Shown here one piece after another: positions 1 to 64,000 of a DNA stretch of 64,000 bases. The notes beneath the pieces are model-generated. The model did no database searches. It was not told where the DNA came from and was given only the letters and a program-made list of their open reading frames with translations. Source of the DNA: an uncultured Sphingomonadaceae bacterium (GTDB lineage Bacteria; Pseudomonadota; Alphaproteobacteria; Sphingomonadales; Sphingomonadaceae); assembly GCA_903871605.1 (NCBI GenBank), contig CAIQHF010000022.1, positions 62,001-126,000 on the forward strand, in the 5' to 3' direction. How positions within the stretch are numbered: the stretch's first letter is position 1; every line of letters begins with the position of its first letter. A program made the translations under genes and the position numbers.

Positions 1-1137
1 CCGCTCGACGCGTTCCGCACACAGGCGCGCGGCGGCAAGGGCCGCTCGGGCATGGCAACCAAGGACGAGGACGCGGTCGTCAAGCTGTTCGTCACCTCGA
101 CGCACACGCCCGTGCTGTTCTTCTCGACCGCGGGCAAGGTCTATCGCAAGAAGGTCTGGCGCCTGCCCGAAGGCGCCCCCCAGGCGCGCGGCCGGCCGAT
201 GATCAACCTGCTGCCGCTGGCCGAAGGCGAGACGATCTCGACCGTGCTGCCGCTGCCCGAGGACGAGGCGTCGTGGGGCGACCTGCACATCCTGTTCGCG
301 ACCGCCAAGGGTCTGGTCCGCCGCAACAGCATGGACCAGTTCACCCGCATCCCGACCGCGGGCAAGATCGCGATGCGCTTCTCCGAGAGCGACAGCGACG
401 ACGAGACCGCCGAGACGACCAGCGACCGGTTGATCGGCGTGACCTTGCTCAGCGGCGACGACGACGTGCTGCTCGCGACGCGCAACGGCAAGGCGATCCG
501 CTTCCGCTCGACCGATGTCCGCGAGTTCCAGAGCCGGACCTCGGCGGGTGTTCGCGGCGCGAGGCTGCTGGGCGAAGACGAGGTGATCTCGCTGTCGATC
601 CTCCACGGCACGCCGTGGGACCAGGACACCGAAACACGCGAGAAATATCTGCGCGCGGCGCCCTGGAAGGAAGGCGAGCGCGAGACCGATCTCGATCCAG
701 CGCTGGTCGCCGAGATGGCCGAACGCGAAGAGTTCGTGATGACGGTCTGCGCCAACGGCTATGGCAAGCGCTCGTCGGCCTATGAATATCGCCGCATCGG
801 TCGCGGCGGACAGGGCATCACCAACATCGACAACCTCGCGCGCAACGGGCCGGTCGTCGCCAGCTTCCCCGCGCATAAGGGCGAGCAGCTGATGCTGGTC
901 ACCGACCAGGCCAAGCTGATCCGCATGTCGGTCGGCGACACGCGCGTAATCGGTCGCGGCTCGTCGGGGGTGCGGCTGTTCCACGTCGGCAAGGACGAGC
1001 ATGTCGTCTCCGCCGCGCGGATCGCCGAGACCGAGGACGAGGCCGAGGTCGATCTCAGCGCCGAGGTGCCCGCGGCGATCGATCCGCAGGTCGAGGGCGA
1101 CACCGACGAGGATCTGGCGGACGGCCACGAGGAATAG
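1..1137 (+). CDS. gyrA: DNA gyrase subunit A, C-terminal part (5' truncated by window)
   Basis: Frame is open from base 1; beta-pinwheel repeats typical of GyrA CTD (KVYRKKVWRLPEG, GRGGQGITNI, RGSSGVRLF) and acidic tail. Confidence 0.9.
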   Translation, partial: PLDAFRTQARGGKGRSGMATKDEDAVVKLFVTSTHTPVLFFSTAGKVYRKKVWRLPEGAPQARGRPMINLLPLAEGETISTVLPLPEDEASWGDLHILFATAKGLVRRNSMDQFTRIPTAGKIAMRFSESDSDDETAETTSDRLIGVTLLSGDDDVLLATRNGKAIRFRSTDVREFQSRTSAGVRGARLLGEDEVISLSILHGTPWDQDTETREKYLRAAPWKEGERETDLDPALVAEMAEREEFVMTVCANGYGKRSSAYEYRRIGRGGQGITNIDNLARNGPVVASFPAHKGEQLMLVTDQAKLIRMSVGDTRVIGRGSSGVRLFHVGKDEHVVSAARIAETEDEAEVDLSAEVPAAIDPQVEGDTDEDLADGHEE

Positions 1138-1170
1138 ACGGCAGGGATTTCCAAGCACCCTCCCAGGACC

Positions 1171-1249
1171 GTTCGCAGTGAGCGAAGTCGAAGTGCGTGT
1201 TGCAGGCGCGGCGTTTGTGGCGCGTCCTTCGACTGCGATCAGGGCGAAC
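1171..1249. repeat. REP-like imperfect inverted repeat
   Basis: Left arm GTTCGCAGTGAGCGAAGTCGAAGTGC (1171-1196); right arm 1224-1249, reverse complement GTTCGCCCTGATCGCAGTCGAAGGAC; intergenic. Confidence 0.6.
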
Positions 1250-1263
1250 GGGGGCTAGTGGCG

Positions 1264-1695
1264 TTACGCGAACAGGTGCTCGACCTCCGCCTCGGGATAG
1301 ACCTCGTCGATCAGCACCTGCCGATGGCAATGCGTCGGCTCGCGCTCGAAGCAGAGCAGCGCCGACGGCCGTTCGGTCGCGAGATCGCGCAGCTGCTCGG
1401 CCGCGACGATCGCGGCGGGCTCGGCAAGCGTAGAGCGATAGATATCCGCCATTATCGCGTGCCGGCCCCTGCGCGCCGCCTCGCGCCCCTCGGGTGGCGT
1501 GCCGAGCGCCTTCAAGTGGACATAGTCGATACCATGCTCGGCGAGCGCGAGACGCAGCGGCGTCTTGGAAAAACCCGGCCGGCGCGACAAAGGCAGCTGG
1601 CGGATGTCGATCAGCCGCCGCACCCCGGCAGCGGCGAGCGCTGCGATCAGCGCTGGCTGCGTCGCGCCCTCATAGCCGATCGTGAAGAGCTTCAT
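1264..1695 (-). CDS. DUF488 family protein
   Basis: [10 protein letters not shown]...FCERE/CFEREPTHCHRQVLIDE signature; start chosen inside the longer ORF 1264..3510. Confidence 0.8.
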   Translation of the reverse strand: MKLFTIGYEGATQPALIAALAAAGVRRLIDIRQLPLSRRPGFSKTPLRLALAEHGIDYVHLKALGTPPEGREAARRGRHAIMADIYRSTLAEPAAIVAAEQLRDLATERPSALLCFEREPTHCHRQVLIDEVYPEAEVEHLFA

Positions 1696-2264
1696 GGGTG
1701 GGCGAGACGACGGAGCTGCAGCGCCGCCAGGATCGTGACGACCCCGCCGAACAGGAAGCTCAGCGCCACGAACAGCCCGAAGAGCTGCACGCCCATCAGC
1801 GGGAAGACGAGCAGCAGGATGGCAAGCAGGACGTTGAGCACGCCCGTCAGCGCGAGCAGCGAACGGACATGGCCGCCGGGCATCCGCATTGCCGCGGCGA
1901 TCTCGACGATCCCGCGTAGCCCCAGCCATACCGCCAGCGCATATGTGATGCCGATCGCACCCGCGAGCGGATGGACCAGCATGACCAGGCCGATCACGAA
2001 GGAGACGATCCCGTAAAGCAGGTCGATCGAGCGCTGGTGGCTGCTGCGCGTGCGGATTCCCATCACGATTCCGCCGATTCCCGCGATCAGCAGCACCCAG
2101 CCGAGGAAGATCGCGAACGCCGCGACCGTCGCGAGCGGTGCCATCAGCGAGACGATACCGGCGAGCAGCAGCACGATCCCGGAGGCCAGCGTCCATCCCC
2201 ACCCCTGCGGACTGGCGACGAGGCCGGCGGCGGTCGACGTTTCGGATCGGGGGGGCGTGGCCAT
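1692..2264 (-). CDS. HdeD family acid-resistance-like membrane protein
   Basis: ~190 aa, multiple TM segments, HdeD/DUF308-like pattern ([30 protein letters not shown]). Confidence 0.75.
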
Positions 2265-2298
2265 CGGGGAACTCCGCAGAGGATCGATATGGCTGCGT

Positions 2299-2323
2299 AA
2301 CGAGGGGCACGCGCGCCGGTTCC
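2299..2323 (-). promoter_or_regulatory. Candidate EcfG (general stress response) promoter for hdeD-like gene
   Basis: Minus strand reads GGAAC-N16-CGTT, matching the alphaproteobacterial EcfG consensus, 35 nt upstream of the start at 2264. Confidence 0.6.
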
Positions 2324-2355
2324 TTCCGCCGTCCGGCTGCGCTATGCGCGGCGCC

Positions 2356-3681
2356 ATGCACGACATCCATATCATCGGCGGCGGTCTCGCCGGGTCCGAA
2401 TCCGCCTGGCAGCTTGCCGAAGCCGGCTTCAAGGTGCGCCTGAGCGAAATGCGCGGCGTCGAAGGCACCGCGGCGCACCAGAGCGACAATCTCGCCGAGC
2501 TGGTCTGCTCGAACAGCTTCCGCTCGGACGATCCCGAGAAGAACGCGGTCGGTCTGCTCCACGCCGAGATGCGGTCGCTGGGCTCCCTCATCCTGCGCGA
2601 AGGCGATGCGCACCGCGTGCCCGCCGGCTCCGCGCTGGCGATGGACCGCGACGGCTTTGCCGAAGGCGTCACCGCAGCGATCGTCGCGCATCCCAATATC
2701 GAGCTCGTCCGCGAAAGGGTCGACGCGCTTCCCGACGGCCCGGCGATCATCGCCACCGGGCCGCTCACCGCCACCGGCCTCGCACAGTCGATCATCGCCG
2801 AGACGGGGCAGGATCAGCTCGCCTTCTTCGACGCGATCGCGCCGATCGTCCACCGCGACAGCATCGACATGGACATTTGCTGGTTCCAGTCGCGCTGGAA
2901 CAAGGGCGACGGACACGACTATATCAACTGTCCGATGAACAAGGACGAATATCTCGCCTTTCACGCCGCGCTGATGGCCGGCGAGAAGACCGAGTTCAAG
3001 CAATGGGAGACCAACACCCCCTATTTCGAGGGCTGCATGCCCGTCGAGGTGATGGGGTCGCGCGGCGTCGACACGCTGCGCTTCGGGCCGATGAAGCCGG
3101 TCGGCCTCGACGACCCGCGCACCGGGCGCTGGCCGTATGCCGTCGTCCAGCTCCGGCAGGACAATGCGCTGGGCACGCTGTGGAACATCGTCGGCTTCCA
3201 GACCAAGCTCAAACATGCCGAGCAGCTGCGCATATTCCGGATGATCCCGGGGCTGCAGAATGCCGAGTTCGCGCGGCTCGGTGGGCTGCACCGCAACACC
3301 TTCATCCGCTCGCCGCTGCTGCTCGACGGTACGCTGCGGCTGAAATCCCGGCCCAATATCCGCTTCGCCGGGCAGATCACCGGCTGCGAAGGCTATGTCG
3401 AGAGCGCGTCGATCGGGATGCTGGCGGGCCGCTTCGCCGCAGCCGAGCTTGCCGGCCGCAGCATGGTGCCGCCACCGCCGACCACCGCGCTGGGCGCACT
3501 GCTCGGTCACATCACCGGTGGAGCGGAGGCCGAGGTCTATCAGCCGATGAACGTCAATTTCGGGCTCTTCCCCCCGCTCGCCGACGCCCCCCGCAAGGCC
3601 GACCGCAAGGCGCTGATGAGCGCGCGCGCCAGGGTCGATCTGGCGGCGTGGCGTGAGGCGGTCGCGTCCGTGCCGGCCTGA
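2356..3681 (+). CDS. trmFO: Methylenetetrahydrofolate-tRNA-(uracil-5-)-methyltransferase
   Basis: [56 protein letters not shown] motifs. Confidence 0.93.
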
Positions 3682-3705
3682 CGCCGGCGCGCCGTCGAGC
3701 GACGC

Positions 3706-4212
3706 TTACTGCGCCTCGTCGCCGTCATCGCCGGCGGGCGTCGGCGGCCTGGCCGGGATCGCGCTTGGCGCACAGCGGGGCTTCGCCTTCCGCACCACCC
3801 TGGTCGTCAGGAACTCGGCGCGATCGAGCGTGCCCGAACGGTCCGCATCCGCTGTCGAGAATTTGACGATCGCCTTGGCGGCATATTCATCGAAAGACAG
3901 CTTGCCGTCGCCATTGGTATCGAGCTTGGCGAAATTCTTGTGCCTGGCGAGCAGATATTCGTCGCGATCGATCTTGCCGTCCTTGTCGTGGTCATAGCGA
4001 TCGAAGCGCCTTTCCTCACACGTCTTCTCGGTGGCCTGGGGTGCCTCGAGGGCAGTCGGCGCCGCGGCCGACGGGATGGCGCCGCCGAGCGCCGCAAGCG
4101 CTGCAGGTGGCGGCGGCACGGCCGGATCATGCCGCGCCAGCCCCGTCCACAAGAAGAACCCCGCCGTCACCAGCAACAGCGCCGATGCCACCCCAGCCAG
4201 AAACCGTGCCAT
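3706..4212 (-). CDS. EF-hand domain protein with N-terminal signal/TM
   Basis: Three EF-hand loops: DHDKDGKIDRDE, DTNGDGKLSFDE, DADRSGTLDRAE. Confidence 0.8.
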   Translation of the reverse strand: MARFLAGVASALLLVTAGFFLWTGLARHDPAVPPPPAALAALGGAIPSAAAPTALEAPQATEKTCEERRFDRYDHDKDGKIDRDEYLLARHKNFAKLDTNGDGKLSFDEYAAKAIVKFSTADADRSGTLDRAEFLTTRVVRKAKPRCAPSAIPARPPTPAGDDGDEAQ

Positions 4213-4270
4213 AGCCCGCCTCCTCGTCGTGCGCGGAAGGCTACGCTTCCACGACGGCGACGCCAAGCTG

Positions 4271-4954
4271 TCAGCGCCCCGTCCAGCGGTGCGCCAGCAA
4301 GCGAAGCAGCCGCCGTGGCGATGCGGGCGGACGCAGCGCCTCGGCACCACAGCGGACGTCCTGAAGCGCCAGCGCGGTGAGCATCCCGAGCGGCCGTAGC
4401 GCGCCCGGCCAGCGCGTGGCCATGGCACGCTCGAGCGGTGCACGGGCCTGGTCGAGCAGCGCCGCGCACCGCGCGGGCGGCGCGAAGTTGCGACCGAGAT
4501 CGACCAGCGCCCAGCCCTCGCCGGCATCCGACAGTCGATCGCTGTCGCGACCGAGCACGCGCCCCGCCAGCCGGAACAGGCCGACGCCGCGGTCTCGCGC
4601 GTGCGCCGCGGTGGTTTGCGACCCGAACTCGGCGTCGTCGAGCAGAACCTCCCAGCCCTCGGCCAGCACGGCGAGCTCGCGCCCCGCGATGCGATCCGGG
4701 CGCAGAGCGGCCGCCGCGGCCAGCAGCGGCTCGGCGGGCGGTGGCTCGCAATCGAGCGCCGCCAGCGCATTGCGCCACCAGACGAGCCGCATCATCCCGA
4801 TCGCCGGTTCGCGCGCCCGCGAGACGATCGCTCCCAACCGTTCGTCGAGCGCGAAAAGCGTCGCCAGCCCGTCGCGCGACAGCGCGTGCGCATGCGCGAC
4901 GGCAAGCCGGCGCTCGGGATGTTCGGGCATGAGTTTCAGCGCGGGCGCGGTCAT
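4271..4954 (-). CDS. Squalene/phytoene synthase-like family protein
   Basis: MRLVWWRNAL and GVGLFRLAGRVLGRD patterns; overall length ~227 aa. Confidence 0.6.
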   Translation of the reverse strand: MTAPALKLMPEHPERRLAVAHAHALSRDGLATLFALDERLGAIVSRAREPAIGMMRLVWWRNALAALDCEPPPAEPLLAAAAALRPDRIAGRELAVLAEGWEVLLDDAEFGSQTTAAHARDRGVGLFRLAGRVLGRDSDRLSDAGEGWALVDLGRNFAPPARCAALLDQARAPLERAMATRWPGALRPLGMLTALALQDVRCGAEALRPPASPRRLLRLLAHRWTGR

Positions 4955-5090
4955 CGCGTCTTGTTGCCGGTGGCGCCGCGATTCGCAAACGCGCCGTTAA
5001 CCACGGTCGTGAACCGCGTTTTCAGCGCATATGCCGCATGGCGGGCTGCGTCGATCTCCGCTCCGATCGGCAGTGGTAAAAGTGGACAAG

Positions 5091-7052
5091 ATGGCACGAG
5101 CCTACCCTCCGCAGGGCTTGCTGAGCCGTTTGCGAACCGATGCCGGTGGCAACACCCTAGCGATCATGGCGGCGGCGCTGATACCGATGTGCGCCTTTGC
5201 CGGATCCGCCATCGACGTCGCGCGCATGTACGTCGTCAAGACCCGCCTGCAGACCGCATGCGACGCCGGCGCGCTTGCGGGCCGCAAGTTCATGGATCCG
5301 AGCACTGCGACCAATACAACGCTCGCGGGCACAGCCGCCACGCAGGCGAATTCCTACTTCGTCAACAATTTCGGTTCGAGTTGGGGTGCCACCGGCTGGT
5401 TCAGCGGGACCCCGACGAAGACGTGGACGACCTTTTCGGACAGTGCGAACATCACGCAGGTGGCCGGCGCGGCGTCGGCGCAGGTGCCGATGACGATCAT
5501 GCGCATGTTCGGCGCGCCGACGCGGACCGTCTCGGTCACCTGCCAGGCGAGCTTCAACACGCCCGATACCGACGTCATGTTCGTGATCGACACGACGGGC
5601 TCGATGGCCTGCCTGCCGTCCGACGATCCGACCGCGGACTGCGGCGGCTCGACCAGCTATACGCTGCCCGACGGATCGACCGACTATTATGACACCGAGA
5701 AGAACGGCTCCAAGCTCGCCGCCGTGCGTAGCGCGATCGACACCTTCTACACGACGCTCGCCGCCAACATCAGCGGGTCGGGCGCCAATGTGCGCTACGG
5801 GTTCGTGCCCTATTCGTCGACGGTGAACGCCGGCCAGGCGCTCTATTCGCTCAATCCGGCCTATCTGGCGACGAGCTGGACCTATCAGTCGCGCTCGATC
5901 GCGGGCGACTACACCGTCTCGACGAGCAGCACCTCATCGGGCACGCCGACGACGCAATCCACCTGCAACGCGGTCACGCTCGCGACGACGCGTACGCCCG
6001 CGACCGGCTATGACAGCAGCGGCACCGCCACCGAGCAGCAGGGTTCGTGGGGCGGAACCGGCAGCAATGCCAAATGCACGGTCACCACCTACAAGCTCGG
6101 GCCGAAGTGGACCTACCAGCCGGTGACCTACGGCTCTTCGATCCTCTCGCCGTTCATCCGCACGCTCCCGAATGGCGGTACGACTGACGATCCGAGCAAG
6201 GTCGGCACATCGACGACATCCTGGCAGGGCTGCATCGACGAGATGAGCAGCAACAACTACGACAATGTCAGCAGCTACAATATCGACGCGCTGCCCGCCG
6301 ACATGAACCCGGACCTCATCCCGACCGCGTCGACGACGCCCTGGGCGCCGATGTGGCCTGCGGTCGAATATGGCCGCAATTTCAACACCGGCTCGTTCAC
6401 CTATACGGGCACCTCGTATCCGACCTCGAATGGCGATTCCACGACCGGATCGAGCACCCCCAATTATATCAACACGACCTTCCGCCAGAACGGCTTCGTG
6501 CCCTGCGGTGCGCCCGTGCAGCGCCTCACCGCCGGCCAGACGCAAGCCCAGATCGACGCCTATACCGCGGCATTGCACCCGCATGGCGGCACCTATCACG
6601 ATACCGGCATGATCTGGGGACTGCGCATGATCTCGCCGCAGGGCGTGTTTGCCGGCGACACCGCCAAGTGGACGGGGCACGCCGATCCCAAGCGCGTCAT
6701 CGTCTTCCTGACCGATGGCGCGATGTCGCCCGATACGCGCAGCTACGGCATGTACGGCACCGAATATTTCGACAGCCGGATCAGCGGCAACGGAACGAGC
6801 GTGTCCAGCGGCACGACCGGGACGCTCGCCGCCTATCACAACGCCCGCTTCCTCGCCGAGTGCCAGAAGGCGCAGGAGAAGAACATCCAGGTATGGGTGG
6901 TCGCGGTCGGCCAGAGCCTTACCTCGCAGCTCCAGACCTGCGTCGGCACCGCACACCCCGAACGCGCGATCTTCGTCAACAGCACGACCGATCTCTCGAC
7001 CGCCTTCGCGAACATCGCGACCGCCATCTCGATGCTGCGGGTGTCGCAATGA
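5091..7052 (+). CDS. TadG-like pilus-assembly protein with VWA domain
   Basis: N-terminal GGNTLAIMAAALIPMCAFAGSAIDVARMYVVKTRLQTACDAGALAG; VWA MIDAS-like DTTGSM; C-terminal FLTDGAMSPD. Confidence 0.8.
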   Translation: MARAYPPQGLLSRLRTDAGGNTLAIMAAALIPMCAFAGSAIDVARMYVVKTRLQTACDAGALAGRKFMDPSTATNTTLAGTAATQANSYFVNNFGSSWGATGWFSGTPTKTWTTFSDSANITQVAGAASAQVPMTIMRMFGAPTRTVSVTCQASFNTPDTDVMFVIDTTGSMACLPSDDPTADCGGSTSYTLPDGSTDYYDTEKNGSKLAAVRSAIDTFYTTLAANISGSGANVRYGFVPYSSTVNAGQALYSLNPAYLATSWTYQSRSIAGDYTVSTSSTSSGTPTTQSTCNAVTLATTRTPATGYDSSGTATEQQGSWGGTGSNAKCTVTTYKLGPKWTYQPVTYGSSILSPFIRTLPNGGTTDDPSKVGTSTTSWQGCIDEMSSNNYDNVSSYNIDALPADMNPDLIPTASTTPWAPMWPAVEYGRNFNTGSFTYTGTSYPTSNGDSTTGSSTPNYINTTFRQNGFVPCGAPVQRLTAGQTQAQIDAYTAALHPHGGTYHDTGMIWGLRMISPQGVFAGDTAKWTGHADPKRVIVFLTDGAMSPDTRSYGMYGTEYFDSRISGNGTSVSSGTTGTLAAYHNARFLAECQKAQEKNIQVWVVAVGQSLTSQLQTCVGTAHPERAIFVNSTTDLSTAFANIATAISMLRVSQ

Positions 7053-7666
7053 TGCGCCGCGCGGCTGCACGGCTGCGGCGCGACAGCCGCGGCACGACGA
7101 TCATCGAATTCGCGCTCGTCGCGCCCGTGATGCTGCTCATGCTGATGGGCTTCATGGAGGTCACCTATCAGGCCTATGTCCAGTCGGTGCTGAGTGGCGC
7201 GATCCGCAAGGCGGGGCGCGACGCGGGCATCCAGGGCGGTCAGCTCAACTGGACTGCGATCGACCAGACGGTGATGAAACAGGTCAACCGCGTGGCCCGC
7301 AACGCGACGATGTCGTCCTCGGTGCACCAGAGCTATGCGAGCTTCAGCAAGGTCGCCGTCCCCGAGCCCTATACCGACACCAACGGGAACGGCAAATATG
7401 ACGCCGCCACCGAATGCTTCACCGACATCAACGGCAACGGAGTCTGGGATGCCGACCAGGGCGTCGTCGGGTCGCAGGGCAATGCGAGCGACGTCGCGGT
7501 CTATACGTTGACCGTCCAATATCCGCGGCTGTTTCCGATCTCGCGCTGGGTCGGCTGGTCGCCGACGGCGACGCTGGTTGGAACGACCATCATGAAGAAC
7601 CAGCCTTACGCGACGCAATCCGCGACCAGCCCCAAGCAATGCTGTCCGGGCACGGGATGCCAATGA
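7049..7666 (+). CDS. TadE-family pseudopilin-like protein
   Basis: DSRGTTIIEFALVAPVMLLMLMGFMEVTYQAYVQ; overlaps the upstream TadG stop by 4 nt. Confidence 0.75.
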   Translation: MMRRAAARLRRDSRGTTIIEFALVAPVMLLMLMGFMEVTYQAYVQSVLSGAIRKAGRDAGIQGGQLNWTAIDQTVMKQVNRVARNATMSSSVHQSYASFSKVAVPEPYTDTNGNGKYDAATECFTDINGNGVWDADQGVVGSQGNASDVAVYTLTVQYPRLFPISRWVGWSPTATLVGTTIMKNQPYATQSATSPKQCCPGTGCQ

Positions 7667-8358
7667 TGATCCGTCGGTTCCGCATGGCGATAAACAAGCG
7701 CGTCGCGCATTTTCGTCGCAACGATCACGGCCTGGCGTTGCTCGAATTCGCGCTGTCCGCCCCGCTGATCATCGCGATCGGCGGCTATGGCCTCGAATGT
7801 GCCAATCTCGCGGTGATCAACATGCGCGTCAGCCAATATACGATGGATCTGGCCGACAACGCGGCGCGCATGGGCGACGAAGGCGGTCTGTCGAGCTATA
7901 CGGTCGACGAGGCCAACATCAACGATGCGATGCAGGGCATCCGGCTTGAAGGACAGGGCATCAAGCTCACGACCTACGGCCGGATCACGCTGTCGAGCCT
8001 CGAGGGCACCAGCACCAACACCGGGCAGTTGCTCCACTGGCAGCGCTGCATCGGGCTGATGAATGGCACCGGCTACGCCTCGAGCTACGGTACGGCGAGC
8101 GGCACCGCGGGAACCTATATTGCCGCCACGGGGATGGGCGATGCCGGGTCGCAGGTTGTCGCGCCGACCGGATTCGGCGTGATGTTCGTCGAGGTGAACT
8201 ATCTCTACCAGCCGCTGTTCGGCAGCCTGTTCGTGGCACCCCGCAGGCTCCACTATGTCTCGTCCTACATCGTGCGCGACGACGCCCGAAGCTATGTCTC
8301 GGGCGTCACCAACACCAATGGCCAGACCGTCTCGTCATGCTCGACCACGATGGCCTGA
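7663..8358 (+). CDS. TadE-like family protein
   Basis: NDHGLALLEFALSAPLIIAIGGYGLECANLAVINMRVSQYTMDLADNAARMG; overlaps the previous gene by 4 nt. Confidence 0.65.
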   Translation: MMIRRFRMAINKRVAHFRRNDHGLALLEFALSAPLIIAIGGYGLECANLAVINMRVSQYTMDLADNAARMGDEGGLSSYTVDEANINDAMQGIRLEGQGIKLTTYGRITLSSLEGTSTNTGQLLHWQRCIGLMNGTGYASSYGTASGTAGTYIAATGMGDAGSQVVAPTGFGVMFVEVNYLYQPLFGSLFVAPRRLHYVSSYIVRDDARSYVSGVTNTNGQTVSSCSTTMA

Positions 8359-8382
8359 CGGCCCACGGTCGAGCCGACATGG

Positions 8383-9834
8383 TCAGCCCCTGTAGCAGAC
8401 CGTCTTTGCTGCCTTGACGACGTCGTCGGCCTTGAGCAGCGCGAGCTTCTCGAGATTGGCCGCATAGGGCATCGGCACGTCGACATTGGTGACGCGCAGC
8501 ACGGGCGCGTCGAGATCGTCGAAACCGTGCTCCATCACCAGCGCGGCGATCTCGGAGGCGATCGAGCAGGTCGGCCAGCCTTCCTCGACGACGACGATGC
8601 GATTGGTCTTCTTGAGGCTTGCGAGCACCGTCTCCTTGTCGAGCGGGCGCAGCGTGCGGAGGTCGATCACTTCGGCCTCGATGCCCTCCTCGGCGAGCTT
8701 GATCGACGCCTCGAGTGCGACGCCGACGCCGATCGAATAGGAGACCAGCGTCACGTCGCTTCCCGCGCGCGCGACCCGCGCCTTGCCGATCGGCAGCACA
8801 AAATCGTCGAGCTCGGGCACCTCGAAGCTCTGCCCGTAGAGCAGCTCGTTCTCGAGGAACACGACCGGATCCTCGCAGCGGATCGCCGCCTTGAGCAGAC
8901 CCTTGGCGTCGGTCGCCGAATAGGGCGCGATCACGATCAGACCGGGCACCGAGGCATACCAGGGCGCGTAGTTTTGCGAATGCTGTGCGCCGACGCGCGC
9001 CGCGGCGCCATTGGGACCGCGGAACACGATCGGGCAGCGCATCTGGCCGCCGGACATGTAATTGGTCTTGGCGGCGGAATTGATGATGTGGTCGATCGCC
9101 TGCATCGCGAAGTTGAACGTCATGAACTCGACGATCGGGCGCAGGCCGGCCATCGCAGCACCCGTGCCGACGCCGGCGAAGCCATATTCGGTGATCGGCG
9201 TATCGATCACGCGGCGGTCGCCGAACTCGTCGAGCAGCCCCTGCGTCACCTTGTACGCACCCTGATATTGCGCGACTTCCTCGCCCATCACGAACACACG
9301 GTCGTCGGCGCGCATTTCCTCGGCCATCGCGTCGCGTAGTGCCTCGCGCAGCGTCATCTTCACCATCTTGGTGCCTTCGGGCAGCTCCGGGTCGCGCGCG
9401 TCGACGCCAGCCTTCTCCGAGTCGACGACGTCGGCGACGAGGTCGCGCGCGCCGCTTGGCATCTGGTGCGGCACGGCGCTTTCGGGAATCGGCGGCTTGC
9501 CCTCGTCCTTGGGCGCCTCGACGGGCTGGGGAACGGCCGCCTCACCCGAACGGCTTTCGCTTGGTCGGGCGGCGGGGGCCCCTGCCGCCTCCCCCTCTTC
9601 GAGCAATACCGCAATCGGTGCGCCGACCTTCACGCCGTCGGTCCCCTCGGCGATCAGGATCTGCGCGATCGTCCCCTCGTCGACCGCCTCGAATTCCATC
9701 GTCGCCTTGTCGGTCTCGATCTCGGCGAGAATATCGCCCGATTTGACCGCGTCGCCTTCCTTGACCAGCCATTTGGCAAGCGTGCCCTCCTCCATCGTCG
9801 GGGACAGCGCGGGCATCTTGAGTTCGATCGGCAT
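8383..9834 (-). CDS. pdhB: Pyruvate dehydrogenase E1 component subunit beta with N-terminal lipoyl domain
   Basis: [28 protein letters not shown]...[10 protein letters not shown] lipoyl domain fused to E1 beta ([13 protein letters not shown]...FVMGEEV). Confidence 0.92.
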
Positions 9835-10922
9835 CAATAGGTTCCAACCAGCACATCGGTGTAGAGCTCGGCCGGATCCGGCTCGGGCGATTGTTCGGCG
9901 AAGTCGGCCGCCTCCGCGACCTTCTGACGAATGTCCTTCTCGAGCGCCTTGAGCTCGGCCTCGGTGACGCCGAGCGCCTCGAGCTCGCGCTTGGCGAGAT
10001 CGATACAGTCGGACTTGTCCTTCATCGACTGGACCTCCTCGCGCGTCCGGTATTTGGCCGGATCGGACATCGAGTGCCCGCGATAGCGATAGGTCTTGAG
10101 CTCGAGCAGGATCGGTCCCTTGCCCGCGCGTACCCAGGCAAGCGCCTCTTCCGCCGCGCCGCGCACCGCCAGCACGTCCATTCCGTCGATCTGCATGCCG
10201 GGCACGCGGAAGCTCTCGCCGCGGCGATAGAGCTGGTCCTCGGCGGACGCGCGATTGACACTGGTGCCCATCGCATATTGGTTGTTCTCGATCACGAAGA
10301 TGATCGGCAGCTTCCACAGCTCCGCCATGTTCATGCTCTCGTAAACCTGGCCCTGGTTGGCTGCGCCGTCGCCGAAATAGGCCATGCAGACGCCGCCGTC
10401 GGCGCTGTATTTATGCTTGAAGGCGAGCCCGGTGCCGAGGCTGACCTGCGCGCCGACGATACCGTGGCCGCCGTAGAATTTATGCTCGACGCTGAACATG
10501 TGCATCGAGCCGCCCTTGCCCTTGGAGATCCCCGCCTGGCGCCCCGTCAGCTCGGCCATGATGATCTTGGGATCGATGCCGTAGGCGAGCATGTGCCCAT
10601 GATCGCGATAGCCGGTGATAACGCTGTCTTTGTCGTTATCGAGCGCGGATTGCAGACCGACAGCGACCGCCTCCTGACCGATATAGAGGTGGCAGAAGCC
10701 CCCGATCAGGCCGAGACCATAAAGCTGGCCGGCACGCTCCTCGAAGCGGCGGATCAGCATCATCTGGCGGTAGAATTCGAGCAGCTCCGCCTTGCTCGCC
10801 GTGTAGCGCTCGGGATCGGCGGGTCGTTCGCGATTGGGCGTCGGGAGGTCCGCCGCCTCGGCGACGGGCTTTGGCGCCGGCTTGGATGCGCGCGCGGTGC
10901 TCTTCGTGGTCGGTCTCGCCAA
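9834..10922 (-). CDS. pdhA: Pyruvate dehydrogenase E1 component subunit alpha
   Basis: [36 protein letters not shown] motifs; adjacent to pdhB. Confidence 0.93.
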
Positions 10923-11021
10923 GATGGGGGCCCTTCGGTTGGCGTCTCAGGTGGGCGCGATATAGGCGCCGAAGAACCGATTCCGCAACGGCAAGCGGGG
11001 CCGTCGGGTATAAGGAATATG

Positions 11022-11330
11022 TCAGGGAGTGGGGATGATCACCTCATCGGGGCGCGCGAGCCCCATGTCGCGCCGAACCAGCTCGTCCGCCATGTCGGGA
11101 TCGACATGGCGCGAATCGAGCAGCGCGACGCGGTGCGCCAGCGCATTGCGCTGCGCCTCGACCTGCGCGAGCTGCGCCTGACGCGTCGCCAGCTGGTGCT
11201 TATAGTCGCCGAGCGCGAGCAGCCCGTTGGGGCCCGCGATCGCATAACCCGCGAAATTGCCGATCACGAGCAGCGCCAGTGCGGGCGCTGCTGCGGCTTT
11301 GATGATGGCGATCGGATCGGGTCTGCGCAT
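11022..11330 (-). CDS. ftsB: FtsB/DivIC septum-formation initiator family protein
   Basis: Short coiled-coil protein with N-terminal TM, located between eno and pdhA as is common in sphingomonads. Confidence 0.7.
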   Translation of the reverse strand: MRRPDPIAIIKAAAAPALALLVIGNFAGYAIAGPNGLLALGDYKHQLATRQAQLAQVEAQRNALAHRVALLDSRHVDPDMADELVRRDMGLARPDEVIIPTP

Positions 11331-11374
11331 GGATCGGCATTATCCATGTAAAGACTCGCCGATTCAAGGGCGTT

Positions 11375-12781
<1,407 letters not shown>

Positions 12782-12832
12782 TTATCCCCCGAGGCGGGTC
12801 ATGATCACCCGCGTAACGAAACGAGGACCGTC

Positions 12833-13393
12833 ATGGCCGAAGCACTTCCCGAAGGCACCGATCAGATCGTCCCCGGTGCCGGTTCGAACAACAATCGCGA
12901 CGAGGATGATGGCACGTCGCGCGGCAAGTCGCGGTTCGACGCGGCCGACATAAAGGACAAGGTCAACGCCAAGGCGGCCGAGTTCAAGGATCAATATGCC
13001 GACAAGGCGCGCGACTATGCCGAGCAGGGCAAGGAGCGCGCATCCGCCGGGCTCGAGTCGGTCGCGAAGATGATCGGCGACGGCGCGGCGCAGGTCGACG
13101 GTGCGCTCGGTGCGGTGTACGGCGACTATGTTCGGCGCGCCGCGGGCGCGGTATCCGATTTCTCCGATACGCTGCGCGAGAAGGACGTCGATGAGCTGAT
13201 GCACGACGCCCGCGATCTCGTCCGCCGGTCGCCGGCGATCGCGATCGGCGCCGCCGCGGCCGCCGGCTTCCTGCTCGCCCGGGTCATCAAGGCCGGCAGC
13301 GAGACGCTCGACGAGGCCGCCAAGTCGGCGTCGACAAGGTCCGGTACGACCGCCGACGGCGCAACCGCGCGCAAGCCACGATCGGCCGACTGA
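12833..13393 (+). CDS. YqjD/ElaB-like membrane-anchored stress protein
   Basis: Hydrophilic helical body (KDKVNAKAAEFKDQYADKARDYAEQGKE) and C-terminal TM preceded by LVRRSPAIAIGAAAAAGFLLARV. Confidence 0.55.
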   Translation: MAEALPEGTDQIVPGAGSNNNRDEDDGTSRGKSRFDAADIKDKVNAKAAEFKDQYADKARDYAEQGKERASAGLESVAKMIGDGAAQVDGALGAVYGDYVRRAAGAVSDFSDTLREKDVDELMHDARDLVRRSPAIAIGAAAAAGFLLARVIKAGSETLDEAAKSASTRSGTTADGATARKPRSAD

Positions 13394-13397
13394 CGCC

Positions 13398-13760
13398 ATG
13401 ACGAGGGGGGGGCCGGCGCTCGGGGTGCCCGCGCTGCTCAGGCAATTATTCGATGACGTGCGCGACGTGGCACGCGCAGAGGTTCGCCTCGTCAAGGCGC
13501 GCATCTTCGATCTGGTCCGCAAATCGCGCGCCGCGATCGGCCTGCTCATGGGTGCGCTGCTCGCGGTGCAGGGCGCCGTAACAGCGCTCATGGTCGGGCT
13601 GGTGCTGCAGCTCGCGCCATTGGTGGGGGCCGCGCTGGCCGGCGCGATCGTCATGCTGGTCGTGCTGCTGCTTGCCGGGATGTTGGTCTGGGCGGCGACG
13701 CGGCTGTTCGCGAAGACCGCAAGCCCCCCAGTCGCGAATACGGTGGAGGCCGGGACATGA
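13398..13760 (+). CDS. Phage-holin-like/YqjE-like membrane protein
   Basis: Two TM helices, amphipathic N-terminus (LLRQLFDDVRDVARAEVRLVKARI). Confidence 0.55.
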   Translation: MTRGGPALGVPALLRQLFDDVRDVARAEVRLVKARIFDLVRKSRAAIGLLMGALLAVQGAVTALMVGLVLQLAPLVGAALAGAIVMLVVLLLAGMLVWAATRLFAKTASPPVANTVEAGT

Positions 13761-14062
13761 CATCGCGGCGTCGGCTGTTTGCGGGTATCGACAAGCTCGA
13801 CGAGGCCGAGGCCGATGCGGCGGCCGCCCGCGCGCGGCTGGCGGACACGCTGGACGAGATCCAGACGCGTCTGGCGCCTTCGCAGCTGTTCGGCGACGCG
13901 ATCGACGGAATCAGGACGCGGTCCGCCGATCTGGCCGAGACGGCGGGCGAGATCGTTCGCGACCGCCCCGCCACCGTCGCGGCCGGCGCGGCGGGTGTCG
14001 CGCTGTTGTTCGCGCGCAAGCCGATCGCGCGACTGGCCGCTCGACTGTTCTCGCGACGATGA
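13757..14062 (+). CDS. DUF3618-like protein
   Basis: ARARLADTLDEIQTRLAPSQLFGDAIDGIR pattern; overlaps upstream gene by 4 nt. Confidence 0.6.
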   Translation: MTSRRRLFAGIDKLDEAEADAAAARARLADTLDEIQTRLAPSQLFGDAIDGIRTRSADLAETAGEIVRDRPATVAAGAAGVALLFARKPIARLAARLFSRR

Positions 14063-14138
14063 CGAAACCACGACAGCACTCGTCCGTTGGGCGAGTAACC
14101 CGCGCCGCGACGTGCGCCCGCCCGAAAGGATACGCTCC

Positions 14139-14684
14139 ATGACCGCGCCCTCCGACAGCCAGGATTCCGCTGCCCGCCCCTCGATCCGCGACGGCATCGA
14201 CGACGCGCGCCTGAAGGCGAGCGAGGTCGCCCATGCCGCGCTCGAGCGCACCAAGGACGGCCTCGAACAGGCGCGCGACATCGTCGCCGAAACCTATCAG
14301 ACGAGCCGCGAAAAGGCGGCCGACGCCTATTCGGCGGCGCGAGAGACCGCGAAGACCGCGGGCCGGACCGCGACCCAGGGGCTCGATTCGAATCCCCTCG
14401 CGGCGTTGCTCGGCGGGCTCGTCGTCGGCGTCGCGCTCGGCGCGCTGCTGCCGCGCACCGAGCGCGAGTCGCAGGCGCTCGGTGCCGTCGGCGAAAAGCT
14501 GCACGGTGCCGCACGCGAGGCGGCGGATGCCGCCAAGTCGGCGGGTCGGGACAAGCTCGCCGAGCTCGGGCTCAGCCGCGAGAAGGCGCGCGAGACCGCC
14601 AAGACGCTGCTCGACGACGTCATCGCCGCGATCGGTACGGCGGGCGGCGCCGCGCTCGAGAGCGCGCGGAAATCGACGACATAG
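14139..14684 (+). CDS. Hypothetical helical membrane-associated protein (YqjD/ElaB/DUF883-like)
   Basis: Lys/Ala/Glu-rich repeats plus NPLAALLGGLVVGVALGALLP segment; in-frame ATG within ORF 13779..14684. Confidence 0.5.
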   Translation: MTAPSDSQDSAARPSIRDGIDDARLKASEVAHAALERTKDGLEQARDIVAETYQTSREKAADAYSAARETAKTAGRTATQGLDSNPLAALLGGLVVGVALGALLPRTERESQALGAVGEKLHGAAREAADAAKSAGRDKLAELGLSREKARETAKTLLDDVIAAIGTAGGAALESARKSTT

Positions 14685-14790
14685 GTCGCGTGGCCGAACC
14701 GCTCGGCACAGTTTCCGTTCATCCCGGCGCGTCTAGTCGCCAAGCCTTGGGCGTCTGTGCGCCCGTTTCTTCGTAGATGGAGTTGTTTGC

Positions 14791-15396
14791 ATGATCCGTA
14801 TCCGCCTGGCATTCGCTGCCGCCCTGCTCGGGGCATCGAGCTTGGCCACGCCCATGCTCGCCACGCCGGCCGCCGCCGCGTCGGTCGACAATAGCGACCC
14901 GTCGCGATTCATCGAGACGCTCTCCGCGCAGGCCTTCCAGACGTTGCACACCGGCAGCAAGGCATCGGCGCGTGGCCAGTTCCGCAGCCTGCTCGGGCAA
15001 TATTTCGCGGTCGACGAGATCGGCGACCGGCTGATCCGCCGTTGGCGTCCGCAGATCAACCCGGCGCAATACCAGTCCTACAAGGCGGCGTTGCCCGGCT
15101 TCCTGATCGGCACCTATGCGGATCGGCTCTATGATTATTCGAACGCGCAGGTGAAGGTGACGCGCGCGGTTCCGCGCGGCGACGGTGCCGCGGTGATGAG
15201 CACGATCATCATTCCCGGCCGCAACCCGATCAACGCGATCTGGACCGTCGAGAAGATCGGTGGAGGCTACAAGGTCAGCAACTTGTCGGTGTCGGGGATC
15301 AATCTCGTGCTGACCCAGACCGCCGATTTCGACAGCTATGTCCAGCAAAACGGGTTCGACAAGCTCGTGACGTTCATGAAGTCGCGGTCGTCCTAA
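14791..15396 (+). CDS. MlaC/Ttg2D-family phospholipid-binding ABC transporter substrate-binding protein
   Basis: Signal peptide; FRSLLGQYFAVDEIGDRLIRRWR...YKAALPGFLIGTYADRLYDYS. Confidence 0.75.
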   Translation: MIRIRLAFAAALLGASSLATPMLATPAAAASVDNSDPSRFIETLSAQAFQTLHTGSKASARGQFRSLLGQYFAVDEIGDRLIRRWRPQINPAQYQSYKAALPGFLIGTYADRLYDYSNAQVKVTRAVPRGDGAAVMSTIIIPGRNPINAIWTVEKIGGGYKVSNLSVSGINLVLTQTADFDSYVQQNGFDKLVTFMKSRSS

Positions 15397-15479
15397 GCGC
15401 TGGCGTGCGCCGCGCTCTTGTGCAGCGCGGCAAACACGCCTAGCGCCTGCGGCGATCCCCACACCGCAGCAGGTCAATC

Positions 15480-15692
15480 ATGAGCAAGCTTCATCTCGTC
15501 ATCGGCGGTCGCGTTCGCGATCCGCGCGGCCTCGACTTCGAGGATCTCAAGGCGATCGAGTTCGTCGGCGTCTTTCCCGACCTGGCGACGGCGACCGATG
15601 CTTGGCGTAGCGCGTCGCAGCGCACGATCGACGACGCCGAGATGAAATACGTCGTGGTGCACCTGCACCGGTTGCTCGAACCCGAGCTCTAG
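15480..15692 (+). CDS. DUF4170 domain protein
   Basis: Short 70-aa protein, KLHLVIGGRV...FVGVFPDLATATDAWRSASQRTIDDAEMKYVVVHLHRLL. Confidence 0.65.
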   Translation: MSKLHLVIGGRVRDPRGLDFEDLKAIEFVGVFPDLATATDAWRSASQRTIDDAEMKYVVVHLHRLLEPEL

Positions 15693-15701
15693 CCCGCGCG
15701 C

Positions 15702-15735
15702 GTTCCCCGGCCGGCGCATCAGCGCCGGGGAACGA
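15702..15735. terminator. Bidirectional terminator-like hairpin between convergent genes
   Basis: Perfect 11-bp arms CGTTCCCCGGC / GCCGGGGAACG with 12-nt loop. Confidence 0.6.
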
Positions 15736-15751
15736 CCTCCGCCCCGCTGGG

Positions 15752-17080
15752 TCAGGCCGGCTCGATCTGCGCGAGCATGTCCTGCTGCTTCTTGAACATC
15801 GCCATGACGTCGCCCGAGGTGACGGGCCGCTGCTCGCCCTCGGCGACGGGCCGCTCGCCGCCGCTCGACCGGGTCGAGACGTCGACGCCCTTGGCTCTGG
15901 CCTTGGCGCGCAACGCACCGACGGTCAGCTCCTCGCGCTTGAAGTACGCGAACGGATCGAAGCGGAAGAAACGGATCGCATTCAGGTGCGTAATCTTGTC
16001 GATCTGCGCGTCGGTAAGCTTGCTCGCCGATTTCCACAGCTGCTCGGGCGCCTCGGGCCACAGCGTATCCGAATGCGGATAGTCGGACTCATAGGCGACC
16101 ATGTCCTCGCCTATGTCCTCGAGATTCTTGAGGCCGAAGGCATCGTCGATGAAGCAGTTGAGGAAGTGGCGCTTGTAGACCTCGCTGGGCTTGAGGTCCT
16201 GATAAAGCGAGTTAGTCCACGCCTTGTGCCGCCAGTTGGAAAAATCCGCGCGCTCGAGGAAATAGGGCACCCAGCCGAGACTGCCCTCCGACAGCGCGAT
16301 CCGCATCTCGGGATAGTCGTGCAGCGCCTTGAGCTGCAGCCAATCCGCCGCGCCCTGCACGATCGACAGCGGCATCGTCGAAATCCACGCCTCGATCGGC
16401 GTCTCCATCGAGGCGTGCGGGGCGGGATTGCCCGAGCCGATATGCAGGCAGATCGTCATGTCGGTATCGGAAATCGCCTTCCAGAACGGATTCCAATAAT
16501 CGTTGTGGATGCTGGGCAAGCCCTGGATCGACGGATTCTCGTTGATCGAGACGGCGGTGCAGCCCTTTTTCGCGATCCGGTGCAGTTCGGCGACCGTCGC
16601 GGGAATGTCCCAGGTCGGCAACAGCGAGCAGGGGATGAAGCGGCCCGGATAGGCCGCCGACCATTCGTCGATCTGCCAGTCATTATACGCCTGGAGATGC
16701 TTGAGCGAGTTCACCCGATCGGGCGCATTGGCGAAGTTGCGGCTGTCCATGCAGATCGCATTGCCGAAGTTGAGCGACGCGGCGATGCCGTTGACGTCCA
16801 TGTCGTCGATTCGGGCGTGGACGTCGTAGCAACCGGCGCGGAGTTGCTCGATCGCGGTGGGCTCCATGCCATATTCGTCCATCGGCCGGCCGACGACCGC
16901 GTTGAGCCCGACGGAGGGCTTCCGCATGCCCATATATTCCCAGTAATTATTGCCGTCCGGACGCGTGCAGAATTTGGGCGCGGTCGCGAGCGCCTCGCCC
17001 GACAGATGGTTTTTGAACAGGTCGGGCGGCTCGCAGATATGATCGTCGACGCTGATCAGGATCATGTCGTTCATTTCCAT
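15752..17080 (-). CDS. Amidohydrolase family protein (metal-dependent TIM barrel)
   Basis: MILISVDDHICEPPDLFKNHL; ALSEGSLGWVPYFLERAD; MVAYESDYPHSDTLWP. Confidence 0.75.
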   Translation of the reverse strand: MEMNDMILISVDDHICEPPDLFKNHLSGEALATAPKFCTRPDGNNYWEYMGMRKPSVGLNAVVGRPMDEYGMEPTAIEQLRAGCYDVHARIDDMDVNGIAASLNFGNAICMDSRNFANAPDRVNSLKHLQAYNDWQIDEWSAAYPGRFIPCSLLPTWDIPATVAELHRIAKKGCTAVSINENPSIQGLPSIHNDYWNPFWKAISDTDMTICLHIGSGNPAPHASMETPIEAWISTMPLSIVQGAADWLQLKALHDYPEMRIALSEGSLGWVPYFLERADFSNWRHKAWTNSLYQDLKPSEVYKRHFLNCFIDDAFGLKNLEDIGEDMVAYESDYPHSDTLWPEAPEQLWKSASKLTDAQIDKITHLNAIRFFRFDPFAYFKREELTVGALRAKARAKGVDVSTRSSGGERPVAEGEQRPVTSGDVMAMFKKQQDMLAQIEPA

Positions 17081-17212
17081 GGCATCTCTCCCGACGGGCC
17101 CGCTTTTGACCCGCGCAATGGCCGCATCATACCATCGACGGGGCGGCGACAGCAGGTCGCCCCGCATAGTGGCGTGCAAAACCGCCAAAGCGATGTTGGT
17201 GGTCAAGCCGGC

Positions 17213-18400
17213 CTAAAGCGCCTGCGCCGCCGCCCAGCCGCTCGCCCACGCCCATTGGAAGTTGTAGCCGCCCAGCCATCCGGTGACGTCGACGGCCTCG
17301 CCGATCGCGTAGAGCCCGGGCACCGCGCGCGCCGCCATCGTCTGCGATGACAGGCCGGCCGTCGCGATACCGCCGACGGTCACCTCCGCCTTGGCGAACC
17401 CCTCGGTGCCGTCCGGCACGAAGCGCCAGTCGGCAAGCCGGCGCTCGGCGGCCTCGAGCGCGCGATCGGACAGGTTGGCAAGCTCGCCGACGAGCCCGAG
17501 CCGCTCCGCCAGCGCCTCGGCGAGGCGATCGGGCAGCGTCCCCCCCAATGCCGAGCGCAGCCCCGCGCGCGGCCGCATACGCTTGGCTTGGCGCAACCAA
17601 CCTGCGGGTTGATCGGGGGCGAAGTCGATGCCGATCGGCTCGCCATGCCGCCAATAGGAGGAGATTTGCAGGATCGCGGGGCCCGACAGCCCGCGGTGCG
17701 TGAACAGCGCGGCCTCGCGAAACGCCGCCTTGCCCGCACGCGCGACGACGTCGCTCGCGACCCCCGAGAGCGAGGTGAACAACGCCCCCTCCCCGCCCAG
17801 CGTCAGCGGCACCAGCGCGGGTCGCGGCTCGACGACCTTGAGGCCGAACCGGCGGGCGATGTCGTAGGCGATCCCGGTCGCGCCCATTTTGGGGATCGAG
17901 GGCCCGCCGGTTGCGATCACCAGCGCGGGCGCCTGCGCGACGTGGCGGCCGTGCGGCACCGTGAAGCGAGCGTCGGCATGCTCGATCGCGTCGAAACCGG
18001 CGCCGCAACGGATCGTGACGTCACCCCGATCGCACTCGTCGAGCAGCATCGCGACGATCTGCCTGGCCGAGCCATCGCAGAACAGCTGACCCAGTGTCTT
18101 TTCGTGCCAGGCGATGCCATGTGCCTCGACCAGCGCGATGAAATCCTGCGGCGCATAGCGGCCGAGCGCGGACTTTGCGAAATGCGGGTTGGCCGAGAGA
18201 TAGCGATCGGATGCTGCGTGCAAATTGGTGAAGTTGCACCGGCCGCCGCCCGAGATCAGGATCTTCTTCCCGGGTTGGTCGGCATGATCGATTACCAGCA
18301 CCCGCCGTCCGCGCAGGCCCGCGACCGCGGCACACATCAGCCCCGCACCGCCCGCACCCAGGATGATAGCGTCGTAGGTCTCGGGCGGCACGCTCATCAT
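17213..18400 (-). CDS. NAD(P)/FAD-dependent oxidoreductase, HI0933/YhiN family
   Basis: DAIILGAGGAGLMCA, KKILISGGGRCNFTN, TGWLGGYNFQWAWASG. Confidence 0.85.
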   Translation of the reverse strand: MMSVPPETYDAIILGAGGAGLMCAAVAGLRGRRVLVIDHADQPGKKILISGGGRCNFTNLHAASDRYLSANPHFAKSALGRYAPQDFIALVEAHGIAWHEKTLGQLFCDGSARQIVAMLLDECDRGDVTIRCGAGFDAIEHADARFTVPHGRHVAQAPALVIATGGPSIPKMGATGIAYDIARRFGLKVVEPRPALVPLTLGGEGALFTSLSGVASDVVARAGKAAFREAALFTHRGLSGPAILQISSYWRHGEPIGIDFAPDQPAGWLRQAKRMRPRAGLRSALGGTLPDRLAEALAERLGLVGELANLSDRALEAAERRLADWRFVPDGTEGFAKAEVTVGGIATAGLSSQTMAARAVPGLYAIGEAVDVTGWLGGYNFQWAWASGWAAAQAL

Positions 18401-18428
18401 GCCGCCCTAGCCGTGTCCGCGGCCCGCG

Positions 18429-20066
18429 TCAGCCGCCGAGATTGTCGGTGCGCCGGATGAACCCGGCGACGCTGTCGTGCAGTTCCTTGAGCGACTGCTC
18501 ATGCGCATAGACCATGTGGCCCGACTGATAATAATGATATTCGATATTGGCCTGCAGCTTGGCCGGGATCGGCAGATGGTGCATCTCGTACCAACCTTCG
18601 TAGAAGGGCGTGGCCAGATCGTAATAGCCGCCGTTGACCATCACCTTGAGCTGCGGATTATATTTCATGGCGGATGCGATGTCGGGCATCACGTTGACCG
18701 GACCGGGGAAAGCCATCGGCATACCCGGCTGCTTGTGCGTGAAGCTCCAATCCTTGCCGATGTCGATCTCGGGCTTGTAGACCTTGTCCTCGCCGAATTT
18801 GAGATCCTTGCGGACATAGTCGTTGAACGCCGAGACATAGGCCGAGCCGATCGCCGCCGATTGCGGATCATAGTCGGCGGTCTTGGAGAGCGGGTCCATG
18901 TCGGGGCCCGAGAAGCGCGTGTCGAGCCGGCCGGTGGTGAGCCCGGCGCTGTCCTGCAACTCCTTCGAGAACATCCCGCCATCGATACGCAGATGCGCCT
19001 TGAGGATATAGGCGGCGGGCAGACCGGTATATTGGGCAAGCTTGTCGGCGACCGCGCGCTCCTGCGCCGGATCGAGCTCGGCGCCCATCTGGAGCGCCTG
19101 CGCATAATCGGTGTTGGCGAAATGCTCGACCTCGGCGAGGAAGGGTTCGATCGTCGCCGTCCGCCCGCCGGGCAAGGTGTTGTGATACCAGGCGGTCGCC
19201 GCATAGGTAGGCAGCGTCGTGACATAGGCCTCGTCCGAGCCCGGATTGGTTTCGGGTCCGTCGGCCGAGAGGTCGAAATTGAGGATCTGCGACAGCAGGA
19301 TCACGCCGTTGAAATCGATGTCGTCGCCGGTCTCGAGCTCGTTGACCACGACCGCCGAGCGCGGCGTCCCATAGCTCTCGCCGAACAGATATTTTGGCGA
19401 ATTCCAGCGGCCATATTTGGACAGGAAGCCCTTGATGAACTCGCTGAACGCGTGCGCGTCGGCGTCGACGCCGAGAAAGGCCTTCTCCTTGTCCTTGCCC
19501 GCGATCCGGCTGAACCCGGTGCCGGGCGCGTCGATGAAAACGAGATCGGAGGCGTCGAGCAGGCTGTAGGCATTGTCGACGGTGCGATAGGGTGCCGCCG
19601 GCGTGTGGCTGTCATCGGCGGTGACGACGCGGCGCGGGCCGAACGCCCCCATGTGCAGCCACACGGACGACGATCCCGGGCCGCCATTATAGAGAAAGGT
19701 GATCGGGCGATCGGCGGACGGCACGCCCTTCTTGAAATAGCCGACATAGAAGATCGAGGCTTCCGCCTTGGCGTTCTTCTTGTCGCCAAGATCGCTGTCC
19801 GACTGCTCGCGCCATGCCGCATCGTCCCAACCGTCGGGATGGACGATGATCGTCCCGGCAACCGCCTTATAGTCGATCTTGCGACCCTCGACGGCGACCG
19901 ATCCCGCTGTCTCGGAGGTCTCGGGGGCAAACAGAACGCCCTTGTCGGGCGCGGCGGTCGCGGCGTCGGGCTTCTTGCTTGGCGCGGGCGACGCCTTGGG
20001 AATGTCGGCGGCATGGAGCGCGCTCGCCAAAACGATCGAGCCGGAGAACAGCAACGCCTTCTTCAT
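18429..20066 (-). CDS. S10 family serine carboxypeptidase-like peptidase
   Basis: FLYNGGPGSSSVWLHMGAFGPRRV and LFGESYGTPRSA; signal peptide. Confidence 0.85.
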   Translation of the reverse strand: MKKALLFSGSIVLASALHAADIPKASPAPSKKPDAATAAPDKGVLFAPETSETAGSVAVEGRKIDYKAVAGTIIVHPDGWDDAAWREQSDSDLGDKKNAKAEASIFYVGYFKKGVPSADRPITFLYNGGPGSSSVWLHMGAFGPRRVVTADDSHTPAAPYRTVDNAYSLLDASDLVFIDAPGTGFSRIAGKDKEKAFLGVDADAHAFSEFIKGFLSKYGRWNSPKYLFGESYGTPRSAVVVNELETGDDIDFNGVILLSQILNFDLSADGPETNPGSDEAYVTTLPTYAATAWYHNTLPGGRTATIEPFLAEVEHFANTDYAQALQMGAELDPAQERAVADKLAQYTGLPAAYILKAHLRIDGGMFSKELQDSAGLTTGRLDTRFSGPDMDPLSKTADYDPQSAAIGSAYVSAFNDYVRKDLKFGEDKVYKPEIDIGKDWSFTHKQPGMPMAFPGPVNVMPDIASAMKYNPQLKVMVNGGYYDLATPFYEGWYEMHHLPIPAKLQANIEYHYYQSGHMVYAHEQSLKELHDSVAGFIRRTDNLGG

Positions 20067-20155
20067 CGAAATCCCCTTCGAGAACGTGTATCACCCCGCC
20101 AACACGCTAAACGTGCGGGCGCGCGCGCAGCAAGGGATTTCCGCCGGTCGCGGGC

Positions 20156-21550
20156 TCAGCCGGCGACGCCGCCCAAAGCGCGAACGCTATCCACCGCGGT
20201 GGTGAGCTGGCGCGTCTGCAGATCGAGCAACGCGCGCTCGGCATCGAGCGCCGCGGTCTGCGCGGTCACCACCTCGAGATAGTCCGAGGCGCCGTCACGG
20301 TAGCGGATCAGCGCAAGATCGCGCGTCTTGTCCGCAGAGTTCGCCGCATCCTTCTGGTCGCGCGTTTCCTGGACGAGATCGCGCCCGAGCGCGAGATCAT
20401 CCTCGACCTCGCGAAATGCGGTCAGCACGGTCTGCTTATAGTCGGCAGCGGCTTCGTTGAACTGCGCGCGCGCGATCCGCACGCGCGACAGGCGCGCACC
20501 GCCGTCGAAGATGTTGAAAGCCAGAGAGGCCGGCCCGAGCGCCCAGAAGCTGCTCGCCGCGCTCAGCAAATTGGGGCCCGTCGTCTCGCCACCGGCGCTT
20601 CCGCCAAGCGACAGAGACGGATAGAGCGCTGCGCGCGCGACGCCGATGCGGGCGTTGGCGGCGAATACGCGGCGTTCGGCAGCGTCGATGTCCGGACGGC
20701 GCTGAAGCAGCGTCGAGGGCGTGCCCGACGGGAAGGACGGCGCCTTGGTCTGGCGCGCATCGGGGGCGATCGTGAAGCTCGACGCGGGCTCACCGATGAG
20801 CGCGGCGACCGCATGTTCGTATGCCGCGCGCTGCTGGCGGACCTCGGACACCTCGGCACGCGCGGTAGCGAGCTGCGTGCGCGCGCGGCTGGTATCCAGG
20901 CCCGAGGCGACGCCGCCCTCGTGGCGCGTGATCGTCAGATCGTAGGCGCGCTGATAGGCCTGGACGGTCTGCGCGAGCAGTTCGGCGCGCGCGTCGAGCC
21001 CCCGCATCTGGAAATAGGCGGTGGCAAGACTGGCCTGGAGGCCGAGACGGATGCCCGCGACATCGGCGGCACTCGCCGCCGCGTCCGCGCGGTTGGCGCG
21101 GATCGAGTTGCGCACCCGCCCGAACAGATCGATCTCCCAGGAAAGCGACGCGCCGACCTGATATTCATTGTAGGTGACCGAGGAGCCGGTCGTCAGCGGT
21201 CGGTTGGCGGGCACGCGATCGCGCGATGCATTGCCGACCGCATCGACCTGCGGGAATAGGTCCGCCCGCGCCTCGTGCAGCGCGCCGACGGCTTCGTCGT
21301 AGCGCGCGACCGCCGCGGCAAGCGAGGGATTGGCGGCCTCGATCCGCGCCTCGAGCCCGGTCAGCACGGGATCACCGAACGCCGTCCACCATGCAGCCGG
21401 CGCGGCGTCGGCTGCGGGCGCCGCCGTCGTCCACCCCGTCGGGACCTCCATATAGGTCGAGGAGACCGCGACGCTGGGCCGGTGATAGTCAGGCGCCAGC
21501 GAGCAGCCCGACAGCAGCAGCGCGGCAAAGAGCGCCTTACTGCTTGGCAT
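20156..21550 (-). CDS. NodT-family outer-membrane efflux lipoprotein
   Basis: LLLSGCSLAPDYHRP lipobox and OEP repeats; operon with RND genes. Confidence 0.88.
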   Translation of the reverse strand: MPSSKALFAALLLSGCSLAPDYHRPSVAVSSTYMEVPTGWTTAAPAADAAPAAWWTAFGDPVLTGLEARIEAANPSLAAAVARYDEAVGALHEARADLFPQVDAVGNASRDRVPANRPLTTGSSVTYNEYQVGASLSWEIDLFGRVRNSIRANRADAAASAADVAGIRLGLQASLATAYFQMRGLDARAELLAQTVQAYQRAYDLTITRHEGGVASGLDTSRARTQLATARAEVSEVRQQRAAYEHAVAALIGEPASSFTIAPDARQTKAPSFPSGTPSTLLQRRPDIDAAERRVFAANARIGVARAALYPSLSLGGSAGGETTGPNLLSAASSFWALGPASLAFNIFDGGARLSRVRIARAQFNEAAADYKQTVLTAFREVEDDLALGRDLVQETRDQKDAANSADKTRDLALIRYRDGASDYLEVVTAQTAALDAERALLDLQTRQLTTAVDSVRALGGVAG

Positions 21551-22730
21551 CGGGGCCTGCCTTGGCATTGCCGGGCGACGCGATCCGCACCGGATCGCCA
21601 TTAGCGATCGCGTCGGGCGGGCTGTCGATCACGCGATCGGCCCGCGTCAGGCCGGCCGTCACCTCGAGCGTGTCGCCCAGGTCGCGTCCGATCTTGATCG
21701 CGTGCAGCTTCACCTTGTTGCCGGGCCCGGCGACCGCCACGAGCGTGCCGTCGCTGCGATAGAGCACCGCGCTCGCCGGGATGACGACGGAACCCGACGT
21801 GCCGGTGATCGGGAAGCGGACCTGCGCATAGGCGCCGGGCTTGAGCGCGCGATCGGGATTCGCCGCCTGGAGCTCGACGAGCACCGAGCCCGATTGCTGG
21901 TCGACCGCGCCCGCGGCACGCGTCAGCTCGGCGTCGAAGCTGCGCCCCGGATATTCCGGGAGCGTCAGCGTGACATGAAGGCCGGGATGGATCTCGGCCG
22001 AATAGGCCTGCGGGACGCGAACATAGATGCGCATCCGGCTGACATCGGAGACGGTGAAGAGCGGCTGATCGGCGGCGCTGCCGGCGGTGACCAGCTGGCC
22101 GATCTGAGTCGAACGACTGGTGACGACGCCCGAGAACGGCGCGACCAGCCGGGTGAACCCGGTCAGCGCGCTCAACCGGCCGACATTGGCAGCGGCGGCG
22201 TTGGTCAGCGCCTTCTTGGCGGCGAGATCGCCCTGCTTCTCGTCCGACTCCTGTTTCGAGACGGCATCCTTCTGAAGCAGCGTCGACCAGCGTGTCGCGG
22301 TCGTATCGGCGAGGTTCTGATTGGCCTTGGCGGTCTCGAGATCGGCACGGGCCGCGACGAGCTGCTGCTGCACCTCGGGCGCATCGATCGTCGCGAGCAC
22401 CTGCCCGGCTTTCACCGGCGAGCCGATGTCGACATACCATTTGCTGACATAGCCGTTCGTCCGCGCGTATATCGGCGCGCTGTTGAGCGCCTGCACATTG
22501 CCGGGAAGCACCAGCGAATTGCTGTCGGGCTCGCCGCCGGGCATCACCACCGAGACGGTCTCTGTCGCCTGATCCTGCGTCCAGCTGGCGAGCTGGTGGT
22601 CGGCATGGCGGCGCGACAATATGCCCCACGCCACGAGCAGCAGCGCGACGACGACCGCGATGATGCCGATCCTCTTCAGCAGACGATTGTCCACGGGCGG
22701 GACCTGCTCGCCATGGGTGGCGTCATGCAT
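21537..22730 (-). CDS. RND efflux periplasmic adaptor (MFP)
   Basis: YVSKWYVDIGSPVKAGQVLATIDAPEVQQQ; FSGVVTSRSTQIGQLV. Confidence 0.9.
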   Translation of the reverse strand: MHDATHGEQVPPVDNRLLKRIGIIAVVVALLLVAWGILSRRHADHQLASWTQDQATETVSVVMPGGEPDSNSLVLPGNVQALNSAPIYARTNGYVSKWYVDIGSPVKAGQVLATIDAPEVQQQLVAARADLETAKANQNLADTTATRWSTLLQKDAVSKQESDEKQGDLAAKKALTNAAAANVGRLSALTGFTRLVAPFSGVVTSRSTQIGQLVTAGSAADQPLFTVSDVSRMRIYVRVPQAYSAEIHPGLHVTLTLPEYPGRSFDAELTRAAGAVDQQSGSVLVELQAANPDRALKPGAYAQVRFPITGTSGSVVIPASAVLYRSDGTLVAVAGPGNKVKLHAIKIGRDLGDTLEVTAGLTRADRVIDSPPDAIANGDPVRIASPGNAKAGPDAKQ

Positions 22731-25700
22731 GGGCTTCCTCCAAGCGGGCGGCGGGGACGGGCCGGCCCTTGCGGTGCGCGACGCTGAACACGACGGGCAC
22801 GAACATCAATGTTGCAAAAGTGGCGACGAGCAGGCCGCCGATGACCGCGCGACCAAGCGGCGCATTCTGTTCGCCGCCCTCGCCCAGCCCCAGCGCCATG
22901 GGCAACATGCCGATCACCATCGCGAGCGCGGTCATCAGCACCGGGCGAAAGCGGGTAACGCCCGCCTCGAACGCGGCCTTGGTCGCGTCGCCCAGCTCCT
23001 CGAGCTTCTCGCGGGCGAAGCTCACCACCAGGATCGAGTTGGCGGTGGCGACGCCCATGCACATGATCGCACCGATCAGCGCGGGCACCGACAGCTGCGT
23101 GCCCGTCAGGAACAGCATCCAGACGATCCCGGCGATCGCGCCAGGCAGCGCGGTGATGATCACGAACGGATCGAGCCAGCTCTGGAAGTTGACGACGATC
23201 AGCAGGTAGATCAGCACGATCGCGCCGAGCAGGCCGAAGAAGAGGCCGGAGAAGGCGACGTTCATCGTCGCATATTGGCCGCGCAACGTGACCGTCGTGC
23301 CCTTGGGCGCCTGCGCCTTCATGTCCTTCAGCATCGCGTTGATGTCGGCGCCGACCGCGCCGAGATCGCGGCCCGCCGGCGTCGCATAGATGTCGACGAG
23401 CGGCTGGATGTTGTAGTGGCTCACCACGACATTGGCGTTGTCCCGGCTGAGCGTTGCGACGCCGCCGAGCACCTGCGAGGCCGTGCTGCCCGATCCCGTG
23501 ACGGGGATGTTGTTGAGATCGTTCAGATTGCGGATGCGATATTCGGGCGACTGCGCGACGACGGGATAGGACACGCCGTTTTCCGGGTTCACGAAATAGA
23601 CCGGCGCGGTCTGCGACGTGCCCGCGAGCGCGTTGGCGACGCTGTTGGTGACGTCGCGTTCGGTGAGGCCATATTGGCCGATCCGCGTGCGATCGACATT
23701 GACGTGAAGCTGCGGCAGGCTCGACGACTGTTCGATACGGCCATCGGCGGCGCCCGGTATCGTCTTCAGCCGGCGCAGTATCTTCTGCGCATAGGCCATG
23801 TTCGCCTTGCCGTCCTTGCCGGCGACCTGGATGTCGATCGGCGCAGGCGCGCCGAAGTTCAGGATCTGGCTGGTGATGTCGGCAGGCAGGAAGGCGAAGT
23901 CGGTGCCCGGGAAATAGCGCGTCAACTGCTCGCGCATCGCCTTGATATAGTCGGCAGTCGGCTTGTGGCCTTCGCCCAGCGTGATCAGGATGTCGCCATC
24001 CTGCGAACCGACCGTTCCCGAATTATTATAGACCGTGTTGATGCCCGATACGGGCAGCCCGATATTGTCGACCACCGTGACCAGCTCGGACGGCGGGATG
24101 ATCTGCTTGATCCGGCGCTGGATCCGGTCGAATTCGGCCGCCGTGTCTTCGATGCGGGATCCCACCGGCGCACGGACGTGCAGCGTGATCTGGCCGGCAT
24201 CGATGCTGGGGAAGAAGTTGCGCCCGAGGAATGGCACCAGCAGGAACGACAGCGCGACGCAGACGAGGAAACCGATCGCGAAGACCTTGCGGGCATTGAG
24301 CGCGGTCTCGAGCAATCGGCCGTAGCCGGCACGCAGGCGTTCGAACCGGCGCTCGAAGCCGCGCTGGAACCGCACCAGCGGGTTGGAGGTCTCGGCACGC
24401 TCGTGCATGTCCGTATGCGGCTTGAGCAGATACATCGCCATCGTCGGCACGAGCGTGCGCGACAGCACGAACGAGCCGATCATCGCGAACACCACCGACA
24501 GCGCCAGCGGCACGAACAGGAAGCCCGCGATGCCCGGCAGGAAGAACATCGGCACGAACACGATGCAGATGCACAGCAGCGAGACGAACGCCGGGGTGAC
24601 GATCTGCGCGGCGCCGTCGAGGATCGCCTGGATGACCCCCTTCTTCTGCTCGAGATGATAGGTGATGCTCTCGATCGTCACCGTCGCATCGTCGACGAGG
24701 ATCCCGACCGCGAGGCTGAGCCCGCCCAGCGTCATCGTGTTGAGCGTGTTGCCGGTCGCCCCCAGGCAGATGATCGCGAAGAGGATGGCGAGCGGGATCG
24801 AGATCGCGATGATGACGGTCGAGCGCCACGATCCCAGGAACAGCAGGATCATCACCGAAGTGAGCGCGGCCGCGATCGCGCCCTCCTTGACCACGCCCGA
24901 GATCGCGGCGCGCACGAAGATCGACTGATCCCCGACCGGAAGCACCTTGAGCGACGACGGCAACGTCGCGGTCAGGCCGGGCAGCTTGTCCTTGACGCCC
25001 TGGACGATTGCCAGCGTCGACGTCGCGCCATTCTTGAGCACGGTCATCAGCACCGAACGCTTGCCGTCGACATGGACGATGTTCTGCTGCGGCGCCGATC
25101 CGTCGCGGACATGCGCCACGTCGCGCATATAGATCGTCGCGCCGCCGACCGTCTTGACCGGTAGATCGTTGAACGCCTCGACGGTGTCGGGCGTGTTGTT
25201 CAGCGCGACATTATACTGGAACGTGCCGATCTTGGCGAAGCCGACCGGGTTGATCTGATTCTGCGCGGCGATCGCGTTGCCCACATCCTGCGCGGACAGG
25301 CCCTTGGATTGCAGCGCCTGCGGATCGATATCGACCTGGACCTGGCGGGTCTTGCCGCCGGACGGCAGCGGCATCGCCGCACCGGGGACCGTCACCAGGC
25401 CCGGGCGGATCTGGTTCTGCGAGAGATCGAGCAGCTTCTGCTCGGACAGGCCCTGCCCGGATACGGCAAGCTGGAGGATCGGCACCGTCGATGCACTGTA
25501 GTTGAGGATCAGCGGCGGCGTGATCCCCGGCGGCATCTGCTTAAGCAGCGTCTGCGAAATCGCGGTGACCTGCGCGTTCGCGGTCTGGATGTTGGCGCTC
25601 GGCTGGAAATAGATCTTCACCACGCCGATACCCTGCATCGACTGGCTCTCGATATGCTCGATATCGTTGACCGTGGTAGTCAGCGCCTTCTCGAACGGGG

Positions 25701-25896
25701 TGATGATGCGGCCGGACATGTCGTCGGGCGACAGGCCCGAATATTGCCACGCGGTCGCGATCACCGGCACGCCGATATTGGGGAAGATATCGACCGGCGT
25801 GCGCGCGGCCTGCAGCACGCCGACGATCGCGATCAGGATCGCCATCACGATGAAGGTCAGCGGCCGGGCGAGGGCTATGCGGACGATGCCGTTCAT
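22723..25896 (-). CDS. RND multidrug efflux permease
   Basis: 1057 aa; GIVRIALARPLTFIVMAILIAIVGVLQAARTPVDIFPNI; GGLSLAVGILVDDATVTIE. Confidence 0.93.
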   Translation of the reverse strand: MNGIVRIALARPLTFIVMAILIAIVGVLQAARTPVDIFPNIGVPVIATAWQYSGLSPDDMSGRIITPFEKALTTTVNDIEHIESQSMQGIGVVKIYFQPSANIQTANAQVTAISQTLLKQMPPGITPPLILNYSASTVPILQLAVSGQGLSEQKLLDLSQNQIRPGLVTVPGAAMPLPSGGKTRQVQVDIDPQALQSKGLSAQDVGNAIAAQNQINPVGFAKIGTFQYNVALNNTPDTVEAFNDLPVKTVGGATIYMRDVAHVRDGSAPQQNIVHVDGKRSVLMTVLKNGATSTLAIVQGVKDKLPGLTATLPSSLKVLPVGDQSIFVRAAISGVVKEGAIAAALTSVMILLFLGSWRSTVIIAISIPLAILFAIICLGATGNTLNTMTLGGLSLAVGILVDDATVTIESITYHLEQKKGVIQAILDGAAQIVTPAFVSLLCICIVFVPMFFLPGIAGFLFVPLALSVVFAMIGSFVLSRTLVPTMAMYLLKPHTDMHERAETSNPLVRFQRGFERRFERLRAGYGRLLETALNARKVFAIGFLVCVALSFLLVPFLGRNFFPSIDAGQITLHVRAPVGSRIEDTAAEFDRIQRRIKQIIPPSELVTVVDNIGLPVSGINTVYNNSGTVGSQDGDILITLGEGHKPTADYIKAMREQLTRYFPGTDFAFLPADITSQILNFGAPAPIDIQVAGKDGKANMAYAQKILRRLKTIPGAADGRIEQSSSLPQLHVNVDRTRIGQYGLTERDVTNSVANALAGTSQTAPVYFVNPENGVSYPVVAQSPEYRIRNLNDLNNIPVTGSGSTASQVLGGVATLSRDNANVVVSHYNIQPLVDIYATPAGRDLGAVGADINAMLKDMKAQAPKGTTVTLRGQYATMNVAFSGLFFGLLGAIVLIYLLIVVNFQSWLDPFVIITALPGAIAGIVWMLFLTGTQLSVPALIGAIMCMGVATANSILVVSFAREKLEELGDATKAAFEAGVTRFRPVLMTALAMVIGMLPMALGLGEGGEQNAPLGRAVIGGLLVATFATLMFVPVVFSVAHRKGRPVPAARLEEAHA

Positions 25897-26074
25897 CGCT
25901 TTACTCTTTCAACATCGGCGAGGCCCGCAAGCGGCCGGGCAGGATACCGAGCCTCGCACTCAAACCGCTGAGGGGGTGCGGGGAAGCGAGGCTCGGCAAG
26001 GCGGCTTCTGCGCCGCAGTGCAGCGCGGGTCCAGTATGGATTTGCGCTCGATTGATACGTATAACATATCGATC

Positions 26075-27001
26075 ATGGAACTCCGTCACCTCCGATATTT
26101 CGTGCGCGTCGCAAGCGAGCTGCATTTCGGTCGTGCCGCGGAGCAGCTGGGAATCTCGCAGCCGCCACTCAGCCAACAGATCAGGCAGCTGGAGGTCGAG
26201 CTCGGCGTGCAGCTGTTCGAACGATCGAGCCGGCGCGTGCGCCTGACGGTCGCCGGCCGCTTGTTTCTCGACGAGGCGAGGGCGACGCTCGAGCGCGCCG
26301 AGCACGCGATCAGCGTCACGCGCCGCGCCGCGAGAGGAGAGCTTGGCGAGCTCAGCTTCGGGCTTTCGGCGTCGGCGCTGTTCACGCCGATCTTCGCCGA
26401 TGCGCTCACGACCTTCCGGCGGCGCTATCCCGATGTCCATCTCGACCTGACGGAACGCGCCTTGACCGCGCAGCGCGAGGCGGTGGCTGCGGGAACGCTC
26501 GACATCGGCCTGGTCCGCAGCGGCCGTCGGCTCGTCCTGCCGCCGGACGTCTCGGCGACGGCGTTGGCGACCGATCGCATGTATGTCGCGATGCGTATCG
26601 ACCATCGGCTGGCATCGACCGACACGGTCATCGACGTCGCCGAGCTCGCCGACGAGCCGATGGTCCACTACCCCTATGACTTCGAGGGTTTCCAGGAGGA
26701 CTTGCACCGCCTGTTCGGCAACGCCGGGCTGCGGCCGCGGATCGTGCAGGAGGCGCACGAAATGTCGACGCTGCTCGGGCTGGTCTCGGCCGGGCTGGGC
26801 ATCACCGTGCTTCCCGCCTCGCTGCGCCGATTGCACATTGCCAACCTTCATTATCGTGAGATCGGCGGCGACGATGCGCTCAGCCGGATGTGGTTGATCC
26901 GCAATGTCGTTCGCCCCCGCCCGACCGCGCTCGCCTTTCTCGACCTCATCCTCCCGCACGGGCAGACGCTGCCCGATTCCGCGCCGCCCGAAACACGCTG
27001 A
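26075..27001 (+). CDS. LysR family transcriptional regulator
   Basis: MELRHLRYFVRVASELHFGRAAEQLGISQPPLSQQIRQLE; divergent from RND operon. Confidence 0.9.
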   Translation: MELRHLRYFVRVASELHFGRAAEQLGISQPPLSQQIRQLEVELGVQLFERSSRRVRLTVAGRLFLDEARATLERAEHAISVTRRAARGELGELSFGLSASALFTPIFADALTTFRRRYPDVHLDLTERALTAQREAVAAGTLDIGLVRSGRRLVLPPDVSATALATDRMYVAMRIDHRLASTDTVIDVAELADEPMVHYPYDFEGFQEDLHRLFGNAGLRPRIVQEAHEMSTLLGLVSAGLGITVLPASLRRLHIANLHYREIGGDDALSRMWLIRNVVRPRPTALAFLDLILPHGQTLPDSAPPETR

Positions 27002-27043
27002 GGCGACTGTTCGGCCAGCGTGGGCGGTGCTAACCGCGCGAAG

Positions 27044-28150
27044 ATGACGCAGCCCGCCTCGATCGGCATCGTGATGCACGACTTTCCCCTGGGCGGCACC
27101 GAGCGGATCGCGCTGCGGCTCGCGCGCGGCTGGATCGGCCTGGGGGTGGCGGTCACCCTCTTTTGCGGCGATCGCCACGGGCCCTTGCTGGCCATGGTGC
27201 CGGACGGCGCGACGCTGGTCTGCGCCGATCCGCCCATCCCGCGCGGCCCGGGATCGCGCCTGCGTCTGGGCCGTGCAGCGGCAGGTTATTTTGCGGCGCA
27301 CCGCGTCGACGCCTTGTTCGTTCCGGGCAATTTCCATTGGGAGGTGGTGCCCGCCCTCGCCGCGATCCCGAAACGGCCGGCGATTGTCGCGCAGATCAGC
27401 TCGCCGCTCACGCTGCCACGGCGCGGGCGTCTGATGCAGTGGCGCTTCCGTCGCCGCATGCGTCGCCTGCTGGGCCAGGCCGACCGATTGATCGCCATGG
27501 ACGAGGCCGCCCGCGTCCGCGCCGATGCGATGATGGGCGCTGCAATGGCGCGGCGCATACCCCTGCCTGCGCTCGACGACGACGACGCGCGGCCGATGTC
27601 GGCCGCCACCGGGCGAACGATCCTCGCCGCGGGACGACTGATCCGTCAGAAGGGATTCGATCTGCTGATCGAGGCGTTCGCCGAGCTCGACGATCCGCTT
27701 GCGCGGCTGGTGATTGTCGGCAGTGGCCCCGAGGACGCGGCGCTCCACCGCCAGGTCGAGCGGCACGGGCTTGTCGGGCGCGTGACGCTCGCGGGCTATG
27801 CGCCCGATATCCGTCCCTATCTCGATTCCGCGCGCTGCTTCGTCCTACCCTCTCGCTTCGAAGGCTATGGCGCGGTGATCATCGAGGCGCTGGGTGCTGG
27901 CCGCCCGGTCATCGCGACCGCCTCGACCCCGGCGGTCGACGACGTGCTGACCACGCCCGAGCACGGCATCATCGTGCCGGTCGGCGACATCGGCGCGCTG
28001 ACCGCGGCGCTGCGCGCGCTGCTCGATCGCGCGGCGCCCGACCCCGACCGCCTCGCGCAGGCGGTCTCGGCCTATCGGATCGGTGGCGGCGGCAGCGCCT
28101 ATCTCGACGTCGTCGCCGAGGCGATGGCAGCGCGGGACGCGCGCCGATGA
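27044..28150 (+). CDS. Glycosyltransferase family 4-like
   Basis: GGTERIALRLARG; RLIRQKGFDLLIEAFAEL; LPSRFEGYGAVIIEALGAGRPVI. Confidence 0.82.
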   Translation: MTQPASIGIVMHDFPLGGTERIALRLARGWIGLGVAVTLFCGDRHGPLLAMVPDGATLVCADPPIPRGPGSRLRLGRAAAGYFAAHRVDALFVPGNFHWEVVPALAAIPKRPAIVAQISSPLTLPRRGRLMQWRFRRRMRRLLGQADRLIAMDEAARVRADAMMGAAMARRIPLPALDDDDARPMSAATGRTILAAGRLIRQKGFDLLIEAFAELDDPLARLVIVGSGPEDAALHRQVERHGLVGRVTLAGYAPDIRPYLDSARCFVLPSRFEGYGAVIIEALGAGRPVIATASTPAVDDVLTTPEHGIIVPVGDIGALTAALRALLDRAAPDPDRLAQAVSAYRIGGGGSAYLDVVAEAMAARDARR

Positions 28151-29220
28151 TCCGCATCGCCTATATCATCAATTCGGTGGAAGGCGGCGGCGCGGCGCTT
28201 CCCGTACCCTCGATCGCCGACGTGCTCCGCGAAGGCGGCGCCGACATCCGGGTGCTCGCCCTCACCCGCCGCGACGGCCGCGCGCTTGCCGCGATGGAGG
28301 CCGCCGGGCTCGAGGTGCACGTGCGGGACGGTGGCGAGACGGACCATCGCGCGGCGCTGGTCTGGCTCGACCGCGAAATTGCAGCACTACGGCCGACGCA
28401 TCTGTGGACGTCGCTGACACGCGCGACGCTGCTCGGTCAGCTGGTCGGCTTGCGCCGTCGCCTGCCCGTCGCGAGTTGGCAGCATGCCGCCTATCTCAAA
28501 CCCGGCAACCGCCGGCTGCTGCGGGCGATGCAGCCGCTTTCCAGGCTGTGGATCGGCGATTCCGACGCGGTGACGCGGCTTACCGCCGAGCGGCTCAAGG
28601 TGCCCGCCTCCCGCCTGATGCAATGGCCGATCTTCCGCGCCGACCCCGACGCGCCGCAATCCGTCGCGTGGACGGCCGGAAGCCCGGTTCGGATCGGCAG
28701 CCTCGGTCGATTGCACCTGGTCAAGGGCTATGATGTGCTGATCGATGCGCTCGCCGCGCTCCCGCCAGGCGTCGCGCCCTACCAGCTGTCGATCGCGGGA
28801 GACGGCGCGGAGCGGGACGCCCTGCAAGCGCGCGCCAACGCCCTCGGGCTGACCGACGTGCGTCTGGTCGGCTATGCCGACGATCCGCGCGCCTTTCTGG
28901 CGGGGCTGCACCTCTACGTCCAGCCGTCGCGTTCGGAGGGGCTTTGCGTCGCGGCGCACGAGGCGATGCAGGCAGGGCTGCCCGTCGTCGCCAGCGCGGT
29001 CGGCCAGCTGCCCTATTCGATCGTCGACGGCCGATCGGGGTTCACGGTGCCACCAAACGATGCGCCGGCGTTGGCGCGGGCCCTCGCGACGATGCTGTCA
29101 CGGCCCGACGACCTCGCCGCGATCGGCGCCACCGCCCGGATCGACGTGCTCGACCGCTTCGGCCCCGATCACTTCCGCGCCGCCGGGCTGGCGGTGCTCG
29201 ATCGGTTGCGCTCTTTCTAA
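28147..29220 (+). CDS. Glycosyltransferase family 4-like
   Basis: LGRLHLVKGYDVLIDALAALP; LYVQPSRSEGLCVAAHEAMQAGLPVVAS; 4-nt overlap with upstream GT. Confidence 0.82.
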   Translation: MIRIAYIINSVEGGGAALPVPSIADVLREGGADIRVLALTRRDGRALAAMEAAGLEVHVRDGGETDHRAALVWLDREIAALRPTHLWTSLTRATLLGQLVGLRRRLPVASWQHAAYLKPGNRRLLRAMQPLSRLWIGDSDAVTRLTAERLKVPASRLMQWPIFRADPDAPQSVAWTAGSPVRIGSLGRLHLVKGYDVLIDALAALPPGVAPYQLSIAGDGAERDALQARANALGLTDVRLVGYADDPRAFLAGLHLYVQPSRSEGLCVAAHEAMQAGLPVVASAVGQLPYSIVDGRSGFTVPPNDAPALARALATMLSRPDDLAAIGATARIDVLDRFGPDHFRAAGLAVLDRLRSF

Positions 29221-30107
29221 CGTCGCCGCGGTTCGCGCCGCGCAAGCACCGCGAGACTGCGCGGCGAGAGCACCCTCCGCTTGACGTCGACCAGCGTCCG
29301 CTCGCCGACCGATGACAGCGTGTGCAACCCTTGATCGAAGGGCGCGAAGCCTGCAGGTGCGCGGATCGCATCTCCCGCCTCGGCGACGAAGAGGTCCGGC
29401 GTCAGTCGCTCGATCGCCAAAGGCCGTATCGCGCCGCCATAGGTCGCGCTGCAATCCTGAACAGGGAGCACCAGCCGGCCGTCGACCATCGCGGGGGTGC
29501 CGCCCGGCCGGCTGCTCGTCGGATCGCGGCGGAGCGGATTGGCGAGATGTGCGTGCCACGGACCCTCGAGCCGCTCCGCCCACGCCGCGAACAGCGCACC
29601 GGTCTTGTCGACCGCGCGGTCGGTGGACGAATAGAGCAGCCACCAAAGCCCGTCGTGGAAGACCGGCGTCGCGTCGACGGCGACATGATCGAGCGCCACG
29701 CGCGTGGCCGGCACCCAGCGCCAGGGAAACGCCTCGGCGCGATAGAGTGTGAGCGCCCCGGAGCGATGCGCCTCGGGGAGCATCCACGTCTCGCCCTGGG
29801 CCTCGAACACATAGGGATAGGAAAGATGCCACGGCTCGTCGAGCACGCGACGGCGGTCGAGCAGCACGAAATCGGCATCGAACAGCAGACATTCGATGAC
29901 GCCGCGCCGGGTGCGATAATCATAGAGCTCGACGAAGACATGCAGGCGACCGTCGCGGACCAGCCCGAATGGATCGGCGAGGAAGCGCAGATATCCCTCC
30001 CCGGGAAGCCAGCTGTGCGCATGACCAGCGATGGTTCCGTCACGCAGGATCGTCTCGATCGGCGCATCGACGAGAAGCGGACGCCAGATGTCTTTGGCAA
30101 GCGGCAT
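29217..30107 (-). CDS. Glucosamine inositolphosphorylceramide transferase 1-like N-terminal (beta-propeller) family protein
   Basis: FLADPFGLVRDGRLHVFVELYDYRTRRGVIE, PWHLSYPYVFEAQGETWMLPEA, VDATPVFHDGLWWLLYSS. Confidence 0.6.
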   Translation of the reverse strand: MPLAKDIWRPLLVDAPIETILRDGTIAGHAHSWLPGEGYLRFLADPFGLVRDGRLHVFVELYDYRTRRGVIECLLFDADFVLLDRRRVLDEPWHLSYPYVFEAQGETWMLPEAHRSGALTLYRAEAFPWRWVPATRVALDHVAVDATPVFHDGLWWLLYSSTDRAVDKTGALFAAWAERLEGPWHAHLANPLRRDPTSSRPGGTPAMVDGRLVLPVQDCSATYGGAIRPLAIERLTPDLFVAEAGDAIRAPAGFAPFDQGLHTLSSVGERTLVDVKRRVLSPRSLAVLARREPRRR

Positions 30108-30147
30108 GGCGTTTCCCCTCCCACGCGCGCCGCACGGGGGCAAGCGG

Positions 30148-31368
30148 TCAGGCGCGAGCGCCGTCAAGACGATCGGTCGCCGACCCGGCCGACGATGATC
30201 GCGCCGGCGCGGTCGGGCGGCTCGCGGCGGCCAGCACGGCACGCGCCGCGCGCAACGCCGACGGTTCGTCGGTAAGATCGAAGCTGCGCGCGAAGAGCGC
30301 CTCCTGCACCGGCCGATAGCCGACCTGACGCTGTTCTGCGCGATCGAGCGCGGCGCCCAGCGATGCGGGACCGTCGATCACCGCGCCGGCCTGCCAATGT
30401 GCATAGTTGGGATTGCCGATCCAGTCGACGCCGTGGCTGTCGAGGAAGACACAGGGTCGCGGCCGCTGAAGGAATTCATAGACCTGGCTGCTGACGTCGC
30501 CGAGATAGATGTCGGCCGCGGACGTATAGGTCATGTCGGTGCTGGCGCGGCTGCCGAGATCGACATGGATGTTGGGCGCCGCGAGCACGCCGGGATCGAT
30601 CTCGCCCGGCCGGTCGATGCGCAACCGATCGATGGTCAGCACGAACCGGCGCTGGAACAGCATGACATGCGGCGCGAAGATCAGATTATAGCGATCGTCG
30701 TGCACGAAGTGGTCGAGCACCGCGCGGCCGTGCCGGAACCAAGACGAGAGATGCGGCGACGGATGGGGATTGTAGAGGACGGTCGGCTTGCCGTTCGCCT
30801 GAAAAGGCAGGCGTGCCGGCGTCTCGGGGAGCAGATCGAATTTGGGATAGCCGACGATCGTGAGGCGGTCGGCCGGGACCCCCGCCTCCGCGATCAGCCG
30901 GTCGCGAATCTTGGGCCCCGAGACCAGGACATGATCGAACTCGGCGCTCGCCTTGTCGAAACCGATCGCGCGATCGCCGGCGCCATGCCGCGTATGGATC
31001 AAGCGCAGTCCCGAGAGGCCGTAGCGCGTCTTGAGCAACAGCGAGGTCTTCTCGGCGACTACCAGCGCGTCGAGCGATCCGAAGAAGTCGAGATTGTCGC
31101 GATAGATGCCGAGCTTGGTCGCAGGCAGAAGCGCCTCGAGGTGACGGGCGGCGAAACGCGTCAGCGGTTTGCGCAGCGCAAGCTCGATGATCGGAAGAGC
31201 GACGCCTTTTTCCGCGCACAGACGCCGCACCTCGTCGGTCAGCCGTGCATTGCTCGTGGCGATCACGATCTCGGTCGACGGCGACAATCCGGCGAGCGCG
31301 ATCGCGATCGGCAAGGAGTGCGCGACCTGGTGGATTTGATCGTGGTTGAAAAGAAAACCGATTTTCAT
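30148..31368 (-). CDS. CDP-glycerol glycerophosphotransferase-like / glycosyltransferase-like protein
   Basis: MKIGFLFNHDQIHQVAHS; TVLYNPHPSPHLSSW; TYTSAADIYLGDVSSQVYEFLQRPRPCVFL. Confidence 0.5.
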   Translation of the reverse strand: MKIGFLFNHDQIHQVAHSLPIAIALAGLSPSTEIVIATSNARLTDEVRRLCAEKGVALPIIELALRKPLTRFAARHLEALLPATKLGIYRDNLDFFGSLDALVVAEKTSLLLKTRYGLSGLRLIHTRHGAGDRAIGFDKASAEFDHVLVSGPKIRDRLIAEAGVPADRLTIVGYPKFDLLPETPARLPFQANGKPTVLYNPHPSPHLSSWFRHGRAVLDHFVHDDRYNLIFAPHVMLFQRRFVLTIDRLRIDRPGEIDPGVLAAPNIHVDLGSRASTDMTYTSAADIYLGDVSSQVYEFLQRPRPCVFLDSHGVDWIGNPNYAHWQAGAVIDGPASLGAALDRAEQRQVGYRPVQEALFARSFDLTDEPSALRAARAVLAAASRPTAPARSSSAGSATDRLDGARA

Positions 31369-31507
31369 GCTGCTCTGCGTCTCGATGCGGGGCCCGTGGC
31401 ATAGCAGACCGCAAGCGTGCGCACCCCTCATCATGTTAGGGTGCCTGCAGACGCGTTTCGCGTGCCAGCCCCGTGCATTCGCGGCCGTTCCTCGCTAGGG
31501 GGCGCCG

Positions 31508-32869
31508 ATGACCGAGCCCGCCCATCAAAGCCGCTCCGAATCCGGCCTGACCCGCGTCCTGTCCAACCTCGCCCATCTGCTGGGCGGCAAGGCCGCGGCG
31601 GGGTTGATGAGCCTCGTCTATCTGGTCGTCGTCGCGCGCACACTCGGCGCGCGCGACTATGGCGTTCTGGTCCTCGTCAACGGCTATGTGCTGTTCGTCG
31701 GCAGCCTGATCGCGTTTTCGGGCTTTCACGGCGTGGTACGTTACGGAACGCTCGCGCTCGAGGCGCGCGATCCCGCCCGGCTGGCGCGGATCGTTCGCTT
31801 CATGGCGTTGGTCGAGCTTGTCTTCGGGCTGCTCGCCCTGGTCGTCACGGCTGCGCTGGTGCCGTTCGTCGGGCCACGCTTGGGATGGTCGACGGATGCG
31901 ATGCGGATCGCGGTCCCCTACAGCCTTGCCGTGTTCGCGACGGTGCGCGCGACGCCGCAGGGGCTGCTTCAGCTCGCCAACCGATTCGATCTGATCGGCC
32001 TGCATCAAGCGGTCTCGCCCACCGTCCGACTGATCGGTACCGTGATTGTCTGGGCGACGGGGCCGAGCCTCCATGCCTTTCTCGTCGTCTGGCTGATCTC
32101 GTCGCTCGCCGAGGGCGCGGCGATGTGGGGCATGGGGCTGGTCGGCTGGCGTCGACTGATGGGAGGCGAGCGGCTGCCGGGTCCGTGGCGGGGCGTGCTG
32201 CGCGAGGATCGCGGTTTCGGACGGTTCACGCTCGTCGCCAATCTCGACATCACGCTGCAGGAACTCGCCCCCAACCTTGCACCGCTGACGATCGGATGGA
32301 TGCTCGGCCCGATCGCCGCGGGGCTGTTCTCGCTCGCGATGCGCGCGACCAACCTCCTCCAGCAACCCGCCAAGCTGCTCAGTCAGGCGAGCTATGCGGT
32401 GCTCGCCGACCAGGTCGCCAAGCGTCGCTTCGGCCAGCTGCGGCGGACGGTATGGCGCAGCGCCGCGCTGGCCGGCTCGATTGCGACGCCGATCGTGCTC
32501 GCGCTTTGGCTTGCCGGCGACCGGCTGCTCCCGCTGATCGGCGGCAGGACGTTTCGCGGCGGCTCGACGATCGTGACGCTGATCGCCGGCGCCAGACTCT
32601 GCGGCTTGATTGCCTCGCCCATCTCGTCCGGGCTGACCGCCTTGGGCCGGCCGCAACGCTCGATGCTGGTCACGCTCGCGACCAACCTGGCGCTCTACCC
32701 GCTCCTGCCCGTGTTGATCCTGTGGATCGGCCTGCACGGCGCGGGGCTTCATGCGCTGCTCCAGAACGTGGTCGCGACGACTATGCTGATCCTGTTCTTC
32801 GCGCGCGACGCGCGCGATCCTCGCCCGTCTTCCGCCGCGGCGGCGCCGGGCGGCCTCGGCTCCGACTGA
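31508..32869 (+). CDS. Polysaccharide/lipopolysaccharide flippase (Wzx-like)
   Basis: ~12 TM pattern, LAHLLGGKAAAGLMSLVYLVVVARTLGARDYG. Confidence 0.8.
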   Translation: MTEPAHQSRSESGLTRVLSNLAHLLGGKAAAGLMSLVYLVVVARTLGARDYGVLVLVNGYVLFVGSLIAFSGFHGVVRYGTLALEARDPARLARIVRFMALVELVFGLLALVVTAALVPFVGPRLGWSTDAMRIAVPYSLAVFATVRATPQGLLQLANRFDLIGLHQAVSPTVRLIGTVIVWATGPSLHAFLVVWLISSLAEGAAMWGMGLVGWRRLMGGERLPGPWRGVLREDRGFGRFTLVANLDITLQELAPNLAPLTIGWMLGPIAAGLFSLAMRATNLLQQPAKLLSQASYAVLADQVAKRRFGQLRRTVWRSAALAGSIATPIVLALWLAGDRLLPLIGGRTFRGGSTIVTLIAGARLCGLIASPISSGLTALGRPQRSMLVTLATNLALYPLLPVLILWIGLHGAGLHALLQNVVATTMLILFFARDARDPRPSSAAAAPGGLGSD

Positions 32870-33099
32870 CGGGCCGATGCGCCAACTCGGCCGAGGTTCG
32901 GCCGCAGGGGTCGCGTGGCAGTATCGGGCGAAGGGCGCCTTCCCCGCGACGATCGTCGGCAGCGCCGCCGTCCCTTGTTCAGAGCATGGGAACGACCGCC
33001 TCCTGCGCGTGCCACGACGCTCCGGAACCGCGTCGGCAAGATCCCGGACGCATTCTTGGAAGATATTGCGCTGCACCGCACAACAACGCCGAAATAACT

Positions 33100-33158
33100 C
33101 GACTCGTCGATATTGATAAACGACTCGTCGTAATCAATTTATGATAGTATAGACTATC
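33100..33158. promoter_or_regulatory. Operator-like palindromes in AT-rich region upstream of rpfF-like gene
   Basis: CGACTCGTCG at 33100-33109 and 33121-33130 (21 bp apart), plus GATAGT-ATAG-ACTATC at 33143-33158. Confidence 0.4.
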
Positions 33159-33450
33159 GATCCCAAATAGCTCGCAAGGACGCGTACAGCCAGCAGAGGC
33201 AGATGTTGCAAAGTGCAGATTCAATAAGCTGAGAGCTTCTATGGCCTCCCTCCGATAATGTTTCGACTCTTCGTCGTTTATGTCTGCGAACCTGCAAATA
33301 TCACCATGTATTTATCCTGTCTCTTTTTGGGTCATGGCGCGAGTGAAGCGATCTCGTCACACATGAAAACAATCTTCATCAGGTGAATGGCGCTGCAGCC
33401 TGCGTTGGGTTAGAGTTAATGCCGCGCTAACCACGTACGGGAGCTTAAGC

Positions 33451-34377
33451 ATGGCCCAGTCGTCCATCGTTCACGATCCCGTGGCGGTTGAGCCTGCCGA
33501 CGCGCTGACGCCGCACATCGCGCTTCATCCCCAGTCGGGCGACCGGGGACGACTGTTCGATCTGGGACAGCTCGATTGTCGTCACGACGCGGAATTTCAC
33601 ACGCTGTGGACGTTCATGACGCCCAGCCAGCGCCCCAATTTCAACGAGTCGATGCTCCAGGATTTCGAGACCTGGCAGTCCGAGATCGTCCGCACGCTGG
33701 GCAGCCCCGAGATCGCGCTGCGCTATCTGGTGCTCGGCTCGCGCTTCCCCCGCGTGTTCAACTACGGCGGCGATCTCGAGCTGTTCACCAAGCATATTCT
33801 CGCCGGCGACCGCGCGGCGCTCGAAAGCTACGGCAAGGCCTGCGTCCGTATCCTCCACCGCAACATGCTGGGCCTCGGCCTGCCGCTGATCACGATTGCG
33901 CTGGTGCAGGGCGAGGCGCTCGGCGGAGGCTTCGAGTCGATCCTGTCGTTCGACGTCGTGATCGCGGAGCGCGATGCGCGTTTCGGCCTGCCTGAATCGA
34001 TGTTCGGCCTGTTTCCCGGAATGGGCGCGCACAGCTTCCTGTCGCGGCGGATCGGCAGCGCGCGCGCCGAGGAGATGATCCGGACCAGCCGCATCTATTC
34101 GGCCGAGGAGCTCCACGCGCTCGGCCTTGTCCACGTGCTGGCAGATCCCGGCAAGGGCGAGGAGGCGGCGAAGGACTATATCCGGCGCAACCATCGCTAT
34201 CATGCCGGCCAACTCGGCGCGCGGCGCGCGGCGCGACTGGTCGAGAATATCAGCCTTCAGGAGCTGGAGGATATCGTCGAGATCTGGGCGGATTCGGCGC
34301 TCGGGCTCAATCCCGGCCAGCTCAAGATGATGGGGCGGCTCGCCGGCGCCCAGACGCGGCTGTCGCTGGCCTCATGA
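33451..34377 (+). CDS. rpfF: DSF synthase RpfF-like crotonase (enoyl-CoA hydratase fold)
   Basis: VQGEALGGGFESILSFDVVIAERDARFGLPESMFGLFPGMGAHSFLSRRIG aligns with RpfF, keeping both catalytic Glu positions (ALGGGFE, GLPE). Confidence 0.85.
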   Translation: MAQSSIVHDPVAVEPADALTPHIALHPQSGDRGRLFDLGQLDCRHDAEFHTLWTFMTPSQRPNFNESMLQDFETWQSEIVRTLGSPEIALRYLVLGSRFPRVFNYGGDLELFTKHILAGDRAALESYGKACVRILHRNMLGLGLPLITIALVQGEALGGGFESILSFDVVIAERDARFGLPESMFGLFPGMGAHSFLSRRIGSARAEEMIRTSRIYSAEELHALGLVHVLADPGKGEEAAKDYIRRNHRYHAGQLGARRAARLVENISLQELEDIVEIWADSALGLNPGQLKMMGRLAGAQTRLSLAS

Positions 34378-36348
34378 GGCGTTGCGCGCGAGCCTGAGCA
34401 TCGGCGCGCGCTTCGCCGGCACCACCACGCCCTGATCGAGCAGAACGGCGAGCTCGGCTGCGGGAATCGGCATGCTCAGGAAGAAGCCCTGGACGCCGGC
34501 GCAGCCGAGTTCGCGCACCTGGTCGAGCTGGCTCGCGGTCTCGACACCCTCGGCGACGGTCTCGACCTCGAGCGTCCGCGCGAGGCTGACGACCGCATTG
34601 ACGATCGCGCGCGCGGTGCGGTTTTCTTCGATGTTGCGGACGAAACTGCTGTCAATCTTGATCTTGTCGAACGCATATTTGTGCAGATAGGCGAGGCTCG
34701 AATAGCCCGTGCCGAAATCGTCGAGGACAAGCCGCGCCCCGATCCGTCGCAGCGCCTTGAGCATCGTGTTCGATTGCTCGCTGTCGTCCATGAACACCGT
34801 TTCGGTGATCTCGAGCTCAAGCTGCTGCGCGGGAAGGCCCGAAGCGATGAGCGCGCTCATCACCGATTGCAGAAGGTCCGCGCGCTTGAGGAGCATCGGC
34901 GAGATGTTGACCGCGACGCGAATATCGTTGGGCCACGTCTTCGCGGCGCGGCAGGCCTCGGTCAATACCCAGGCGGTGATGTCGGCGATCTGGCCGGTCC
35001 GCTCGGCGAGCGGGATGAACTCGACCGGGCTGACCAATCCGCGCGTCGGGTGGTGCCACCGGATCAGCGCTTCGCAGCAGGTGACCTGCGACGACCCGAG
35101 ATTGAGGATCGGCTGATAGTAAAGTTCGAGCTCGTGGCGTTCGATCGCGAGCCGCAGGCTTTGCTCGGTCTCGCGCATCTGCATCAGCTTGTGTTGCATT
35201 GCGGGTTCGAACTCGCAGCTCGAATTCCGCCCCATCGCCTTGGCATGGTAGAGCGCCATGTCGGCATATTTGAGGAGTATCTCGGCGTCGAGCCCGGCAT
35301 GCGGCACGGTCACGATGCCGATCGACACCGACACGTGCAGCGACGCGCCGTCGATCAGCAGCGGCGTGTTGAACAGCCCGAGAATGCGGTCCGCCAGCGC
35401 CCTGGCCGCGCGCCGATCGACGCCGGCGGCAAGCAGCACGAACTCGTCGCCGCCAAAGCGCGCCAGGCAATCCTGCGTGCGCGCGACACTCTGCAGCCGC
35501 TCGGCGACGACCCGCAGCAGCTGGTCGCCCACGGGATGGCCGAGCGTGTCGTTGACCTCCTTGAAGCGGTCGAGATCGATCCACAGCAGGGACGCCGAGT
35601 CGGCACCGCCGCCGAGCTCGAGCAGCCGGTCGAGATTGCTCTTGAGCGCGAAGCGGTTGCGCAGGCCCGTGAGGCTGTCGATCTGCGCCAATCGTTCGAA
35701 GCGCTGCGCGAGCTGCGCCTGGCTGTGCGCGGCGGTCATCGCCTTGAGCACGACGCGGTAGGTCTGGAGCGTGATCTCGAGCATCGCCAGGATGAAGAGG
35801 ACATTGGCGAAGGCGAGCGTCCAGCAGGCGAGATTGCCCCCCTGTGCCAGCGCGATCGTCAGCGGCGCCGCCGCCAGCGACAGCTGACCGATCGCGATCG
35901 CGGGACGGCCCGCATTGCGCCCGGATATGCCCGCGGCATAGCCCGTCGTCGTCGTCGCAGCGAGCATATGGAGCTGGAAGTTGGGCTCGCGGGTGATCGT
36001 CAGATAGGTCATCAGCCCGAGCAGCGCCGCGAACGACCATGCACCGAATTCGTAGAAGCGCTCCCAGACGGCCGCGCGAGCGTTGCGCTCCTCCTCGTTG
36101 GTGTCGCGATATGCCATTGCAGCCGCGACGCGAACCGCGCCGACGAGGCTGATCGCAGCGCCCAGATAGATGAGCACGTGATCGTGCGACGACAGCCCGA
36201 TGATGGCCGAGATCATCGAGCCGGTCAGCGCGCCCGCGGCGAGCGACGACGGCGATGCGAACAGCGTGCCGACAAGCAGCTGCCGGACCTCGCGCGCAAC
36301 GCGCTGGTCGACATCGCGCAACCGCTGCCACCTTCCCAGCACCGCCAA
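34372..36348 (-). CDS. Membrane GGDEF-EAL cyclic-di-GMP protein
   Basis: Multi-TM N-terminus; RTQD-CLARF-GGDEF (I-site plus GGDEF intact); EALIRW and DDFGTGYSSL intact. Confidence 0.92.
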   Translation of the reverse strand: MAVLGRWQRLRDVDQRVAREVRQLLVGTLFASPSSLAAGALTGSMISAIIGLSSHDHVLIYLGAAISLVGAVRVAAAMAYRDTNEEERNARAAVWERFYEFGAWSFAALLGLMTYLTITREPNFQLHMLAATTTTGYAAGISGRNAGRPAIAIGQLSLAAAPLTIALAQGGNLACWTLAFANVLFILAMLEITLQTYRVVLKAMTAAHSQAQLAQRFERLAQIDSLTGLRNRFALKSNLDRLLELGGGADSASLLWIDLDRFKEVNDTLGHPVGDQLLRVVAERLQSVARTQDCLARFGGDEFVLLAAGVDRRAARALADRILGLFNTPLLIDGASLHVSVSIGIVTVPHAGLDAEILLKYADMALYHAKAMGRNSSCEFEPAMQHKLMQMRETEQSLRLAIERHELELYYQPILNLGSSQVTCCEALIRWHHPTRGLVSPVEFIPLAERTGQIADITAWVLTEACRAAKTWPNDIRVAVNISPMLLKRADLLQSVMSALIASGLPAQQLELEITETVFMDDSEQSNTMLKALRRIGARLVLDDFGTGYSSLAYLHKYAFDKIKIDSSFVRNIEENRTARAIVNAVVSLARTLEVETVAEGVETASQLDQVRELGCAGVQGFFLSMPIPAAELAVLLDQGVVVPAKRAPMLRLARNAS

Positions 36349-36411
36349 GCCTAGCTCCTCAGGCTGCCGCCAGACGGAATCGTTCCGCCGGGCCGGCCGC
36401 TCCTCGACTGT

Positions 36412-36576
36412 TCAGATGGCGATGAAGCGCAGCAGACCCGCAGCGTCGCCGATACCAGGCACCCGTGCATAGAGGCCGACGAATCGGGCCGCGTCGCGGG
36501 ACAGGGTGAGCGTCCAACGGCCACCGTCCGGACGGTCGACCACCAGAAGCAGGCGTTGCGTTTGGGTTGCGTTCAT
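36412..36576 (-). CDS. Putative 54-aa small protein
   Basis: Short in-frame ORF not on the track: MNATQTQRLLLVVDRPDGGRWTLTLSRDAARFVGLYARVPGIGDAAGLLRFIAI; co-directional with GGDEF-EAL gene. Confidence 0.35.
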   Translation of the reverse strand: MNATQTQRLLLVVDRPDGGRWTLTLSRDAARFVGLYARVPGIGDAAGLLRFIAI

Positions 36577-36741
36577 CGAGCTGAGCCAGTCTTGGAGACA
36601 AGCATCGGGGCTAGTCGAAAATACTTAACAGAACGTCACGCGCGCGCCGCGCGACGATTTCGTCGGGCTGAACAGGCCGCGCTCAGACGCCGCCCGGGCG
36701 CAACGAGGGCCTCCGGGTCGCTTGCGCCGTCGCGAGTCGGG

Positions 36742-37386
36742 CTAGGCAGGAACGGGCGCGACCAGTTCGGGCCGGAAGCGAACGGCCTCGTCGTCGAGTC
36801 GGCGGGCATCGCGCGCGCAGACATGGTCGAGCAACCGGTCGAGCACCTGCTGCCCCTCGCACCAGCGGCCGATCCCCGACGCGCTGTTGATATGGCCGAT
36901 CTCGCCGGCATCGCAGAAGGCGGCGAGCCAGTTGCCCGCCATCGCACGCGCCTTCGAGAAGTCGCACCAGGGATCGTCGCGACTGGCGACGACGACCGTC
37001 GGAAAGGGGAGGACACCCCGCGGCGACGGCGCGAAATCGGCGATGCGGCGATCGACGCTGACACGATCGAGATCCGGCGGCGCGACCAGCATCGCACCCG
37101 CAACCGGGCGCGCCGCCCCCTCGCCTGCCAGTGCCGCCCACCAGGCGACGAGGTGGCAGGACAGGCTGTGTGCCACCAACACCACGGGTCCCCGCGCCTC
37201 GGCGACCGCACGCTCGAGCCGCGCGATCCACATGTTGCGCGACGGCTGCGACCAGGAGCCGAGCCCGACGCGCTCGATATTGGGACGTTCCCGTTCCCAG
37301 ATCGACTGCCAATGATCGGCGCCGCTGCCGTCCAGCCCGGGCAGTGTCAGGCACAGCGGCGTCCGGCTCAGGCGATCCTGGAACAT
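36742..37386 (-). CDS. RBBP9/YdeN-family alpha/beta serine hydrolase
   Basis: LTLPGLDGSGADHWQSIWE; VVLVAHSLSCHLVAWW; SRDDPWCDFSKARAMA; GHINSASG. Confidence 0.8.
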   Translation of the reverse strand: MFQDRLSRTPLCLTLPGLDGSGADHWQSIWERERPNIERVGLGSWSQPSRNMWIARLERAVAEARGPVVLVAHSLSCHLVAWWAALAGEGAARPVAGAMLVAPPDLDRVSVDRRIADFAPSPRGVLPFPTVVVASRDDPWCDFSKARAMAGNWLAAFCDAGEIGHINSASGIGRWCEGQQVLDRLLDHVCARDARRLDDEAVRFRPELVAPVPA

Positions 37387-37511
37387 GGCAGGTCCTCTCG
37401 ATGAGACGACAAGATGGCGCCGATAATACCCTAGTGCAAATGTCGGCTATTCATACTGGCGCAATCTTTCGTCGCTCTGGCGACAAGCCACGATCGATTG
37501 CGACGAAGCGT

Positions 37512-37579
37512 TTTGCGAACGGTTCGCAAAGACCTTGACGCCCACACGGCTTCTCGCTTTATTGCGATCGGTTCGCAAC
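37512..37579. promoter_or_regulatory. Two 19-bp palindromic operator-like sites
   Basis: TTTGCGAACGGTTCGCAAA (37512-37530) and ATTGCGATCGGTTCGCAAC (37561-37579), 16/19 identical. Confidence 0.5.
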
Positions 37580-37594
37580 ACATGGGAGTTGCTG

Positions 37595-38041
37595 ATGTAC
37601 GATTTCATCGATCGGCCGGTTGCCTCGCTCTCGCCCGGGGGGCGCTTTCTTTTATGGGCGATGCGCGGCTGGATCCACGCGGCGAGTGCCGGGCATTGTC
37701 CCCCCGGCGCGCTGGCCCCCGCCTTCGCGCGCCATGCCGTGCTGCCCGCGCTTCCGCATCTCCATCTGCTGCTCGCCGCGCTGAACGAGCGGGCGACACG
37801 AAGAGTCGCGTTCGCGCCGCTCGCCTGTCGGCTGATCGGTGACGACGAGGCGGTGATGCTCCAGCTTTGCCGAGACGCGACCGACAATCCCATCCGTGCA
37901 CGCGCGACGCTGGCGCTGCTGCTCGACGCGGATGCGTTGGGCGCGGCCTATGTCGCGCTTCTCACGACCATCGCGCGGCTCGATGATGGACAGCTCAACA
38001 TCGTCGCACTCGCGCCGGATGACGTGTCGGGATCCCACTGA
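37595..38041 (+). CDS. Hypothetical protein
   Basis: ATG 37595 preceded by GGGAG at 6 nt; alternative start 37535 would place one palindrome inside the CDS. Confidence 0.5.
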   Translation: MYDFIDRPVASLSPGGRFLLWAMRGWIHAASAGHCPPGALAPAFARHAVLPALPHLHLLLAALNERATRRVAFAPLACRLIGDDEAVMLQLCRDATDNPIRARATLALLLDADALGAAYVALLTTIARLDDGQLNIVALAPDDVSGSH

Positions 38042-38132
38042 CCGCGGCCCGCCTCCCAGATCCACACCGCAATGGCGATGGCGGGCGCGGCGCGGCCTTC
38101 TCGCGCATCGTCTGACCCGCTAAGGGCGGGCC

Positions 38133-39656
38133 ATGACGCACGGCGCTCCCCTCTCCTTGTACAACAGCATGTCTCGCGCGATCGAGACGTTCGCCCCGAT
38201 CGATCCCAAGATGGTGCGGCTCTATTCGTGCGGCCCGACGGTCTATTCGACCGCGCACCTCGGCAACCTGCGCGCCTATGTGTTCACCGACACGCTGCGC
38301 CGCACGCTCAACTGGAAGGGCTGGCCGACCACCCATGTCATCAACATCACCGATGTCGGTCACCTGACCTCGGACGCCGATGCGGGCGACGACAAGATGG
38401 AGCTCGCTGCGGCGAAATCCGGCACCACCATCTGGGACGTCGCCGCGCGCTACACACGATTGTTCAAGGACGACCTCCGCGCACTCAACATCGTCGATCC
38501 CGCGATCTGGAGCGTCGCCACAGACCATATCCAGGACATGATCGCCTTCGCACAGGCGATCCAGGATGCGGGGGCGGCCTATGAGATCGACGGCGGGCTC
38601 TATTTCGACGTCAGCAAGGTGCCCGACTATGGCCGCCTCGCGCGCCATGGCGACGGGCCCGAGATCGGACGCATCGAGTCGGTGGCGGGAAAGCGCAACC
38701 CCGCCGACTTCGCGATCTGGCGACGCTCGGCCGGCGACGAGCAGCGCCAGATGGAGTGGCTCTCGCCCTGGGGCCCGGGGGCGCCGGGCTGGCATCTCGA
38801 ATGTTCGGTGATGAGCCTCAAATATCTGGGGCTCCAGTTCGACATCCACACCGGCGGGATCGATCACCGCGAGATTCACCATTGCAACGAGATCGCGCAG
38901 AACCAGGCGTTCACCGGTACCGCCGCGAGCGGCGCCAACATCTGGATGCACAATAATTTCCTGGTCGATCGGACCGGCAAGATGTCCAAGTCCAAGGGCG
39001 GCGTCGCGACGCTGGGGGCGCTGACCGCGCTCGGCGTCCATCCGCTCGGCTATCGGCTGCTGTGCCTGAGTGCGCATTATCGCTCCGAGCTCGAATTCTC
39101 GCTCGATGCGGTGGCGGCCTCGCTGACGCGGCTCAAGCGGCTGGTCATCGCACTCGCCGCGCTCAAGGCCGAGGCCGCGCTCGACGATGCCGCCCTTCGC
39201 CCGACGCGCGAAGCGGGCGCGAGCAAGGGCGCGCCGTTCGATTGGCAGCGCCACGCGCTCGAGCACGGCCTGTCCGAAGCGGCACGCGCCTTCGTCGCGC
39301 GGTTCGACGAAGTCATTTCCGCGGACCTGATGACACCGCAGGCGCTGCCGGTGCTCGAGGCGGTGATGGCCTCGCCGCTTGCCGCCGGTGAGAAGCTGCG
39401 GCTCGTCGCGAATTTCGATCTGGTGCTCGGTCTGGGGCTGCTCGATCTCGATCGCCGCGCGCTCTCGGTACGGCCCGAGGATGCGACGCTCGCCGATGCC
39501 GAGGTCGAGGCGCTGCTCGATCAGCGCCAGCAGGCCCGTGCCGCCAAGGATTTCGCCGCCGCCGATGGCGCGCGCGACCGGCTCAAGCTGGCCGGCGTCG
39601 ACATCATGGACGGTGACCCGCTGCGCTGGGAATGGCGCCCGCGCCTCGGCGATTAG
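38133..39656 (+). CDS. cysS: Cysteinyl-tRNA synthetase
   Basis: YSCGPTVYSTAHLGNLRAYVFTD; WHLECSVMS; KMSKSKGG. Confidence 0.95.
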   Translation: MTHGAPLSLYNSMSRAIETFAPIDPKMVRLYSCGPTVYSTAHLGNLRAYVFTDTLRRTLNWKGWPTTHVINITDVGHLTSDADAGDDKMELAAAKSGTTIWDVAARYTRLFKDDLRALNIVDPAIWSVATDHIQDMIAFAQAIQDAGAAYEIDGGLYFDVSKVPDYGRLARHGDGPEIGRIESVAGKRNPADFAIWRRSAGDEQRQMEWLSPWGPGAPGWHLECSVMSLKYLGLQFDIHTGGIDHREIHHCNEIAQNQAFTGTAASGANIWMHNNFLVDRTGKMSKSKGGVATLGALTALGVHPLGYRLLCLSAHYRSELEFSLDAVAASLTRLKRLVIALAALKAEAALDDAALRPTREAGASKGAPFDWQRHALEHGLSEAARAFVARFDEVISADLMTPQALPVLEAVMASPLAAGEKLRLVANFDLVLGLGLLDLDRRALSVRPEDATLADAEVEALLDQRQQARAAKDFAAADGARDRLKLAGVDIMDGDPLRWEWRPRLGD

Positions 39657-39729
39657 TCGCTCCAAAAAGGGCTGACTCCGCTCCAAAATCGAGTCATCCT
39701 CCACGCCATCGTCAGCGGGGGCGCGTGCG

Positions 39730-40913
39730 ATGGAGACGATCGGGGTAGGCCGTTCCGGGCCGCTCAGACTTCTGACTGTTGTCGGCACGCGGCCGGAGGC
39801 GATCAAGATCGCACCGATCGCACTGGAGGCGCAACGACGACCGGCTCTACAACACCGGACGCTCGCCTCGGGCCAGCAAGGCCCCCTGTTCGACGACGCG
39901 CTCGAAGGCTTCGGCCTCGCGCCCGAGCTTCGGCTTCCGGCCGTCCTTCACGACCGCGATCCCGACATCATGACCGAGCGGCTCGACGCGGCAATCCGAC
40001 CCGTTCTTGTCGCAGAACGGCCCGACATGGTCCTCGTCCAGGGCGATACGACATCGGCCTATGCGGGCGCGCGTGCCGCCCATGCGCTCGGCATTCCGAT
40101 CGGTCATGTCGAGGCGGGCCTGCGCTCGCACGACTGGGCGCAGCCATGGCCCGAAGAACGCAATCGCGTGATGATCGATCGACTGGCGACGCTGCTTTTC
40201 GCGCCGACCGCCGACGCCGAGGCTAATCTGGCAGCCGAGCACGATGTCGTGGTCGGCACCGTCGTCGTCACCGGCAACACCGGCATCGACGCGCTGCTCA
40301 CGATGCGCGCCAAGCTCCCCCCGTGCCACCGGCCGCGGACACCGCGCTGATCCTGCTCACCTGCCACCGCCGCGAAAATTTCGGGCCCGGCGTCGCGGCG
40401 GTGTGCGAGGCCGCGCTGCGACTCGCCGCGCGTGGCGACGTCACCATCCTCTGTCCGGTCCATTCGAACCCCCGGGTCGGCGACGTCGTCCGCGCGCGGC
40501 TGTCCGACCATCCCGCGATCGCGCTGACCGGCGCGCTGGCCTACCGCGAGACCGTGGCGGCGATGGCGACCGCCAGGCTGATCCTCACCGACAGCGGCGG
40601 CATTCAGGAGGAGGCACCCGCGCTCGGCACGCCGACGCTGGTGCTGCGCGACGTCACCGAGCGCCCCGAAGCGCTCGCCACCGGCAACCTCGCGCTCGTC
40701 GGCACCGATACCGATCGCATCGTCGCGGCCGCGACGCGGCTGCTCGACGATCCGATCGCGCATGCCGCGATGGCGTCCCCCGCATTCCCGTTCGGCACGG
40801 GCGATGCGGCGATCAAGATCCTCGATGCCATCGAACAATATTTCTCGTCGGGCCTCGACGACGTTCGTCCATTGCGTTCGGAGGCGCTTTGGATCAAGGA
40901 CGGCGCCCGATAA
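39730..40913 (+). pseudogene. wecB: UDP-N-acetylglucosamine 2-epimerase (non-hydrolysing), frameshifted
   Basis: 39730..40350 carries the N-terminal half (VVGTRPEAIKIAPI, GHVEAGLRS, PEERNR) and 40323..40913 the C-terminal half ([32 protein letters not shown]) in the -1 frame; junction at C6 run 40317-40322. Confidence 0.85.
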
Positions 40914-40924
40914 GGAGCACGCCG

Positions 40925-42295
40925 ATGGCCATATGGGCCCCCGAAAGCTGGCGCGGACACGAAGCCAGGCAGTTACCCGACTATCCCGATCCCGGTACGC
41001 TCGCTGCTGCCGAGGCGACGATCGCGCGCTTCCCGCCGCTGGTGTTCGCCGGCGAAACCCGCGCGCTGACCGCGGAGCTGGCCGAGGTCGCCGCCGGCAA
41101 GGCCTTCCTGCTCCAGGGCGGGGACTGCGCGGAAAGCTTCGCCGAATTCCATCCCAACAATATCCGCGACACCTTCCGCGTGCTGCTGCAGATGGCGGTG
41201 GTGCTCACCTACGCGTCGAAGCTGCCGGTGGTGAAGGTCGGGCGGATGGCGGGACAGTTCGCCAAGCCGCGTTCGGCGCCGATGGAAGAGATTGGCGGCA
41301 TCTCGTTGCCGAGCTACCGCGGCGACAACGTCAACGACATCGCGTTCAACGAGGCGAGCCGCAGGCCCGATCCCGAGCGGATGATACGCGGCTACAATCA
41401 GTCCGCAGCGACGCTCAACCTGCTGCGCGCCTTCGCATCGGGCGGCTATGCCAATCTGCTTCAGGTGCATCGCTGGATGCTCGACTTCATGGGCCGCAGC
41501 CCATGGGCCGAGCGCTATCAGGATGTGGCCAACCGAATCGGCGACGCGCTCGACTTCATGGCCGCCTGCGGTCTCGATCCCGAGACCGTGCCCCAGCTGC
41601 AGGGCACGCATTTCTATACCAGCCACGAGGCGTTGCTGCTTCCCTACGAGCAGGCGCTGACGCGGCAGGATTCGCTGACCGGCGACTGGTATGACTGCTC
41701 CGCGCACATGCTCTGGATCGGTGACCGCACGCGTTTCGAAGGCTCGGCGCATGTCGAGTTCATGCGCGGCATCGGCAACCCGATCGGCATCAAATGCGGG
41801 CCGAGCCTCGATCCCGACGGCCTGCTGCATCTGCTCGACACGCTCGATCCGCAGCGTCGTCCCGGCCGGATCACGCTGATCACGCGTTACGGCTTCGACA
41901 AGATCGAGAAGGGCCTTCCCGCGCTGGTCCGCGCGGTCAAGCGCGAGGGACGTCCGGTGGTGTGGTCGTGCGATCCGATGCACGGCAACGTCGTCAAGGC
42001 CGCCAACGGCTACAAGACGCGGCCGTTCGAGCGCATCCTCGCCGAGGTGCGCGGCTTCTTCGCGGTGCACCGCGCCGAGGGGACGCATGGCGGCGGCATC
42101 CATGTCGAGATGACCGGGCAGAACGTCACCGAATGCACCGGCGGCGCGGTCGCGATCACCGACGAGGGGCTGGCGGCGCGCTACCACACGCATTGCGATC
42201 CGCGTCTCAATGCCGGCCAGTCGCTCGAGCTCGCCTTCCTGCTTGCCGACATGGTCAACGAGGAAATGAAGGAACGCGAGCGCCGCGCGGCCTGA
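40925..42295 (+). CDS. Class II 3-deoxy-7-phosphoheptulonate synthase
   Basis: [64 protein letters not shown]. Confidence 0.95.
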
Positions 42296-42308
42296 CACAT
42301 ATTGGCGG

Positions 42309-42336
42309 TTGACGGGGGGGCGTCTCGCCCATAGAG
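42309..42336 (+). promoter_or_regulatory. Candidate promoter of tRNA-Glu
   Basis: TTGACG, 16-nt spacer, ATAGAG just upstream of the tRNA. Confidence 0.4.
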
Positions 42337-42355
42337 AGCCCCCTCTCCCGCCGAC

Positions 42356-42431
42356 GGCCCCTTCGTCTAGCGGTCTAGGACGTCGCCCTCTCACGGCGAA
42401 AACACGGGTTCGATTCCCGTAGGGGTCACCA
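42356..42431 (+). tRNA. tRNA-Glu(CTC)
   Basis: GGCCCCT...AGGGGTC acceptor stem, anticodon loop CCCTCTCACGG (CTC), GGGTTCGATTCCC T-arm, encoded CCA. Confidence 0.93.
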
Positions 42432-42545
42432 GCAAAATCAATGACTTAGTCGAGATTTTGTCGTTCCGGGTGCGTATTTGTCTAATAATTGTCCAATAAG
42501 CTTCCTCGGATGTCTGCGGACATTCTCGGCTCGGACGGATACTGC

Positions 42546-42821
42546 TTAGTCGGGATCAGCCGGCACGATTCGGCGGGCTACGGCTTCCCGGAGGCTCGCA
42601 ACCAAGATCAGCGTGCATCGCCGATCTTTGGCGATCGTGATCTCGCCGGTGGCTATCAACTCATAGAGGCGTGATCGGCTGAATCCCGTCATCGCTGCAG
42701 CGGTGGGAATGCGGACACTGATTGGCTCGATACCGCTGCGATCGTTGACCAGATCGCCGTCTCGGGGTGACACGTAATTACTTTCTGGTCGACCGCGACC
42801 GAGCGAACGCGCGATCGCCAT
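42546..42821 (-). CDS. AlpA/MerR-like helix-turn-helix (excisionase-type) protein; start uncertain
   Basis: IPTAAAMTGFSRSRLYELIATGEITIAKDRRCTLILVASLREAVA. Confidence 0.65.
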   Translation of the reverse strand: MAIARSLGRGRPESNYVSPRDGDLVNDRSGIEPISVRIPTAAAMTGFSRSRLYELIATGEITIAKDRRCTLILVASLREAVARRIVPADPD

Positions 42822-42996
42822 TTAGGAACGCGGACAACATGGCAGGAATGAGGTCCGCAAGAGCCTCCTCGCGGCCGTAGGCTTCCCTGTATAAAGCGGC
42901 ATATGCCGCGAGGTCGATTGCGAGATCCGGCATGACGCTGATATTCAATTTGACCGGAGTACGATCAGGAAGTTGACCGAGCTTCAGTTCGGGCAT
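42778..42996 (-). CDS. DUF2274 domain protein
   Basis: KLGQLPDRTPVKLNISVMPDLAIDLAAYAALYREAYG; adjacent to trbI as in trb-type ICEs. Confidence 0.7.
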   Translation of the reverse strand: MPELKLGQLPDRTPVKLNISVMPDLAIDLAAYAALYREAYGREEALADLIPAMLSAFLNGDRAFARSRSTRK

Positions 42997-43006
42997 GTCG
43001 CGTCTC

Positions 43007-44236
43007 CTAACTTTTCCAAGGCGCCAAGATCAGGTCGCGATCAACCAGCAGCCGAACGGGAGCGCCGGGCCTGATCGTAAGCGTCGGCTGGACGTCGAGC
43101 GCATGCGCCGTCAGCTGGTCGCCCGCACGCGATACATTCTGTTGCCCGGACTGCCGGATCGCCTCGACCAGGCCCCCATTGCCGCTGAACTGCAGATCCG
43201 AGCCAATGCCCAGTATCGTCGAGATCGCGACGCCCTTGAGCAGCTGCCAGGTGTGGAAATCCACCTTGTCCTGCAGACCAGCATAGCCCGACGGATCGGT
43301 CGCGGGCATATTGTCGAGACTGATCGAACTGCCGTCGGGAAGGATGATCCGCTGCCAGACGACGAGTGCGCGCTTCTGTCCGAAGGCAACGACGCTATCA
43401 TAATTCCCGATCATCCTTGCCCCTTGTGGGACCAGCAGGATCCTGCCTGTCGGGCTGTCGAAGACATCTTCGGTCACTTGCGCGGTCACCATGCCAGGCA
43501 GATCCGAGCGCAGGCCGGTGATCAGGCTCGCGGAGATCATGCTGCCGGCAGAGATGAGATAGGGTGATGGGGCCGCCACCAGACTGTGCAGGTTCGCCGT
43601 TCCCTCCTTGGCGAGGGCTCCAACGAAATCGGCCTTATGGCCCTGCCCATTCGGATCGTGCGTCGGATCCAGCGAGAGGCCAGGCTTTTCGCTAGAAACT
43701 GTCGGAGCCGCCGGGGCGGCCGTTACTGCCGGGGCAACCGGCGATGCAGCGCTCGCGTTGACCAGCAATCCCGATTGCAGCGCCGCCTTGGCCTCCGCGA
43801 CCTGCTGCTGGCGCGCGGTCTCGGCTGCTTGGGCGGCTTGTTGCTGCTCGGCCGGGGGTGGCGTCAACAACGTGCGCTGCTGCTGATCGGCCATTGCCTT
43901 GCCGAGGTCGCCGGGAAGCGGCGGCCCTAGCCTCGGTACATCGGCATAGGTCTTTGCCAACCCCTTGAGACTGTCGCCAGCGGGGTTCGATACCGGCTGA
44001 GATCGGTCCTGGGCGGAAGCGCCCTTGCCGCCCCCGCCGTGGCGAAGAGCCACCCAGGTCGCGAGCAGAATGAAGGCCATCGCAGCCGAAGTCAGCGCGA
44101 TGACGGCGCCGCGCTTGATCCGAATGGCTCGCCTGGGACGCGCGCGGATCGCCAAAGTCTCGGGATCGACCTTCGGGGGCGGCGCCGAAGGCTTTGACGC
44201 GTCCTGCCCGGGCGCGACGGCAGCGGCCTCGTTCAT
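43007..44236 (-). CDS. trbI: Conjugal transfer protein TrbI
   Basis: YLISAGSMISASLITGLRSDLPGMVTAQVTEDVFDSPTGRILLVPQGARMIGNYDS. Confidence 0.92.
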   Translation of the reverse strand: MNEAAAVAPGQDASKPSAPPPKVDPETLAIRARPRRAIRIKRGAVIALTSAAMAFILLATWVALRHGGGGKGASAQDRSQPVSNPAGDSLKGLAKTYADVPRLGPPLPGDLGKAMADQQQRTLLTPPPAEQQQAAQAAETARQQQVAEAKAALQSGLLVNASAASPVAPAVTAAPAAPTVSSEKPGLSLDPTHDPNGQGHKADFVGALAKEGTANLHSLVAAPSPYLISAGSMISASLITGLRSDLPGMVTAQVTEDVFDSPTGRILLVPQGARMIGNYDSVVAFGQKRALVVWQRIILPDGSSISLDNMPATDPSGYAGLQDKVDFHTWQLLKGVAISTILGIGSDLQFSGNGGLVEAIRQSGQQNVSRAGDQLTAHALDVQPTLTIRPGAPVRLLVDRDLILAPWKS

Positions 44237-45204
44237 GACGCCCTCCGTGCCGAGACCTGGTCTGCGGTGCGCGCGATCCGCACGACCTGCTGGTGCTTGA
44301 GCCCGAGCCGCAGTTCGGCCACGTCGAACAGCCGGTCGACGACGTAGAACCGGCCTTTCACCCGGTAGTTGACCAGCTGGGCGGTCCCCCTGGCATCGAC
44401 CAGGAAGAGCGGCGGCGCCTCCCCGGTGCCAAGATCGGCGGGAAATTCGATGAAGGTCTGGCGGCCGTCGTCGAATGCGCGCGTCGGCCGCCAACCCGGC
44501 TGGTCGCCGCTGATCGCATAGTTGAAGTGCAGCTGGGTCACGTCGATCCCGGTTGCCACCGGCGCCGCGGCCTCGGCCTGCTCGGCCGCCTTGCGCAGCG
44601 CGATCAACTGGTCGGCAGGATAGGTCCAGGACAGCGCCGCCATTGCCGTCCGCGCCGTGCTGGTCAGCGCCACATAATAGATGCGCCGGTCAGTGGTGAT
44701 GACGAGATTGGTTGACAGCCCGCTGGTGAAGGGCTTGACCAGGACGTGCGTGCGCTTGGCATCGCCCGAGCCGCTGCTGGTGTCGCCGATCACCCAACGC
44801 ACGGTGTCGCCCGACGCGACCGAGCCCAGCGTCTCACCCGGCTGCAGCGCGATGTCGGTGACCTGGCCGGGTGCCGTGTAGGCATGGAAGATCGCGCCCT
44901 CGACGAACGGATAGACCTGGACTGCGCCGAGGAAGCCGCGGGCATCGGGTTCTTGGGTGGCAGCGCGGTTCGCCGACAGGATGCGGGAGGCTTCTGGCGA
45001 TGTGCGCCGATAACGGGGCGCATGCGGCCGAAATGCCGACGCCTTCGGCTGTGCGGCTGCTAGGACCGTGGCCGATCTGGTCGCCGCAGGTGCCACCGCA
45101 ACAGGCGGCGCCGTGGGCGCCATGGACCGGGCCGCCGGCGGCGCATTGCCCACAAGTAGGATGGACGCGCCGGTCAGAAGCGGAAAGACAAGCAAGCGGG
45201 TCAT
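44233..45204 (-). CDS. trbG: Conjugal transfer protein TrbG
   Basis: AIFHAYTAPGQVTDIALQPGETL; TNLVITTDRRIYYVAL; FNYAISGDQPGWRPTRAFDDGRQTFIEFP. Confidence 0.9.
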   Translation of the reverse strand: MTRLLVFPLLTGASILLVGNAPPAARSMAPTAPPVAVAPAATRSATVLAAAQPKASAFRPHAPRYRRTSPEASRILSANRAATQEPDARGFLGAVQVYPFVEGAIFHAYTAPGQVTDIALQPGETLGSVASGDTVRWVIGDTSSGSGDAKRTHVLVKPFTSGLSTNLVITTDRRIYYVALTSTARTAMAALSWTYPADQLIALRKAAEQAEAAAPVATGIDVTQLHFNYAISGDQPGWRPTRAFDDGRQTFIEFPADLGTGEAPPLFLVDARGTAQLVNYRVKGRFYVVDRLFDVAELRLGLKHQQVVRIARTADQVSARRAS

Positions 45205-45953
45205 GGCTGGACCTCCGGGGTAGATTGGGTTTCGAGCGTGGGGAGTGTGGGTGCCGGCACGGGCGCCAGCGGCTCGAGCTCGCGGCTCCAGTCTATCGCG
45301 TCGACATAGATGCCGAGCGGGTTCTTGCGCAGCGCGTCGGCGGTCGTCGGCGGATCGGTCACGATCGTCAGGATCGCGGTCCAGTGAGACGTCTTGGTAA
45401 GCGCGCCGTGGTCGTAGGCGGTCTCGATCCACTTGACCTGGAAGGAGCGATCAGAAGCACGCACCACGCTGGTGACCTGTACCGACACGCTATGCTCGCC
45501 GATGAGCGCAAAGGGATCGGCGGTGCGCTCATAGTCGCTGAGCGCCTGCGCGCCGCGCTTGGTGGTGAAATCATACTCTTCCAACCAGGCGTTCCGCATC
45601 AGCACCGGATCGATCGAGATGGTGCGCACGGCGCTGATGAAGTGGCCGAGATGCCAGGCGATCTGCGGATCGGTCGGCTGATAGCTGGCTTCAGCCGGCG
45701 ACACCGCCCTCGCCTCGCCGAGCCGGTCGACCTCGACGACATAGGGCGTGACGCGGCTCTGCAGCGACTGCCAGACCAGGCCGCTCGAGAGACCGATCGA
45801 CAAGCCGAGACCGCCGAGTGCCATCAGCCGCCAGTTGCGCGCCTGGACGCGGGCCGAGCCGAGCCGATCGTCCCAGAGCTGGCCGGCGCGCCGATAGGGC
45901 GTCTCGGGCTCGGGTGTGCGTCCGTAGCGCTGGACGCCGCGCTTGAAATGCAT
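45201..45953 (-). CDS. trbF: Conjugal transfer protein TrbF
   Basis: TPYRRAGQLWDDRLGSARVQARNWRLMALG; NPLGIYVDAIDWSRE. Confidence 0.9.
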   Translation of the reverse strand: MHFKRGVQRYGRTPEPETPYRRAGQLWDDRLGSARVQARNWRLMALGGLGLSIGLSSGLVWQSLQSRVTPYVVEVDRLGEARAVSPAEASYQPTDPQIAWHLGHFISAVRTISIDPVLMRNAWLEEYDFTTKRGAQALSDYERTADPFALIGEHSVSVQVTSVVRASDRSFQVKWIETAYDHGALTKTSHWTAILTIVTDPPTTADALRKNPLGIYVDAIDWSRELEPLAPVPAPTLPTLETQSTPEVQP

Positions 45954-45957
45954 GGGG

Positions 45958-47268
45958 TCAGTCCTCCTTTTCGCTGATGTCGGGGGTGGCCGAGGCGCCG
46001 CCGCCATCGCCTTCCTTGAGCGTCTGCGCGGCAGTCTGGCGATGATAGCGGGCGGTCTGCTCGGATCGGATTTGGCGGGCCCAGTCGGGCGCACCCGAAG
46101 ATGTCCCCTGCCCGCTGCTCGAACCGCCAGCCGACGCCGGCTTGCCGATCATCGCGCGGGTCGCAGCGTTGCGGCCGGCTCCGGCGGCGTCGCCGAGACC
46201 GAGTGCGCCAGAGACCTTCGCTTTGGCCGCATTGCCGGCGGCGTGCGCGACGCCGCCCATGCCGGCACCGAGCGAGGTTTCGCCAACCGCCGCTTGCCCG
46301 AGTCCGAAGGCGGTGGACGCAGCCGATCCCATTGCGGTGCCGGCACGGATCGCGCCGAGCGCAGCACCGCCTGCGGCGCCCGCCGCACCCATGGCGGCGC
46401 TGCCAGCAAGCGCCAGCGTCCCGCCCGCACCAATCGCCGTGCCGACCGCGGCGCCAGCGCCGAGCTGCGGCGCGCCAGCAACGAGCCCGGAGGCGATGCT
46501 CGGACCAAAGATGCCGAGACCGAACAGCGACAGGGCGGCAAGCATCAGGCTCATTGCCTGCCCGATGTCGGGCTGGTGACCCTGCAGCGCTGTCGTGAAC
46601 TGCGTGAAGAAGGTCGAGCCGATCCCGACGATGATCGCCAGCACCATAACCTTGACGCCGGAGGAGACGACATTGCCGAGCACGCGTTCGGCGAGGAAGC
46701 TGGTCCGGTTCCAGAGTGCGAAGGGCACCAATACGAAGCCGGCGAGACTGGTAAGCTTGAACTCGAGGATCGTCACGAACAGCTGGACGGCGAGCACGAA
46801 GAAGGCGAGCACCACGACCATCCAGGCGAACAGCAGCACGATGATGGTCAGGAAATTGTCGAAGAAGCTCGCAAAGCCCATCATCTGCGAGGCCTGGTTG
46901 AGCAGCGGCCAGGCCGCCGAGAAGCCGGTGCCGGCAAGCTTGCCAGGCTTGAGCAGGTCGTCCGCCGAAAGCCCCCCGCCCCCCGCCTCCAGACCGATCG
47001 CGGCGAACGATCGGTAGATGATGTCGGCGAGCGCCGAGAAGCTGTTGAGGATATAGGCGAAGGCGCCGACATAGAGGATCTTGCGCACGAAGCGCGCGAT
47101 CACATCCTGTTCGCCGCCGAGCGCCCAGAATAGGCCGGCGAGCGTCGCGTCGAGCCCGATCAGCAGCACGGTCAGCGAATGGACGTCGCCACCGATCAGC
47201 CCGAAGCCGCTGTCGATATAGGTCGAGAAGACGCTAAGGAACTGGTCGATGACATTGAGGTCGTTCAC
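45958..47268 (-). CDS. trbL: P-type conjugative transfer protein TrbL
   Basis: NVIDQFLSVFSTYIDSGFGLIGGDVHSLTVLLIGLDATLAGLFWALGG; polytopic; Ala/Gly-rich C-terminus. Confidence 0.9.
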   Translation of the reverse strand: MNDLNVIDQFLSVFSTYIDSGFGLIGGDVHSLTVLLIGLDATLAGLFWALGGEQDVIARFVRKILYVGAFAYILNSFSALADIIYRSFAAIGLEAGGGGLSADDLLKPGKLAGTGFSAAWPLLNQASQMMGFASFFDNFLTIIVLLFAWMVVVLAFFVLAVQLFVTILEFKLTSLAGFVLVPFALWNRTSFLAERVLGNVVSSGVKVMVLAIIVGIGSTFFTQFTTALQGHQPDIGQAMSLMLAALSLFGLGIFGPSIASGLVAGAPQLGAGAAVGTAIGAGGTLALAGSAAMGAAGAAGGAALGAIRAGTAMGSAASTAFGLGQAAVGETSLGAGMGGVAHAAGNAAKAKVSGALGLGDAAGAGRNAATRAMIGKPASAGGSSSGQGTSSGAPDWARQIRSEQTARYHRQTAAQTLKEGDGGGASATPDISEKED

Positions 47269-47388
47269 GAACCAACTCCTGTGCTGAGCAAATCCGCGGG
47301 ACGCGTCCTGTGGGGAGCGGCAGTCCGCGCCCCGCGGTGGCAGTGACAGTTAGGGGCGACCGTCACCGCCCGATCCGGCTCTGGGCCT

Positions 47389-48111
47389 CTAGCGGGGAGT
47401 GTAGGCCGAGCCGGAACCGAGAAAGGCTTTGGTCGCCGCCTGCGCGTCGATGCTGGCCTGCGCGCGCGTCGCGGAGGCCGTCGCATCGGCGCGGCCTTGG
47501 GCCGCCGCCATCTGCTGGATCTGGAGCTGCTGCTTGGCGGTGAGCGCAAGCAGCTGGTTGGTCGCCTGCGCCACCTGAAGCGCGCCTTGCGATGACTGGC
47601 TCCGCGCCGACAGCGTCGCGAGCGTCGCTGCATCGGCACTGATGTTCTCGGCGATCTGGCTCTGCGTCGCCATCGTCTGATGAAACGCCGCCAAGGTCGC
47701 CGCCATCCGCGTCTGTGCTGCCGCGACCTGCGCACTGGTCGTCGACGCCGTGCCACCCTGCCCCGGAAATAGCCGGGTGAATTCGGCGTCGATGCTGCTG
47801 ACGTTGAAGCTGACGCCTTGGGCCTGGCCCATCAGCGTCTGGATCTTCTGAAGCGTGGTGGTGAGCTGCTGCAGCTCGGGGAAATTGAAGCTGGTCAGGT
47901 TCTTCGCCTGATTGCTCAGCATCGTCGCCTGGTTCTGTAGCGCTTTGATCTGGTTATCAATCTGGGTGAGCGTGCGTTCGGCGGTCAGAAGATTTTGCGC
48001 GAAATTGCTCGAGTCAAACACGGCCCATTGCGCACGTGCCGGACTGACGAGCGCCATCGCGGCGGCAAGCAAGACTGGCATGAGCGGGCGAGAAGGACGA
48101 CGCGGTTTCAT
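47389..48111 (-). CDS. trbJ: P-type conjugative transfer protein TrbJ
   Basis: VFDSSNFAQNLLTAERTLTQIDNQIKALQNQA with signal peptide. Confidence 0.88.
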   Translation of the reverse strand: MKPRRPSRPLMPVLLAAAMALVSPARAQWAVFDSSNFAQNLLTAERTLTQIDNQIKALQNQATMLSNQAKNLTSFNFPELQQLTTTLQKIQTLMGQAQGVSFNVSSIDAEFTRLFPGQGGTASTTSAQVAAAQTRMAATLAAFHQTMATQSQIAENISADAATLATLSARSQSSQGALQVAQATNQLLALTAKQQLQIQQMAAAQGRADATASATRAQASIDAQAATKAFLGSGSAYTPR

Positions 48112-50576
48112 GATACATCTCCATTCTGGGAGTGGGGGGCGGCCGGATGCGGGAAGTCGGCAAGCAGCTGCACGGCCCAGTCGAGACCGACATCGCTGAG
48201 GAAGCGGGCGGCAAAGTCGGGAGCGCCGTGCTCGGCGAGCAGCCGGTCGATCCGGCGCTGCGACGCCGGGTCGGACGCTCCGCACAGCGCAAGCGCGATC
48301 GGTCCAAGGCCAAGCTCGAACAGCCGGTTGCCGCACGCCGACTGGAGATAATAGTGCCGTTTCGGGGTAGCCCTGCTGATCAGCTCGATCTGGCGGTCGT
48401 TGAGCCCGAAGCGCGCATAGGCGATCCTTCCCTGCGGCTCGATCGCCCGGTCATTGGGCAGCAATATGCGCTGCGGACAGCTCTCGATGATGGCAGGAGC
48501 GATCTGGCTCTCGGCGATGTCGGCCAGACTCTGTGTCGCGAACAGGACTGCGACATTCTTCTTGCGCAGCGTCTTCAGCCATTCGCGGATGCGAGCCGCG
48601 AACAGCGGATGGTCGAGGAAGATCCAGGCCTCGTCGAGGATCAGCAGCGTCGGCCGTCCATCGAAGCGCGCCTCGAGCCGGTGGAAGAGATAGGTCAGCA
48701 CGGGCGCGACCGCGCCGCTCTGACCGAGCAGCGACTCGGTCTCGAAACATTGCACGTCGGCAAATGCCGCGTCGGCTACATCCGGCTCTGCCGCATCCAG
48801 CAGCCGACCATATGGTCCTTCGAGCGTATAGGGCGTGAGCGCGGATCTGAGCGCATTGGACTGGAGCAGCAGCGTCAGCCCGGTGAGCGTGCGCTCGTTT
48901 TCCGGCGCGGAAGCGAGATTATCGAGCGCGGACCAGACGATCTCCTTGATCTCGGGCGTCACCAGCACGCGCTCATGCGCGAGCAGCGCTGCGATCCAGT
49001 CGGCGGCCCAGGCGCGTTCGCTGGCACGGTCAATGCGGCGCAGCGGCTGGAAAGCGATGGCGGCGCCATCGTCGGCGCTGAGACCCAGCGCATGATGCGC
49101 GCCGCCCATGGCCAGCACCGCGGCGCGCGCCGAAAAGCCCTTGTCGAAGATGATCAGCTGCGAGCCTGCATAGCGGCGGAACTGCAGCGCGATGAGTGCC
49201 AGCAACACCGACTTGCCCGCCCCCGTCGGGCCGACCACCAGCATATGACCGACGTCGCCGACATGCGTCGCGAGACGGAACGGCGTCGATCCCGATGTCT
49301 GCGCGACCAGTAGTGCTGGCGCCTGCAGATGATCGTTCGCGGCTGGTCCTGCCCACACGCTCGACAGCGGCATGAGATGAGCGAGGTTCAGCGTGTGGAC
49401 CAGCGGCTGGCGGACATTGGCATAAGCCTGCCCCGGTAGTGACGAGAGCCAGGCCTCGACGGCGTTCACGCCTTCGCGGATGCAGGTGAAGCCGAGCCCG
49501 TTGATGATCCGCTCGGCGGCGCGCACCTTCTCCTCGACCCGCGCGCGGTCGCTGTCGGAAACCGTGATGGTGGTGGTCATATAGCCGAAGGCGACATGAT
49601 CGCCGCCGAGCGCCTGCAGCGCGAGGTCGGCATCGACGACCTTGTTGTCGGCGTCGCTGTCGAGCAGCGGCGACGGCTGATTGTACATCACCTCGCGCAG
49701 CAACGCGGTGATCGACTTGCGCTTGTTGAACCACTGCCGGCGCAGCTTGGTCAGCGCCTTGGTCGCATCGGTTTTGTCGAGCGCGATGAAGCGGGTGACC
49801 CAGCGATAGGCGAAATCCTGATGGTTGAGCGCATCGAGGATCCCCGGCCGGCTGACATTGGGGAAGCCGAAGATGGTCAGCGTGCGCAGATGCCGGTCGC
49901 CGAGCCTGGGCTCGAGACCACCCGCCAAGGGCGTGTCCGCCAACAGTCCGTCCAGATAGAGCGGTGTCTCGGGCGCGGCGACGGGATGCCGCTGCGTCGA
50001 GACGGTGTCGTGCAGATAAGTGAGCGTCTCGGCCGAACCCAGCGACAGCATCTCAGGCATGATCGCCGAAAATAGATCGAGCGCGCGGTCGGTCTCGGCG
50101 ATGAAGCTCTGCAGCGCGGCGCGCCAGTCGCGGCCGGTCTCGCTTTCGGGGCGTTCGATCAGCGACCGGCCAGCAGCGTCGCTGCTGTCGGCGGGCGGCA
50201 GCCAGCTCAGCGTCAAATGGAAGCGGCTCTCATAATGGCGACCTTCGGCGCGAAAGCCCGCCATGCGCTCGCGGTCGACGGCCCAGGAGGCGGCGTCCGG
50301 AAACGCGCTGTCGGGATAGGCCAGAGCCTCGCGGCGCTCCGCCTCGAAGAACAAAGCCCAGCCCGAGCCGAAGCGCTTGAGGACATTGTTCGCCCGCGCG
50401 CAGGCCGAGACCAGTTCGGCCTCGGTCGCGGACTCAAGATCGGGGCCGCGAAATGCCAGCGTGCGCTGGAAGCTGCCGTCCTTGTTGAGGACGATGCCGG
50501 GCGCGACCAGCGCCGCCCAGGGCAGATGATCGGCAAGCCGATCGGCCGACGTGCGATATTCGTGCAGCGCTAGCAT
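48108..50576 (-). CDS. trbE: Conjugal transfer ATPase TrbE (VirB4-like)
   Basis: VVGPTGAGKSVLLALIALQFRRY Walker A; LLILDEAWIFLDHPLFA Walker B. Confidence 0.93.
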   Translation of the reverse strand: MLALHEYRTSADRLADHLPWAALVAPGIVLNKDGSFQRTLAFRGPDLESATEAELVSACARANNVLKRFGSGWALFFEAERREALAYPDSAFPDAASWAVDRERMAGFRAEGRHYESRFHLTLSWLPPADSSDAAGRSLIERPESETGRDWRAALQSFIAETDRALDLFSAIMPEMLSLGSAETLTYLHDTVSTQRHPVAAPETPLYLDGLLADTPLAGGLEPRLGDRHLRTLTIFGFPNVSRPGILDALNHQDFAYRWVTRFIALDKTDATKALTKLRRQWFNKRKSITALLREVMYNQPSPLLDSDADNKVVDADLALQALGGDHVAFGYMTTTITVSDSDRARVEEKVRAAERIINGLGFTCIREGVNAVEAWLSSLPGQAYANVRQPLVHTLNLAHLMPLSSVWAGPAANDHLQAPALLVAQTSGSTPFRLATHVGDVGHMLVVGPTGAGKSVLLALIALQFRRYAGSQLIIFDKGFSARAAVLAMGGAHHALGLSADDGAAIAFQPLRRIDRASERAWAADWIAALLAHERVLVTPEIKEIVWSALDNLASAPENERTLTGLTLLLQSNALRSALTPYTLEGPYGRLLDAAEPDVADAAFADVQCFETESLLGQSGAVAPVLTYLFHRLEARFDGRPTLLILDEAWIFLDHPLFAARIREWLKTLRKKNVAVLFATQSLADIAESQIAPAIIESCPQRILLPNDRAIEPQGRIAYARFGLNDRQIELISRATPKRHYYLQSACGNRLFELGLGPIALALCGASDPASQRRIDRLLAEHGAPDFAARFLSDVGLDWAVQLLADFPHPAAPHSQNGDVS

Positions 50577-50857
50577 GCCCAATATCCCTTCTGACGAAGA
50601 TGGCGGAGCAGCACGGGCGCGAAATAGGGATCCCGCCGGGCTGCAAAGACGGCGAGGCTGTGCCCCGCCGCCCAGAGCAGGAGGCCGGCCACCCATTGCT
50701 GGAGCCCCAGGCCGACGGCGGCCGAGATCGTCCCGATGACGATCGCGAGACCACGAGGTGCGCCGCCCAGCAGGATCGGCGACCCGAGCGCGCTGTGGAT
50801 CGGGACCTCGAAGCCGGGAATGTGTCCGGCGTGCTGATGGGTGGCAGGCATGGTCAT
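50570..50857 (-). CDS. trbD: Conjugal transfer protein TrbD (VirB3-like)
   Basis: GFEVPIHSALGSPILLGGAPRGLAIVIGTISAAVGL; position between trbC and trbE. Confidence 0.88.
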   Translation of the reverse strand: MTMPATHQHAGHIPGFEVPIHSALGSPILLGGAPRGLAIVIGTISAAVGLGLQQWVAGLLLWAAGHSLAVFAARRDPYFAPVLLRHLRQKGYWAC

Positions 50858-51204
50858 GCGATCAGCGCCCCGCCGCCGAAGCTGAAGAAGCTGAGGAAGA
50901 AGCTCGAAGCGGCAAAGGCGATCGACAGGCCGAACACGATCTGGATGAGCCGGCGAAAGCCACCGCTGCTCTCGCCGAACGCGAGCCCCAGGCCGGTCGC
51001 GATGATGACGATGACCGCCATGATCTTCGCCACCGGTCCCTGGACCGAGTCGAGCACGGACTGCAGCGGCGCTTCCCACGGCATGCCCGTCCCGGCGGCG
51101 TGGGCGGGCGAAGCGGCGAACGCCATCGACAGCCCGACACCGAGGGCGAGTGGATGAAGCAGGCGGGCCACAAAACGGCGGCCGCGAACGGACGGCAAAG
51201 TCAT
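50854..51204 (-). CDS. trbC: TrbC/VirB2 pilin
   Basis: Signal peptide, MPWEAPLQSVLDSVQGPVAKIMAVIVIIATGLGLAFGE. Confidence 0.88.
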   Translation of the reverse strand: MTLPSVRGRRFVARLLHPLALGVGLSMAFAASPAHAAGTGMPWEAPLQSVLDSVQGPVAKIMAVIVIIATGLGLAFGESSGGFRRLIQIVFGLSIAFAASSFFLSFFSFGGGALIA

Positions 51205-52208
51205 GCTGGATCTCCTTGGGCGAGGTGGTCAGGCAGGATGTCGACGAGGGCGTATTCCCCGTCGGGATCGACGCCGGTCAGGCGTGCGATGCTGGCGATC
51301 CGGCGCTGCAGACCGCGGCCGGAGATGAAGACGATGAGATCGACCGCCTCGGCGACCAGCCGGCGCGGCACGGTGACCACCGCCTCTTGGACGAGCTGCT
51401 CGATCCGGGTGAGCGCGGCTGGTGCGCTATTGGCATGCACCGTCGCGATGCCGCCAGGATGTCCCGTATTCCAGGCTTTGAGCATATCGAGTGCTTCGGG
51501 GCCGCGGACCTCGCCGATGATGATCCGGTCGGGACGCAGCCGCAGCGTCGAGCGCAGCAGATCGGCCATGCTGACGCCAGCGGCCGAGTTCGCCCCCGCA
51601 CGACGCGTGCGGAGCGCCACCGTGTCGGCCGCCGGGCTCTGCAGCTCGCGTGTGTCCTCGATCAGGATCACGCGCTCGTCGAGCCCCGCCATCTCGGCGA
51701 GCAGCGCGTTGGCGAGCGTCGTCTTGCCAGAGCTCGTGCCGCCAGCGACGACGATGTTGCGGCGCTCGACGACGCCCAGCGACAATATCCGCGCCGCGTC
51801 GGGCGACATCAGGCCATCGGCCACATAGTCCACCAGGCGGTAGAGACGCTCGGCCGGTTTGCGGATCGCGAAACAGGGGCCGGTCGCGACCGGCGGCAGC
51901 ACGCCCTCGAAGCGCTCCCCTGCCCGGCCTTCCGCATGCGGCGGCAATTCCGCCGAGATGATCGGTGCGTCGCTATGGATCTCGGCACGCGCGTAGCTCG
52001 CGACGAGCCGGATGATCCGCTCGACCTGCTCGACCGACATGACGATGCCACTGTCGACCCGACCTTCCCCGAGGATGTCGAGGCGCAGCGATCCGTCGGG
52101 ATTGACCATGATCTCGATGACGCGGGGATCGCCGAGCGCCTCGGCGATCGCGGGGCCCATCGCGGTGCGCAGCATCGTGCGCCGACGGTCGGAGGAGAGC
52201 GTGCTCAC
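51201..52208 (-). CDS. trbB: P-type conjugative transfer ATPase TrbB (VirB11-like)
   Basis: VAGGTSSGKTTLANALLAEMA; LRPDRIIIGEVRGPEALDMLKAWNTGHPGGIATVHANSA. Confidence 0.93.
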   Translation of the reverse strand: MSTLSSDRRRTMLRTAMGPAIAEALGDPRVIEIMVNPDGSLRLDILGEGRVDSGIVMSVEQVERIIRLVASYARAEIHSDAPIISAELPPHAEGRAGERFEGVLPPVATGPCFAIRKPAERLYRLVDYVADGLMSPDAARILSLGVVERRNIVVAGGTSSGKTTLANALLAEMAGLDERVILIEDTRELQSPAADTVALRTRRAGANSAAGVSMADLLRSTLRLRPDRIIIGEVRGPEALDMLKAWNTGHPGGIATVHANSAPAALTRIEQLVQEAVVTVPRRLVAEAVDLIVFISGRGLQRRIASIARLTGVDPDGEYALVDILPDHLAQGDPA

Positions 52209-52612
52209 CGGCGCGCCTCCGGTCCAGGCACATCGATGGCACGCTTGCCGCCAGCGATCTGCCGCCCGACCTGCTCGACGAACGCGGCAAAACGGTCGCG
52301 CGCCATCGCGCGTCCGGCATGGTCGTCGCCCGCTAGCGGCGCATGAATCGAGAGTTCGTAGCGGACGAACAACGCCAGCGTTTCGAGCAGGATATGACCG
52401 TCGCGTTCAATCCGGCCGAGTGCCGTCACGATCCGATCGAGGCGTTGGCCGAAACGCTCGTCGATTTCGCTGGTCGCGCGCCGGTCGAGCCAGGACAGCA
52501 GGGCCTGCTCGAGCATGGCGGATTTTGTGACGCCGGGCTTCGTCGCCAGCGCTTCGAAGCGAAGGCTGGTCGCTGGCGTCAGATAGAATTGGTGACGAAC
52601 CTTCGTGCGCAT
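52205..52612 (-). CDS. CopG-family transcriptional regulator
   Basis: RHQFYLTPATSLRFEALATKPGVTKSAMLEQALLSWLDRR between trbB and traG. Confidence 0.75.
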   Translation of the reverse strand: MRTKVRHQFYLTPATSLRFEALATKPGVTKSAMLEQALLSWLDRRATSEIDERFGQRLDRIVTALGRIERDGHILLETLALFVRYELSIHAPLAGDDHAGRAMARDRFAAFVEQVGRQIAGGKRAIDVPGPEARR

Positions 52613-52615
52613 TGG

Positions 52616-54658
52616 TCAGTCTCCCAGCCCCAGCACGCCCTGCCTTGGCCGGACGTCGTCGATGGCGAAGGACGAGCGAGCGATCGACGCCGCACGGACT
52701 TGGTCGAGCGGCTTTGCATCGACCACCGGATCGCTATCCTGCTCATCGATGCCGAGCGCATTGCCAGGGGCTGGCTCAGCCTCTTCGACAGAGACCTGGT
52801 CGGGCATGTCGGGCTGACGTTGCTGCTCGAGGCCACCATCACCGGTCGCGACGTCATCTTCGTCGGGCGATGCGAGTCGCGCGTCGAAATCTCGGGTCGT
52901 GCCCGACCAGTCGTCGTCCCGCTCTCCGGGCCGATCCGCATAGCGGCCATCGCCCAATTTTGGGGCGGGCAGGACACGCTCGACGAACAGCGGATCGGCG
53001 TAATAGCGCATCTTGGTGGCGCGGATCGGCGGCACCCCCGACACCAGGACGAGTTCGTCGGTCGCCGGAAGCTGCATCACCTCGCCCGGCGTCAGCAGCG
53101 CGCGCGCCGTTTCCTGCCGGCTGACCATGACATGGCTGAGCCAGGGCGCCAGCCGGTGTCCGGCATAGTTTCGCATTGCGCGCTGTTCGGTGGCGGTGCC
53201 GAGCGCATCCGAAATGCGCTTCGCCGTCCGCTCGTCATTGCTCGCAAAGGCCACGCGCACATGGCAATTGTCGAGGATCGCATTGTGCTCGCCATAAGCC
53301 TTCTCGATCTGGTTGAGCGACTGGGCGATCAGGAAGGCGCGCACGCCGTAGCCCGCGAGAAAGGCGAGTGAGGTCTCGAAGAAGTCCAGCCGGCCAAGTG
53401 CTGGAAATTCGTCGAGCATCATGAGCAGCTTGTGACGTCGTCCCGCGCTGGCCGTGCCCTCGGCGACATGCAGATGCTCGGTCAGGCGGCGCCCGATCTG
53501 GTTGAGGATCAGGCGGACCAGCGGCTTGGTCCGGGAAATGTCCGAAGGCGGCACGACCAGATAGAGCGACAGCGGATGCTTGGCCTCGACCAGATCCGCG
53601 ATGCGCCAATCGCAGGCGGCGGTGACGGCGGCGACGGTGGGATCGCGGTAGAGACCAAGGAAGCTCATCGCGGTCGACAGCACCCCGGATCGTTCGTTGT
53701 CGGATTTGTTGAGCAGTTCGCGTGCGGCAGAGGCGACGAGGGGATGGACGCGCGGCGCCTCGTCGGTGCCGAGATGGTTGGTCGCCATCATCTGCTTCAG
53801 CGTCTCGACGAAGCTCCGCTGCGGGTCGCACAGGAAGGTCGCAACCCGCGCAAGCGTCTTCTCCTCCTCGGCATAGAGAATGTGCAGGATGGCGCCGACC
53901 AGCAGGGAATGGCTGGTCTTTTCCCAATGGTTGCGACGCTCGAGCGCACCTTCCGGATCGACCAGGATATCGGCGATGTTCTGGACGTCGCGCACCTCAT
54001 CGGCGCCGCGTCGCACCTCGAGCAGGGGGTTGTAGCGCGCCGACCGCGCATCGGTCGGATTGAACAGCAGGCAATGCGAAAAGCGCGTGCGCCAGCCGGC
54101 GGTCAGCTGCCAATTCTCGCCCTTGATGTCGTGGATGACCGCGGACCCGGTAAAGCTCAGCAAAGTCGGGATGACCAGCCCCACGCCCTTGCCTGACCGC
54201 GTCGGGGCAAACGCCATGACATGTTCGGGGCCGTCGTGGCGGAGACCGTCCTGGTGGAACCGGCCCAGAAAAACACCGGCATTGGCGAATAAGCCGGCCC
54301 GTTCCATCTCGCGCCTCGACGCCCAGCGCGCGGATCCATAAGTCGTCACCTGCTTGCGCTGACGGGCCCGCCACAGCGAACCGAAGATCGCGGCGGCGCA
54401 CGCGGCCATGCCGCCGGCGCCGGCGATCTCGCCGCCCCGATCGAAGATGCGCGGTGCATAGGCATCGAAGTGGTACCACCATGGGAACAGCGCCCAGGGC
54501 CGGTAGACATGCGCCCCAAGGATGCGAAGGTCAGACGGCCCGAGTTCCGGCTGGTACGCCAGTTGCGCTGCGACCCACTGCGTCGCCAGCCAGATCGCGC
54601 CGAACACGATCGCGAAGACCGTGAGGATCTGGCCGATCAGCAGCTTGGTGGGCGTCAT
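52616..54658 (-). CDS. traG: Type IV coupling protein TraG/VirD4
   Basis: FAPTRSGKGVGLVIPTLLSF; HDIKGENWQLTAGWR; LLMMLDEFPALGRLDFFE. Confidence 0.92.
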   Translation of the reverse strand: MTPTKLLIGQILTVFAIVFGAIWLATQWVAAQLAYQPELGPSDLRILGAHVYRPWALFPWWYHFDAYAPRIFDRGGEIAGAGGMAACAAAIFGSLWRARQRKQVTTYGSARWASRREMERAGLFANAGVFLGRFHQDGLRHDGPEHVMAFAPTRSGKGVGLVIPTLLSFTGSAVIHDIKGENWQLTAGWRTRFSHCLLFNPTDARSARYNPLLEVRRGADEVRDVQNIADILVDPEGALERRNHWEKTSHSLLVGAILHILYAEEEKTLARVATFLCDPQRSFVETLKQMMATNHLGTDEAPRVHPLVASAARELLNKSDNERSGVLSTAMSFLGLYRDPTVAAVTAACDWRIADLVEAKHPLSLYLVVPPSDISRTKPLVRLILNQIGRRLTEHLHVAEGTASAGRRHKLLMMLDEFPALGRLDFFETSLAFLAGYGVRAFLIAQSLNQIEKAYGEHNAILDNCHVRVAFASNDERTAKRISDALGTATEQRAMRNYAGHRLAPWLSHVMVSRQETARALLTPGEVMQLPATDELVLVSGVPPIRATKMRYYADPLFVERVLPAPKLGDGRYADRPGERDDDWSGTTRDFDARLASPDEDDVATGDGGLEQQRQPDMPDQVSVEEAEPAPGNALGIDEQDSDPVVDAKPLDQVRAASIARSSFAIDDVRPRQGVLGLGD

Positions 54659-55016
54659 CCGATTTCTCCGCCCGCGATCGACTGATCGGCCTGGGCACGT
54701 GAATAATCGGCGTTTCCGGCGCGAAGCGTCAGATAGCTGTTGTTGTACCGAAGTGTATTTCAGCCAATTTCGTGACGGAAAGGTGCGGTTCGGGAATGAA
54801 TCCGTTGCTTCGGACGCGCGCCCGTTCGAGGGCCGCGACTCGATTCGCGTGGGCGGCCAGCCAGCGGGCTCTCACCGTCAGACGATCTCAGCCAGACTGA
54901 CGCATGGCGATATCGAAGGGCCGCCCGACTGGCCTCGCTACGCCGAGAAGGTAGCTACGCCCCTCGAATGGCGGTCGGTCCGCGGCCGCGCGGACGCGCC
55001 GCCTACACGGCCAAGA

Positions 55017-55472
55017 TCATAGGGTATCGAGAATACGAAGCGTGGCCTCGTCCTTTTCTCCGCCGAACCACCGCTCGATCGCCGCATCAAACAACGGCGC
55101 CCCGTCGGCCTCAGCGAACAACGTCAACGAAGAGCGAAGCTTGATTGCATCGATCGTGCCGAAAATGGCTTTTGCGGTCGTGCCCGTCAGGTCCTGCAGC
55201 GCCATCACGCATTCGCGGTAGCGGTTGCCGAGTGCCGGATGGGCAAGATAGGCGCGTGCCTCTTCGAGCGAGAAGATGGCGTAGCGCTGCGCCATGCCGC
55301 TGTGACCGAGACCCGCAATTTGCGGAAAGATGAACCACATCCAGTGCGTGCGCTTCGCGCCGCGTTTGATCTCGGCCAGTGCGGTCTCATAGGTCGCCGC
55401 CTGCGCCTCGACGAACCGCTCCAGGTCAAATTCCTCCGACACCGCTTGCTTCCCCCGGTTGTAGCGATCCAT
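55017..55472 (-). CDS. DUF1810 domain protein
   Basis: RFVEAQAATYETALAEIKRGAKRTHWMWFIFPQIAGLGHS. Confidence 0.85.
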   Translation of the reverse strand: MDRYNRGKQAVSEEFDLERFVEAQAATYETALAEIKRGAKRTHWMWFIFPQIAGLGHSGMAQRYAIFSLEEARAYLAHPALGNRYRECVMALQDLTGTTAKAIFGTIDAIKLRSSLTLFAEADGAPLFDAAIERWFGGEKDEATLRILDTL

Positions 55473-55590
55473 GTGAGCCGCTCGCTTGTCGCGCCGTTGG
55501 AGCCAACGCCCAGCCGATGCGGGTTTCGGCATAGAACATACCTAGAACTCTTCAAGTGCCGAACGCTGATGCGCGGCCGCCTCGACACCT

Positions 55591-55618
55591 CTTGAAGCGC
55601 TGAGAATGCTCCCTAAAT
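55591..55618 (+). promoter_or_regulatory. Candidate sigma-32 (RpoH) promoter upstream of hsp20
   Basis: CTTGAAG-N13-CCCTAAAT, about 90 nt upstream of hsp20 start. Confidence 0.55.
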
Positions 55619-55678
55619 TTCTCGCGCCGGGTGCTTCCGAGGCCTGGTTTGAACGAGAGGTTGGTCGATGGTGGCCAT

Positions 55679-55708
55679 CCCCCAGATTGCTCATTGGAGG
55701 ATTTGGTT
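55679..55708 (+). promoter_or_regulatory. ROSE-like RNA thermometer hairpin occluding the hsp20 ribosome-binding site
   Basis: CCAGATTGCTC-ATTG-GAGGATTTGG: the TTGCT motif pairs with GGAGGA, leaving the ROSE-type bulged G, directly before ATG 55709. Confidence 0.8.
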
Positions 55709-56185
55709 ATGCGTACTGCCTTTGATTTCACCCCATACCGCCGGTCGTCGATCGGTTTCGATCGTGTCTTCGATCTGCTCGAGAACACCGCCCGCGCCGA
55801 CCAGGCCGAGGGCTATCCGCCCTATAATGTCGAGCAGCGCGACGAGGACAGCTATCAGATCAGCATCGCTGTGGCCGGCTTCTCGCGCGACGAGATCGAG
55901 ATCACCAGCAAACCCAACCTGCTGGTCGTGTCCGGCCAGAAGAAGGACGAGGATGGCGGTCGCCGCTATCTCCATCGCGGCATCTCCGCGCGCAAGTTCG
56001 AGCGGCAGTTCCAGCTTGCCGACTATGTCACGGTGACGGGTGCGTCGCTGCGTGACGGCCTGCTGGCGATCGATCTGAAGCGTGAGCTTCCCGAGTCGGT
56101 GAAGCCCCGAAAGATCGAGATCGGGGACAACGCGGTCGGAACACCGCGGCTCGTCAGCGACACCGACGAGCGCCAGGCGGCGTAA
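55709..56185 (+). CDS. Small heat-shock protein Hsp20/IbpA family
   Basis: MRTAFDFTPYRRSSIGFDRVFDLLE; YPPYNVEQRDEDSYQISIAVAGFSRDEIEI; RGISARKFERQFQLADYV. Confidence 0.95.
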   Translation: MRTAFDFTPYRRSSIGFDRVFDLLENTARADQAEGYPPYNVEQRDEDSYQISIAVAGFSRDEIEITSKPNLLVVSGQKKDEDGGRRYLHRGISARKFERQFQLADYVTVTGASLRDGLLAIDLKRELPESVKPRKIEIGDNAVGTPRLVSDTDERQAA

Positions 56186-56190
56186 TCTGG

Positions 56191-56222
56191 AAAGGGCCCA
56201 TCCGACGATGGGCCCTTTCTTA
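56191..56222 (+). terminator. Rho-independent terminator after hsp20
   Basis: Perfect 12-bp stem AAAGGGCCCATC-CGAC-GATGGGCCCTTT followed by CTT. Confidence 0.85.
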
Positions 56223-56489
56223 CAAGGGGGCAGCGCCTGTGCCAGTGCCGCTTTGCTGATCCGCGACCAGAGGTCGCTGGTGATGCCGTGAGCGGGAGCC
56301 ATCCACGCCGTTCGTTCGCCTTCACCGTCGGCAAATTCCCGACGCGCGAGAACATGGTTGTCAACCGAGCTCACATCCGCCCGCGCTTTCGTCATGGCAC
56401 GTTGCGCGATCGGCTTCGTTGACAGCCCGCACTCATGTTTGTGGTGCGCGCCGCAGCTTGGCGCTCCGGTCGAGAGCGGACAGGTACAG

Positions 56490-57845
56490 ATGGCGGACGA
56501 TCGTTTCGGGAAAAGTGGCCGGGCCGTACCCAGTAGTCGCCTGTCGCGGCTCGGTGTGTTCGGCCGGCTCGCAGGAGGGGTCGCCGGTGGCATGGTGGCC
56601 GAAGGCGCGCGGAGGCTGGCGTCGGGCGAGCTGCCGCGATTGAGCGATCTGCTGCTCACGCCCGGCAATGCCCTCAAGCTCGCCGACCGCCTGTCGCACC
56701 TGCGCGGTGCGGCGATGAAACTCGGCCAGATGATCTCGATGGATGCCGGCGATCTGCTGCCCGCCGAACTCTCTGCGGTCCTGGCGCGGTTGCGCGACAA
56801 TGCGCACCATATGCCCCCGACCCAGCTCCAGTCGGTGCTGGTTCGGCAATGGGGGCCGGACTGGCGCCAGCGCTTCCAACGCTTCGACCCCACTCCGCTT
56901 GCCGCCGCCTCGATCGGGCAGGTCCACCGCGCCTTCACGCAGGATGGTCGCGATCTGGCGATCAAAGTCCAATATCCCGGCGTTGCCGAGAGCATCGATT
57001 CCGATGTCGACAATGTCGCGACACTGCTCAGGCTTTCCGGCGTGCTCCCGAGCGGGCTCGACATCGCGCCGCTGCTCGCTGAGGCCAAGCGTCAGCTCCA
57101 TGAGGAGGCCGACTACCGCCGCGAAGGCGACCAGATGGTGCGCTTCGGCGCCCTACTTGCCGACGCACCCGAATTCGTCGTGCCCTCGCTGCACGCCGAT
57201 CTTACGACCGATCGCGTCTTGGCGATGGACTTTGTCGCAGGCGACCCGATCGAGTCCCTCCTCACCGCGTCCCAGGCGACCCGGGATACCGCGATGCGGG
57301 CGCTGATCGGTCTCGTGCTCCGCGAGTTGTTCGAATTCGGTCTGATGCAGACCGACCCGAATTTCGCCAATTATCGCTATCAGCCCGGCAGTGGCCGCAT
57401 TGTGCTGCTCGACTTCGGCGCGGTCCGGCCGATCGGTGCGTCGACATCGGATGGCTATCTGGCACTTCTGCGCGCCGGTCTTGGCGGTGACCGCGATGCT
57501 GTCCGTGACGCTGCGGTTGCTGCCGGCTTTCTGGGGCAAGCCGCCGTTCAACGGCACCGGCCGCTGGTCGATCGGATGATCGACGTGATCCTGGGTGAGC
57601 TCAACCGTGCAGGCCCCTTCGATTTCGGTGACCGGGCTTTTGTCGGCACACTGCGCGAGGAAGGCGCCGCGATGGCGGCCGATCGCGCGATCTGGCACGT
57701 GCCGCCGGTCGATACCCTGTTTGCCCAGCGCAAGATCAGCGGCACCGCCCTGCTTGGCGCCCGATTGAAGGCGCGGGTCGATGTACGCGCCCTGATTGCA
57801 GAGCGCCTGGACGGCGGGAACGTCGCCGCCGACGCTTCGCTATAA
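56490..57845 (+). CDS. ABC1/UbiB-family atypical kinase (AarF/ADCK type)
   Basis: AAMKLGQMISMD (KxGQ); AAASIGQVHRA; AIKVQYPGVAESIDSDVDN; QTDPNFANYRY; VLLDFGAVRP. Confidence 0.92.
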   Translation: MADDRFGKSGRAVPSSRLSRLGVFGRLAGGVAGGMVAEGARRLASGELPRLSDLLLTPGNALKLADRLSHLRGAAMKLGQMISMDAGDLLPAELSAVLARLRDNAHHMPPTQLQSVLVRQWGPDWRQRFQRFDPTPLAAASIGQVHRAFTQDGRDLAIKVQYPGVAESIDSDVDNVATLLRLSGVLPSGLDIAPLLAEAKRQLHEEADYRREGDQMVRFGALLADAPEFVVPSLHADLTTDRVLAMDFVAGDPIESLLTASQATRDTAMRALIGLVLRELFEFGLMQTDPNFANYRYQPGSGRIVLLDFGAVRPIGASTSDGYLALLRAGLGGDRDAVRDAAVAAGFLGQAAVQRHRPLVDRMIDVILGELNRAGPFDFGDRAFVGTLREEGAAMAADRAIWHVPPVDTLFAQRKISGTALLGARLKARVDVRALIAERLDGGNVAADASL

Positions 57846-57886
57846 CCACAAGCGCCCTGCCCGGCGTTCGATCGAGGAAATCCGCC

Positions 57887-58129
57887 ATGTCCGACAAGAA
57901 TGCGACGCTCTACAGAATGGTCCTGCCCGAGGAGACCTGTCCATTCGGACTTCGCGCAAAGCAACTGCTCGAGGACAATGGCTTCGTCATCGATGATCGC
58001 CTGCTCCGCACACGCGACGAGGTCGACGCCTTCGAGCAGGAGCAGGGCGTCGAGACCACGCCGCTGATCTTCATCGGCGACGAGCGCATTGGCGGCAGCG
58101 ACGATCTCGAACGCTATCTGTCGGCATGA
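57887..58129 (+). CDS. Glutaredoxin family protein
   Basis: LPEETCPFGLRAKQLLEDNGF; TTPLIFIGDERIGGSDDLERYL. Confidence 0.85.
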   Translation: MSDKNATLYRMVLPEETCPFGLRAKQLLEDNGFVIDDRLLRTRDEVDAFEQEQGVETTPLIFIGDERIGGSDDLERYLSA

Positions 58130-58662
58130 GTACGCCCGACCGCCCAACTGCGTCCGGTCTGTCGCCGCTTCTTGCCGGCGGCATCGTCCTCGGCGTTCTC
58201 GGCCTCAGTGCAGTGCTTGGGCGGCGAAACGCACCGGATCCATCCCATCCAACGATCCGGCGTTGGTACAAGCGGCTCGACAAGCCGGACTTCACGCCGC
58301 CCGACGCTGTCTTCGGTGCAGTCTGGCCGGTGCTGGAAACCGGGCTGGCGGTCGGCGGCTATCGGTTGATGCGTCAGCCCGCGGCACCGCGGCGCAACCT
58401 ATCGATCGCGCTCTGGCTGCTCAATACCGCGATGATCGGCGGGTGGACCCAGATCTTCTTTCGCGAACGTGCGCTGGGCGGCAGTGCGGTTGCATCAGCA
58501 ACGATGCTGGCGATCGGCACCGCCTATGCCGCGACCGCCGGCAAGGTCGATCGCGTGGCGCAGGCGACCGCCATACCGTTCGTCGCCTGGCTCGGCTTTG
58601 CCACGCTGCTCGCCGAGCGGATCTGGCAGCGCAATCCGACGCCGCGGCTGCCGGCGCGATGA
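58126..58662 (+). CDS. TspO/MBR family protein
   Basis: IRRWYKRLDKPDFTPPDAVFGAVWPVLE; LSIALWLLNTAMIGGWTQIFF. Confidence 0.88.
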   Translation: MSTPDRPTASGLSPLLAGGIVLGVLGLSAVLGRRNAPDPSHPTIRRWYKRLDKPDFTPPDAVFGAVWPVLETGLAVGGYRLMRQPAAPRRNLSIALWLLNTAMIGGWTQIFFRERALGGSAVASATMLAIGTAYAATAGKVDRVAQATAIPFVAWLGFATLLAERIWQRNPTPRLPAR

Positions 58663-59021
58663 GCCTTACCGTCTGGCATGATGGCGGTTGTCCGCTATGC
58701 CGCCGCGAGATCGCGCTGATGCGGCGGCTTGATAGACGCGGCGCGATCGCCTTCATCGATGCGAGCGATGGCACCAGCGTGTGCCCGCGCGATCGCGCGG
58801 AGCTCCTCGCGCGGTTTCACGCGCGCGAAGATGGGCGGATGCTGTCCGGCGCTGCGGCCTTCGCCGCGATGTGGCGCCAGATTCCGATGCTGCGCCCCCT
58901 CGGCCTGGTCGCCCGCAATCCTGTAGTCCTCGCCGTGCTGGAAGCCGGCTATCGCGGATTCCTCCGCGTTCGCCCGTCGCTCCAATCGCTCATCCGCCAT
59001 TTCGATCGGAAGCCTGCATGA
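58659..59021 (+). CDS. DUF393 (DCC family thiol-disulfide oxidoreductase)
   Basis: LTVWHDGGCPLCRREIALMRRLDRRGAIAFIDAS. Confidence 0.88.
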   Translation: MSLTVWHDGGCPLCRREIALMRRLDRRGAIAFIDASDGTSVCPRDRAELLARFHAREDGRMLSGAAAFAAMWRQIPMLRPLGLVARNPVVLAVLEAGYRGFLRVRPSLQSLIRHFDRKPA

Positions 59022-59515
59022 TCCGTCCTGTCCCCGATCCCGCCGGACCCGGCCAGGAAAGCGTCTGGAATTTCCCCCGGCCTTCGATCGCGCAGCCGGT
59101 CACCGCCCATGTGCGGATCGTCCTCGGCGGCAAGACGATCGCCGAGACGCGGCAAGCGATCCGCACGATCGAGACCAGCCATCCGCCGACCTATTATATC
59201 CCGCCCTCCGATATCGCGCCGCTCGTGCTGCGGCCCGCGGCCGGCAGCAGCTTTTGCGAGTGGAAAGGGACGGCACGCTATTTCGACGTGATCGCTGGCG
59301 ATCTGGTACGCCCCGGCGCCGCATGGTCCTATCCGCGCCCGACCGCGCCCTTTGCAGCGCTCGCCGATTACGTCGCCTTCTACGCCGCGCCGATGGATGC
59401 CTGCTTCGTCGATGACGAGCGGGTCAAACCGCAGCCGGGCGAATTCTATGGCGGATGGATCACCCCGCATGTGACCGGCCCGTTCAAGGGCGTGCCTGGA
59501 AGCCGCGGATGGTGA
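59018..59515 (+). CDS. DUF427 domain protein
   Basis: ESVWNFPRPSIAQPVTAHVRIVLGGKTIAET; ETSHPPTYYIPPSDI; FCEWKGTARYFDV. Confidence 0.88.
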   Translation: MIRPVPDPAGPGQESVWNFPRPSIAQPVTAHVRIVLGGKTIAETRQAIRTIETSHPPTYYIPPSDIAPLVLRPAAGSSFCEWKGTARYFDVIAGDLVRPGAAWSYPRPTAPFAALADYVAFYAAPMDACFVDDERVKPQPGEFYGGWITPHVTGPFKGVPGSRGW

Positions 59516-60225
59516 TAGGCGCGCGTGCCGTCGTTATCGGCGCGGGAGGCGGGATCGGCGCTGCCCTGGTCGCCGCGCTCCAGGCGTCGGCGCGGTTCGA
59601 GCATGTGTATGCCCTGTCGCGCCACCCTTCGCCCGACACCGGTAGCGTCAGCGGCGGTATCATCGACGTCACCGACGAGGCGAGCATCCAGGCTGCGGCC
59701 GAGCAGATCGGATCGCCGCTCGATCTGGTGATCATCGCGACGGGTATCTTACACGAAGACGGCCGGATGCCCGAGAAGGCACTGCGCGAGCTCGATGGCG
59801 CGATGCTTGCGCGGATATTCGAGATCAACACGATCGGGCCGGCTTTGGTGCTCAAGCATTTTTCGCCGCTGCTCGCCATGGATCGCCGCACTGTCGTCGC
59901 CACCCTGTCCGCGCGCGTCGGCAGCATCTCGGACAATCGGTCAGGTGGCTGGTACAGCTACCGGGCCTCGAAGGCCGCGCTCAACATGATCGTAAAATCG
60001 GCAGCGATCGAACTTCGGCGAAGCCGGCCGCAGGCTATCTGCACCGCGTTGCATCCCGGTACGGTCGACACCGCCTTGAGCAAACCGTTCCAGGTACGCG
60101 TGCCGGCCGACAAACTGTTCACCGCTCAGTTCTCAGCGGATCGGCTTCTTGCGGTGCTCGCAGAACTTGAACCCAAGGACACTGGCGAGATTTTCGCTTG
60201 GGATGGCGACAGGATACAGCCCTGA
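59509..60225 (+). CDS. SDR family oxidoreductase (C-factor/CsgA-like)
   Basis: AVVIGAGGGIGAALVAAL; YSYRASKAALNMIVKSAAIELRR; LHPGTVDTALSKPF. Confidence 0.88.
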   Translation: MVIGARAVVIGAGGGIGAALVAALQASARFEHVYALSRHPSPDTGSVSGGIIDVTDEASIQAAAEQIGSPLDLVIIATGILHEDGRMPEKALRELDGAMLARIFEINTIGPALVLKHFSPLLAMDRRTVVATLSARVGSISDNRSGGWYSYRASKAALNMIVKSAAIELRRSRPQAICTALHPGTVDTALSKPFQVRVPADKLFTAQFSADRLLAVLAELEPKDTGEIFAWDGDRIQP

Positions 60226-60572
60226 GGACGTTTCATCCGTCGCGTCACCCTACGGTACGGCCGGGCTGATCATAGACAGTGAGAACAGGTTCGGAATCAT
60301 ATGCCGAGCGATCGAACCTTCGCGGTCCGTAGATCGAGTCGCGGATGGGTGACAGCTCGGCCGGAACTAGGCGGCTACAGCCCGGCAGCAGGCGGCTAGT
60401 GGCCCGCGCCTGCCTCTGTCTCGTTCGACCCACAAACGGTCATTCTGAGCGGCCTAAGCCCTCCTCGAAACTCGACGCTCGTTCACCGACGCAATCGTCC
60501 GCAAGGCTGCGTCTGCCGCTGTTGCCCTTGACGGTGTTGCTCAAGCGGCTGCCGGCACCCTAAGGTGCTCGC

Positions 60573-63500
60573 ATGGGGGAAGCTTCTGACGTCGAGCAGT
60601 TCATCGCGCAGTGGCGCGACACGGGGGGATCGGAGCTCGCGAACACGCAAAGCTTCATCAACGGTCTGTGCCGGCTCATCGGGGTGGAGCCGCCGCACGG
60701 CAGCCGCACCGATGATGCCCAGAACGACTATGTGTTCGAGCGCCGCGTGTTCCAGGACAATGGCGACGGAACAGTCAGCTTCGGCCGGATCGATTCCTAC
60801 AAGCGGGGCGTGTTCATCCTCGAAGCGAAGCAAGGAAGCGAGGCCGACCGCGCCGCGGCGGAGCGCGGCGAGGACGATCTCGACCTGTTCGGCCAGACCG
60901 CGTCCGCGCGGCTGAAGCGGGGCACTGCGCGGCGCGGCACGCCGGGTTGGGCAAAGGCGATGGTGCAGGCCAAGGGCCAGGCCGAGCGCTACGCCAAGGC
61001 GCTGCCAGCTGACCATGGCTGGCCACCGTTCCTGCTCGTTGCCGACATCGGCTACTGTATCGAGGTCTATGCCGACTTCTCCGGCACGGGGAAGTCTTAC
61101 GCCCAATTTCCCGATCGCTCGCGATATCGGATCATGCTCGACGACCTGCGCGATCCTGAGGTGCGCGAGAGGCTGGCGGCGATTTGGGACGCACCCGCCA
61201 GCCTCGATCCCGCCGCCCGTGCGGCGCGCGTCACCCGCGATATCGCGGACCTGCTCGCGACCGTCGCCCGCCGGCTGGAGAAGCGCGGCCACACCGCGGA
61301 GCGCACCAGCGGCTTCCTCATGCGCCTGCTCTTCACGATGTTCGCCGAAGACAGCGGGTTGATTCCGGAGAAGAGCTTCACCAACCTGCTCAAGGCCCAG
61401 CGGGCGGCACCGCAGCACCTTGAGCACCAGCTCACCGCCTTGTGGGCGGCGATGGATGCCGGCGCGTTCTCTCCCGCGCTCGGCGTGCCGCTGCGGAAGT
61501 TCAACGGCTATCTGTTCAAGGATCGCACCGCCATCCCGCTCGACGCCGAGGAGCTGGAGGTGCTGATCCAAGCGGCCGAGCATCGCTGGACGGAGGTCGA
61601 ACCCGCCATTTTCGGCACGCTGCTGGAGCGTGCGCTCAACCCCAAGGAGCGCGCCAAGCTTGGCGCCCACTATACCCCGCGCGCCTATGTTGAGCGGCTG
61701 GTCGGGCCGACGATCATTGAGCCGCTGCGCGCCGACTGGGCGGGCGTGCGCGTCGCCGCGTCAGAGCTGATCGATCAGGGCAAGGCGGACGAAGCACGCC
61801 GCACGGTCGAGGCCTTCCACACCCGGCTCGCGCAGACCCGCGTGCTCGATCCCGCCTGCGGCACGGGCAACTTCCTCTACGTCGCCATGGCGCGAATGAA
61901 GGAGCTGGAGGGCGAGGCACTCGACCTCCTCGTCGACCTCGGCGACGACCAGTACCTGGCCGAGCTGACCGGCCACACGATCACGCCGGAGAACTTCCTC
62001 GGCATCGAGATCAACCCGCGCGCCGCGGCGATCGCGCAGCTGGTGCTGTGGATCGGCTACCTCCAGTGGCACTTCCGCGTGAACGGCGCCGACCGTCCTC
62101 CGCCCGAGCCGATCCTGCGCGACATCCGCACCATCGAGAACCGCGACGCGCTGATCGAATGGGACGAGCGCGTGCTTCAGCGCGATGCATCCGGCGCGCC
62201 CGTCACCCGCTGGGACGGCGAGACGATGAAGCCGCACCCCGTCACGGGGAAGCTGGTGCCGGACGAGGCCGCGCGGGTGGAGGTGTATCGCTACGTCAAC
62301 CCGCGCGCAGCCAAGTGGCCGAAGGCTGATTTCATCGTCGGGAACCCGCCGTTCATCGGCGGCAAGGACGTGCGCGAGCGGCTCGGCGACGGCTACTTCG
62401 AGGCGCTGTTCCGCACGACCGATGTGCCCGAAAGCGCCGACTTTGTCATGCACTGGTGGGACAAGGCGGCGCATGCGGTACGCCGTGGCGAGACGCGCCG
62501 CTTCGGGTTCGTCACGACCAACTCGCTCACACAACTCTTCAGCCGCCGGGTGATCGCGAAACATCTCGATGCCAAGGACGGGCTATCGATCCGCTTCGCG
62601 ATCCCCAACCACCCATGGGTGGACGAAAAGGACGGGGCGGCGGTGCGGATCGCCATGACCGTAGCGGTGCCGGGGAAGAGCGAGGGCTTGTTGCTGGCCG
62701 TAGTAGACGAGCGTGAAGCCCCAGACAGGATCGAGTTCCTTGGGCGAACCGGAGTGATCGGCAGCGACCTACGTGTGGGAGCCGAGTTGACCACGACTGT
62801 TCCGCTGCGGGCGAATGGCCGCATTGCCTCTCGCGGTGTCCAGTTGATGGGCGACGGCTTCATCGTCACGCCTGACGAAGCTGCTAAGCTCGATCCTCGC
62901 TCTATGGCGATAGCTCGTGGGGGTGATCGTGTGCCGCCGCGGGTGCGGAGCGGGCGAGGTAATGAGCCGCAGGTCATTTACGACTACCGCAATGGTCGGG
63001 ACTTGGCCTCTCGGCCCCGCGACGTCATGGTAATCGACCTGTTCGGGTTGCGAGAGGCCGAACTGCGGCATCACTATCCGGCTGTCTATCAGCACGTCGC
63101 TGCCAGGGTTAAGCCACATCGAGATACTAACAACCGCGCGAGCTACCGCCAGAATTGGTGGCTATACGGCGAGCCCCGAAGCGAGCTCCGAGTGGCGTTA
63201 AGTGGAGTCGAGCGATACATCGCAACGATCGAGACAGCAAAGCACCGGGTCTTCCAGTTTCTTCCGATCTCGACTTTGCCGGATAACAAGCTCGTCGCCA
63301 TCGCAAGTGATAAGGCGTACGTCCTCGGGGTGCTCTCCAGCATCTTTCACGTGCCTTGGGCTGTTGCTAGCGGTGGGCGGCTCGGGATGGGCGATGATCC
63401 TGTTTACGTGAAGTCGCGCACCTTCGACCCGTTTCCCTTTCCCACGGATGTATCCGAGCCGTTGACGGAGCGCATTGCCGCCGAAGCCGAAGCGCTCGAC

Positions 63501-64000
63501 ACCGTCCGCAAGCGCGTGCTCGCCGAGCATGCCGACCTGACGCTTACCAAGCTCTACAATGTCCTCGAAGCGCTACGCGAAGGCCGCGCACTCACGCCGC
63601 AGGAGCGCGACATCCACGATCGCGGGCTCGTCACGCTGATCCGCCAGCATCACGACGCGATCGATGAGGGCGTGGCGGACGCCTATGGCTGGGGCGACGA
63701 GCATCGCGCCGGCACGCTGGACGAGGAGACGATCCTCACCCGCCTCGTCGCGCTCAACAAGGAGCGGGCGGCGGAGGAGGCGCGCGGGCTGGTGCGCTAT
63801 CTGCGCCCCGAGTTCCAGGACCCCGGCTACCGCGCGCCGGTCGCGACCACGCTCGATCTCGGCGAGGCGGCGGTGGCGCCGGTCAGCAATGTTATACCCT
63901 GGCCGGCGACCTTGCCGGAGCAGGTCGGCGCGGTGCAGTCGATCTTGGCTGCCGCGCCCGCGCCGCTCGCGGCAGGGGACATCGCGCGCAGCTTCAAAGG
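60573..64000 (+). CDS. MmeI-like class I SAM-dependent DNA methyltransferase with N-terminal nuclease motif (3' truncated by window)
   Basis: Hand translation from ATG 60573 runs off the window without the stops expected; D-X9-EAK (D60792...EAK 60822-60830), motif I DPACGTGNFL (61848), motif IV NPPF (62343), SRTFDPFPFP near TRD end. Absent from the ORF track. Confidence 0.85.
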   Translation, partial: MGEASDVEQFIAQWRDTGGSELANTQSFINGLCRLIGVEPPHGSRTDDAQNDYVFERRVFQDNGDGTVSFGRIDSYKRGVFILEAKQGSEADRAAAERGEDDLDLFGQTASARLKRGTARRGTPGWAKAMVQAKGQAERYAKALPADHGWPPFLLVADIGYCIEVYADFSGTGKSYAQFPDRSRYRIMLDDLRDPEVRERLAAIWDAPASLDPAARAARVTRDIADLLATVARRLEKRGHTAERTSGFLMRLLFTMFAEDSGLIPEKSFTNLLKAQRAAPQHLEHQLTALWAAMDAGAFSPALGVPLRKFNGYLFKDRTAIPLDAEELEVLIQAAEHRWTEVEPAIFGTLLERALNPKERAKLGAHYTPRAYVERLVGPTIIEPLRADWAGVRVAASELIDQGKADEARRTVEAFHTRLAQTRVLDPACGTGNFLYVAMARMKELEGEALDLLVDLGDDQYLAELTGHTITPENFLGIEINPRAAAIAQLVLWIGYLQWHFRVNGADRPPPEPILRDIRTIENRDALIEWDERVLQRDASGAPVTRWDGETMKPHPVTGKLVPDEAARVEVYRYVNPRAAKWPKADFIVGNPPFIGGKDVRERLGDGYFEALFRTTDVPESADFVMHWWDKAAHAVRRGETRRFGFVTTNSLTQLFSRRVIAKHLDAKDGLSIRFAIPNHPWVDEKDGAAVRIAMTVAVPGKSEGLLLAVVDEREAPDRIEFLGRTGVIGSDLRVGAELTTTVPLRANGRIASRGVQLMGDGFIVTPDEAAKLDPRSMAIARGGDRVPPRVRSGRGNEPQVIYDYRNGRDLASRPRDVMVIDLFGLREAELRHHYPAVYQHVAARVKPHRDTNNRASYRQNWWLYGEPRSELRVALSGVERYIATIETAKHRVFQFLPISTLPDNKLVAIASDKAYVLGVLSSIFHVPWAVASGGRLGMGDDPVYVKSRTFDPFPFPTDVSEPLTERIAAEAEALDTVRKRVLAEHADLTLTKLYNVLEALREGRALTPQERDIHDRGLVTLIRQHHDAIDEGVADAYGWGDEHRAGTLDEETILTRLVALNKERAAEEARGLVRYLRPEFQDPGYRAPVATTLDLGEAAVAPVSNVIPWPATLPEQVGAVQSILAAAPAPLAAGDIARSFK

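Follow-up and report, generated by a model that had tools for sequence, protein, structure and literature searches.

Signals of the DSF family are made by RpfF enzymes, which form a cis-2 fatty acid from acyl-ACP (PMC4504480), and reviews describe two routes from these signals to c-di-GMP, RpfC/RpfG and RpfR (PMC4504480; PMC13220807, 2026). RpfR, in which signal binding leads to breakdown of c-di-GMP (PMC6361424), is also named as the DSF receptor in a census of c-di-GMP sensory inputs (PMC8846402). The stretch of 64,000 nt analyzed here (the window; contig CAIQHF010000022.1 of an uncultured Sphingomonadaceae bacterium) carries an rpfF-like crotonase gene that meets, tail-to-tail, a gene for a membrane GGDEF-EAL protein, which raises the question whether the two form a DSF circuit and, if so, of which kind. 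In the openly licensed literature, no description of DSF circuits in sphingomonads was found, nor any report of rpfF paired with a membrane GGDEF-EAL protein in Alphaproteobacteria. The best reading of the comparative evidence is that in this pair DSF signalling would use a receptor of new architecture, neither RpfC nor RpfR, which would be the third DSF-to-c-di-GMP architecture.

The gene pair and its surroundings

The features of the locus are collected in Table 1. The coordinates and the tail-to-tail overlap given in the initial annotation are exact, both genes ending within the same hexamer. The crotonase gene starts with ATG and has the plausible Shine-Dalgarno sequence GGGAG, and the GGDEF-EAL gene starts with TTG at position 36348, six bases upstream of which lies an equally plausible GAGGAG.

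Table 1. Features of the rpfF and GGDEF-EAL gene pair in the window
Feature	Position	Strand	Basis and remarks
rpfF-like DSF synthase gene, clade A	33451..34377	+	308 aa; PRK08788 match and AF2 fold
Membrane GGDEF-EAL gene, 658 aa	34372..36348	-	ORF, Pfam GGDEF and EAL, conservation as rpfF partner; proposed DSF receptor and c-di-GMP enzyme
TCATGA, both stop codons, 6-nt convergent overlap	34372..34377		Read from sequence
Codon of catalytic Glu162 (ALGGGFE)	33934..33936	+	At least 97% of 122 RpfF, including proven synthases
Codon of catalytic Glu182 (GLPE...LFPGMGA)	33994..33996	+	At least 97% of 122 RpfF; 20 residues past E162 as in solved RpfFs
N-terminal membrane domain, residues 1-215	35704..36348	-	AF2 model
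RNAGR family motif, residues 144-148, TM4-TM5 loop	35905..35919	-	Invariant in 68 aligned domains; predicted cytoplasmic side
GGDEF domain (residues 221-375) with intact GGDEF motif and RTQD I-site	35224..35688	-	PF00990, 144.6 bits
EAL domain (residues 396-627) with complete catalytic residues	34468..35163	-	PF00563, 248 bits

Glycosyltransferase genes adjoin rpfF in the window, and the polysaccharide cluster upstream of it includes a glucosamine inositolphosphorylceramide transferase-like gene (PF24793; 29220-30107, minus strand). A UDP-GlcNAc 2-epimerase-like gene at 39730-40913 is present as two overlapping ORFs of 206 and 196 aa; as its counterpart in a relative (locus L071, 10737-11909) is intact as a single ORF of 390 aa, the window copy probably contains a frameshift or an error of sequencing. 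Further downstream, the type IV secretion/conjugation genes at 43007-55472 (TrbL/VirB6, CagE/TrbE/VirB4-like, T2SSE/VirB11-like and TraG/coupling protein) are consistent with an integrative conjugative element, and an MmeI-type restriction-modification protein (60573-63998) reaches the window edge.

The crotonase and its membrane partner

Judged by profile, catalytic glutamates, phylogeny and predicted fold, the crotonase is a member of the DSF-synthase (RpfF/DfsA) family. Besides a Pfam match to ECH_1, it scored 343 bits against NCBIfam PRK08788 (cutoff 177), which by its profile scores is a family spanning the proven DSF synthases: the scanned parts of the solved synthases of Xanthomonas type and of B. 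cenocepacia reached 382 and 396 bits, respectively. Against the narrower RpfF equivalog NF053515 the score of 193 bits was under the cutoff of 550, and the same parts of the two proven synthases scored 513 and 183 bits. Since the proven B. cenocepacia synthase also misses this cutoff, the equivalog is xanthomonad-biased, and a placement of the window protein outside the RpfF family on these grounds is ruled out. A phylogeny of 52 proteins united all RpfFs, the proven synthases among them, in one clade with 100% support against other crotonases; within it, the clade of the window protein (clade A) was one side of a branch with a low support of 47, and a second sphingomonad clade (clade B) had a support of 83. 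The AlphaFold2 model of the crotonase (pLDDT 89.9) matched RpfF/DfsA structures in all of its best 12 PDB fold hits (E ≤ 3e-21), the next crotonase following at 4e-15 and P. aeruginosa DspI ranking below the RpfF/DfsA entries. Thus, the window protein falls inside the DSF-synthase clade by both tree and fold ranking. Moreover, both catalytic glutamate contexts named in the initial annotation are present, E162 in GGGFE and E182 in GLPE, 20 residues apart, together with the oxyanion-hole region (GGDL, G106-L109; GGGFE, G158-G160), and conservation across 122 RpfF sequences is at least 97% for E162, E182, GGDL, GGGFE and LFPGMGA.

The partner protein matched PF00990 and PF00563 far above cutoff. 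From its sequence the EAL active site is intact, with all metal- and substrate-binding residues present, and the residues concerned (E426, N481, E513, D543, D544, K564, E600 and Q620) show no substitution in 156 relatives, among which the GGDEF motif is intact in 150. The window protein does carry all four motifs previously listed for it, namely GGDEF, EAL, DDFGTG and an RxxD I-site, which reads RTQD, precedes GGDEF by nine residues and is the mark of product-inhibited diguanylate cyclases. The I-site, however, is not a family feature: it was found in 10 of the 156 relatives and is missing from the other 146, and its role as a conserved regulatory feature is accordingly ruled out.

The N-terminal part of the protein had been described as multi-TM and devoid of an evident PAS domain, and this description holds. 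An AlphaFold2 model of residues 1-215 computed with 68 sequences (pLDDT 93.2, pTM 0.88) predicts two amphipathic helices (residues 2-29), six TM helices (33-54, 57-82, 92-120, 124-144, 149-168 and 173 to about 200) and a stalk leading into GGDEF. No PAS domain was detected in the protein by Pfam scan, residues 1-215 had no Pfam match and no related family at E < 1, MHYT and MASE included, and the six-TM model had no significant fold match among PDB or viral structures. Profile comparison detected no homology to the membrane input of alphaproteobacterial RpfC-type kinases (hhalign probability 0.3). Residues invariant in 68 aligned domains include R73, E96, G102, R144-N145-A146-G147-R148, Q155 and P162, and the predicted topology, with N-terminus and GGDEF-EAL in the cytoplasm, would place most of them towards the cytoplasmic face of the membrane. 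In the versions from Hyphomicrobiales, an additional PAS_7 domain separates the TM domain from GGDEF, so that the shared core consists of the TM domain and GGDEF-EAL. Distant forms of the domain were found in GGDEF-only proteins unrelated to rpfF, and the cue sensed may therefore be more general.

Association of synthase and partner across genomes

When the TM-domain alignment alone was used to search 84,980 species genomes, 227 loci were confirmed, of which the best 80 were kept; these are the closest loci, and the choice favours rpfF-linked forms. Among these best 80 of 227, rpfF adjoins the TM domain in 78, and the two loci without rpfF (L143 and L145) are cut off by the end of the contig directly behind the putative receptor gene. 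The arrangement in the same 80 loci is convergent in 66 and divergent in 12, the latter mostly from Hyphomicrobiales, and 60 of the 66 convergent pairs lie within 60 nt, with a median gap of +9 nt. The 6-nt stop overlap of the window is incidental in this respect, 15 of the 66 convergent relatives overlapping, and as a conserved feature it is ruled out by gaps that range from -47 to over +1000 nt among relatives. When the neighbouring genes of the best 80 loci were clustered, the receptor family was represented at 69 loci and the main rpfF cluster at 68, and nothing else at more than 12. An inherited neighbourhood of which the pairing is a by-product is thereby ruled out, the flanking genes not being common to the loci. 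The adjacency of the two genes, which had been noted in the window, is thus conserved across Sphingomonadales and Hyphomicrobiales and far beyond chance, and the persistence of the pair through changes of neighbouring genes and of relative orientation argues strongly that the two function jointly. The genomes of Sphingomonas sp. Leaf208 (L170, L173) and Sphingomonas sp. H160509 (L162, L175) each contain two such pairs; with lengths of 385 and 604 aa, the receptor ORFs of H160509 are short and possibly damaged.

The association also extends to genomes in which the two genes are apart. In a sample of 301 genomes of the same family, with a threshold of E ≤ 1e-14 for the TM domain, clade A rpfF (rpfF-A) was present in 91 and the TM domain in 108, both occurring together in 90; the sole rpfF-A genome without the domain is 77% complete. 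By coordinates, the two are adjacent in 22 of the 90 genomes with both. Where unlinked genomes were read, the receptor gene lies beside malate dehydrogenase and rpfF-A beside exosortase A/XrtA polysaccharide genes; at L055 (5104-10831) and similar loci, for instance, rpfF-A comes directly after the genes of exosortase A and the XrtA amidotransferase, and sdhB lies downstream of it on the opposite strand. This placement suggests a link between the signal and the PEP-CTERM/XrtA polysaccharide. Because genomes share ancestry, the co-occurrence was also stratified by genus, using a per-genus table compiled by hand. The TM domain was found in 36 of 36 genera with rpfF-A, as compared to 3 of 60 others, and the 11 genera polymorphic for rpfF-A comprise 19 genomes with both genes, none with rpfF only, 11 with the receptor only and 20 with neither; in the window's own genus, three genomes have both and seven neither. 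The within-genus stratified exact test (p=3.2e-6) weakens clade inheritance as the only cause of the pairing. The relation is one-sided, since 18 of the 108 genomes with the TM domain lack rpfF-A: the synthase implies the receptor and not the reverse, as expected if the orphan receptors eavesdrop on neighbours or have changed their ligand.

The receptors of genomes without rpfF-A were further compared at conserved positions that had been defined on an independent set of 77 receptors from the genome-scan loci. Broken positions in the TM domain amounted to 12% in unlinked receptors of rpfF-A genomes vs. 22% in orphans (p=4e-4, in small related groups with kinship ignored), and in the catalytic domains to 8.0% vs. 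9.3% (p=0.05, kinship likewise ignored). At a stricter threshold both the TM and the catalytic parts differ between orphans and receptors of rpfF-A genomes. The RNAGR motif is more often lost in genomes without rpfF. A relaxed constraint on the TM domain in the absence of the synthase is suggestive only.

Clade B rpfF behaves differently. It occurs in 11 sphingomonad genomes, none of which has the TM domain (0/11), and in all 10 loci read its convergent neighbour encodes an RpfC-type kinase with HisKA, HATPase, REC and Hpt domains and is preceded by a REC-PAS-GGDEF-EAL gene (L242-L251). No published description of such a locus, with REC-PAS-GGDEF-EAL instead of the HD-GYP regulator RpfG, was found. 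Among the 301 genomes the RpfC-type kinase is present in exactly the 11 with clade B, and it is absent from the window's genome at E ≤ 1e-75. Of 20 other rpfF loci sampled across the class, 15 likewise have the gene of an RpfC-type kinase convergent with rpfF. Within one family, the clade of the synthase therefore predicts, with no overlap, which of two unrelated c-di-GMP-linked sensors fills the slot, and this exclusive partition is our best argument that the TM GGDEF-EAL protein would be the sensor. Among the other rpfF loci, those of L059 (8812-10845) and L060 (9092-10984), from other families of the order (G050 and G042), encode rpfF fused to a C-terminal haem-oxygenase-like domain (PF14518) and adjoin an RpfC-type kinase and a REC-PAS-kinase; over-long rpfF ORFs were seen at two more loci of the class, L281 and L288.

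Proposed mechanism, alternatives and known systems

Taken together, we consider it probable that rpfF and the membrane GGDEF-EAL gene form one signalling unit, in which a DSF synthase has a dedicated one-protein receptor with c-di-GMP output. We propose that RpfF would release a cis-2-unsaturated fatty acid, a DSF-family signal, from acyl-ACP, which would partition into membranes, where the six-TM domain may bind it or sense its effect on the membrane. The stalk would then shift the GGDEF-EAL dimer and, with input and output in one polypeptide, no phosphorelay would be involved; by analogy with RpfR, the signal would most likely raise the EAL phosphodiesterase activity and lower c-di-GMP. The six-TM domain would thereby replace the membrane input of RpfC or the PAS domain of RpfR, and docking of RpfF on the receptor, as for RpfC and RpfR, would be a reasonable addition. 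We lean, somewhat less firmly, towards a third class of DSF receptor, whose six-TM domain would bind the cis-2 fatty acid inside the membrane or at its inner face and directly drive GGDEF-EAL, and which would have displaced the RpfC-type kinase in one alphaproteobacterial rpfF clade. Sensing by the TM domain is argued here from position and exclusivity and not from homology to the RpfC-type input. A DSF-to-c-di-GMP coupling different from the known ones, as the initial annotation had suggested, was supported on every comparative test run (synthase clade, conserved pairing and six-TM input); DSF production, its binding and an effect on c-di-GMP are themselves inferred.

Three other explanations of the pair were weighed. 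The membrane protein could be a partner and regulator of RpfF that docks the synthase and gates synthesis, its c-di-GMP output following the binding of RpfF rather than of a ligand. Both known partners do bind RpfF, as seen in the complexes with the RpfC REC domain (PDB 3m6m) and the RpfR FI domain (6dgn), a restraint of RpfF by FI has been described (PMC6361424), and the conserved TM-domain residues are cytoplasmic by topology, where RpfF would sit. We nevertheless hold this to be rather unlikely, as the sphingomonad protein has no REC or FI-like soluble domain; moreover, the known partners do both jobs, so that docking adds to sensing and excludes nothing.

Unlikely, too, is that the TM domain sets c-di-GMP in response to a different cue from membrane or lipids and is paired with rpfF merely through common control of surface polysaccharide and biofilm. 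Such a role would accommodate the distant versions on GGDEF-only proteins, the genomes that have the receptor without rpfF-A (18) and the location of rpfF-A beside exosortase A/XrtA genes in unlinked genomes or glycosyltransferases in the window, but neither the exclusive split of two rpfF clades between two c-di-GMP-linked sensors nor adjacency in shuffled surroundings is expected from a loose functional theme. That the crotonase is a metabolic acyl-ACP/acyl-CoA hydratase or thioesterase, with the neighbouring c-di-GMP enzyme responding to fatty-acid status, appears very improbable. The missed equivalog cutoff (193 of 550 bits) and the fact that no product of any alphaproteobacterial member was found in the literature searched would fit a metabolic enzyme; however, that cutoff is not reached by the proven B. 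cenocepacia synthase either (183 bits), the window protein retains both glutamates along with the oxyanion-hole GGDL, GGGFE and LFPGMGA, and sister clades occur next to RpfC-type sensors.

If the preferred reading of a synthase with its own membrane receptor is true, a third, compact DSF-to-c-di-GMP route would exist in common bacteria of soil, plant leaves, sea and water. It would be a quorum-sensing circuit with a single receptor-output protein, widespread among the Sphingomonadales and also occurring in Hyphomicrobiales; the genera concerned are Sphingomonas, Sphingobium, Sphingopyxis, Parasphingopyxis, Croceibacterium, Methylobacterium and Chelatococcus. An unnamed membrane domain would be assigned a likely class of ligand, and the bacterial family, in which two clades of the same enzyme have different proposed receptors, would offer a natural experiment.

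Among the known systems, RpfF/RpfR (BDSF; Burkholderia, Cronobacter and relatives; PMC4504480, PMC6361424) is likewise a convergent synthase-receptor pair with a PRK08788 synthase, and RpfR, like the window protein, has GGDEF and EAL in one chain, is encoded beside rpfF and couples the signal directly to c-di-GMP. RpfR is, however, a soluble protein with FI and PAS domains, which bind RpfF and the signal, respectively, whereas the input of the window protein is predicted to be six-TM, lacking PAS in sphingomonads and with PAS_7 inserted in Hyphomicrobiales; a soluble N-terminal FI domain is absent from the window protein. In the RpfF/RpfC/RpfG system of xanthomonads (PMC4504480), rpfF is also convergent with the gene of a membrane sensor and the output is again c-di-GMP turnover, but RpfC is a five-TM hybrid histidine kinase with a phosphorelay to an HD-GYP regulator, and the window protein has no kinase, REC, Hpt or HD-GYP (GGDEF and EAL only, by Pfam). 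The clade B locus of sphingomonads shares with the window pair the bacterial family, the convergent slot and the second messenger, yet it is a two-component version with a response regulator and is mutually exclusive with the membrane GGDEF-EAL protein. Other integral membrane inputs fused to GGDEF/EAL proteins include MHYT, MASE and similar domains (PMC8846402), MHYT having six TM helices as well. Compared to these, the TM domain of the window protein has no Pfam match, is characterized by the motif RNAGR together with E96, R73 and Q155 instead of MHYT, and is genetically tied to rpfF.
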